Assembly (NCBI GenBank): GCA_021780375.1 | Contig: JAJXYT010000020.1 | Coordinates: 1-34,552 of the forward strand | Reading direction: 5' to 3' | Origin: a bacterium | GTDB taxonomy: Bacteria > Verrucomicrobiota > Verrucomicrobiia > Limisphaerales > UBA11358 | DNA: 34,552 bases | In this document: positions 1-34,552 of the stretch, piece after piece | Numbering within the stretch: the first letter of the stretch is position 1 | How the letters are laid out: every line of letters starts with the position of its first letter | Notes under the pieces: generated by a model | Database searches by the model: none | What the model saw: only the letters and a program-made list of their open reading frames with translations | What the model was told of the DNA's origin: nothing | Made by a program: the position numbers and the translations under genes

Positions 1-612
1 CACGTCGGCTTTCACGTCTTCAAACCGGGCCGCGCGTAAAATCGTCTGGTCGTGGAAGCAAACGTCGCCCGTATAAAACAGCGTTTCCTTTCGGCCGCGC
101 AGGAGAATGCCGGCCGAACCGAGCGTGTGGCCGGCATCAAAAAATTCCAGGGTGGGCGAAGACATTCCCGCGCGTGATTTGTGAAATGCCGCCCACTCGA
201 TTTCACGATTGTATTTGAAACCTTGAAACTGCGGCGCGATGTCGTCCACCTCGTCATGCGTATAGAGCGGGTATTCGCGGATGCCCAGTTCATCGCGCTG
301 GCGCACCATCACGTTCACCGAGTTGTGCAGCACGCGCTCGACGATGAAATAACTCAGCTCCGTCATCAACACGTGCGCTTTGGGAAAATGCCGCGCCGCC
401 ACCGGCAGGGCTCCGACGTGGTCATGATGGCAATGCGAGATGGCGATGGCGTCCAGGTCGGTGGTGCCAGCCTTGTTGAACATGGGCAAACCGGCGCGCC
501 CTTCGCGTTTGGGGTGCATCCCGGCGTCGAGCAGAATGCGGCAATCGTCCATCTCCACCAGCCAGCCGCTGGCGCCGATGTCCGTGTCGGGATTCAGATT
601 GGTGATGTTCAT
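1..612 (-). CDS. MBL-fold metallohydrolase, RNase/CPSF-like (partial, 3' end beyond window)
   Basis: The reading frame opens with ATG at 612-610 and stays open for 204 codons to the left edge, so only the N-terminal part is present. The translation begins MNITNLNPDTDIGASGWLVE and carries the metallo-beta-lactamase zinc motif HCHHDHVG (an HxHxDH variant). Further on are FFDAGHTLGSAGILL and LFYTGDVCFHD, the later metal-ligand blocks. This order, with AGHTLGSAG, is typical of beta-CASP-type RNA exonucleases and CPSF-like proteins, which hydrolyse phosphodiester bonds with two zinc ions in the cytoplasm. The beta-CASP domain itself would lie off the window, so the subfamily is inferred. No other start fits: the ATG at 617 runs straight into a stop. 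Confidence 0.85.
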   Translation of the reverse strand, partial: MNITNLNPDTDIGASGWLVEMDDCRILLDAGMHPKREGRAGLPMFNKAGTTDLDAIAISHCHHDHVGALPVAARHFPKAHVLMTELSYFIVERVLHNSVNVMVRQRDELGIREYPLYTHDEVDDIAPQFQGFKYNREIEWAAFHKSRAGMSSPTLEFFDAGHTLGSAGILLRGRKETLFYTGDVCFHDQTILRAARFEDVKADV

Positions 613-743
613 CGCATCCTGTCACGGGAAACAAAAACAACTTGCGCGCCCGGCCGCAATGAAAATTAACGTTAAACTGTCCGGCAAACTGAAATTCGAT
701 GTTTCTCAAATCAGGGAGAGAAGGAAACGCAGAGAGAAATGAT

Positions 744-820
744 TGGTGGGCCTGCCCGGACTCGAACCGAGAACCAAAGCATTATGAGTGCTCTGCTCTA
801 ACCAATTGAGCTACAGGCCC
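744..820 (-). tRNA. tRNA with anticodon CAU (elongator Met or Ile2), CCA encoded
   Basis: The reverse strand folds as a full cloverleaf. The acceptor arm GGGCCTG pairs with CAGGCCC, the D arm is GCTC/GAGC, the anticodon loop is CTCATAA, the T loop is TTCGAGT, and discriminator A is followed by a genomic CCA (plus-strand tgg at 744-746). The anticodon is CAU. C4-G69 and C5-G68 in the acceptor stem are features associated with the tRNA-Ile2 recognised by TilS (lysidine synthase), so Ile2 is at least as likely as elongator Met. Initiator Met is unlikely because the first acceptor pair is a normal G-C. Confidence 0.93.
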
Positions 821-961
821 GCCGGAACATGGTTGCAGAAGCAGCAGCCCTTTTCAACAACAGACCCAATCCACTTGTCGCGACCACCGGGCTTTGCCTG
901 CGCCCCGCGCCTTCATCTGTCGGCTTGTCTCACCGCGCAGCCGAAGTATGCTGGACGCAAA

Positions 962-1984
962 ATGAGCGGCACCGCCAAACAAATTTTTTTATCGGCACGA
1001 TTGCCCGGCTTCACCGGGCGCGCGGACAAGTATTTGGGCGACATCGCGCAGGACCTCCGCCGGGGTTTTGTGGAAAACCCAAAACACTCTTGCGCACGCC
1101 GCCTGCCGCCTGCGGGACGCGGCCTGGAGCGACGTGGCCGTGTTGCTGGTGGAATGGGCCGAGGACATTCACAACGATCTCGGCCTGTGGCGCACGGTCG
1201 AAGCGCACCAGCGTCAATGTTTCGGCACCCCTTGGCCATTCGTCGCCGCGCCTTTGGACGCCGAACCGCAGGGTTTTGACGCGCGGCGCATCCGGTATTT
1301 TCTCTGGAACCTATGGGCGTGCTTCAATCCGGAGTTGACGCTCTCGCCGACCCATCAGGATTTGAATCGCCTCGCGGACGCCGCCGGCCGGTGCTTGTCG
1401 GAGCGCATGGCGCCAGTGCCGCGCGATTCGGGCTTGAAACGGTTTCTCGCGCCGCCGAACGATTACGGCTGGGACATCAAACGCAAGCTGCTTTGGATGG
1501 GCATCAATTCGTATCTGTTCCGATTTCTGCACTTCAAATATCTCGACCACGGGCAGCGGGAGCCGGACATCGCGGCCAAGGACGATTTTGTCTGCGCCCA
1601 TTGCACGGAATGGGGGGGGGCCTCGGCGTGATAGACGTGCTGGCTGGCGCGCTGGATTTGCCTGAGTCCGAGCGCGCCACCTTGCGCGCCTGGTATGAGC
1701 GGCATCGCTCGTTTTTCCGCGTGCTGGCGCTTCACGAAGCCGGCGGCGAAGTAAAAACCAACTCGGGCCTGAGCGACGTGTTCTTCAACAGCCTGAGGTT
1801 TTGGATGATCTCACTGCTGGCGGATGCCGCCGTGTTGTTGCGGGCACGGGCGTTGTTGGGGCGGCCAGTCATTCGCCCGATGCTGGCCGACTTGATGCCG
1901 TTTCAACTCTCGCTGAACCGGGGGCCGGAAACTCCCAGGCCGGTTTTCCGGGAACCAAACGCAAATCCTCAAGAATCCCAATAA
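962..1984 (+). pseudogene. DUF3843-like protein gene, broken by two compensating frameshifts
   Basis: A protein of roughly 340 residues can be read only by changing frame twice. It starts at ATG 962 (MSGTAKQIFLSARLPGFTGR), moves to the next frame around 1073-1085 within an A/C-rich stretch, and moves back at a run of nine G at 1612-1620. It ends at TAA 1982-1984. The middle part (LLVEWAEDIHNDLGLW, then RYFLWNLWACFNPE) and the N-terminus resemble the uncharacterised DUF3843 family as I remember it; no function is known to me. The shifts lie in homopolymers, so they could be sequencing errors, real decay, or slippage at the G tract. Confidence 0.6.
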
Positions 1985-2101
1985 ACTCGGCCTGCCACAC
2001 ATTGGCTTTCGCAACACCCTCTTTAAAACATAATTCTTCCGACTCGGAAACAAATTGCCTTAAAATGGCTTGCAAGCTGCGGCGATATTCGCCTTGACGG
2101 C

Positions 2102-2116
2102 GTTTACATTGTAAAC
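2102..2116. promoter_or_regulatory. Perfect 7-1-7 palindrome, candidate autoregulatory operator of the toxin-antitoxin pair
   Basis: GTTTACATTGTAAAC is a perfect inverted repeat with 7-base arms around one central T. It ends 12 bases before the antitoxin ATG at 2129. Antitoxin genes are commonly repressed by their own product at such sites. The position would block transcription initiation or elongation. Confidence 0.55.
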
Positions 2117-2128
2117 TAAATTACTTCT

Positions 2129-2491
2129 ATGCCAACAATAGTGCAATCATGCCGGATTGAAGAAAACCATGCGGCGTTGCTTTCTCGCCAGGCAAAACGC
2201 CGGCACCTCGAAGTCTCCACGTTGAGCAGTTTGTATCTGAAAGAGAAAGCTCTTGAGGAGGAATTTCCAGGAATTGGTTTTCGCGACGCAGCAGGTGGTC
2301 GGGAAGCGTATGTCCTCGGACAACGTGTCGCCGTGTGGGAGGTGGTGGACGTGTATCACGAGGCGAAGTCCATTTCCCGCACTGCGGATCATTTCAGCTG
2401 GCCCGCGTACCTGGTGAAATGCGCGCTCGCTTATGCTAAACAATACCCTGATGAGATTGCCGCACAACGGCAAGCGGAGGTTGGCGAGTGA
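2129..2491 (+). CDS. DUF433-type antitoxin
   Basis: This 120-residue soluble protein contains EFPGIGFRDAAGGREAYV followed by LGQRVAVWEVVDVYHE, and near its end FSWPAYLVKCALAYAKQYP. This pattern is typical of DUF433-containing antitoxins, whose DNA-binding helices repress their operon while another segment neutralises the partner. The stop overlaps the start of the downstream PIN-like gene (GTGA), which implies translational coupling and a toxin-antitoxin pair. The palindrome just upstream is a plausible operator. The pair sits between a frameshifted gene and a broken integrase, consistent with an accessory island. The antitoxin role is inferred from family and context. Confidence 0.72.
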   Translation: MPTIVQSCRIEENHAALLSRQAKRRHLEVSTLSSLYLKEKALEEEFPGIGFRDAAGGREAYVLGQRVAVWEVVDVYHEAKSISRTADHFSWPAYLVKCALAYAKQYPDEIAAQRQAEVGE

Positions 2492-2859
2492 TTCAGCTGG
2501 TGGCAGACGCAAACTTGTCGCGTCGTTTCGTGGAAGCCTGTCTGCGCTTGGATGCTGGTTTTCCAATGGCCCACATCGCAGACTGGTCGGGCGGGAAGCA
2601 TCGAATTTCCAAGGACCCCGTACTCCTGGAAGTGCTCCGCGAACACAAAATGGTTCTCGTGACCTTCGACCGTCGGACGATGGTTATGCACGCAGGCGAA
2701 TTGACGCGCAGCGGCGGTGGACACGCGGGAGTGATTTTGTTTCGCAGGAGCGATTCTCAGATGGATTACGGGAAGCAATCCCGATTGGTTATTGAATTTT
2801 GGAAGGAAGCACGAGTTTGGGATTGGTCGGATCGCATTGAATACTTACCACGGACCTGA
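2488..2859 (+). CDS. DUF5615-type PIN-like toxin
   Basis: This 123-residue protein starts at GTG 2488, overlapping the antitoxin stop by four bases. It shows the acidic pattern of the DUF5615 PIN-like family: D7 in QLVADANLS, D43 in SKDPVLLEVL and D61 in MVLVTFDRRTM. PIN-fold toxins are Mg-dependent ribonucleases that cut specific RNAs, and these conserved aspartates hold the metal. It lacks the longer C-terminal half of canonical VapC. RNA target and activity cannot be read from sequence. All the expected acidic positions appear intact, so the toxin may be functional even though the surrounding island is decayed. Confidence 0.72.
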   Translation: MIQLVADANLSRRFVEACLRLDAGFPMAHIADWSGGKHRISKDPVLLEVLREHKMVLVTFDRRTMVMHAGELTRSGGGHAGVILFRRSDSQMDYGKQSRLVIEFWKEARVWDWSDRIEYLPRT

Positions 2860-2881
2860 AGGTAGCTGAGATTTCGTTGCT

Positions 2882-3433
2882 TTATCGAAAAATGGAATGG
2901 GAATCGCTTACGGAAAAGATGCCGTGCACAGGATTTTGCACGAACAGGGTTTCGGTTAATATAGTCCGCAAGGCATTGTTTTTTGCGTGCTGAGGGCGAC
3001 AGGCCGAAACAACCCTCGCCGCGAGGGAAAACGATCGCCCAACACAGATTGAAACCCGATGGGATTTCAAGTAATATTCCACAAGTTCGATCTTTCGATA
3101 CACATCCACGAATTCATTTACCGTGAGGTTCTGGGGTTTTTCTGCCTGCGGCTTGAACTTGTTGAGCGCGGCTTCCCAGCCATTCGCAATCAGAAAAATG
3201 TAAATGTCCCTTGCTTTGAGCGCAGCATCTGTTCGATCCGACGTTTTCAAATTGAACCAGGCCGACCTGCCAGGATGTTTAATGCGTGCCTGGAAATCGG
3301 GAACCTCATGCACCACGCCATCGCGTCCGGCGTACCAGCGCTTTCGTAATCGGGGATGCCAGTAATCGACGTGCCTTTTCCCCAATTTTGTCTGTACCCT
3401 TTCTGTACCCTTTTTCAGATTCTGAAGGCTCAT
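2882..3433 (-). pseudogene. Tyrosine-type site-specific integrase, N-terminal remnant
   Basis: The 183-residue frame begins MSLQNLKKGTERVQTKLGKR after an AGGAG at good distance. It reads like the arm and the beginning of the core-binding (SAM-like) region of phage-type integrases: WHPRLRKRWYAGRDG, WFNLKTSDRTDAALKARD, NLTVNEFVDVYRK. After about residue 115 the similarity appears to be lost. There is no catalytic domain with the R...HxxR...Y set, so strand cleavage is impossible. The gene ends just short of the toxin gene. It lies about 110 bases from an orphan tRNA 3' half, the usual neighbourhood of tRNA-targeting integrases. Family assignment is moderate because the diagnostic domain is missing. 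Confidence 0.6.
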
Positions 3434-3543
3434 TTTCTGTCATCTCCTGCTCACACGTAATAGTCACGATACCCTTGCAAAATGGGCATGGTTATTGAAC
3501 GAAAGTGAGTTTGAGTGAAGAGTTATGAGCAACTTAAGGTGAA

Positions 3544-3588
3544 CCTCATAATCGCTTGGTCACAGGTTCAAATCCTGCCGGGCCCACC
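3544..3588 (+). other. Orphan 3' half of a CAU tRNA (attachment-site remnant)
   Basis: The stretch reads like a tRNA from the anticodon loop (CTCATAA, 3545-3551) through the variable region, T arm (CAGG, loop TTCAAAT, CCTG) and acceptor strand CGGGCCC plus A and CC. No 5' half precedes it. It differs from the intact tRNA at 744-820 and lies in the opposite orientation. A lone tRNA 3' end beside an integrase remnant is the classic mark left at one end of an integrated element. A 7-bp hairpin (3590-3596 with 3616-3622) follows directly and may be a relic of the tRNA terminator. Confidence 0.7.
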
Positions 3589-3704
3589 GGTCTTCGCTCG
3601 GAGCATCGCGGAGGCCGAAGACTGCCGCGCTGGAGTACGGCAAAGGCGGGTCACCTTATTTTTCTTGAATGCGCCCTGACTGCGGTTTGCAACCCCAATC
3701 GCTT

Positions 3705-4073
3705 TTAAGCTTTTACGCGGGCGGCGGTGATGGCCAGCCAAAGCCAGCCGGCCAGAAGACTGATTCCGCCCAGCGGCGTGACGGCACCCAGCCAATGCGC
3801 GTTGGTCACCGCCAGCAGATAAAGCGAGCCGGAGAAAACCACCATGCCCGCCAGAAAACACCACCATGGCCCGGCCGCCGGCGGTTTCCGCTCCGCCAGC
3901 ACAAACAGCATGACGGCATGAATGAAATGATAAAAGACCGCTGTTTCCCAAATCGCCGCGGTTCCATTTTGCGCCAGAATTTCCTTCAAGCCATGCGCGC
4001 CGAAGGCACCGAGCGCCACCGCCAGAAAACCGGCGATGGCGGCAACCCGGGTGGCGGAGGTGTTGGTCAGCAC
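3705..4073 (-). CDS. DUF423 family small membrane protein
   Basis: This 122-residue protein has four predicted membrane helices. It carries the family signatures LGAFGAHGLKE near the N-terminus, FYHFIHAVMLF in the second helix and FSGSLYLLAVT followed by LGAVTPLGG. Length and motif order match the DUF423/YgdD family of inner-membrane proteins, whose role is unknown. It is transcribed divergently from the deacetylase-like gene, with 83 A/T-rich bases (4074-4156) between them that probably hold both promoters. The frame is intact and the family call is firm. Confidence 0.88.
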   Translation of the reverse strand: MLTNTSATRVAAIAGFLAVALGAFGAHGLKEILAQNGTAAIWETAVFYHFIHAVMLFVLAERKPPAAGPWWCFLAGMVVFSGSLYLLAVTNAHWLGAVTPLGGISLLAGWLWLAITAARVKA

Positions 4074-4156
4074 AGAAACAAAAGTGCCACAAGCCGCCCG
4101 CTGGCAAAATTCAATAATTTGTGTTCATTTGCGCCCGTTCGTGTTTAATTTCTTCT

Positions 4157-5020
4157 GTGAAAATCATCACCGACGAACGCTGCGCCGGTTATTCCAGCTA
4201 TGGCCATCCCGAAAGTCCCCGCCGCATTACCGCCACCCTGGCATACCTCAGGCAACAGCGGGAACTGTCGCTCGCCTGGATGGCGCCGGGCAGAGTGAGC
4301 GACCAGCAAATTTTGCGCGCGCATTCGCCGGAGCTGCTGGCCCGACTGAAAATTCCGGAGGATTTCGACGCCGACACGCCGTTTTACGAAAACATCACCG
4401 ATTACGCCCGCGCGTCCGCAGCCGCGGCGCTCGATGCCTTGCCAGCCGCGCGCGACGGCGAAAACGTCTTCAGTCTCATGCGTCCGCCCGGCCATCACGC
4501 CACCCGCGACCGGGCAATGGGTTTTTGTTATCTGAACAACATCGCCCTGGCCGCCTTGGAAGCCGCGGCGACCGGTGCGAAGCGCGTTGCGGTTTTCGAT
4601 TTCGACGTGCACCACGGCAACGGGACGGAAGCCATCCTGCTCGACCAACCCGGGGTCGCGTTCTTCTCAATCCACCTGTATCCGTTTTATCCCGGCACCG
4701 GCGGCGCGAACGCCGGCAAAAACTGTTTCAATTATCCGGTTGCGCCAGCCTCCCCGCACGAAATCTACCGCGCCGCCCTCGCCCGCGCCCTGGAGGATTT
4801 GAAGCGCTTCCGACCGGATCTGGTCGCTGTGTCCGCCGGGTTTGATGCCTACGTGCGTGATCCGCTCGGCGGCGGCACATTGGAGGTGGAGGATTTTCAC
4901 TGGCTCGGTCAATCGCTGCGGGCGCTCGGCGTGCCCCTGTTCAGCGTGCTGGAAGGCGGTTACAGCCGTGATCTGCCCGAACTCATCCTTGCCTATCTCA
5001 AGGGCGTGGAGGGGAAATAG
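4157..5020 (+). CDS. Histone deacetylase-family (class II / acetoin-utilisation type) hydrolase
   Basis: Starting at GTG 4157 gives 287 residues opening VKIITDERCAGYSSYGHPE, the usual N-terminus of bacterial HDAC-like amidohydrolases; an upstream TTG would add an unlikely tail. The catalytic histidine dyad is H113-H114 in RPPGHHATRD. Zinc ligands are D150 and H152 in FDFDVHHGNGT and D230 in SAGFDAYVRDPLG. The transition-state tyrosine is Y269 in LEGGYSRD. Such enzymes remove acetyl groups from lysines, polyamines or small amides in the cytoplasm. The physiological substrate cannot be told. All active-site residues are present. The GH26 gene follows 56 bases later on the same strand, but no functional link is evident. 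Confidence 0.9.
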   Translation: MKIITDERCAGYSSYGHPESPRRITATLAYLRQQRELSLAWMAPGRVSDQQILRAHSPELLARLKIPEDFDADTPFYENITDYARASAAAALDALPAARDGENVFSLMRPPGHHATRDRAMGFCYLNNIALAALEAAATGAKRVAVFDFDVHHGNGTEAILLDQPGVAFFSIHLYPFYPGTGGANAGKNCFNYPVAPASPHEIYRAALARALEDLKRFRPDLVAVSAGFDAYVRDPLGGGTLEVEDFHWLGQSLRALGVPLFSVLEGGYSRDLPELILAYLKGVEGK

Positions 5021-5076
5021 CGGGCTCCGGGGAAAGGCGTTGACTCAAGCAAAGCCGGAAGTCTAATGTCCAAACC

Positions 5077-6159
5077 ATGAACCTCAAACAAATCTCCCAT
5101 GGTTTTTTTCTGGCTTTTTTTTGCGCCGTCACCCCGGCGGTTTGGGCGGATGACGCGATGCCGTCTGCCCCGCCTTCTTCCCTCAAGCCGGTAACGCCGA
5201 ACGCCTCGCCGGAAGCGGTCCAATTGCTGCGGTATCTGAATCGCATTTCCGGCAACCACACCCTGACCGGCCAGCACGCCGTGCCGCTGCTGCGTTCCGC
5301 ACGCCTCGTCGAGGCGCAGCGCGCAGGCGGGAATTTTCCGGCGGTTTTCGGGATGGACTTCGGCTTCGATTCGCCCGGCACCTGGGACGGCATCAACTTC
5401 CGCCAGCAAATCGTGGACGAAGCGATCCAGAAATACCACGAAGGCTACCTCATCGTCCTGATGTGGCACGCGGTGCGTCCAATTGAAGATGAGCCGGTGA
5501 AATTCAAGGATTCCATCCAGGGCAAGCTGACCGATGAACAATGGCATGATTTGATCACGCCGGGCACGGAAATCAACGAACGCTGGAAATCGCAGGTGGA
5601 TGTTATTGCCTGGTTTCTTAGGCAATTGCGGGATGCGCACGTGCCGGTGCTCTGGCGGCCCTACCATGAAATGAATGGCGGCTGGTTTTGGTGGGGCAAA
5701 AAGGCCGGCCCGGACGGCTACAAAAAATTGTATCGGATGCTGTTCGACCGGCTGGTGAATTTCCACAAATTGAACAATTTGATCTGGGTTTACGGATGCA
5801 ACGAAGTGACTCCGGGGGTTGATGCCTATGACACTTATTATCCGGGCGATGATGTGGTGGACGTCCTCGGCACGGACGTTTATCACAGCGGTTTTGCCCG
5901 GGAACAATATGACCAACTGCTGGCCCTGGCCAAGGACAAGCCCATTGCCCTGGCGGAAGTCGGCGCCGCGCCGTCGCCGGAAATTTTAAAGGAACAACCG
6001 CGGTGGACGTGGTTCATGGTCTGGGACGATCCGACGGAAGGCGGCGCCACGGCCCGGACGATTCGCGCCGCCTACAATTGCGACCAGGCCATCACATGGA
6101 ACAAACTGCCGTGGGTGGAAGCCGGGCACCCGGCCGACCACTCGTTCACGCAACCATAG
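5077..6159 (+). CDS. Secreted glycoside hydrolase family 26 (beta-mannanase-like)
   Basis: The 360-residue protein begins with a signal peptide (hydrophobic FFLAFFCAVTPAVWA, likely cleaved before DD25). A single GH26 TIM barrel follows. The general acid/base is E198 in WRPYHEMNGGWFWWG and the nucleophile is E294 in IALAEVGA, both embedded in family-typical sequence. SGNHTLTGQH near residue 60 is also characteristic. GH26 enzymes cleave beta-1,4-mannan or related glucans by a retaining mechanism, and this one should act in the periplasm or outside the cell on plant or algal polysaccharide. No carbohydrate-binding module is attached. Its last 14 bases overlap the end of the convergent histidine-kinase gene. 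Confidence 0.9.
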   Translation: MNLKQISHGFFLAFFCAVTPAVWADDAMPSAPPSSLKPVTPNASPEAVQLLRYLNRISGNHTLTGQHAVPLLRSARLVEAQRAGGNFPAVFGMDFGFDSPGTWDGINFRQQIVDEAIQKYHEGYLIVLMWHAVRPIEDEPVKFKDSIQGKLTDEQWHDLITPGTEINERWKSQVDVIAWFLRQLRDAHVPVLWRPYHEMNGGWFWWGKKAGPDGYKKLYRMLFDRLVNFHKLNNLIWVYGCNEVTPGVDAYDTYYPGDDVVDVLGTDVYHSGFAREQYDQLLALAKDKPIALAEVGAAPSPEILKEQPRWTWFMVWDDPTEGGATARTIRAAYNCDQAITWNKLPWVEAGHPADHSFTQP

Positions 6160-8206
6160 AGGCGCCGGAATCGATCGGCAACAGCACCCGCACGGTGCCA
6201 TGCTGCCCGGCCTGCGGGGGAACGATTTCCAGTTTGCCGTGGTGCGTTTCGATGATTTTCCGGCTTACGGTCAGGCCCAGGCCGAGGCCGACGTTGCGCG
6301 TGGTAAAAAAGGGCGAAGGCACCTTCTGCGCGGTTTCCGTGGTGAAGCCCGTGCCGTTGTCCTGAACCTCAATTTCCAGTTCCCGTCCCCCGGCGTTGTT
6401 GGGATTGGTGTGCAACTTCACACCGATTCTGGGTTCCTTGGGATTGGCTTGCAAGGCGTTGAGCATGATTTCCGCCAGCGCATGTTTCAAAGCCGCGCGG
6501 TCGCCGGTAATGACAATCGGTTTTCCGCCGTTCTCGTATTGCAACTGGGCCTTGTCCGCCGGTTGATGCTTGCGCGCCTCCTGGTAAGCGTCTTCGATGA
6601 GTTGTTCCACCGGAAACGCCTGCGGTTCCGGTTCGTTTTCCCGCGCCAGAAAGCGCATCTGGTTGAGCAGGCGCGAGACGCGCTTGACGCCATCGGCCAG
6701 CGCGAAGTCGAGCGATTTGCGAAACTCCGCGTCCCGGTATTTTTCCCCGAGCAACTGCTGGTGGGTGGAGAGCGGCACCATCGCGTTGCCGATTTCGTGC
6801 GCGAGCCGGTCGGCCATGGCCTTGATGAGGCGGAGATTGGCGGCTTCAACCTCCAAATGACGCAATTGCTCGGTCTGGGTCAGGTCCTCCGCCGTCAGCA
6901 GGGCGGAAACCGGCACGGAGGAATTCCCCCGCTGAAACGGCACGACATTGACGCTGTAAACGGTGCCCGGCGAGCTCTCCGGCTCGTAACGAAACGGCCC
7001 CATCGCTGCGCCGGTGTGCAGGACCTGATAAATTTTCGCGCCCAGTACCTGCGGCAAATCGCTGAATTCCAGTTCGCCGGTCCGCCGGTTTTTATGGCCG
7101 AAATGGCGGCGGGCGGCCTTGTTGGCGTGCAGGATCCGCAGGTCGCGCCCGACGACGACGCACGCGCTGCTGAGTTCCCGCAACACATCCGTCATCATCT
7201 CGTGATTGCCGGCCAGCTGGTCGTGCAGCCAGATGTTGCGCAAGGCCAGGCCAACCTGTTCAAGCAGATGGAAGATAAGCTCCAGCTCGGTGTTGACCAG
7301 CGGTTCGCCGGTGACACGGCCGTCGAAAACGGCCACACCCACGACGGTTTCGCGGTCAAGCACGGGCACGGCCACCTGGGTGCCGAGCAATTCAAATTCC
7401 TTCTGCGCCTCGGAATCGGCGCGGACTTCGTCGCTGTCGCGCCGGAGGATTCGGCCCAGCCGGACCAGTTGTCCGCCGATCCCGGCCTCGAGCGACAGTT
7501 CAAAATGTTCGAGCAATCCCGACGGGAGACCGATGGCGGCGGTGGCGCGCAGACCATGGTTCTGGCCCGGGGACACGGTTTCGCTGAGCGGCAGGACGGG
7601 GCGGTTCAGAAAAATGGCGGCGCGATTGACGCTGAAGATTTCGCGCAGGAACAGCAGGAATTGTTTGAGCATGGCCTCGGCATTCAGGGAATGCGTGAGG
7701 ATGGACGAAAAATCCCGCAGGACATTCAGCGTTTGCGACGCATTCGCCACGCGGCCGGAAAGCGATTCGGTCGGGCGTGAGAAGGCCGCCGGTGGCAGCA
7801 AGGGCGTCAGTGCCGTCGGTTGAGCGGCGCGTGGTTGGGGATATTTGGGCACCGACCAGAGGCGCTCCAACAACGAATTGAGCAGCCGGGCGCGGATGGG
7901 TTTGGTCAGGACATGGGTGACACCGTGCAGGAAAGCCTCTTCCTCCCATTCAGACTCGCTGTCGGCCGTGTAGGCAATGATGGGACATTTGCTGTCGCGC
8001 CGGCGAAGCCGTTCAATGACCCAGACTCCCTGAACACCGATGAGATCGACATCCAGAATGCAGGCCCGGACCAGCCCATGGGTTAACAGCGGTTCGGCTT
8101 CCTCCACTCCAATCCGATGAACAATGCGATATTCTTCCGGGTTCAGACTCGCCTGAATCACTTCGGCGAAGTCTGGATGAGGAGACAACACCAAAATGGT
8201 TTTCAT
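6146..8206 (-). CDS. Cytoplasmic REC-GAF-PAS-histidine kinase (possible PhcQ-like component)
   Basis: The 686-residue protein has no membrane helices. Residues 1-115 form a receiver domain with D52 as probable phosphoacceptor and K102 conserved, though the usual N-terminal acidic pair is missing. Residues 155-325 look like a GAF domain. Residues 335-450 look like PAS, with the phrase VVVGRDLRILHANKAARRHFG. HisKA has H470 in DRLAHEIGNAM. The ATPase domain keeps the N box (EIMLNALQANP), DNGTGF and VGLGLGLTVS, so it should be an active kinase. It lies downstream of the PhcB/S/R-like genes on the same strand, but 128 bases away with its own candidate promoter. A phosphorelay role with those genes is inferred from context. 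The gene ends convergently inside the GH26 tail. Confidence 0.82.
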   Translation of the reverse strand: MKTILVLSPHPDFAEVIQASLNPEEYRIVHRIGVEEAEPLLTHGLVRACILDVDLIGVQGVWVIERLRRRDSKCPIIAYTADSESEWEEEAFLHGVTHVLTKPIRARLLNSLLERLWSVPKYPQPRAAQPTALTPLLPPAAFSRPTESLSGRVANASQTLNVLRDFSSILTHSLNAEAMLKQFLLFLREIFSVNRAAIFLNRPVLPLSETVSPGQNHGLRATAAIGLPSGLLEHFELSLEAGIGGQLVRLGRILRRDSDEVRADSEAQKEFELLGTQVAVPVLDRETVVGVAVFDGRVTGEPLVNTELELIFHLLEQVGLALRNIWLHDQLAGNHEMMTDVLRELSSACVVVGRDLRILHANKAARRHFGHKNRRTGELEFSDLPQVLGAKIYQVLHTGAAMGPFRYEPESSPGTVYSVNVVPFQRGNSSVPVSALLTAEDLTQTEQLRHLEVEAANLRLIKAMADRLAHEIGNAMVPLSTHQQLLGEKYRDAEFRKSLDFALADGVKRVSRLLNQMRFLARENEPEPQAFPVEQLIEDAYQEARKHQPADKAQLQYENGGKPIVITGDRAALKHALAEIMLNALQANPKEPRIGVKLHTNPNNAGGRELEIEVQDNGTGFTTETAQKVPSPFFTTRNVGLGLGLTVSRKIIETHHGKLEIVPPQAGQHGTVRVLLPIDSGASMVA

Positions 8207-8254
8207 TGTGCTCTGAGCCAGTGACGGCGACGCTCAATTCCAGTCACTGCGGCA

Positions 8255-8321
8255 ATCATCTATAAATTGAGCCAAAAGGTCAATCTAATCTTGCGGCTGG
8301 AATTGGGAAAATCTTACGGCT
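8255..8321 (-). promoter_or_regulatory. Candidate promoter with upstream direct repeats for the REC-GAF-PAS kinase
   Basis: On the minus strand, TTGACC (8283-8278) and GATGAT (8260-8255) are separated by 17 bases, a plausible -35/-10 pair. Just upstream lie two 12-base direct repeats, AGCCGTAAGATT (8321-8310) and AGCCGCAAGATT (8298-8287). They differ by one base and are 23 bases apart. This looks like an activator site two helical turns long. It is a prediction by eye. Confidence 0.35.
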
Positions 8322-8334
8322 AAAAGGTTGAAAA

Positions 8335-9591
8335 TCAGGCCGAAGTGAGCAGTTTTTCCCACAAATTTTCATTGAGCAGCGCCCTTCGGAGAAAATCCGT
8401 GTCGCTGGAGGAAATGGTCACCGGTTCGGCCTGGAGCGGCAGGTGCAGGGTGAAGGTCGTGCCCTGACCGGGCTTGGTTCGGGCTTCAATCTTGCCGCCG
8501 TGATGATGCACGATGAAGAAGCACGCCATGAGGTGGATGCCGTATTCGGAGGGCGCCTGGTCGCGCACGACGAACGGATCAAACACCGCCCGCAGCGCAT
8601 CCTCCGGCAGGCCGGGGCCATTGTCGTTGATTTGCACCACAATTTCCGGCGGGGGACCGTCCCGCAATTTCGCCGCCAGCGTGATCCGGGTGCCCGCGGG
8701 CAACATCGCCAGTTCCTCCTTCAATAATAATTCAAATAACCGGCTGAATTTCGGCCTGTCCACCCGCAACAGCGGAAGCGTATCGGAAATCCGGTTCTCA
8801 ATTTCAATCCGCCGGGCGGCGAGCGGTTCCTTGTACAATTTCACCGCCTCACTGACGATTTGATGCAGCGAAACCTGGTCGGTGAATGGCGCCGACGGAT
8901 TGGACGACGCCGTCCAAAGGTCCTTGAGCAAGCCGTTGATTTTTTCGATCTGCGACTGCACGTTTTGGTGGTAATCCTTCCAGAAATCGGGATTGCGCAG
9001 ACCCTGCAAATCCGTCTTTTCCTCGCTCATCTTCACCGGCGCGAGATCGAGAAAGGTCTTCACCGCCACCAGCGAATTGCGGATATGATGGCTCAATCCG
9101 GCGGCCAGCAGGCCCAGGCTGACAATCCGGTCGGCAATCAACATATTGTGCAGGACGGACATTTTTTCGCGGAGCAACTGGTCGCGCTCGGATTGCACGA
9201 TGAAAAATTCCAGCCCGCGTTTCAGGGTTTGTTCCAGTTGCGGCGGGTCCCACGGTTTGGAAACGTACTTGTAAATCGCGCCGCTGTTGACGGCGGCAAT
9301 CGCGGCGTCCATGTCCGCATAGGCGGTGACCAGCACCCGGATGACCCGCGGGCGGAATTGCCGGGCGCGTTCCAGCAGCCACACGCCCTTCTCGCCGGGC
9401 ATCCGCTGGTCGGTCATCAGCAGGCCGATTTCGTCGGCGTGTTCCTCCAGCAATTTGAGGCCCCCCTGCGCGGTCCTCGCCGTCAGGATGCGCAATTGCT
9501 CTCCAAACGCGCGCGTGAAGTTGGTCAATGACTTCTCTTCGTCGTCCACGTAAAGAATCGCGAATTTTTTATAGTCGTACAGGTTCTCCAT
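8335..9591 (-). CDS. Response regulator fused to a degenerate histidine-kinase module (PhcR/PhcQ-like)
   Basis: The start chosen is ATG 9591 (MENLYDYKKFAILYVDDEE, 418 residues), because the receiver domain begins there and the longer frame adds only unstructured residues. The receiver has D16-D17, phosphoacceptor D61 in LLMTDQRMPG, T89 and K112 in YVSKPWD. A coiled linker leads to a HisKA-like segment with H168 in GLSHHIRNSL. The ATPase-like domain keeps INDNGPGLP but has no asparagine in the N box (LFELLLKEELAM), and SEYGIHLM stands where a GxGLGL lid is expected, so ATP binding is doubtful. It overlaps the upstream kinase gene by 23 bases. A response regulator ending in a kinase-like domain is the layout described for PhcR of Ralstonia. 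Confidence 0.85.
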   Translation of the reverse strand: MENLYDYKKFAILYVDDEEKSLTNFTRAFGEQLRILTARTAQGGLKLLEEHADEIGLLMTDQRMPGEKGVWLLERARQFRPRVIRVLVTAYADMDAAIAAVNSGAIYKYVSKPWDPPQLEQTLKRGLEFFIVQSERDQLLREKMSVLHNMLIADRIVSLGLLAAGLSHHIRNSLVAVKTFLDLAPVKMSEEKTDLQGLRNPDFWKDYHQNVQSQIEKINGLLKDLWTASSNPSAPFTDQVSLHQIVSEAVKLYKEPLAARRIEIENRISDTLPLLRVDRPKFSRLFELLLKEELAMLPAGTRITLAAKLRDGPPPEIVVQINDNGPGLPEDALRAVFDPFVVRDQAPSEYGIHLMACFFIVHHHGGKIEARTKPGQGTTFTLHLPLQAEPVTISSSDTDFLRRALLNENLWEKLLTSA

Positions 9592-12277
9592 GTTCAATTT
9601 CCGGTTCGGCGGTCGGTTTGGTCCTGGCGGGGAAATCCAGGGTAAATTCGCAGAATCGGCCGACTTCGGTGTTGACCGAAATGCGTCCGCCGAATCCTCC
9701 CACAATGCGATGGCAAATGCTCAGGCCCAGTCCCATGCCTTCGCCCACATCTTTGGTGGTAAAAAACGGGTCGAAAATCTTGTCCAGATGCTTTCGTTCG
9801 ATGCCCGGGCCATTGTCGCGAACGGCGACGAGGCTCCGCTCGCCCTCCATCCGGCCCTGGATTGAAATCGTGGGCGTTTCGTTCTCGAATTTCTTTTGTC
9901 GCATCGCGTCGAGTGAATTCTGCAGCAAATTCACCAGAACATGAATCAATTTATTGCGGTTGGCCAGCACCGTCTGGCCCGGCGCCACTTTCAGTTCGAC
10001 CCGCACCTTGTCCTTCCACTCGCCGGCCAGAAAACGCAGCGAGGTGTTGACGGCTTCGGTCACGTCCACCGGTTCTGACGGCCCGGCTTCCGGGTGCGTG
10101 AACATGCGCAAGTCGGACACGATGTTGCGCACCCGTTTCATGCCTTCCTCGATGTCGCTCAGAATTTCCTCGTACTCGCGGCGGTCCGCCGCGGTGAGTT
10201 GTTTGCACTTGTTGCGCAGGGCGAACAGGCCCGTCGTCGCGAAATTCAGAGGGTTGTTGATTTCGTGAATGATGCCCGCGCTCATGCGGCCAAGCGAGGC
10301 GAGCTTCTCGGATTGCACCAGTTGCGACTCCGTTTCCTTGAGCTGCTCGATGGTATTGGACAGGGCGCGGTTTTGCGTGGAAAGATGGCGCTGGAAATCG
10401 TGGGATTCAACCAGATTTCGGATGCGCGCCTGAAGTTCGGTGGACGAAAAGGGCTTGGCCAGAAAATCATTGGCCCCCAGTTCCAGGGCGTTGAACTTGG
10501 TTTCCTCGTCCGCGCGCGCCGTCAGCAAAATGATCGGAACGACGGCCGTCTCCTCGTGTTGGCGCAGTTCCCGGCACACGGCCAGACCATCCATCTCCGG
10601 CATCATCATGTCCAGCAAAATGATGTCCGGCAGGAATTGCATCGCTTTTTCCAGGGCTTGCAGGCCGTCCGCCGCTTCCAGCACATCGTAATCCGGGTCG
10701 AGTTGGGTCCGCAAAAAACGCCGCATGTCCGGCTCGTCATCGGCCACCAGCACCACGGGCCGCTGGCCGCGTTTGCCCAGTTCCACGGGCTTGGCCGCCC
10801 CGCGCAGGGACGCCATGGCCGGGAAAAGTTCCGCCCGACGATACAGGTTGGCCAGCCATTCCTCTGAGGCCGTCGCGCCGGTTTCCGCCGGCGCGCCCGG
10901 TGGGGATTTGGGAGGCAGCTCCGCCTTTTGGTACGGCAGCCGCACGGTAAAGGTCGTGCCTTTCCCCTCCTGGCTTTCCACGACGACGGTGCCGTGCATC
11001 ATCTCGGTCAATTCCTTGACCAGCGCCAGCCCGATGCCGACGCCCTGATACTTGCGTTGCGCCGAACTGTCCGCCTGCCAGAAACGATCGAACACAAACG
11101 GCAGGTTTTTTTCGGCGATGCCGATGCCGGTGTCGTTGACCAGGAAAACAAGTTCTTCTCCCTGCTTTTCCGCGCGCAATTCCACCCGCCCGCCGGGGGG
11201 CGTGAATTTCAGCGCGTTGAACAGGAGATTGAGCACGACCCTTTCCAGTTTGTCGGGATCGGCGGTCGCCACGCCCAACCGCAGGTCGGTGTAGGTTTCC
11301 AGTTTGATTTTTTTGTCCTCCGCCACCTGCCGCGCCGCGCTGGCCAGGCCCCGGATGAAGTCCGCGACCTCCACCGGCTCCCGTTTGATTTCCATCCGGC
11401 CGGCTTCCAGGCGGATGAGGTCGAGCAAATCATTGATGAGTTTGAGCAGCCGCATGCCGTTGGAGTGCATGGTGAGCAATAGTTCATGGACGCTGTTGTC
11501 CATCTGGTTGGCAAAGCGCTGGAGCAGGGATTCCAGCGGCGAGAGCAACAACGTCAGCGGCGTGCGCAGTTCATGGCTGATGTTGGCGAAGAACCGGCTC
11601 TTGAGGCGGTCCAGCTCGACGAGCTTGCGATTGGTTTCCTCGAGTTCCTCGCGGTTTTTGTCCAGTTCAAAGCGCAGGGTGAATTCCCTGAGGCGCAACT
11701 TGTTAAAGAGCTGGTTGCCGGTAACTAAAATAATGCCGGTCAGCGCCAGGAAATAAAAGTTGTTGGCCAGATTGTTAAAAAACTCCTTGCGAGATGGTTC
11801 CGACCAGTGGAAGGCGCAGGCTCCCAGGTACATCAGGATGATCACGACCACGCAGGAGGTTGACTCCCAGAAACTCCAGCGCACGACGACGCTCACGGCC
11901 AGCAGGATCAAATTCAACGCGGCATAGTAATTTGAGGTCGCCCCGGACAAGGGTCCGCGCGCCGCGGCAATAATCCAGCACATGAAGAAAGCAGGAAGGA
12001 GGGCAATCGGAATGCCCAGTTGGCGATAGTGCTTCTGTCCAAACTCCGTGGTGTGCAAATACCAGAGAACACCGGCCAGGACGGAGCAAAGGGTTCGTAG
12101 TTCAAAAAAATCCCAGCGCTGCGGATGATAGACCAGCCAGTCCATGACCGAACCGAGGGGCATCAAAACCACGACCAGCAACGAAGCCACCTTGCCCGTG
12201 CTCAGCCGCTCCTGCCGCTCATGAACAGCAAACGCCTTCGCAAAATCGGGATCGGAAAATGTCGGATGGTCAGTCAT
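9569..12277 (-). CDS. Membrane hybrid sensor kinase with two kinase cores (PhcS-like)
   Basis: This 902-residue protein starts with about six membrane helices (residues 30-190) and a coiled coil. A first HisKA follows (H235 in ANISHELRTP) with its ATPase domain (NLLFNALKFTP, NDTGIG, GVGIGLALV). Next is a receiver domain (D556 in DIILLDMMMP, K608 in FLAKPF), then a second HisKA (H671 in AGIIHEINNP) and a second complete ATPase domain (LVNLLQNSLDA, DNGPGI, GEGMGLGLS). All catalytic elements look intact. It should sense a membrane-associated or hydrophobic cue and feed a phosphorelay. The start ATG overlaps the stop of the PhcB-like gene by eight bases (ATGACTGA), and its end overlaps the next regulator, so the three are one operon. 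The double kinase core is unusual for PhcS. Confidence 0.87.
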   Translation of the reverse strand: MTDHPTFSDPDFAKAFAVHERQERLSTGKVASLLVVVLMPLGSVMDWLVYHPQRWDFFELRTLCSVLAGVLWYLHTTEFGQKHYRQLGIPIALLPAFFMCWIIAAARGPLSGATSNYYAALNLILLAVSVVVRWSFWESTSCVVVIILMYLGACAFHWSEPSRKEFFNNLANNFYFLALTGIILVTGNQLFNKLRLREFTLRFELDKNREELEETNRKLVELDRLKSRFFANISHELRTPLTLLLSPLESLLQRFANQMDNSVHELLLTMHSNGMRLLKLINDLLDLIRLEAGRMEIKREPVEVADFIRGLASAARQVAEDKKIKLETYTDLRLGVATADPDKLERVVLNLLFNALKFTPPGGRVELRAEKQGEELVFLVNDTGIGIAEKNLPFVFDRFWQADSSAQRKYQGVGIGLALVKELTEMMHGTVVVESQEGKGTTFTVRLPYQKAELPPKSPPGAPAETGATASEEWLANLYRRAELFPAMASLRGAAKPVELGKRGQRPVVLVADDEPDMRRFLRTQLDPDYDVLEAADGLQALEKAMQFLPDIILLDMMMPEMDGLAVCRELRQHEETAVVPIILLTARADEETKFNALELGANDFLAKPFSSTELQARIRNLVESHDFQRHLSTQNRALSNTIEQLKETESQLVQSEKLASLGRMSAGIIHEINNPLNFATTGLFALRNKCKQLTAADRREYEEILSDIEEGMKRVRNIVSDLRMFTHPEAGPSEPVDVTEAVNTSLRFLAGEWKDKVRVELKVAPGQTVLANRNKLIHVLVNLLQNSLDAMRQKKFENETPTISIQGRMEGERSLVAVRDNGPGIERKHLDKIFDPFFTTKDVGEGMGLGLSICHRIVGGFGGRISVNTEVGRFCEFTLDFPARTKPTAEPEIEHGEPVRL

Positions 12278-13805
12278 GGGCCGGTTTGCGGACCTCGATA
12301 AATAAATTCACGCCCGTCGCGTCCGTGCGCACGGTGACCTCTTCCGGGTCGGCCAGCACGGGTCGCAGCGCGCGCATGTCAGGCTCCCGGCGATAGAGCA
12401 GATGCCAGTCCAGCAGATATTCCATGCCGTAACGCAGCGGATTGGACGGCTCGACGTTGGTCGCCACCAGCAATCCGCCCGGCGCGACAAAATCATAAAA
12501 CACATTCATCAATTGCCGGCAGGTGGTGTCGGGCAGATAGTCAAAAAGCCCGGCGCAATAGACAAAATCGTACTGCGGTTTGTTGCCCGCCGACTTGTAA
12601 TTCTCCTTGAGCAGTTGGTAAACGGTCTTTTTTTGGAAACGGACGCTCGTGCGCACCTTGAAGAAGTTTTTGATTTTGGCGAGCATTTTACCGACATATT
12701 CAAGGGTTTCGGCATTAAAATCGGCCAGCGTCAATTCCACCTTTTCGCTGAAGGTGGAGCGGAAGAAATTCTGTACTTCCACCGCCGGGCCGCAGGCGAA
12801 GTTAAAGACCCGCGCCGTGCCGCCGTTGCGGGCGACGCGGTAGGCTTCCAGTTCAATCCGCTCGGTAAGGTACTTGATCCGGTTGCGGTGTGCGGCGGCC
12901 GGCGGTTGCCGGACGAACCAGTGGTGAACAATTTTGGCGAACAGGGAATCGCCTTCGTAGCCGTTCCGGAGGATCATGTTGACCATTTCGTAATCGCCCG
13001 GATACCCCAGCGGTTTTTCAAATGTGCGACATGCAAATGGCGCCGCCAGGATCAGGGAATGGAGGTGCTGCCGCATGTAGCGGGCATGGGCGGTCCGCTG
13101 TTCCTCACGCAGGCCTTTGGCGATGTCTTCGAATTTTTCAAACAGCGTGTCAATCAGCGGAATCACCACCCCGGCGAGTTCGCGGGTGGCTGGCGGCTCG
13201 AATTTTCCCCGGGCGTTCTTGTCCAGCGCCTGGATGCCCAGTTCCACCTGCTCCAGCCACAGGCGCAGGTCGTGGAAAAAGGTCTGCATGTCGGCGACAA
13301 CGAGTTTGAATTCGGGCGACACGGTATAAAATTTCTGCCAGTCCCGGAGAAAGGAGGTAAATTCCCGGGCGATCTGGCCTTCGCTTTGCAGCGCCAGGAT
13401 GTGGTTCAAGTCGGTCCACTGCGCCTCGTCGAGCGTCGCCTCGCACACAATCCGGCTGCCGGTGTCCACCAAGTTGCTGACCACCGCGCGGCCGGAATAG
13501 ACCGTGCGCGCCTGGAGAACGATGGTGAATTTGTCAATGACTTCGGAGAGCTGCGGGAAGGTGGACGGACTGAACACCTCGAAGACAACGTGGTGACGCG
13601 TGATCCGCACGGGCGTGCCGCGCAATTCCAGACCCTCGCGCGTTTGGAACGTCACCCGGCTTTCCCTGGCTTCGGGTGAGGGCGCGTCGGGAGGCGATGG
13701 CGCGGTCCGCTTTTTGGATTGCTGCAACAAGCCGCCAGATCCATTTCCGTTGCCGTTGCCGTTGCCTGCCAGAAGCTTTCTCATTGCACGGTCAGGATGG
13801 AACAT
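12270..13805 (-). CDS. PhcB-like SAM-dependent methyltransferase with PilZ-like N-domain
   Basis: From ATG 13805 the protein has 511 residues; a TTG four codons upstream and ATG 13784 are alternatives, and none has a strong ribosome site. A low-complexity GNGNGNG tract comes from a tandem hexanucleotide repeat. A PilZ-like beta domain spans about residues 50-130 (counting from the TTG) and a helical region follows. The C-terminal class I methyltransferase has KPLGYPGDYEMVNMI, VFNFACGPAVEV (SAM site), LTLADFNAETLEYV and YDFVYCAGLFDYLPD. This matches proteins annotated as 3-hydroxypalmitate methyl ester synthases (PhcB), which methylate 3-hydroxy fatty acids to form the Ralstonia cell-density signal. 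Its place at the head of a kinase operon supports that role. Substrate is inferred. Confidence 0.75.
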   Translation of the reverse strand: MFHPDRAMRKLLAGNGNGNGNGSGGLLQQSKKRTAPSPPDAPSPEARESRVTFQTREGLELRGTPVRITRHHVVFEVFSPSTFPQLSEVIDKFTIVLQARTVYSGRAVVSNLVDTGSRIVCEATLDEAQWTDLNHILALQSEGQIAREFTSFLRDWQKFYTVSPEFKLVVADMQTFFHDLRLWLEQVELGIQALDKNARGKFEPPATRELAGVVIPLIDTLFEKFEDIAKGLREEQRTAHARYMRQHLHSLILAAPFACRTFEKPLGYPGDYEMVNMILRNGYEGDSLFAKIVHHWFVRQPPAAAHRNRIKYLTERIELEAYRVARNGGTARVFNFACGPAVEVQNFFRSTFSEKVELTLADFNAETLEYVGKMLAKIKNFFKVRTSVRFQKKTVYQLLKENYKSAGNKPQYDFVYCAGLFDYLPDTTCRQLMNVFYDFVAPGGLLVATNVEPSNPLRYGMEYLLDWHLLYRREPDMRALRPVLADPEEVTVRTDATGVNLFIEVRKPAHD

Positions 13806-13842
13806 TTTTTGAGCCAAAACAAAGCGATTCTGGGAATTGCTT

Positions 13843-13859
13843 TTGGCACTACCGTTGCT
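13843..13859 (+). promoter_or_regulatory. Sigma-54 (RpoN) promoter upstream of the first FadL-like gene
   Basis: TTGGCACTACCGTTGCT matches the -24/-12 consensus TTGGCACGNNNNTTGCW at every fixed position except one G (here T). The invariant GG (13845-13846) and GC (13857-13858) are exactly 12 bases apart. Transcription would begin near 13870, leaving a leader of about 120 bases before ATG 13991. Sigma-54 promoters need an AAA+ enhancer-binding protein, and none is encoded in this window. Confidence 0.6.
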
Positions 13860-13990
13860 TTAGCAGTCCGCGACGTTTGGACGCAGAATGTTCGATCCGG
13901 CTTATGGGATCGGATCAGGCAAACCCGAGGTGTGTCTTGTTACAGGACAGAGTTCGTATCGGGATATCGCAACACGACAGATTACAAATT

Positions 13991-15241
13991 ATGCAAAACA
14001 AATTGAGGCGGTTCATCACACCGATCCGGAGCTTCCATCCCACCAGCTTGACGCTGTTGCTGGCAGGGAGTTTCAGTTTTGTGGCCTTGTGTAACCTGCA
14101 CGCTGGTGCATTCCGCCTGCCTAACCAGGATCCGGAAGCCATTGCGCGTGGTGACGCGGTGGTCGCCACTGCGGATAATCCGTCGGCCATTTATTACAAT
14201 CCTGCCGGCATCACTCAATTGGAGGGACAGAATGTCCGCCTCGGCCTTTATGTGATTTCCCCCGGCGAGAAATACACATCTCCCAGCGGTGTTACGGCCA
14301 AGGCCAATTCCGATTTGGAAGCCGTTCCCCAGGTGTATTACGTGAATACATTCACTAACATGCCGGTTTCCGTCGGGTTGGGCATGTACTGCCCGTATGG
14401 CCTGGCATTGGACTGGGGAAACAATACGCCTTTCAGCGCCGTGGCTGAAAAGGGCAGTCTTTTGTATCTGTCGTTCAACCCGGTCATCGCGTGGAAAATC
14501 CATCGCACACTTTCAATTGCTATCGGCCCCACCATCAATTATTCCCAGGCAACGTTCAAGCGGGCTATCGGTTTGATTCCCGGTGATCAATTCAGCTTTG
14601 ACGGCGATGGTGTGAATTACGGATTTAACGCCGGCATTTTATGGCAGCCGCATCCCATGTGGTCTTTCGGACTTAATTATCGCTCGGCAACGGAGATCAG
14701 CTACGAGGGCACGTCTTCCACGAGCCCCAGCCCGCCTTTGCCTGCGTCCACTTCAACCAGTGGCTCGGTTAAATTTCCGCAATTCGTAGTCGGCGGCGTT
14801 TCGTTCCGGCCGACTACCAATTGGAATTTTGAATTCGATTTGGACTGGGCGGATTGGGGCAGCCTCGAACAAATTGTCTTTCAGAACACGGGATTTGGCA
14901 ACGTTCCCCTCACCCTGGATTACCGTTCCAGTTTCATGTACGAATTCGGCGCCACCCGCCAGTTGGGCAAGGGTTATTTCGTGAGTGTCGGTTACATTTA
15001 CAATGAGAATTCCAGTCCGGACGCCAATTTTAATCCGCTCATCCCCGATAGCAATCTCCAGTTGGGCAGCGTCGGGTTCGGCCGTCACGGCAAGCGTTGG
15101 GATTGGGCGATTGCCTATCACTTTGGATATAATGGCGGGCGTGCCATCAACAACCCGCCCACCGCTCCTGATTATCCGGCAAACGGCACCTACAAGACGT
15201 TCAACAACGCCTTCGATATCGCCGCCACCTTCAAATTTTAG
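13991..15241 (+). CDS. FadL/OmpP1-family outer-membrane porin (first copy)
   Basis: ATG 13991 gives 416 residues. The N-terminus is positively charged and followed by a hydrophobic signal segment (LTLLLAGSFSFVALCNLHA). After processing the protein begins with GAFRLPNQDPEAIARGDA. The family signature IYYNPAGITQLEGQN follows, then alternating beta-strand sequence ending in the terminal aromatic FKF expected of outer-membrane barrels. FadL proteins let long-chain fatty acids and other hydrophobic molecules enter through a lateral opening. It is divergent from the PhcB-like gene and preceded by a sigma-54 promoter. Its stop codon overlaps the stop of the convergent acyltransferase-like gene. The specific cargo is unknown; a fatty-acyl signal is one possibility given the neighbours. 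Confidence 0.87.
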   Translation: MQNKLRRFITPIRSFHPTSLTLLLAGSFSFVALCNLHAGAFRLPNQDPEAIARGDAVVATADNPSAIYYNPAGITQLEGQNVRLGLYVISPGEKYTSPSGVTAKANSDLEAVPQVYYVNTFTNMPVSVGLGMYCPYGLALDWGNNTPFSAVAEKGSLLYLSFNPVIAWKIHRTLSIAIGPTINYSQATFKRAIGLIPGDQFSFDGDGVNYGFNAGILWQPHPMWSFGLNYRSATEISYEGTSSTSPSPPLPASTSTSGSVKFPQFVVGGVSFRPTTNWNFEFDLDWADWGSLEQIVFQNTGFGNVPLTLDYRSSFMYEFGATRQLGKGYFVSVGYIYNENSSPDANFNPLIPDSNLQLGSVGFGRHGKRWDWAIAYHFGYNGGRAINNPPTAPDYPANGTYKTFNNAFDIAATFKF

Positions 15242-16284
15242 ACCGGGGTTTTCCGCCAGAAGAACGTGGTGGGATCGACCAAACCGCTGGCCAGGTCCAT
15301 TTCGATTTCCTTCACCCAGTTCTGCACCCAGGCCTTCGTGATCGCAGGATCAATGGTCAGTTCTGAATGCGCCTGAATCACCAGGCTTAACCGGTTTTGG
15401 AATGTCACGCATCCCGCTCCCACCAGTTGGCAGCGCAAAACCGGAGGGCAAAAGAGCCAGTCACCCCGGCACTCCGGCTGGGTGATTTCCTTTTCCGCAT
15501 CCCAGTCGCCCAGGTTTGAAAAGCTTCCGAGGTTCCACTGGGATACTGCCAATTCCTTGGTGATTAGAAATCTCCGCATTCCCTGAGTCAGGATCCGGCT
15601 GACATAGAAGGCATACCAGTTGGCCCAGTGCTCGCGCCTGCCCAGCGCCGCATAAATGTTCCGATGAACGTCATGCGGCGTTTCAAAGGATTTGACTTTG
15701 ACGCCGACGTAGGTCGAAAAGTTTGCCGTGTCGCGGTCCCGTACCAGTTTGCCGCGCAAATTCACCGGAACCATCCATGGCACCACGGCCGACTGGTCTT
15801 CCAGAAACGGGCGAATGGCCTTGGTCAAATGTTTCAGCAGAAAAGAATTCACCGTGACGCCGGCCATGCGGCAGACCCGCCGCAGCTGCAGGGTTGCCAG
15901 TTCGTCAAAAACATGCCAGGCCACGGCCGGTGGCGGTTGCGCACCGTTTTTCTGAGTCGCACCCAAAGGAAGCCATTTGACATGCCGCCGGGGTTGCAAA
16001 AATTTCGGCACCAGTTTTAGAACCGAAAGCGCCGAGGATGTCGACGGATAACGGATTTGCGGAAGGCGCCCGAGTTTGACCCCCTTTTGCCGGAGGATAT
16101 GCGCGAGACCGCCGATGCCGTCGAAGTCCGTGTGGCGCAGAAAGGTCCATTCGGGTTCCGTGGCTCCGGGCGGGATATGGCCAAAGCGAATGCCAATATA
16201 TTCGCCGAGTTCCTCCGCCGCGTAAAACCACCGATTGACGCTGTCAACGCCTTCTCGTTTCATTCCGGGGCGTGAGTAGAACAT
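15238..16284 (-). CDS. CoA-dependent acyltransferase / condensation-fold protein
   Basis: The frame from ATG 16284 has 348 residues (a TTG start at 16296 would add four). I read it as a member of the condensation or wax-ester/DGAT superfamily. LRHTDFDGIGGL corresponds to the HHxxxDG active-site motif with the catalytic second histidine and DG kept, but arginine in place of the first histidine. Later VPWMVPVNLRGK and NFSTYVGVKVKSFETPHDVH recall the C-terminal half of that fold. Such enzymes join acyl groups to alcohols, amines or other acyl carriers. No signal peptide is seen. It lies 36 bases after the second porin on the same strand, so the two are probably co-transcribed. Exact family is uncertain. 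Confidence 0.6.
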   Translation of the reverse strand: MFYSRPGMKREGVDSVNRWFYAAEELGEYIGIRFGHIPPGATEPEWTFLRHTDFDGIGGLAHILRQKGVKLGRLPQIRYPSTSSALSVLKLVPKFLQPRRHVKWLPLGATQKNGAQPPPAVAWHVFDELATLQLRRVCRMAGVTVNSFLLKHLTKAIRPFLEDQSAVVPWMVPVNLRGKLVRDRDTANFSTYVGVKVKSFETPHDVHRNIYAALGRREHWANWYAFYVSRILTQGMRRFLITKELAVSQWNLGSFSNLGDWDAEKEITQPECRGDWLFCPPVLRCQLVGAGCVTFQNRLSLVIQAHSELTIDPAITKAWVQNWVKEIEMDLASGLVDPTTFFWRKTPV

Positions 16285-16320
16285 TTTCCGGGCCAAAATA
16301 AAGCCCGATTATCACGAAAT

Positions 16321-17598
16321 TCAAAAATGCATCCCTACCGTTACCAGCAACGCGTGGCTGATGAAATCGTATTTGCCGTCGGCTGTCTGTGTGCTGGGTA
16401 ACGTAGATTGTGATGATGGAGTGCTGCCGGTAACTGTGTGGGCCGGGCCGTATCCAAATTGGTAGGTAATGTCGAAATCGAATCGTTTGCCTTTATATCC
16501 AGTGCCAGCGCTGAAGAAATGCCGGTCCATGTCCGCCGCCAATGGAGTGTAATAGGCATTCGGCACCGAGTTCTCGTTGAAAACGTAGCCGGCACTTACG
16601 TGCCAGCCGCTGTCAAAATACCGCGTTACCCCAAACTCGTACATCCAGCTTGGCTGCCAGTTTAGAACAAAAGAAGGGCTTTGTTTTACACCGTTTGGGA
16701 CGTTCCCTTGTTGGTTTATGGTTATTGCTCCGAGGCTGCTCCAGTCTGCGTAATCGGCGTCGAACTCGAGATTCCATTTTGGCGTGGGCCGGTAGGAGAG
16801 GCCAACAACCGCCGTTAGTGGAAAGGTAAAATCCGCAGATGCAGGCAAACGTGTGTAAGTTATGACCCCTGGTGTCTGTTGGAACTCGGTGTGACCGTCC
16901 ATGGTGATGGTCGTCGCACTGCGGAACGTTGCACCCAGGGAGACCTGCTCCAATGGTTGCCAGAGCACACCCAGATTGTAGCCCACGCTCCAGCCGTTCC
17001 CTCTAAAGCGGAAAAAATTAACATTAGGCGGCTGATAAAATGGATTTAGCCCTTGTTCCAAATCAATCTTTCCGTAATCCACCATCACGCCACCACCGAT
17101 GGAAAGGTTGGGCGCCAGCTTGAATGCGATCACGGGATTAGCCCGGATGTACTGTAATGAACTTTCCGTGGCTATGCTGCGGAAGCCTGTGTCCTGTGGC
17201 CAACTTGTGTTTCCACCGTAGGGCGCATAAACACCCAACCCTACACTGACCGGTGAGTTTTCAAATGAGTGCGTGAGAAAAAGCTGCGGAATGAAATTAA
17301 AATGCCTGCCGATGCTGTAGGTTTGGCCTGCATTCGGCGTCGTGTCGGGTGGCTGGAAGGTCGGATCGAGATAAATACTGTAAAGTCCGGAGCGCAAGCT
17401 GTTGCCGGAGAGCTGCGTAATGCCAGCGGGATTGTAGTAAATAGCGGACGCGTTATCTGCGGTGGCGGCAAACGCCTCGCCACGCGCGGTGGCAAAGCCA
17501 TCCTGGCTTGCCAGCCGGAAACCATTCGCCGAAACGGTCAAGACCGAAACGCTCCAACAGATGAGCGCCAGCAGTCTGGATATGTTACGGCGTTTCAT
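16321..17598 (-). CDS. FadL/OmpP1-family outer-membrane porin (second copy)
   Basis: ATG 17598 (MKRRNISRLLALICWSVSVL) is preferred to an upstream start because the signal peptide begins there; the mature protein starts around NGFRLASQDGFATARGEA. The protein has 425 residues, the signature IYYNPAGITQLSGNS, repeated beta-strand segments (WMYEFGVTRYFDSGWHVSAG) and a final VGMHF, as expected for an outer-membrane barrel. It is clearly a paralogue of the first porin, sharing the NPAGITQL block and the strand layout, though with many differences. It leads an apparent two-gene operon with the acyltransferase-like gene. Uptake or export of a hydrophobic substrate is the family role. Confidence 0.87.
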   Translation of the reverse strand: MKRRNISRLLALICWSVSVLTVSANGFRLASQDGFATARGEAFAATADNASAIYYNPAGITQLSGNSLRSGLYSIYLDPTFQPPDTTPNAGQTYSIGRHFNFIPQLFLTHSFENSPVSVGLGVYAPYGGNTSWPQDTGFRSIATESSLQYIRANPVIAFKLAPNLSIGGGVMVDYGKIDLEQGLNPFYQPPNVNFFRFRGNGWSVGYNLGVLWQPLEQVSLGATFRSATTITMDGHTEFQQTPGVITYTRLPASADFTFPLTAVVGLSYRPTPKWNLEFDADYADWSSLGAITINQQGNVPNGVKQSPSFVLNWQPSWMYEFGVTRYFDSGWHVSAGYVFNENSVPNAYYTPLAADMDRHFFSAGTGYKGKRFDFDITYQFGYGPAHTVTGSTPSSQSTLPSTQTADGKYDFISHALLVTVGMHF

Positions 17599-17799
17599 TT
17601 TTCTGCCAAATTGTTGGTTCAACGACTGCACGGGCACTGTAGGAGCAAATGGTTGCGTATTTGCGCAAGCAGGTTATCTGCCGTTTCGCGTCACGCCAGC
17701 AAATTTCCGGAAGGACGAGCTCTGCGAGTCCCCGAACCCCCCTCGTTTACAGCACTCGTGTCTTTACATAGGTCTGACATGAAGTAAACTCAGAAAAAT

Positions 17800-18969
17800 G
17801 TGAAAAGCCTCGTTCGATTCACAGGATGTCTTTTGCTGTCCGGATTCGTCATTTTCCCAGCCCAAGCCGAATTCACGTCGCTCTATATTTTTGGGGATGG
17901 CGTTTCCACCACGGCAACGAACCACACGAGTGATGTTGCACAATTCTACTTTGGCGGTCGTTGGAGTAACGGTCGGGTGTGGGTTGAGTTGCTGGCGCAG
18001 CAACTAAACCTGACCAATAACTATTGGTACTCCACCAATAGTGCAAACCACTTGTCGTACACCAATCTGTCCGCTTCCAGCACCAACTGGTCCTATTCGA
18101 GCAGTAACTGGTCTTACTATGGCGATACAAGCGCCAATTTGGTGGCGAATGTCAACGCATTCGCCGAGCCGGCAGGTGCGTCAAACGCCTTGTTCATCGT
18201 CTGGGTCAACGACGCTGATTTTGTTAATTATACGGGCAACTTTTACCCTTCGACGAACATGACTACCTGGACCAACGCCATCAATTTGTCGTTGACTAAT
18301 CACTATACCGCCATCACCAATCTTTATGCTAAGGGCGTCCGTACATTGCTCATGCCGAATGCGGTAGATGTTACTGAGGTTCCGCAATATGCCCTTTACG
18401 ATCCTTCTGCTTATAAGAGTTTCGTTCGCCAAATGGTGAAATATTTTAACACTGGCTTCGCGGTCACGTTGAGTAACGCCATGGTCTCCTGCCCCGGCCT
18501 TAAAATTTATGAGCCGGACTTTTTTACTAAGCTCGACAACATTTTGGCAAATCCCGCTTCCTATGGGGTCACCAACGCTCTTTATAACGGACAGAGTGTT
18601 GATGTAATCGATGATCCTTCACTGGCGGACAAATCCCTGAACGGCCCGGGTACGAATTACATTTTTTGGGATTATACCGACCCGACAGCCAAGGTTCATG
18701 CGATTATGGCTGATGTCGCCAAGCAGCTCATCGCGCCGGTGCAAATCGACGAAATCGCATCGCAGAACGGCACCAACCGGTTGGAACTGGACAACGTGCC
18801 GGTCGGCTTGAATGGCGTCGTGCTGGGCAGCGCGAATCTGGCGCTCACGAACTGGACGACGGTGACTAATTTCAACAGCACCAACTCCGCGCAATCAGTC
18901 TTTGTTCCAACTTCCGGGCCGATGCAGTTTTATCGGCTGAATTTTCCTTACTCCTGGACATGGCCCTAA
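17800..18969 (+). CDS. Secreted SGNH/GDSL-like protein lacking canonical catalytic residues
   Basis: GTG 17800 opens a 389-residue protein with a clear signal peptide (cleavage after AQA, residue 23). The SGNH blocks can be traced. Block I is LYIFGDGVSTT, where the nucleophile serine of GDS is glycine 34. Block III is IVWVNDADF, standing for GxND. Block V is FWDYTDPTAKVHAIMAD, where the catalytic DxxH histidine is aspartate. A C-terminal beta-rich region ends MQFYRLNFP. The middle is rich in N, S, T, W and Y. Canonical esterase activity therefore looks unlikely, although S36 could substitute. I recall similar FGDGVSTT proteins in Verrucomicrobiota, so this may be a lineage-specific family. 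Promoters for this gene and the divergent porin must lie in 17599-17799. Confidence 0.75.
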   Translation: MKSLVRFTGCLLLSGFVIFPAQAEFTSLYIFGDGVSTTATNHTSDVAQFYFGGRWSNGRVWVELLAQQLNLTNNYWYSTNSANHLSYTNLSASSTNWSYSSSNWSYYGDTSANLVANVNAFAEPAGASNALFIVWVNDADFVNYTGNFYPSTNMTTWTNAINLSLTNHYTAITNLYAKGVRTLLMPNAVDVTEVPQYALYDPSAYKSFVRQMVKYFNTGFAVTLSNAMVSCPGLKIYEPDFFTKLDNILANPASYGVTNALYNGQSVDVIDDPSLADKSLNGPGTNYIFWDYTDPTAKVHAIMADVAKQLIAPVQIDEIASQNGTNRLELDNVPVGLNGVVLGSANLALTNWTTVTNFNSTNSAQSVFVPTSGPMQFYRLNFPYSWTWP

Positions 18970-19041
18970 CCCGGATAATTCATAGTGGGATTGAACAAAG
19001 AAGCGGCGACGGGGTCAGGAGGCTTGATTTTACTGAGCCAA

Positions 19042-19927
19042 ATGAAAACACCCATCACCGCTGCTTCGACGACAGACTGTAATGGCCAACCGTTGCTGTT
19101 TGAAGACCTGGGTTGGCGCCAGGTCGTGGCTGATTTTTCCGGCGGGACGCTCTCCAGTGATGGCGGCGCTGGAAAAGATCGTGCCAGCGATCCGGAAACG
19201 CTGCCGTTGGGCGCGGATCATTATCCGTGGGGACAGCGGCTTTTGCCGGGAGGAGATCCTGGCCTGGTGTGAGCGGCAAGCCCCCGTGGTTTATTATTGT
19301 CTGGGTCTGGCGAAGAACTCCGTCCTGGTGGAGCGCTTGGGGCCGGCGCTGGCGGATGCGCAGGCCCGCCGGTGTCTGACCGGGACGGCTGGCGCCCGGG
19401 TGTTCACCGGATTTGAATATCAGACGGTGAAAAGTTGGAGCCGCTCGCGCCGGGTGACCGGCAAGGCGGAAGTGACGGCCCAAGGACCGAACCCGCGCTT
19501 CCTGGTGACCAACCTGCCGGCGGCGGGGTTTGAAACTGAGGCGGATCAAACCCGGTTTGCGCCGGCGCGCCTCTACGAGCACCTCTATTGCCCGCGCGGC
19601 GAGATGGGGAATGTGCTCAAGCAGCAAGTGTTGGATTTGCAGGCTGACCGGCTAAGCACCCGGCATCAGGGCAGCAACCAACTGCGTTTGTGGCTGGCCA
19701 CCTTTGCCGATCTCCTGCTGGAGCGGGTGCGGACCTTGGGGCTGGCGGGAACGGATCGGGCGCAGGCGACGGCGGGCAGCATCCGGCTCAAGTTATTGAA
19801 AGTGGCGGGTCAGGTGCGCGTGAGTGTGCGCCGCGTGCAGGTGCAGTTGAGCAGCGCCTGTCCGCTGGCGTCGCTGTTCCGGCGCTGCCATCAGCGGCTC
19901 ATGAGGCTCTCCCACGCCAGCGGTTGA
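19042..19927 (+). mobile_element. IS1380-family transposase gene with large internal deletion
   Basis: The N-terminal part starts at ATG 19042 and includes LLFEDLGWRQVVADFSGG and SSDGGA, typical of IS1380 transposases. At about 19161-19172 the sequence jumps, with a frame change, to LEKIVPAIRKRCRW and IIIRGDSGFCREEI, which lies far downstream in intact members. The rest continues to the normal C-terminal region (LRLWLATFADLLLERVR). Some 140-160 residues, including catalytic acidic positions, are gone, so the element is dead. The junction is GGCGGCGCTGG-like, suggesting loss between short GGC-rich matches. I could not identify convincing terminal inverted repeats in 18970-19041 or 19928-20100. 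Confidence 0.8.
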
Positions 19928-20112
19928 TTCCAAATATGACCGTGCCGATCCACCCTCCACGCCGGAGGTGTCGCCAAAAACGGCCTCCCCAACTAAACAA
20001 GCTTCAAAAGTCCCGCGAAATCGCTGCATTCGCCCCGTTCTCCGACGCTCATTTTCATAAAAAGCCGGTGGCAATATCCGTCTGGCAAAAAGCAAAATCC
20101 GTGGAGCGATAT

Positions 20113-20128
20113 TTAGCGGTTTAGCTAA
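20113..20128. promoter_or_regulatory. Inverted repeat at the ArsR start, candidate operator
   Basis: TTAGC (20113-20117) and GCTAA (20124-20128) form a perfect inverted repeat with a 6-base spacer, ending two bases before the ATG at 20131. ArsR-family repressors bind such A/T-rich dyads over their own promoters and leave when they bind their ligand. This would regulate the whole redox operon downstream. Confidence 0.5.
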
Positions 20129-20130
20129 TT

Positions 20131-20451
20131 ATGCAAGCAGTTGCCATGACTGCCATCGCTCAAGCCGAATACAAGGCGCAAGCCCGCATCCTCAAGGCGC
20201 TCGCGCATCCGACCCGCCTGTTCATCGTGGACGAACTGTCGCGCGGCGAACGCTGCGTGTGCGAACTCACCGACCTGATCGGCGTCGAGATGCCGACGGT
20301 GTCGCGGCATTTGAGCCAGCTCAAAAACGCCGGTCTGCTGGAGGATCAAAAGCGCGGGTTGCGGGTGTTCTACCGGCTGCGCGTGTCGTGCGTGCCGAAT
20401 TTTTTCAAGTGCATCGAGGCGGTGCAAACGGGCCGGGCCAGTTGCGAATGA
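20131..20451 (+). CDS. ArsR/SmtB-family transcriptional repressor
   Basis: The 106-residue protein has the family winged helix: LKALAHPTRLFIVDEL, then PTVSRHLSQLKNAGLLEDQKRGLRVFYRL. The sensing-helix sequence RCVCEL places C42 and C44 like two of the three cysteines of the arsenite site in classical ArsR, and further cysteines occur at 87, 94 and 105. It could therefore respond to soft metals, metalloids or thiol-reactive compounds. ATG 20131 or ATG 20146 may be the start. It heads a run of closely spaced genes for lipoyl, DGC, OsmC and thioredoxin proteins and probably controls them through the adjacent inverted repeat. The inducer is unknown. Confidence 0.9.
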   Translation: MQAVAMTAIAQAEYKAQARILKALAHPTRLFIVDELSRGERCVCELTDLIGVEMPTVSRHLSQLKNAGLLEDQKRGLRVFYRLRVSCVPNFFKCIEAVQTGRASCE

Positions 20452-20464
20452 AAGGAACTTTGCC

Positions 20465-20812
20465 ATGAACCAAAATCAAATCATCACCGTGAAAATCCTC
20501 GACCTGCCGGGCGCGGGCGGCGGTTGCGCGTGCAGCGACTTGACGCGCACGCCGGAATACGCCGCCGCCGTTCAACAGAAAATCGCCGAGTTGAAAACCG
20601 CCCTGGCAGCCGGGTTTCCGGGCCGCGCGTTGGTCGAATACGTGGACTTGCGCAACAACCAAATGGAGTTGGCCGGCGAGCACGGCCAATTGCTGGCCAC
20701 GCGCAAGTATCCCCCGCCGCTGGTCGTGGTGGGCGGCGAGGCGAAATTCGCCGGCTCGATTCTCGTTCCCAAAATCGTCAAGGCGGTTGGCGAGGCGCTG
20801 AACAACCGTTAA
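20465..20812 (+). CDS. Small CxC protein, possibly thioredoxin-fold
   Basis: This 115-residue soluble protein follows the regulator by 13 bases and has a good ribosome site (AAGGAA). I do not recognise a named family. It has a glycine-rich stretch ending in GGGCACSD, with cysteines 21 and 23 forming a CxC pair after an ILDLPG strand. Near the end is YPPPLVVVGGEAKFAG, reminiscent of the cis-proline strand of thioredoxin-like folds, and then a C-terminal helix. The alternating strand and helix pattern would fit that fold. In a cluster of thiol-redox proteins, a disulfide-exchange or metal-binding role is a reasonable guess, no more. Confidence 0.7.
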   Translation: MNQNQIITVKILDLPGAGGGCACSDLTRTPEYAAAVQQKIAELKTALAAGFPGRALVEYVDLRNNQMELAGEHGQLLATRKYPPPLVVVGGEAKFAGSILVPKIVKAVGEALNNR

Positions 20813-20823
20813 ATCGCGTAAAA

Positions 20824-21048
20824 ATGAACGACACCTTTCCCATCACCGACATCCTGACCGTAGCGCAGGTTTCCAACCTGCTGTATTGCCGACTTCCAGT
20901 CGGCAGGGCGTCGGAACAGCCAGCGCGCCGAAAGTTAGCGGCGATTGCGGATTGCAAATCCGCGATACCGCAGACTTGGAAGTCTGCGCTACGGCCGGCG
21001 ACCCACGCCGGTTTTAAGGAAACTCAACAAACGAAAGACCAGCCATGA
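20824..21048 (+). CDS. Small ORF made mostly of a 133-bp repeat (doubtful gene)
   Basis: ATG 20824 opens a 74-codon frame. Its first 12 codons (MNDTFPITDIL) precede the repeat, the middle is the repeat, and the tail ends at a TGA overlapping the ATG of the lipoyl-carrier gene. The repeat-encoded part (VAQVSNLLYCRLPVG) is the kind of peptide such repeats produce in many genomes, so the protein is probably meaningless. The frame may still matter by delivering ribosomes to the downstream start. Confidence 0.25.
   Translation: MNDTFPITDILTVAQVSNLLYCRLPVGRASEQPARRKLAAIADCKSAIPQTWKSALRPATHAGFKETQQTKDQP
20860..20992. repeat. 133-bp palindromic repeat, copy 1
   Basis: The element begins GTAGCGCAGG and ends CTGCGCTAC, a 9-base terminal inverted repeat. 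Inside it is a chain of small hairpins: AGGTTTCCAACCT, CCGACTTCCAGTCGG, GCGGATTGCAAATCCGC and CAGACTTGGAAGTCTG. A second copy of exactly the same length lies at 21901-22033. It separates the CxC gene from the lipoyl gene. Confidence 0.88.
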
Positions 21049-21506
21049 GCGAATTTCTCGAACTCACTTACGACAAGTTCATCTTCCGCGTGAAGACGGA
21101 CTGCCTTTACACTCGCGACGATTATTGGGCGCACATCGAAGGCAACGTGGCCACCGTGGGCGTCGCCGATTTCCGGCAGAAGTCCAACGGCGACGTGGCG
21201 TTTCTGGAAACCGTCGCGCCCGGCACGGCCGCCAAACAAGGTGCGGCACTTGGCATCATTGAGACCATCAAGACCACGGCGGACATCCTTTCGCCCGTCA
21301 CCGGCAAGGTGGTGGAAGCAAACCCGGAGTTGGTGGCCAGCCCGTTCCTGATCAACGAAGATCCTTACGGCAAGGGCTGGATTTACCGGATTGAACTGAC
21401 CGACGCGCAAGGCGGCCGGCCCGGTCTGCTCAAGGCGGAAGTTTATTTTGAACTGCTCAAACAAAAAGTCGCCTTGGAGGCGAAGAAACTTTATGGACAA
21501 AGCTAA
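21045..21506 (+). CDS. GcvH-like lipoyl carrier protein
   Basis: The 153-residue protein resembles the H protein of the glycine cleavage system. Residues 30-125 contain HIEGNVATVGVADFRQ, and the lipoylation hairpin GIIETIKTTADILSPVTGKV has K76 at the lipoyl position (compare ESVKAASD in GcvH). The region NPELVASPFLINEDPYGKGW also fits. No glycine-cleavage P or T protein is nearby, so this is probably a dedicated lipoyl arm for another reaction, as in the LbpA proteins of sulfur-oxidising systems. The dihydrolipoamide dehydrogenase four genes downstream would reduce it. It shares 14 bases with the next gene. No lipoate ligase or synthase is in the window. Confidence 0.85.
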   Translation: MSEFLELTYDKFIFRVKTDCLYTRDDYWAHIEGNVATVGVADFRQKSNGDVAFLETVAPGTAAKQGAALGIIETIKTTADILSPVTGKVVEANPELVASPFLINEDPYGKGWIYRIELTDAQGGRPGLLKAEVYFELLKQKVALEAKKLYGQS

Positions 21507-22053
21507 AAAGGTCGTGGTGCTGCCGTGCAGCGGCATTGGCAAAGCCTACGGCGCGCTGGCCCGCGAGACCGCTTATGAACTGGCCGAGCGCGTCCGTCCT
21601 GGCGTGGCCACGCTGACTTGCCTGCCGCTTTTGGTCATCAATGATCCGGCGGCGCGGAAATTGGTCACGGACCACCCGGTCATTGCCATTGACGGTTGTC
21701 CCAAGGAGTGCGCCAGGAAAAGCGTCGAGGCGCTCGGCAAGAAACCGGCGGTGTCGTATCAAGCCATCCGGTTTTACACCGCGCACAAAGACCTCAAGCC
21801 CGAAGGCGTGGCGCAGTTGAACGAGGCCGGCCAAAAACTGGCGAGAATCGCGGCGGATGAATTGGCGGCAACCGTGGACCGGCTGGCCGCAGAGGAAGCG
21901 GTAGCGCAGGTTTCCAAACCTGCTGGATCGCCGACTTCCAGTCGGCCGGGCGTCGGAGCAACCAGCACGTCGGAAGTCTGCGGCGATTGCGGATTGGAAA
22001 TCAGCGACACAGCAGACTCGAAGTCTGCGCTGCCCGCGAAGGAGGAATTATGA
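21493..22053 (+). CDS. DGC-domain (putative zinc-binding) protein 1, C-terminus extended by a repeat
   Basis: ATG 21493 follows GGAGG at 21476-21480. The core of about 135 residues shows the DGC-family pattern: C12 in VVLPCSGIGKAYG, C43 in LTCLPLLVIN, and IDGCPKECARK with D67-G68-C69 and C73. The last 50 or so codons (from VAQVSKPAG) are read through an inserted 133-bp repeat and replace the original end. Proteins of this family are annotated as putative zinc-binding and have no firmly known function. Their four conserved cysteines suggest metal or thiol chemistry. The TGA overlaps the start of a paralogue (ATGA). Its position between the lipoyl carrier and OsmC suggests a shared redox task. 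Confidence 0.82.
   Translation: MDKAKKVVVLPCSGIGKAYGALARETAYELAERVRPGVATLTCLPLLVINDPAARKLVTDHPVIAIDGCPKECARKSVEALGKKPAVSYQAIRFYTAHKDLKPEGVAQLNEAGQKLARIAADELAATVDRLAAEEAVAQVSKPAGSPTSSRPGVGATSTSEVCGDCGLEISDTADSKSALPAKEEL
21901..22033. repeat. 133-bp palindromic repeat, copy 2 (inside a coding frame)
   Basis: This copy starts GTAGCGCAGG and ends CTGCGCTGC, with one change in the terminal repeat. It has the same length and hairpin order as copy 1, and most internal differences lie in or near the loops. It is fused in frame to the 3' end of the first DGC gene and stops 8 bases before the GGAGG ribosome site of the next gene. Confidence 0.88.
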
Positions 22054-22463
22054 ACGAAATCCAAGTCACCAAAGTCGGCATCGTTTCTTGCAGCGGCGAG
22101 GAAATTCCCGATGGCACTTTGTGCCGGATCGCCTGCCGCAAGGTGCTCGACGCGTTGCGGCCCGGCGAGACCGTCACGATCTGCCTGCCGCTGTTCATCG
22201 CGGGCGGCGAGGAGGAACGGTCATTCGCCGCCAAATATCCGACCATCACCGTGGACGGCTGCGAAAAATTGTGCACGGCCAAAGCCACGGAAATGCTTTC
22301 CGGCAAACCCGGCAAATCGCTGCTCGTCCCGGAAATTTTGAAACGCCACGGTCTGCCCGCGCCGACCAAGCTCCGGCATTTTGGATTGGAAGAAGAACCC
22401 GCCGTCAAAGCGGTCGCCGAGGAAATCACCAAGGCCGTGGACGAGGTGTTGGCCGAAGCCTGA
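22050..22463 (+). CDS. DGC-domain (putative zinc-binding) protein 2
   Basis: ATG 22050 is preceded by GGAGGA at 22041-22046 and gives 137 residues. The cysteine pattern parallels the first DGC protein: C14 in GIVSCSGEEIPDG, C45 in VTICLPLFIAGG, and VDGCEKLCTAKA with D69-G70-C71 and C75. C25 and C29 (TLCRIACRK) form an extra CxxxC pair not found in copy 1. The two genes are probably an ancient duplication with divergence, perhaps forming a heteromer. Function is unknown. The cysteine set suggests Zn or Fe-S binding or persulfide handling. The OsmC gene begins 7 bases after the stop. Confidence 0.82.
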   Translation: MNEIQVTKVGIVSCSGEEIPDGTLCRIACRKVLDALRPGETVTICLPLFIAGGEEERSFAAKYPTITVDGCEKLCTAKATEMLSGKPGKSLLVPEILKRHGLPAPTKLRHFGLEEEPAVKAVAEEITKAVDEVLAEA

Positions 22464-22469
22464 AAATCT

Positions 22470-22913
22470 ATGCCGACATATAAAAACAAAGTGGAATGGC
22501 GTGGCGGCCATCTCGGTCACACCTGGACCAGCAACGGCGTCGAACTGCCGTTCTCCGCGCCGCCGGCCTTGCACGGAATGCCCAACGTGCTGACACCCGA
22601 AGACGCTTTTGTCGCGTCGTCGAACACCTGTTATTTTCTGATGGTCGTCTGGGCCGCCGAACGCTTCAAACTGGACGTGGGGTCGCTGGAAATGGACGCC
22701 GAGGGCGAGGTGGAGGAATTTCTCGACCGCACCTCGTGGTTCAAGCAGGTGACCATCCGCCCGCGCATCGTCGTTCGCGGCAAATCGCGCGAAGTGGTGC
22801 AGCGCGCCCTGGACATGGCCATGAAGTATTCGACCATCAACCAATCCTTCAAGTGCAAGGTCGTCATCGTCCCGGACATCATCATTCAACCCGCCAACGC
22901 GAAGGAGTCGTGA
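22470..22913 (+). CDS. OsmC/Ohr-family peroxidase-like protein
   Basis: The 147-residue protein has the OsmC fold signature MLTPEDAFVASSNTC-like (here NVLTPEDAFVASSNTCYF), with peroxidatic C54 at the start of the central helix. In standard members the second cysteine lies in a CPxSN-type motif. Here that position reads KYSTINQSFKCKV, so serine 121 takes its place and the only other cysteine is C129, eight residues on. OsmC and Ohr proteins reduce organic hydroperoxides, and Ohr is known to draw electrons from lipoylated proteins and dihydrolipoamide dehydrogenase, both encoded beside it here. The stop overlaps the next start (TGATG). Confidence 0.88.
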   Translation: MPTYKNKVEWRGGHLGHTWTSNGVELPFSAPPALHGMPNVLTPEDAFVASSNTCYFLMVVWAAERFKLDVGSLEMDAEGEVEEFLDRTSWFKQVTIRPRIVVRGKSREVVQRALDMAMKYSTINQSFKCKVVIVPDIIIQPANAKES

Positions 22914-24370
22914 TGCCGGAAATTTTTGACATGGCGTTTTTGGGCGGCGGGCCGGCCGGGTATCAGGGCGCGATTCGCGCGGCGCAACTCGGCGCGAAGG
23001 TCGCCGTGGTGGAGGAAAAATTCTTGGGCGGCGTCTGCCTCAATTGGGGTTGCATCCCGACAAAAACCGTGCGCGCCTCCGCCGAGGCCGGACGCACCCT
23101 GCGCCGCGCCCGCGAATTCGGATTTCAGCCCGTCGAAGCGCGACCGGACCTGGCCGCCATCATCGCCCGCAAAGACCGCGTCGTGAACACGCTGCGCGGC
23201 AGCATCGGACGGCTGTTTCAGGCGCATCAAATCACGCTGATCGAAGGACGCGGCCGGTTGACGGCAACCGGAGGAGTCGAGGTGGAGCACAACCACCAGC
23301 AGACCTTGGTTCATGCGAACAAGGTCGTTGTCGCCACCGGCTCGCGTCCGGCAGGGTTGCCGATTTTTCCAAAGCATCCACGAATTTTCCTGGCCGACGA
23401 GGCGCTGAATCTGAATTTCCTGCCCAAACATTTGTTGGTTGTGGGCGGGGGCAGTGTGGGCGTCGAGATGGCTGCCATCTTCCGCGAATTGGGCGCGGAA
23501 GTGACATTGGTGGAAGCGTTGGAACGGCTGCTTCCCAACGAAGACGCCGAAATGGCCGACTACCTGCAAGGCGTGCTCAAGCGGCGAAAAGTGAAAATCC
23601 TCTGCTCGGCTCGAATTACCGCCGTCAGTGGCGGCGACGCCCTCGTCGCCCCGGCTTCACCGTTCAAAGTAATGCTGGCCGACGGAACGGAACTGAATCC
23701 CGATACCATCATCCTCGCCGTAGGCAGAAAACCAAACACGGAGGGACTCGGCTTGGCCGAGGCCGGTGTCGAATTGAGCAGCGGCCGGATCATGGTGGAC
23801 GAACATCTGCAAACCAATCGTCCCGGTCTCTATGCCGCCGGCGATGTGGTTGGCCGCTGGTCGCTGGCGCACGTCGCATTTGCCGAAGGCATCTGCGCTG
23901 CCGAACACGCTTTGGGACGTAACAGCGCGATGGATTATCGCGTCGTGCCCCGGTGCGTTTTTACGATTCCAGAATACGCCGCCGTGGGCGTCTCCGAAGC
24001 CGAGGCGCAAAAGCAGCAGCCGGTCAAAGTGGCGCGGTTTCTGTTCAAATCGCTCGGCATGGGCCAGGCCACCGGCGAGCTGGAGGGCCTGGTCAAAATC
24101 ATCGCCCACGCGCCGACCGATCAGATTCTGGGCGCGCACATTGTCGGGCCGCACGCGGCGGAGATGATTGCCGAGCTCGCGCTGGCGATGCGCGCCGATT
24201 TGCCCAGCCGCGTGATCATGGAGACGATTCATTCGCATCCGACCTTTTCCGAAGCCGTGTTGGAAGTCGCACAGGCTTTGCAAGGCCAGGCGATTCATCA
24301 ACCGCCAGCTATTCGCGCGACTTCAAATTCGGTCATACGCCAATTTCAAACTGAACCAAGCAATTTATGA
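22913..24370 (+). CDS. lpdA: Dihydrolipoamide dehydrogenase (class I flavin disulfide reductase)
   Basis: The 485-residue enzyme has the FAD-binding GGGPAGYQGAIRAAQLG, the redox disulfide C42/C47 in GGVCLNWGCIPTK, the NAD-binding LVVGGGSVGVEMA, the second FAD motif YAAGDVVGRWSLAH, and the C-terminal HSHPTFSEAV with the catalytic histidine-glutamate pair. It oxidises dihydrolipoyl groups with NAD, or runs the other way to reduce lipoyl carriers. No 2-oxoacid dehydrogenase genes are close, so its likely partner is the GcvH-like carrier in the same operon. The C-terminal 25 residues after QGQAIHQPP are a loose extension. Start and stop both overlap neighbours. Confidence 0.92.
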   Translation: MPEIFDMAFLGGGPAGYQGAIRAAQLGAKVAVVEEKFLGGVCLNWGCIPTKTVRASAEAGRTLRRAREFGFQPVEARPDLAAIIARKDRVVNTLRGSIGRLFQAHQITLIEGRGRLTATGGVEVEHNHQQTLVHANKVVVATGSRPAGLPIFPKHPRIFLADEALNLNFLPKHLLVVGGGSVGVEMAAIFRELGAEVTLVEALERLLPNEDAEMADYLQGVLKRRKVKILCSARITAVSGGDALVAPASPFKVMLADGTELNPDTIILAVGRKPNTEGLGLAEAGVELSSGRIMVDEHLQTNRPGLYAAGDVVGRWSLAHVAFAEGICAAEHALGRNSAMDYRVVPRCVFTIPEYAAVGVSEAEAQKQQPVKVARFLFKSLGMGQATGELEGLVKIIAHAPTDQILGAHIVGPHAAEMIAELALAMRADLPSRVIMETIHSHPTFSEAVLEVAQALQGQAIHQPPAIRATSNSVIRQFQTEPSNL

Positions 24371-24774
24371 AAACTATGAAAAACGAAACTGAAACAACCA
24401 AACCGGCGAACGCGCAAAAGCCGACCGTGGAAGAAGTGTTCGGCATGATGCGGAAAATGATGGGTTCCGTGCCCACGGCCATCGAACAAGCCGTCAAGGT
24501 GGACGAGGGACTGCTCCATGAGCACCTGCGTTCGCGCGGCTACGCCATGCCGCCGGGCGGCGCGTTGGATGAGGAAACCCGCACGCTGATTTATCTCGCC
24601 GCCGCGCTGGCCGCCAGCAGCCAGGCGTGCATCCAGGCGATGGCGAACAAGGCAAAAATGCAAAACATTCCGTCGGCGAAAATCATCGAAACCGTTCACA
24701 TCGTGCGATTCGCGCTGGCGACGAAAGTCATCGGCGAAGCCGAGCCGGTGTTCGCGGCGCTGGCGAAAACGTGA
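24367..24774 (+). CDS. Carboxymuconolactone decarboxylase/AhpD-like protein with degenerate active site
   Basis: The 135-residue helical protein matches the CMD/AhpD fold: LDEETRTLIYLAAALAASSQACIQAMANKAK, a loop, then SAKIIETVHIVRFALATKV (written in parts; the motif spans residues 67-118). AhpD uses CxxC with a histidine four residues after the second cysteine. Here the first cysteine is serine 85, only C88 remains, and the histidine position is methionine 92. Classical disulfide cycling is therefore impossible, although a one-cysteine mechanism is conceivable. In mycobacteria AhpD links lipoyl proteins to a peroxidase, a striking parallel to this operon. ATG overlaps the Lpd stop; ATG 24376 is an alternative. 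Confidence 0.8.
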   Translation: MKTMKNETETTKPANAQKPTVEEVFGMMRKMMGSVPTAIEQAVKVDEGLLHEHLRSRGYAMPPGGALDEETRTLIYLAAALAASSQACIQAMANKAKMQNIPSAKIIETVHIVRFALATKVIGEAEPVFAALAKT

Positions 24775-24872
24775 TGAGGCAAGACGATGAACTCCGCGCG
24801 CCGTTTCAAATTGCTGCCGGTGCCATCCTTTGCGGCGTGCTCCGGCATTGCACGCCGGCGCGCGGCTTGTAA
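24774..24872 (+). CDS. Possible 32-residue coupled peptide
   Basis: An ATG at 24774 overlaps the preceding stop (TGATG) and opens MRQDDELRAPFQIAAGAILC, ending HCTPARGL at TAA 24870-24872. I recognise no family. Two cysteines and one histidine occur. It may be a genuine small protein or merely a chance frame in the 147-base gap before the thioredoxin gene. Confidence 0.25.
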   Translation: MRQDDELRAPFQIAAGAILCGVLRHCTPARGL

Positions 24873-24921
24873 CTTTTCCAATCTTCATGGCTCTGTTCAT
24901 AACCGATGGAATCGAACGCGT

Positions 24922-25236
24922 ATGAACCGATTAAAAACAATCCGCGCGGAAGATTTCACCGCCGAGGTGCTCAACGCACCCACGCCGGTGGTGGTTCTGT
25001 TTGACGCCGCAGATTGCGCCCCGTGCGACGCCCTCAAGCCGGTGATCCGCGCCGTGAGCCGCCGCTTTCGGGGCGAGGCCGCGTTTGTGAGCGTGGACGT
25101 GTCGGAGTCGCCGGACCTGGCGCGGCGTTATGGGATCAGCCTGCCGCCGACGCCGGGGCTTTTTTATGGCGGTGTTTTGCGGGATATGTTCCAGCCGTCC
25201 GCGCGCGGTGAAATATCACTTTCTTCAATCGCATGA
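24922..25236 (+). CDS. Thioredoxin-family protein
   Basis: From ATG 24922 the protein has 104 residues, the normal size of thioredoxin. The strand PVVVLFDAADCAPCDALKPV carries the active-site pair C32/C35 as CAPC instead of the usual CGPC, and aspartate 31 replaces the preceding tryptophan. SLPPTPGLFYGG holds the cis-proline. No signal peptide is present, so it acts in the cytoplasm. As the thiol-disulfide exchanger of the operon it may reduce the CxC, DGC or OsmC proteins. The longer upstream frame contains no recognisable domain, which is why the later ATG was chosen. The stop overlaps the CBM48 gene (ATGA). Confidence 0.87.
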   Translation: MNRLKTIRAEDFTAEVLNAPTPVVVLFDAADCAPCDALKPVIRAVSRRFRGEAAFVSVDVSESPDLARRYGISLPPTPGLFYGGVLRDMFQPSARGEISLSSIA

Positions 25237-25568
25237 AAGCCCAGGAAACAACCTTCCCTCCCGGTCTTGCCACCGCTGACGGCTGCTCGGCCCGGCTCCC
25301 GGAACATTCGGTCGCGTTTTTCTTATGCTCCGCGCCGCAGGCGAAAAGCGTTTCGCTGATTGGCGACTTCAACGACTGGCAACCCGCGGCGCGACCGAGG
25401 CAACGGATGCCCGACGGTTGCTGGACCACACGGCTGGAACTCCGCCACGGGAGCCACCGGTATTTGTTTCTGGTGGACGGCCAGCCGGTGCTGGACCCGC
25501 GCGCCCACGGCCTTGTCCGCGAGCCGAACCCGTGGCATGAGGCCGCCTCGTTGAGCGCGGTGAGTTGA
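25233..25568 (+). CDS. Stand-alone CBM48 / glycogen-binding (isoamylase N-like) domain protein
   Basis: The 111-residue protein is almost entirely one early-set domain of the AMPK-beta/CBM48 type: SVSLIGDFNDWQPAA, then DGCWTTRLELRHGSHRYLFL and VDGQPVLDPRA. The tryptophans and GDFNDW loop bind alpha-glucan chains in related proteins. No catalytic module follows. Glycogen phosphorylase lies about 1.6 kb downstream in the same apparent operon, so it may tether a partner to glycogen. Its start overlaps the thioredoxin stop, which ties the redox genes to the glycogen genes by translational coupling. Confidence 0.85.
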   Translation: MKAQETTFPPGLATADGCSARLPEHSVAFFLCSAPQAKSVSLIGDFNDWQPAARPRQRMPDGCWTTRLELRHGSHRYLFLVDGQPVLDPRAHGLVREPNPWHEAASLSAVS

Positions 25569-25578
25569 GGTCGTCACC

Positions 25579-25731
25579 ATGAGAGCGCAAGAACAAACGA
25601 ACCGGGAATCGGCCAGGGCGCGGCCAACACCGCCCCTCTGCGTCGCGTCCCCCGCGCTGGCGGCAAAAATGGTCATCCCGCCCGAGCCGGCGTGCGCGCT
25701 GTCGGCGAACTGGAACGAGGCAAGAAAATGA
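25579..25731 (+). CDS. Possible 50-residue coupled ORF, unknown
   Basis: ATG 25579 follows a GAGG at 25567-25570 and gives 50 residues (MRAQEQTNRESARARPTPP at the start, ending WNEARK). Its TGA overlaps the next ATG. Proline- and alanine-rich composition and lack of any known motif make it a weak candidate. It is listed because it continues the ATGA chain. Confidence 0.3.
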   Translation: MRAQEQTNRESARARPTPPLCVASPALAAKMVIPPEPACALSANWNEARK

Positions 25732-25931
25732 CAACCGCTTTGCTGTTCCTGTTTGCCGCCGAGACGGTGCTTTACAGCCTGTTGTGGCACAACCAACCGG
25801 CGCAATCGCCCGGACGGGAATGCCCTCGCAGCCTGGAACGAAATTTCCTGTGCCGCTGGCTGCGCGGGGATTGGCGGAAACCGGCGGCGAGCGGAGAGGC
25901 GCTGGGACAAATTGAAAGGCAGATGCCATGA
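25728..25931 (+). CDS. Small protein with one N-terminal membrane helix
   Basis: The 67-residue product begins MTTALLFLFAAETVLYSLLW, a single hydrophobic helix, and continues with a charged, tryptophan- and arginine-rich tail (RNFLCRWLRGDWRKP). I recognise no family. Start and stop both overlap neighbouring small frames by ATGA, suggesting coupled translation. It might anchor a partner at the membrane. Confidence 0.45.
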   Translation: MTTALLFLFAAETVLYSLLWHNQPAQSPGRECPRSLERNFLCRWLRGDWRKPAASGEALGQIERQMP

Positions 25932-26137
25932 ACAATTCGAGCAGCCAGCGGGAGCAGTGCGCGGTTTGCGGCAAAGACGTTGCCGACACCTGGTTCGCCC
26001 GCATCCGAAACGGCGCCGGCTGGGTGAAGGTTTGCAGGCCGGCCTGTTCCATCCGTTACACAGACGGCCCGCAGCCGGCGGACAACGACGGCGAACGCCG
26101 CCCGCATTTTCTTGTCAGCGCAGAATTGTGGTCATGA
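25928..26137 (+). CDS. Small zinc-ribbon-like cysteine protein
   Basis: The 69-residue protein has the cysteine pair CAVC at residues 11-14 and CRPAC at residues 36-40, separated by a strand-like segment (TWFARIRNGAGWVKV). This arrangement resembles a treble-clef or zinc-ribbon knuckle, which would bind one zinc ion. I recognise no named family. It is coupled to the upstream small frame. The 54 bases after it lead to the DedA-rhodanese gene and contain no further gene. Confidence 0.55.
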   Translation: MNNSSSQREQCAVCGKDVADTWFARIRNGAGWVKVCRPACSIRYTDGPQPADNDGERRPHFLVSAELWS

Positions 26138-26191
26138 GACTCGCCTTCGCCACTTACGTCTGTTGAGATTTGAAATCTGCTAGAGCCAACC

Positions 26192-27178
26192 ATGAGCCAA
26201 ATCCTTTCCTTCCTGGCCGAACACGGCGGCGCGTTATTGTTTGCGGTGGTTTTGGTCGAGCAACTGGGTTTGCCGCTGCCGGCCCTGCCGTGGCTGCTGG
26301 CGGCCGGGGCGCTGGCGGCGAATGGCCAGCTTCACCCGCTGCCGGCGCTGGCGGGCGTCGTCGCGGCGTGTCTGATCGCGGACGCGGTCTGGTTCGGGCT
26401 GGGCCGGCGCGGCGGTGCCCGGGTGTTGAAAATGCTTTGCCGCGTTTCGTTGCAACCGGACTCGTGCGTCCGGCGGACGCATGACTTGTATGACCGCTAC
26501 CGGATGCGGGGCGTGGTCGCGGCGAAGTTTCTCCCCGGCTTGAGCACCGTCATCCCGTCCCTGGCCGGAATGTCGGGCGTTCGTTGGCGGCGGTTCCTTT
26601 TTTTCGATGCCATCGGTTCGTTGCTTTACGGCGGCAGTTTCCTGTTGTTGGGCGTCCTGTTCCGGCATCAGTTGGATCATCTTCTGTCCCTGCTGGTCCG
26701 TCTCGGGAATGGCGGCCTGGCGTTGGTCGCCGCTGCGGTCGCGGGGTATGTTGGTCTTAAATTTTTCCAACGGCAGCGCCTGCTCTGGCGGTTGCGCGTG
26801 GCGCGGATCACGGTGGAAGAGGTGCGCCGCCGCCAGTTGGCCGGCGAACCGTTGGCCATCCTCGACCTGCGGGCGCGGGCCGAACTGGAGCGGGAGCCGC
26901 AGATCATTCCCGGGGCGCGCCACGCCGGCCGGGAAGAGTTGGAACGTCATGCGCACGGGCTGCCGCGCGACCACGACATCATTGTTTATTGTGCCTGTCC
27001 CAACGAAGTCAGCAGCGCCAGCCTGGCCCTGCGGCTCCATCGCCAGGGTTTCACCCGCGTCCGGCCCCTGCGGGGAGGAATCGCCGCCTGGCGCGAGCGG
27101 GGCTATCCCACCGAGCAGTGGCCGGCTGCGGAAACCTCGGCGGGCCTCAGCCTGGCAACAACGACCAAAGCCGCATGA
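26192..27178 (+). CDS. DedA/VTT membrane protein fused to a rhodanese domain
   Basis: The 328-residue protein has a DedA (SNARE-associated/VTT) half. Membrane segments start near residue 12, and the family loop AKFLPGLSTVIPSLAGMSG is followed by RWRRFLFFDAIGSLLYG. A last helix around residues 175-190 leads to a cytoplasmic rhodanese domain at about 205-310, with AILDLRARAELE and the active-site loop VYCACPNEVSSA holding C267. DedA proteins act in lipid-carrier flipping and membrane homeostasis; rhodaneses move sulfane sulfur through a cysteine persulfide. The fusion brings sulfur transfer to the membrane, beside a thiol-redox operon. The stop overlaps the glgP start (ATGA). Confidence 0.88.
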   Translation: MSQILSFLAEHGGALLFAVVLVEQLGLPLPALPWLLAAGALAANGQLHPLPALAGVVAACLIADAVWFGLGRRGGARVLKMLCRVSLQPDSCVRRTHDLYDRYRMRGVVAAKFLPGLSTVIPSLAGMSGVRWRRFLFFDAIGSLLYGGSFLLLGVLFRHQLDHLLSLLVRLGNGGLALVAAAVAGYVGLKFFQRQRLLWRLRVARITVEEVRRRQLAGEPLAILDLRARAELEREPQIIPGARHAGREELERHAHGLPRDHDIIVYCACPNEVSSASLALRLHRQGFTRVRPLRGGIAAWRERGYPTEQWPAAETSAGLSLATTTKAA

Positions 27179-29745
27179 AAACTGAAAACGCACTGCGAAA
27201 CCCATCCCGCAAACACGGCTGCATCCTGCCCGTGCCCGACAGCGACCTGCGCACCGGCCTCACGGTCGCCGACCTCAAACAATCGTTCCTCGACACGCTC
27301 TTTTGCAGTCTGGGCCGCGTGCCGTCGGCGGCCACGCCGCACGATCTTTACACGGCGCTGGCCCTGGCCGTCCGCGACCGCGTGCTCAAGCAGGGCGTCC
27401 AGACGCTGGAGACCTACCACGAACGCGACGCCCGCGTCGTGGCTTACCTTTCCGCCGAATACCTGCCCGGACCGCAACTGGCAAACAATCTTCTCAACCT
27501 CGGTATCTGGGAACAGACCCGCCAGGCGGTGGCGGAATTGGGGTGCGACCTTGATTTCCTGCGGCAGCAGGAGGAGGAACCCGGCCTGGGCAACGGCGGC
27601 CTGGGCCGGCTGGCGTCCTGTTACATGGATTCGCTCGCGTCGCTCGAAATGCCCGCCGTCGGCTACGGCCTGCGTTACGAATTCGGCATCTTCGACCAAA
27701 CCCTCCGCGACGGCTGGCAGGTGGAAAGCACCGACAAATGGCTGCGCTTCGGCAATCCGTGGGAGAACGTGCGCCCCGAACTGACCTACGAGGTCAAACT
27801 CGGCGGCCACACCGAAACATGGACCGACGAACGGGGCCGCTACCGCGTGCGCTGGGTGCCGGTGCGCGTCGTCCAAGGTGTCGCCTACGACACGCCCATC
27901 CTGGGTTACCGCGTCAACAACTGCAACCGGATGCGCCTCTGGAAGGCCGAGGCCGTGGAGTCGTTCGACTTCGCGGCGTTCAACCACGGCGATTATTACC
28001 AGGCCGTCCACGACAAAATGTTTTCGGAAAGCATCACCAAGGTGCTTTACCCGAATGACGAAATGATTCAGGGCAAGAACCTGCGGCTGGAACAGCAATT
28101 CTTCCTCGTCACCTGTTCCTTGCAGGACATGCTCCGCGTGCATCGGCTGCTGGGCCGGCCGCTGGAAAAGTTCCATGAGAAATGGGCCGTGCAGCTCAAC
28201 GACACGCATCCGTCGCTGGCCGTCGCCGAGTTGATGCGCCTGCTGGTGGACGAACACGGGCTGGACTGGGAAACCGCCTGGCACGTCACGCGCCACACCT
28301 TTTCCTACACCAACCACACGCTGCTGCCCGAGGCGCTGGAAAAATGGCCCGTGTCGCTCTTCGGCGCGCTGCTGCCACGGCATCTGGAAATTGTTTATGA
28401 AATCAACCGCCGCTTTCTGGACGACGTGCGCGCCCGGTTCCCCGGCGACGACGCCCGCGTAGCGCGGCTGTCGCTGATTGACGAAAGCGGCGAACGCTAC
28501 GTTCGCATGGCGCATCTGGCCACCGTCGGCAGCCACCACGTCAACGGCGTCGCGCGCCTGCACTCGGATTTGTTGAAGCAAACCGTCCTGCGCGATTTTG
28601 CCGGGCTGTGGCCGGAAAAATTCTGCAACGTGACCAATGGCGTCACGCCGCGCCGGTTTCTGGCCGTGGCCAATCCGCCGTTGGCCCGGCTCATCACCCG
28701 CCGCATCGGCGACGGCTGGATCAAAAACCTGGACGAGCTGCGCAAGCTGGAGCCGCTGGCCGGCGATGCCGGCTTTCGGAAGGATTGGCGCGAGGTCAAA
28801 CTCGCCGCCAAGCGCCGGCTCGCCGCGTGCATCGCCCAAAACACCGGCGTCACCGTGGATCCCGCCACGTTATTCGACATCCAGGCCAAGCGCATACACG
28901 AATACAAACGACAACACCTGAACGCGCTGCATATCCTCACGCTTTACCTGCGGCTCAAGCGCGAGCCGCAGGCCGACATGCCGGCGCGCACTTTCATCTT
29001 CGCGGGCAAGGCCGCGCCCGGCTATTTCATGGCCAAGCTGATCATCAAATTCATCAATGCCATTGCTGCGGTGGTGAATCACGACCCCGCCGTGCGCGGC
29101 CGGCTCAAGGTCGCCTTTTTCCCCGACTTCAGCGTTAAGAACGCCCAGCGCATCTATCCGTCCGCTGACTTGAGCGAGCAGATCTCGACCGCCGGCAAGG
29201 AAGCCAGCGGCACCGGCAACATGAAATTCGCGCTCAACGGCGCGCTGACCATCGGCACGCTCGACGGCGCGAACGTGGAAATCCGCGAGGAAGTCGGCCC
29301 GGAAAACTTCTTCCTCTTCGGCCTGACCGCCGAAGAAGTCTTGAAACGGCAAACACGCGGTTACCGGCCGCGCGAGTTTTACGAACAAAACGCCGCGTTG
29401 CGCGAGGCGCTGGATTTCATCGCCAGCGGCGGGCTGGCCAATGGCGACGCCAATCTGTTCCAACCGTTCGTGGACAATTTGCTGTGGAGCGATCCGTTTC
29501 TGGTGCTGGCGGATTATCAGGCTTACGTGGCTGGCCAGGAACAGGTCAGCGCCCGCTGGCGCGATTCCGAGGCCTGGACGCGGCAATCCATTCTCACCGT
29601 CGCGCGGATGGGCCGGTTTTCCTCCGACCGCGCCATCCGCGAATACGCCGAACACATCTGGCGCGTGCAGCCGCTGCCGGTGGCCAATCCTTCAACCAAA
29701 CCCAAAGCGGTCAAACGCGCCCAACCCGCTGCGCCAGTGAAATGA
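27175..29745 (+). CDS. glgP: Glycogen/starch phosphorylase
   Basis: ATG 27175 overlaps the preceding stop and gives 856 residues, the usual size. Family blocks appear in order: VAYLSAEYLPGPQLANNL, EEPGLGNGGLGRLASCYMDS, QLNDTHPSLAVAELMR, FCNVTNGVTPRRFL, and the pyridoxal-phosphate site EASGTGNMKFALNG with lysine 684. The enzyme releases glucose-1-phosphate from the non-reducing ends of alpha-1,4-glucans in the cytoplasm. The N-terminal extension before SFLDTLFCSLGR is about 35 residues. The CBM48 protein upstream may help it bind glycogen. A longer upstream frame exists, but it overlaps the DedA gene and adds nothing conserved. Confidence 0.95.
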   Translation: MKTENALRNPSRKHGCILPVPDSDLRTGLTVADLKQSFLDTLFCSLGRVPSAATPHDLYTALALAVRDRVLKQGVQTLETYHERDARVVAYLSAEYLPGPQLANNLLNLGIWEQTRQAVAELGCDLDFLRQQEEEPGLGNGGLGRLASCYMDSLASLEMPAVGYGLRYEFGIFDQTLRDGWQVESTDKWLRFGNPWENVRPELTYEVKLGGHTETWTDERGRYRVRWVPVRVVQGVAYDTPILGYRVNNCNRMRLWKAEAVESFDFAAFNHGDYYQAVHDKMFSESITKVLYPNDEMIQGKNLRLEQQFFLVTCSLQDMLRVHRLLGRPLEKFHEKWAVQLNDTHPSLAVAELMRLLVDEHGLDWETAWHVTRHTFSYTNHTLLPEALEKWPVSLFGALLPRHLEIVYEINRRFLDDVRARFPGDDARVARLSLIDESGERYVRMAHLATVGSHHVNGVARLHSDLLKQTVLRDFAGLWPEKFCNVTNGVTPRRFLAVANPPLARLITRRIGDGWIKNLDELRKLEPLAGDAGFRKDWREVKLAAKRRLAACIAQNTGVTVDPATLFDIQAKRIHEYKRQHLNALHILTLYLRLKREPQADMPARTFIFAGKAAPGYFMAKLIIKFINAIAAVVNHDPAVRGRLKVAFFPDFSVKNAQRIYPSADLSEQISTAGKEASGTGNMKFALNGALTIGTLDGANVEIREEVGPENFFLFGLTAEEVLKRQTRGYRPREFYEQNAALREALDFIASGGLANGDANLFQPFVDNLLWSDPFLVLADYQAYVAGQEQVSARWRDSEAWTRQSILTVARMGRFSSDRAIREYAEHIWRVQPLPVANPSTKPKAVKRAQPAAPVK

Positions 29746-29754
29746 AAGTGCGCC

Positions 29755-30006
29755 ATGCTCTTGCCAATCAGCACCGCCATCGTCCTGGCCTTCGTGAGTG
29801 CCATCATTCACGCGCCGGGATTGCTGGCGCTGCTCTACTGGCAGACGCGGCAGTGGCCAAAAATCGAGACCGACTTCCGGCCCCGCCGCAACCTGCCGGC
29901 GTTCCTCGCTTTGTTCGGCGTCATTGTGGTTCTGCACCTGATCGAAATCGGCGTGTGGGCCGTCCGTGAACGGAAAAAAATTGGAACCATGCTCCGCACC
30001 CGTTAG
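29755..30006 (+). CDS. Short two-helix membrane protein, resembles a truncated ion channel
   Basis: The 83-residue protein has two membrane helices (PISTAIVLAFVSAIIHAPGLLALLYW and FLALFGVIVVLHLIEIGVWAV, given by position 4-29 and 50-70). The layout and the phrase LHLIEIGVWA recall the first part of two-TM potassium-channel proteins common in this kind of genome. The sequence ends before any pore loop, and no TVGYG-like selectivity filter is found in the other frames downstream. It may be a truncated relic or an independent small membrane protein. It starts 9 bases after glgP. Confidence 0.5.
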   Translation: MLLPISTAIVLAFVSAIIHAPGLLALLYWQTRQWPKIETDFRPRRNLPAFLALFGVIVVLHLIEIGVWAVRERKKIGTMLRTR

Positions 30007-30031
30007 TCTCGCCGGAGCCTTCCAATAAAAA

Positions 30032-31168
30032 ATGGATATGAACCCCGATACCCACCCGCCCAAACCTCCCGAATTCAAACCGGATGCGAAGCCGGATGTG
30101 CCACAGCCCGGCAAGAAACGCATTTCATTCCGCAAACGGCTGCCGGGGCTGATTGGGGTCATCGTGGTCATTGTCATCGTGGCCGGCCTCTGGTGCTGGC
30201 GTGACCGGAACCAAGCGGCATCCGCCAACCATCTGGTTCTGTTCGGCAACGTGGACATCCGCCAGTCGCAACTGGCCTTCAACGACAGCGAGCGCATCAC
30301 CGCCCTGCTCGTGCAGGAAGGCGACCGGGTCACCAACGGCCAATGCCTGGCCACGTTGGACACCCGGCGGTTCCAGGCCAATGTTGCGAACCGCGTGGCC
30401 GTCGCCGACGCCCAACGCGAAGTCGTGGCGCGTCTGGTGGCGGGCAACCGGCCCCAGGATATTCGCAAATCCAAAGCCGACCTCGAAGTTGCGCGCGCCG
30501 ACGCCGTCAACGCCCGGCTCACCGCGCAGCGCGTCCGCGATCTGCGCGCCCAAAGCGTCAACTCCGCGCAGGAACTGGATGACGCCCAGGCGGCGCTCAA
30601 CGCCGCCGAGGCCCGCCTTCAGGCCGCGCAGGAAGCGTATGACCTGATGGTGATCGGCCCGCGCCAGGAGGACATCGCCGCCGCCAAAGCCACCTTGCAG
30701 GCCGATGAAGCGAATTTGGCGCTGGCCCGGTGCGAACTGGCCGACGCCAGGCTTTACGCGCCGGCCAACGGCGTGATCCAAAACCGCATCCTCGAACCCG
30801 GCGACATGGCCTCGCCGGCGCTGCCGGTGTTCACCCTCGCGCTGGACGATCCGGTGTGGGTGCGCGCTTACGTGGACGAACCCGACCTCGGAAAAATTCA
30901 ACCGGGCCTGAAAGCCGAGGTGACCACCGACAGCTTTCCCGGCAAGCGTTACGCGGGCTGGATCGGATTCATTTCCCCCACGGCCGAATTCACGCCCAAG
31001 TCGGTGGAGACGCAGGACGTGCGCACCAAGCTGGTGTATGAAGTGCGCGTGTTCGTCCACAATCCCCAAGGCGAACTGCGCCTCGGCATGCCGGCCGTCG
31101 TGACCATTCCGCTTGACCAATCCGGCGCCCCCACCAATGCCGCGCCGTCCGGCGAAACAAATCCATGA
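30032..31168 (+). CDS. HlyD/YbhG-family periplasmic adaptor (membrane fusion protein)
   Basis: The 378-residue protein has a proline-rich cytoplasmic tail and one membrane helix (GLIGVIVVIVIVAGLWCW). The first half of a lipoyl-like barrel follows (ITALLVQEGDRVTNGQCLATLD), then a long alanine-rich coiled-coil hairpin (residues about 115-215) and the second barrel half (LYAPANGVIQNRILEPGDM). A beta-barrel domain (VWVRAYVDEPDLGKI) completes it. These adaptors bridge an inner-membrane ABC transporter and an outer-membrane channel. The ABC ATPase and permease genes follow, as in the ybhGFSR set. No TolC-like gene is present in the window. Confidence 0.92.
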   Translation: MDMNPDTHPPKPPEFKPDAKPDVPQPGKKRISFRKRLPGLIGVIVVIVIVAGLWCWRDRNQAASANHLVLFGNVDIRQSQLAFNDSERITALLVQEGDRVTNGQCLATLDTRRFQANVANRVAVADAQREVVARLVAGNRPQDIRKSKADLEVARADAVNARLTAQRVRDLRAQSVNSAQELDDAQAALNAAEARLQAAQEAYDLMVIGPRQEDIAAAKATLQADEANLALARCELADARLYAPANGVIQNRILEPGDMASPALPVFTLALDDPVWVRAYVDEPDLGKIQPGLKAEVTTDSFPGKRYAGWIGFISPTAEFTPKSVETQDVRTKLVYEVRVFVHNPQGELRLGMPAVVTIPLDQSGAPTNAAPSGETNP

Positions 31169-31205
31169 TTTCAAAACCGCGCATTGGAACCGCTAACCAA
31201 TGGAG

Positions 31206-31333
31206 TTGCGCCAGCGCGGCAGCGTCTTGGACTGCGGGGGCTGTGACACCGTTTTGGAATTATCGGAGGAGATTGCCGCGCTCGAAAGCGGCGTTGCGTT
31301 CCGCTTGCCGCCGCACGCCAAAACCTGGCGGCA
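31206..31333. repeat. Palindromic ~130-bp repeat, copy A (between adaptor and ATPase genes)
   Basis: The stretch shares long identical blocks with 33189-33323, for example GTGACACCG, CGCTTGCCGCCGCA and CCAAAACCTGGCGGCA. Its two halves form an imperfect inverted repeat: the left half with TGCGGGGGC matches the reverse complement of the right half with GCCGCCGCA. A 63-codon frame (31165-31356) crosses it, starting inside the adaptor stop and ending one base before the ATPase ATG. Confidence 0.8.
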
Positions 31334-31357
31334 ACCGGGCGGTTTGGAAAAAGTGAA

Positions 31358-33163
31358 ATGAAATCTGAAGATCCCGGCAAAATAGAGCCGACGAATCGCG
31401 GGGACGAAGGCGTGCTCGTGTTTCGCGACGTCCGCAAACAATTTGTCGCCGGCCGGCGCATCGTCCCGGCGCTGCGCGGCGTCAGCTTTGCCGTGCGCCG
31501 GGGCGGAGTCACCGGATTGATCGGCCCGGACGGCGCGGGCAAGACGACGCTGATGCGGCTGGCGGTGGGTTTGTTCGCCCCGGATGCGGGCCGGATCACC
31601 GCGCTGGGTTTCGACGCGCCCACCCAGTCGCTCGCGGTGCAATCGCGAGTCGGCTACATGCCGCAGCGGTTCGGCCTTTACGAAGACCTTTCCGTTCAGG
31701 AAAACCTCGATCTCTACGCGGATTTGCAGGGGCTGCCGCACGCGACGCGGGCGGGACGGTATCACGAATTGATGCAGATGACGGGTCTGGCCCGGTTCAC
31801 GCAGCGGCTGGCCGGGAAGTTGTCCGGCGGCATGAAACAAAAACTCGGCCTCGCCTGCACGCTGGTCCGCCCGCCGCAACTCCTGTTGCTCGACGAGCCA
31901 ACCGTCGGCGTGGACCCGGTGTCGCGGCGCGAACTCTGGGAGATCGTTTATAGCCTCGTGAAAAAGCAAGGTTTGAGCGTGCTGCTCAGCACGGCCTACA
32001 TGGACGAGGCGGAACGCTGCGACGAAGTCATCCTGCTGCACGAGGGCGAAGTGCTCGGCCACGGCCCGCCGCGACAGTTTAGCAACCGGATGCGCGGCCG
32101 CGCCTGGCTGGTGAGCGCGCCGGGACTCAAAAAGCGGACGGTGCAGGAAAAACTCGCGGCGGGAGCGAACGTGATGGACGCGGTCATCCAGGGCGAGCAA
32201 GTGCGACTGGTCATGGGAACCGACGCCGTTCCCGACGCGGGACGATTGTTGCCGGAGGTCGCCGGGGTTTCCATCCAGCCGGTGGCGCCGCGACTGGAGG
32301 ACAGCTTTGTGGCGATGTTGCGTCAACAGCGCACCGACGGCGGCGGCGCGCCATCCCGCCCGTCCGCGCCGCCAAACTCCAAACGCGGGAACAACGGGCC
32401 CGGCCCGGTCATTGAGGTCAACCACGTCCAGCGGCGGTTCGGCAATTTTTACGCGGTCAAAGACGTGAGCTTTCACGTCGAACGCGGCGAGGTGTTCGGC
32501 CTGCTGGGGGCGAACGGCGCCGGCAAATCCACGACGTTCCGGATGCTGTGCGGCCTGTTGCCGGTCAGCGAAGGCAGCGTGCGGGTCGCCGGGCTGGACC
32601 TGCGGCACGCGGCGGCGACGGCGCGGGGGCGGATCGGTTACATGTCGCAGAAATTTTCGCTTTATGGAAATCTCAGCGTGGGCGAGAACCTGCGGTTTTT
32701 CAGCAGCGCCTACGGGCTGTCGGGAGCGCGGCAGCGCGAACAGATGGACCGGGCGCTGGACGAGTTTGAACTGGCCGGAGTGGTCGGATCCAACAGCCTC
32801 GATCTGCCGCTCGGCCACAAGCAGCGGCTGGCGATGGCCTGCACCCTGATGCACGAGCCGGACATTTTGTTTCTGGACGAACCGACTTCGGGTGTGGACC
32901 CGCTGGCGCGGCGCGAGTTCTGGAGCCGCCTCAACGCGCTGGCGGAACAAGCCGTCACCATCATGGTCACCACGCATTTCATGGAAGAAGCCGATTATTG
33001 CGACCGGCTGGCGATCATGGCCGACGGTAAAATTCTGGCGCTGGGCACGCCCGGGGAAATCAAACAACACCAGCGCTCCGCCGCGCAACCGGAACCGACG
33101 ATGGAAGAGGCATTTATCGCGCTGATTGAAGGCCAGGGGAAACAAACGGGGGGTGCGAAATGA
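31358..33163 (+). CDS. Double ABC ATPase (YbhF-like)
   Basis: The 601-residue protein has two nucleotide-binding domains. The first has GPDGAGKTT (56-64), LSGGMKQKLGLA and LLLLDEPTVGVDP. The second has GANGAGKST, LPLGHKQRLAMA and ILFLDEPTSGVDP. The altered second signature (LPLGHKQ for LSGGQ) is normal in YbhF-type proteins as I know them. A linker rich in proline and glycine lies at about residues 325-350. It should power the permease encoded downstream in drug or lipid export, with the HlyD-type adaptor. The ATPase stop overlaps the ATG of a small repeat-borne frame. Confidence 0.93.
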   Translation: MKSEDPGKIEPTNRGDEGVLVFRDVRKQFVAGRRIVPALRGVSFAVRRGGVTGLIGPDGAGKTTLMRLAVGLFAPDAGRITALGFDAPTQSLAVQSRVGYMPQRFGLYEDLSVQENLDLYADLQGLPHATRAGRYHELMQMTGLARFTQRLAGKLSGGMKQKLGLACTLVRPPQLLLLDEPTVGVDPVSRRELWEIVYSLVKKQGLSVLLSTAYMDEAERCDEVILLHEGEVLGHGPPRQFSNRMRGRAWLVSAPGLKKRTVQEKLAAGANVMDAVIQGEQVRLVMGTDAVPDAGRLLPEVAGVSIQPVAPRLEDSFVAMLRQQRTDGGGAPSRPSAPPNSKRGNNGPGPVIEVNHVQRRFGNFYAVKDVSFHVERGEVFGLLGANGAGKSTTFRMLCGLLPVSEGSVRVAGLDLRHAAATARGRIGYMSQKFSLYGNLSVGENLRFFSSAYGLSGARQREQMDRALDEFELAGVVGSNSLDLPLGHKQRLAMACTLMHEPDILFLDEPTSGVDPLARREFWSRLNALAEQAVTIMVTTHFMEEADYCDRLAIMADGKILALGTPGEIKQHQRSAAQPEPTMEEAFIALIEGQGKQTGGAK

Positions 33164-33188
33164 ACAAAGCCGCATTTTCGGAAGAGGT

Positions 33189-33323
33189 TTGCGCGGGCGC
33201 GTCAGCGTCTGGGAGTGCGGTGGCCGTGACACCGCTTTGGAACGAGTGTGCCGGTCATCAGTTTAACACGCTTCAAAGCAGCGTCGCGCTCCGCTTGCCG
33301 CCGCAGTCCAAAACCTGGCGGCA
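33189..33323. repeat. Palindromic ~130-bp repeat, copy B (between ATPase and permease genes)
   Basis: Second copy of the element at 31206-31333, in the same orientation. The two are about 2 kb apart. The core between the two inverted halves differs in length and sequence, while the outer blocks are well conserved. A 67-codon frame (33160-33363) runs through it. It starts at an ATGA with the ATPase stop and ends at an ATGA with a possible permease start. Confidence 0.8.
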
Positions 33324-33377
33324 GTTCGAATGGTTCGTAGGAAGACGAATCCCTTGGAAATGACTGCCGGATCACCA

Positions 33378-34526
33378 ATGCAAAAATCAGAAAATCCTCC
33401 TGCCCGTGGCGGCGGGGCGATGCGGTTACGAGGATTGATCCGCAAGGAATTTTACCAGGTGCTGCGCGATCCGAGCAGCATTGCCATCGCGTTTCTGCTG
33501 CCGGTGGTCCTGCTGCTGATTTTTGGTTATGGCGTGTCGCTGGACGCCGGGCACGTGCCGGTGGCGCTGGTGGTGGAAGCGCCGAGCGCGGACACGGCCA
33601 GCTTTACCGGACGCTTCCAGCAGTCGCGGTATTTCGCCCCGGTCGGGATGTGGGACATGCGAGCGGCGGAGGCGGCGCTGATGGCGGGGCGGGTGGACGC
33701 GATTGTTCATTTGCGCGGTGATTTTGCGCGGCAGTTGCGCGCCCCGGGTGGCGCGCCGGTGCAGGTGATTGTCAATGGCGTGGACGCCAACACCGCGCGG
33801 CTGGTAAGCGGCTACGTCCAGGGCGTCTGGCAGGACTGGTTGGCACAACAGGCGCAGGCGCGGGGCGGGACGCTGAAAGCGCCATTGCTGGTTCAATCGC
33901 GGGTCTGGTTCAACAGCGAATTGCGGAGTCGCGATTTTCTCGTGCCGGGCCTGATTGCCATCATCATGACGTTGATCGGCGCGCTGTTGACGGCGCTGGT
34001 GATGGCGCGGGAATGGGAGCGCGGCACGATGGAGGCGCTCATGGTCACGCCGGTGACGATGGGCGAGGTCTTGCTGGGCAAGCTGCTGCCGTATTACCTG
34101 ATGGGCATGGGCGGCATGGCGTTGTCGGTGGCGATGGCCGTCTGGTTGTTCGGCGTGCCGCTGCGCGGTTCGCTGTGGCTGCTGTTTGCCGCCTCGTCCT
34201 TGTTCCTGCTGGCGGCGCTGGGCATGGGGCTGCTGATTTCCACGGTGACGAAAAACCAGTTTGTCGCCGGCCAGGTCGCCATCATCACGACCTATCTGCC
34301 GGCCTTCATCCTTTCGGGATTCATCTTTGACATCGGCAGCATGCCCGGCGCGGTGCAGGCGGTCACGCACATCGTCGCCGCGCGCTATTTTGTGGCGATT
34401 TTGCAGACGCTGTTTCTGGCGGGCAACGTCTGGCCGGTCATCCTGCCCAACGCGCTGGCGCTGGTGCTGATGGCGGCGTTTTTTCTCGGCCTGAGCCGGC
34501 GCAAAATGCGGAAACGGCTGGAATAG
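33378..34526 (+). CDS. ABC-2 type permease (YbhS-like)
   Basis: From ATG 33378 the product has 382 residues; ATG 33360 and ATG 33420 are alternatives, the last having a G-rich stretch before it. The N-terminus reads LRGLIRKEFYQVLRDPSSIA, the hallmark of this family. A first membrane helix (FLLPVVLLLIFGYG) is followed by a periplasmic domain of about 170 residues, and then five helices including LIAIIMTLIGALLTALVMARE, with the EREWERGTMEALMVTP-like block (here AREWERGTMEALMVTPVTMGE). It forms the membrane channel of the exporter with the partner starting at 34535. Confidence 0.92.
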   Translation: MQKSENPPARGGGAMRLRGLIRKEFYQVLRDPSSIAIAFLLPVVLLLIFGYGVSLDAGHVPVALVVEAPSADTASFTGRFQQSRYFAPVGMWDMRAAEAALMAGRVDAIVHLRGDFARQLRAPGGAPVQVIVNGVDANTARLVSGYVQGVWQDWLAQQAQARGGTLKAPLLVQSRVWFNSELRSRDFLVPGLIAIIMTLIGALLTALVMAREWERGTMEALMVTPVTMGEVLLGKLLPYYLMGMGGMALSVAMAVWLFGVPLRGSLWLLFAASSLFLLAALGMGLLISTVTKNQFVAGQVAIITTYLPAFILSGFIFDIGSMPGAVQAVTHIVAARYFVAILQTLFLAGNVWPVILPNALALVLMAAFFLGLSRRKMRKRLE

Positions 34527-34534
34527 GACACGCG

Positions 34535-34552
34535 ATGTGGCGACGAATCCAA
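34535..34552 (+). CDS. Start of a second ABC-2 permease (partial)
   Basis: ATG 34535 begins eight bases after the first permease and reads MWRRIQ up to the edge. In ybhGFSR-type operons a second permease (YbhR-like) follows, often starting with M-[WF]-RRI. Only six codons are visible, so the call rests on context. Confidence 0.55.

Follow-up and report, generated by a model that had tools for sequence, protein, structure and literature searches.

The window, by which we mean the whole stretch of 34,552 nucleotides analysed, contains a run of nine genes on the forward strand (Table 1), each found where the original prediction had placed it. The genes had also been described as tightly spaced. 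This holds from the GcvH-like gene (GcvHL) through the AhpD-like gene, where neighbors overlap or lie 6 bases apart, but not upstream, where 232 bases separate the CxC gene from GcvHL. The gap between the ArsR and CxC genes is 13 bases, and that between the AhpD-like and thioredoxin genes is 12 bases, or 147 if the later thioredoxin start is used. Scans for promoters and terminators gave results at chance level.

Table 1. Features of the operon, in positions of the window.
Feature	Position	Strand	Match or remark
8-base palindrome TTAGCTAA, possible operator	20121..20128		precedes ArsR start; found by eye
ArsR/SmtB-family regulator, 106 aa	20131..20451	+	HTH_5 59 bits; NF033788 91.3 bits (cut-off 55)
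CxC protein	20465..20812	+	no Pfam or NCBIfam match
Repeat element	20860..21030		in the gap between CxC gene and GcvHL; tblastn match 20874-20975; limits by eye
GcvH-like predicted lipoyl carrier (GcvHL), predicted lipoyl lysine K76	21045..21506	+	GCV_H 105 bits (cut-off 22)
DGC1 (PF08859); Cys12, Cys69, Cys73	21493..22053	+	59 bits (cut-off 27)
DGC2 (PF08859); Cys14, Cys45, Cys71, Cys75	22050..22463	+	53 bits (cut-off 27)
OsmC-family protein; Cys54, Glu44, His14, Ser121	22470..22913	+	38 bits (cut-off 27.5)
Dihydrolipoyl dehydrogenase (Lpd)	22913..24370	+	TIGR01350 480.6 bits (cut-off 408.8)
AhpD/CMD-family protein, TTHA0727 type, single Cys88	24367..24774	+	CMD 30 bits (cut-off 23)
Thioredoxin, CAPC	24922..25236	+	open reading frame from 24787; ATG at 24922 is the likelier start (by eye)

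As in ars clusters, an ArsR-family regulator stands in front. It has Cys42 and Cys44 within the motif RCVCEL, and Cys87, Cys94 and Cys105 further downstream (aligned with 27 other ArsR-like sequences from related loci). An operator had been proposed for it. The palindrome before the ArsR start is indeed there; its role is putative, because it measures 8 bases and other inverted repeats ahead of ArsR reach 6. The CxC protein has 53 homologues, one of them labelled DUF1462/YuzD in Pfam, and is predicted to be a thioredoxin-fold relative of that family. Its structural model (pLDDT 85) matches 1xg8 (SA0789) and 3mwh (ArsD) best in Foldseek, at E 9.4e-4 each, and its profile found nothing convincing among the sequences of solved proteins (best E 0.085). 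DGC1 carries a second copy of the repeat element within its 3' end, which lengthens the protein by about 48 residues; the C-terminal tail of DGC1 is repeat-derived.

GcvHL contains the Pfam domain PF01597, and K76 and E73 are present in all 23 aligned sequences. Its scores fall below the curated GcvH cut-offs (TIGR00527, 95.4 bits against 115.85; NF002270, 112.4 against 117), and we therefore reject it as an H protein of glycine cleavage. It is the second GcvH of its genome (84.7% complete). Lipoylation of GcvHL is possible, because the genome encodes a LipA that scores over the cut-off. The Lpd of the operon, in which the CxxxxC active site can be seen by eye, is one of two in the genome above the family cut-off. 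Both DGC proteins have the curated domain score and the cysteines of PF08859, a family for which we know of no function, and these cysteines are invariant across our alignments. For DGC2 an alpha/beta Rossmann-like fold, a common arrangement, is predicted (pLDDT 88). Foldseek matched the model to nothing at E 0.001 (best 3.8e-3), its VIA Z scores are middling (at most 8.6), and the DGC2 profile found nothing below E 0.7 among solved sequences.

Could such genes simply have ended up next to each other by chance? From the contig of the window alone this would be hard to dismiss, and the operon has been invaded by a repeat. The original prediction suggested a search for conserved neighborhoods, and this search shows that the core recurs as a unit in other genomes. 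We collected 25 loci with GcvHL, DGC1 and DGC2, including the window. In 18 of them, from three phyla (one archaeal), GcvHL, DGC1, DGC2 and OsmC follow each other in fixed order on a single strand. The four proteins also diverge together (Mantel r 0.72-0.85, 0 of 2000 permutations; 17 of the 18 OsmC-bearing loci), and some of the genes are fused. Because the order is conserved in other loci, the arrangement of the four-gene core is far beyond chance: the core is a real cassette. Chance adjacency is refuted for these four genes only, not for those of CxC, Lpd, AhpD-like protein and thioredoxin, and as an account of the operon it is almost certainly wrong. The proposal of an ArsR-linked module with a carrier and an Lpd of its own stands too: the module is kept as a unit, with this second GcvH and one of the two Lpd. 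The matches listed from a scan of genome contigs were mostly ordinary GcvH, and the 25 loci leave out homologues in Desulfobacterota, Riflebacteria and other groups, which are about 60-66% identical (among the 120 of 371 matches listed). In a Nitrospirota sample searched at E 1e-31, more strictly than the other phyla and with no positive control, 0 of 245 matched. Viral contigs gave no match and plasmids none to DGC2; OsmC matched just 7 plasmid records, all distant (26-32%).

The cassette comes in two versions. The OsmC version occupies 18 of the 25 loci, none of which has an HdrA-N-like protein. In the other seven (version B), OsmC is replaced by an HdrA-N-like protein (a weak match, 23.6 bits), a ferredoxin and an extra DGC protein. 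In five of these the extra DGC is fused to GcvHL; in the two fusions that were scanned, both domains score over the cut-off. Genes for Lpd occur in the window operon and in loci L123, L211 and L212, and ligase-like genes in three of the 25 loci. Of the loci found, L211 is the closest to the window operon (CxC, DGC1, DGC2, Lpd and AhpD-like proteins 89-93% identical). Before its Lpd gene lies a remnant of OsmC, a tail of 24 residues, marking this replacement of OsmC.

According to the original prediction, the operon encodes a lipoyl-driven peroxidase. Electrons would pass from Lpd to GcvHL and on to OsmC and the AhpD-like protein, which would remove hydroperoxides, perhaps under arsenic stress. 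The adjoining genes for OsmC, Lpd, AhpD-like protein and thioredoxin suit this idea, and so do Cys54 and Glu44, the counterparts of the reactive Cys and Glu of Ohr, which are kept in 19 of 19 aligned OsmC sequences. Ohr was reportedly described by Cussiol in 2010 as a lipoyl-dependent peroxidase (cited in PMC10332631). In Trichomonas, OsmC is said to form a peroxide system with an incomplete glycine decarboxylase; since this H-protein/OsmC system is cited in PMC10332631 as well, a dedicated system of this kind cannot be called unprecedented. The remaining residues fit poorly. His (His14 in the window protein) takes the position of Ohr R19, the catalytic Arg, in 17 of 19 sequences, and Ser (Ser121) that of C125, the resolving Cys, in 18 of 19, positions that depend on a weak alignment to 1zb8 (E 0.006). 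The active site of AhpD peroxidases is a CxxC motif. The AhpD-like protein, whose best solved relative is TTHA0727, has one Cys and no CxxC in four of four sequences. It occurs in only five of the 25 loci (73-76% identical to the window protein in L042, L045 and L188, 91% in L211), and seven loci lack a full OsmC. Finally, the neighbors that we found are arsenic genes. The OsmC residues, the missing CxxC and the OsmC swap all weaken the peroxidase reading, and we now regard it as improbable.

The gene for the arsenite pump ACR3 is found in 17 of the 25 cassette loci, or 17 of 24 without the window (13 scanned and over the curated cut-off, two incomplete because the fetched sequence ends there, and two by tblastn only). 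It is found in none of 75 control GcvH loci from genome contigs (Fisher 1.6e-13) and in none of 20 same-phylum control GcvH loci (Fisher 1.1e-6). The cassette loci are not phylogenetically independent. With reference pieces that came from the cassette loci themselves, tblastn located ArsR in 23 of the 25 loci, ArsC in 9, ArsM in 5, ArsG in 4, ArsA in 3 and ArsD in 2; ArsE-like thioredoxins are present in 17. The arsenic link of the cassette is strong, and the earlier suggestion that the DGC proteins perhaps handle a metalloid gains strong support from this neighborhood. The neighborhood shows the pathway, not the chemistry. On the contig of the window, tblastn found no arsenic gene except ArsR, hence neither the pump nor the arsenate reductase of an ars cluster; the genome's ACR3 lies elsewhere, in pieces at a contig end. 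Eight of the 25 stretches, the window included, carry no ars enzyme or pump; those of L123, L186 and L190 are short, whereas others, for example L045 and L212, are not. In L211, ArsR and ACR3 lie about 6 kb and 7 kb upstream of the CxC gene. ArsR-ArsC-CcdA genes are found no more than 5 kb from the ordinary GcvH of the window's genome as well. Two loci, L118 and L119, carry hgcA and hgcB next to the cassette and ACR3, so a different metal may be the substrate. Apart from these two and the window, tblastn found no hgcA in any of the stretches (22 loci). Mercury methylation as the role of the window was rejected, as the 84.7% complete genome gave no match to HgcA.

It is therefore likely that the cassette holds or chemically alters arsenic, rather than removing peroxide. 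Dihydrolipoyl groups bind As(III) tightly. Whether the cassette acts as a lipoyl-dithiol relay is close to an even question, and we adopt this reading tentatively. We infer its chemistry as follows. K76 of GcvHL would be lipoylated, and the arm would bind trivalent arsenic and hand it between cysteine-rich partners. As(III) or a trivalent organoarsenical could be held by the arm in its reduced form and by cysteines of the DGC proteins, which would then pass it on to ACR3, ArsM or some other way out. In the OsmC version, Lpd with NADH, OsmC and thioredoxin would maintain the reduced state of the arm or power a redox reaction of the arsenic; in version B, ferredoxin and the HdrA-N-like protein might do so. 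ArsR would sense the arsenic.

Lpd, OsmC and ferredoxin are, however, more redox genes than a pure carrier needs. One could also argue that the cassette is an arsenic redox enzyme, its arm carrying electrons from Lpd and NADH, or from ferredoxin and the HdrA-N-like protein, to reduce a pentavalent or methylated arsenical or to oxidise As(III); the catalytic partner would then be OsmC or the extra DGC. The arsenic neighborhood speaks for this as much as for the relay, and it is the redox part that varies between the versions, as the OsmC remnant of L211 illustrates. Yet ArsC is already present in nine loci and ArsE-like thioredoxins in 17, and DGC has no significant structural match, so we consider such an enzyme rather unlikely. 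Because the cassette exists in two versions, and a locus closely related to the window operon shows a natural exchange of one for the other, the role of OsmC is directly testable.

A sulfur carrier would be a further possibility: sulfane sulfur on the arm would make or break thioarsenicals or persulfides, and ArsR would sense sulfane sulfur. Its model is LbpA of the sHdr pathway, described in PMC6067878 as a dedicated GcvH-like lipoyl carrier that has a linked ligase and, some archaeal LbpA excepted, a conserved Cys close to either end. ArsR-type sulfane-sulfur repressors exist as well (PMC12423496), and version B includes the weak HdrA-N-like match. The 23 GcvHL sequences contain no conserved Cys column, and we reject GcvHL as an LbpA for lack of these Cys. 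Family scans of the window operon genes found no sHdr gene, the one related piece noted among the 25 loci being the HdrA-N-like protein of version B, and the recurrent neighbors are arsenic genes. This makes a sulfur carrier quite improbable.

Returning to arsenic on dithiols, we suggest, slightly more tentatively than the relay itself, that bacteria and archaea share a previously undescribed system dependent on lipoic acid. In it GcvHL and two DGC proteins would trap and turn over trivalent arsenic, in two interchangeable versions, one linked to thiols and NADH (OsmC, Lpd) and one driven by ferredoxin (HdrA-like). Trivalent arsenic is known from textbooks for attacking lipoyl arms. If we are right, the cofactor classically poisoned by arsenic has become a tool for handling it. 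No other lipoyl-dependent way of handling arsenic is known to us, and a private carrier close to ACR3, ArsC and ArsM in several phyla would be the first. It would also assign a role to the DGC family, add to the few systems that depend on lipoyl groups and provide a way into the association reported between arsenic genes and hgcAB.

We found no description of the cassette among the open-licence papers that we searched, and we know of no ars gene that encodes a lipoyl carrier, a DGC or an OsmC protein. The cassette resembles ars islands (ACR3, ArsC, ArsM, ArsR) in its frequent proximity to ACR3 and in the ArsR in front, whereas the contig of the window carries ArsR alone. With the Ohr/OsmC lipoyl-dependent peroxidase and the Trichomonas system it shares the combination of OsmC family, lipoyl carrier and Lpd; it differs in lacking the Ohr Arg and resolving Cys, in its DGC proteins and arsenic context, and in the loci without a full OsmC. 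The mycobacterial AhpD/lipoyl/Lpd peroxidase likewise joins an AhpD-family protein to Lpd, but the protein of the operon is of the single-Cys TTHA0727 type and infrequent. Weak NCBIfam matches had pointed to the “Tso/SAO” selenoprotein systems; these were rejected, as neither GcvH nor DGC is mentioned in the passages of PMC13188914 consulted. Neighborhoods of hgcAB with ars genes have been described (PMC7438021, PMC10349881), in main texts that mention neither lipoyl, OsmC nor glycine cleavage; L118 and L119 resemble them, unlike the window's genome with no hgcA match. The sHdr-LbpA systems share with the cassette a dedicated GcvH-like carrier with an invariant lipoyl lysine, an ArsR-type regulator and, in some loci, a ligase-like gene or an HdrA-related piece. 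What distinguishes the cassette from them is its DGC proteins, and arsenic neighbors in place of sulfur-oxidation genes.

The nine genes of the original prediction are all present, in the order ArsR, CxC protein, GcvHL (a GcvH-like predicted lipoyl carrier), DGC1, DGC2, OsmC, Lpd, AhpD-like protein and thioredoxin. Profile searches recover eight of them, the CxC gene being the exception. The close spacing described for the operon holds from GcvHL through DGC1, DGC2, OsmC and Lpd to the AhpD-like gene, which are tightly packed, but not between the CxC gene and GcvHL, where a repeat intervenes (see table). This repeat accounts for the "DGC1" match ahead of the window's GcvHL, and its second copy seems to have been taken into the end of the DGC1 protein. 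The window's contig (G000:C44) belongs to a 4.0 Mb genome that is 84.7% complete and also encodes a separate ordinary GcvH, LipA and a second Lpd over cut-off. The carrier and reductase of the operon are therefore additional copies.

Coordinates of features in the window and in related loci
Feature	Stretch	Position	Remark
Operon	window	20131-25236	plus strand
Repeat copy 1	window	20860-21030	limits by eye
Repeat copy 2	window	21880-22050	in frame, forms DGC1 C-terminal tail; limits by eye
ORF resembling a transposase remnant by eye	window	19082-19927	just upstream of ArsR gene
DedA-like membrane part fused to rhodanese domain	window	26192-27178	downstream of operon; both below NCBIfam cut-offs
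DGC2 C-terminal extension	L033	11239-11548	
P5CR/F420-oxidoreductase-like protein	L033	12011-12793	
hgcA and hgcB	L118 (G176)	5002-6370	
hgcA and hgcB	L119 (G123)	1797-3128	
ArsR, ArsC and CcdA-like gene	L196 (G000:C73)	5416-10303	LipA on same contig

The prediction also implied a conserved neighbourhood of GcvH-like, DGC and OsmC genes, and this is what we find. The cassette of GcvHL, DGC1 and DGC2 occurs at 25 loci (sample loci plus loci from an earlier GcvH scan, the window counted; stretches L191 and L192 were left out of the counts, their genomes being already represented). Every one of the 18 OsmC-bearing loci keeps the order GcvHL-DGC1-DGC2-OsmC on one strand; L033 has an additional OsmC homologue upstream. 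The cassette is rare and scattered. GcvHL was searched at E limits of 1e-28 to 1e-31 depending on the sample. It matched 6 of 387 genomes in the window's phylum (1e-28), four of them with the cassette, and 5 of 320 in the window's order (1e-29), all five with it. In the phylum of the Acidobacteria locus L033 there were matches in 13 of 347 genomes (1e-29), 11 with adjoining DGC1 and DGC2, and in that of the Bathyarchaeota locus L038 in 29 of 300 (1e-28), three with DGC genes within short loci and the rest without. The Nitrospirota sample gave none in 245 genomes at the stricter limit of 1e-31.

Among sampled genomes of the window's genus only G021 has the cassette, 43-50% identical to that of the window, whereas G176 and G123, from another family of the phylum, are 60-75% identical. 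This patchy pattern suggests that the cassette spread by horizontal transfer. Pairwise identities of the four core proteins correlate across 17 of the 18 loci (r 0.72-0.85; 0 of 2000 label permutations), a result that shared ancestry alone could yield. CxC and GcvHL genes may also travel together, because 19 of 53 CxC homologues apparently share a genome with a GcvHL homologue (45 of the 120 GcvHL matches listed were compared).

The remaining seven loci (L042, L045, L188, L211, L212, L189 and L190) lack a full OsmC and form a second version of the cassette. All seven have a HdrA-N-like protein, against none of the 18 OsmC loci. In L042 and L211 it has 125-129 residues and weakly resembles the N-terminal part of HdrA (23.6 bits in L211; E 0.013 against solved HdrA in L042, with no NCBIfam match). 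A 4Fe-4S ferredoxin gene is likewise present in seven of seven, compared with one OsmC locus, where the copies are several kb away. An extra DGC is fused to GcvHL in five (also in L191); in the two archaeal loci it is free, once in L189 and three times in L190. L211 carries this version inside a window-type operon: the position ahead of DGC1 has lost GcvHL, and OsmC survives as an end piece of 24 residues immediately in front of Lpd. The simplest reading is that two sets serve one DGC1-DGC2 core interchangeably: the carrier with OsmC, or the carrier with the HdrA-N-like protein, a ferredoxin and additional DGC. A P5CR/F420-oxidoreductase-like protein follows the cassette in six of the 25 loci (L033, L123, L180, L186, L211 and L212).

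K76, the predicted lipoyl lysine of GcvHL, and E73 are invariant in 23 aligned sequences. Three loci also hold an LplA-type ligase gene, which supports lipoylation of the carrier: that of L042 has two Pfam domains over cut-off, yet falls below NCBIfam cut-offs, and those of L045 and L188 are tblastn matches. At least 27 of 28 aligned DGC2 rows keep four cysteines; for DGC1, three are kept in 26-27 of 29, a partial row and the repeat row among them. These alignments do not include the L210-L212 proteins. In L033 and 13 other loci, DGC2 runs on for about 100 further residues at its C-terminus; this extension has a CxC pair, matches no Pfam family and is missing from the window's DGC2.

Could the operon be a peroxidase module, as originally read? 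Aligned to the Ohr structure 1zb8 (E 0.006), OsmC has Cys54 at C61, Glu44 at E51, His14 at R19 and Ser121 at C125, all four being functional residues of Ohr. Among 19 OsmC sequences, counting the upstream homologue of L033, Cys54 and Glu44 never vary; His14 is kept in 17 and Ser121 in 18. None of the other sequences shares the window's second cysteine, C129, and position 75, Cys in 17 of 19, is Met in the window. The AhpD-like protein has a single Cys, as in TTHA0727. Given the His14/Ser121 changes and this single Cys, peroxidase chemistry of the usual kinds is not indicated. A one-Cys peroxidase is still conceivable.

The company of the cassette points to arsenic instead. The sequence retrieved around each cassette reaches at most about 10 kb to either side and in many cases less; the window was used whole. 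An ACR3 arsenite pump gene lies within it at 17 of the 25 loci: 13 were scanned and are over the curated cut-off, two are partial at a stretch edge, and L119 and L182 rest on tblastn. With reference pieces drawn from the cassette loci themselves, tblastn found ArsC in 9, ArsM in 5, ArsG in 4, ArsA in 3, ArsD in 2 and ArsR in 23. By comparison, 75 control GcvH loci, mostly of other phyla, gave no ACR3 and one ArsM-like match, and in 20 from the window's phylum all of these ars genes were absent. Within that phylum ACR3 is present in 4 of 8 cassette loci and in 0 of 20 controls (Fisher p 0.003). Two observations count against the arsenic reading. First, the window and seven other cassette loci have no ars enzyme or pump in their stretch. 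Second, in the window's own genome the ordinary GcvH, too, has ArsR, ArsC and a CcdA-like gene within 5 kb; the ACR3 of this genome is fragmented and lies next to ArsC where contig C186 ends.

The best arsenic link for the window-type operon is L211, whose operon is closely related to that of the window (CxC 89%, DGC1 and DGC2 90%, Lpd 93% and AhpD 91% identical). Upstream of its CxC gene lie ArsR (69%) at about 6 kb and ACR3 (79%, cut off where the stretch ends) at about 7 kb, with an RND pump gene in between. In L118 and L119, both of the window's phylum, hgcA and hgcB are found near cassette and ACR3. HgcA scores 401 bits in L118 and 386 bits in L119 (cut-off 275). HgcB passes its cut-off in L119; in L118 it is recognised by tblastn at 79%. 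The aligned ArsR proteins of cassette loci are of two kinds, one with an ELCVC-type stretch and the other with a PC(V/I)xxxFxC-like stretch close to the C-terminus, and the window's ArsR combines features of both.

From the cassette, its arsenic company, the invariant residues, the fusions and the two versions we infer an arsenic-binding relay. The reduced lipoyl arm of GcvHL would bind trivalent arsenic and hand it to the DGC cysteines, from where it could pass to efflux or methylation. The redox unit would regenerate the lipoyl arm or act on arsenic, and the CxC protein would suit the role of one more thiol partner. Its predicted thioredoxin fold has ArsD as one of its two top Foldseek matches (E 9.4e-4), although by VIA many thioredoxins tie with ArsD. 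The likeness to ArsD is that of a common predicted fold and no demonstration of function.

Among the matches listed, we found no open-licence paper that describes the gene combination of the cassette, or one with hgcA and OsmC together. Work on LbpA has been published (PMC6067878, PMC10332631). The main texts of PMC7438021 and PMC10349881 contain no occurrence of lipoyl (searched as "lipo" in PMC7438021), OsmC or glycine cleavage. What these two papers do describe is ars genes near hgcAB, and PMC10349881 cites an arsenic-responsive ArsR that acts on hgcAB.
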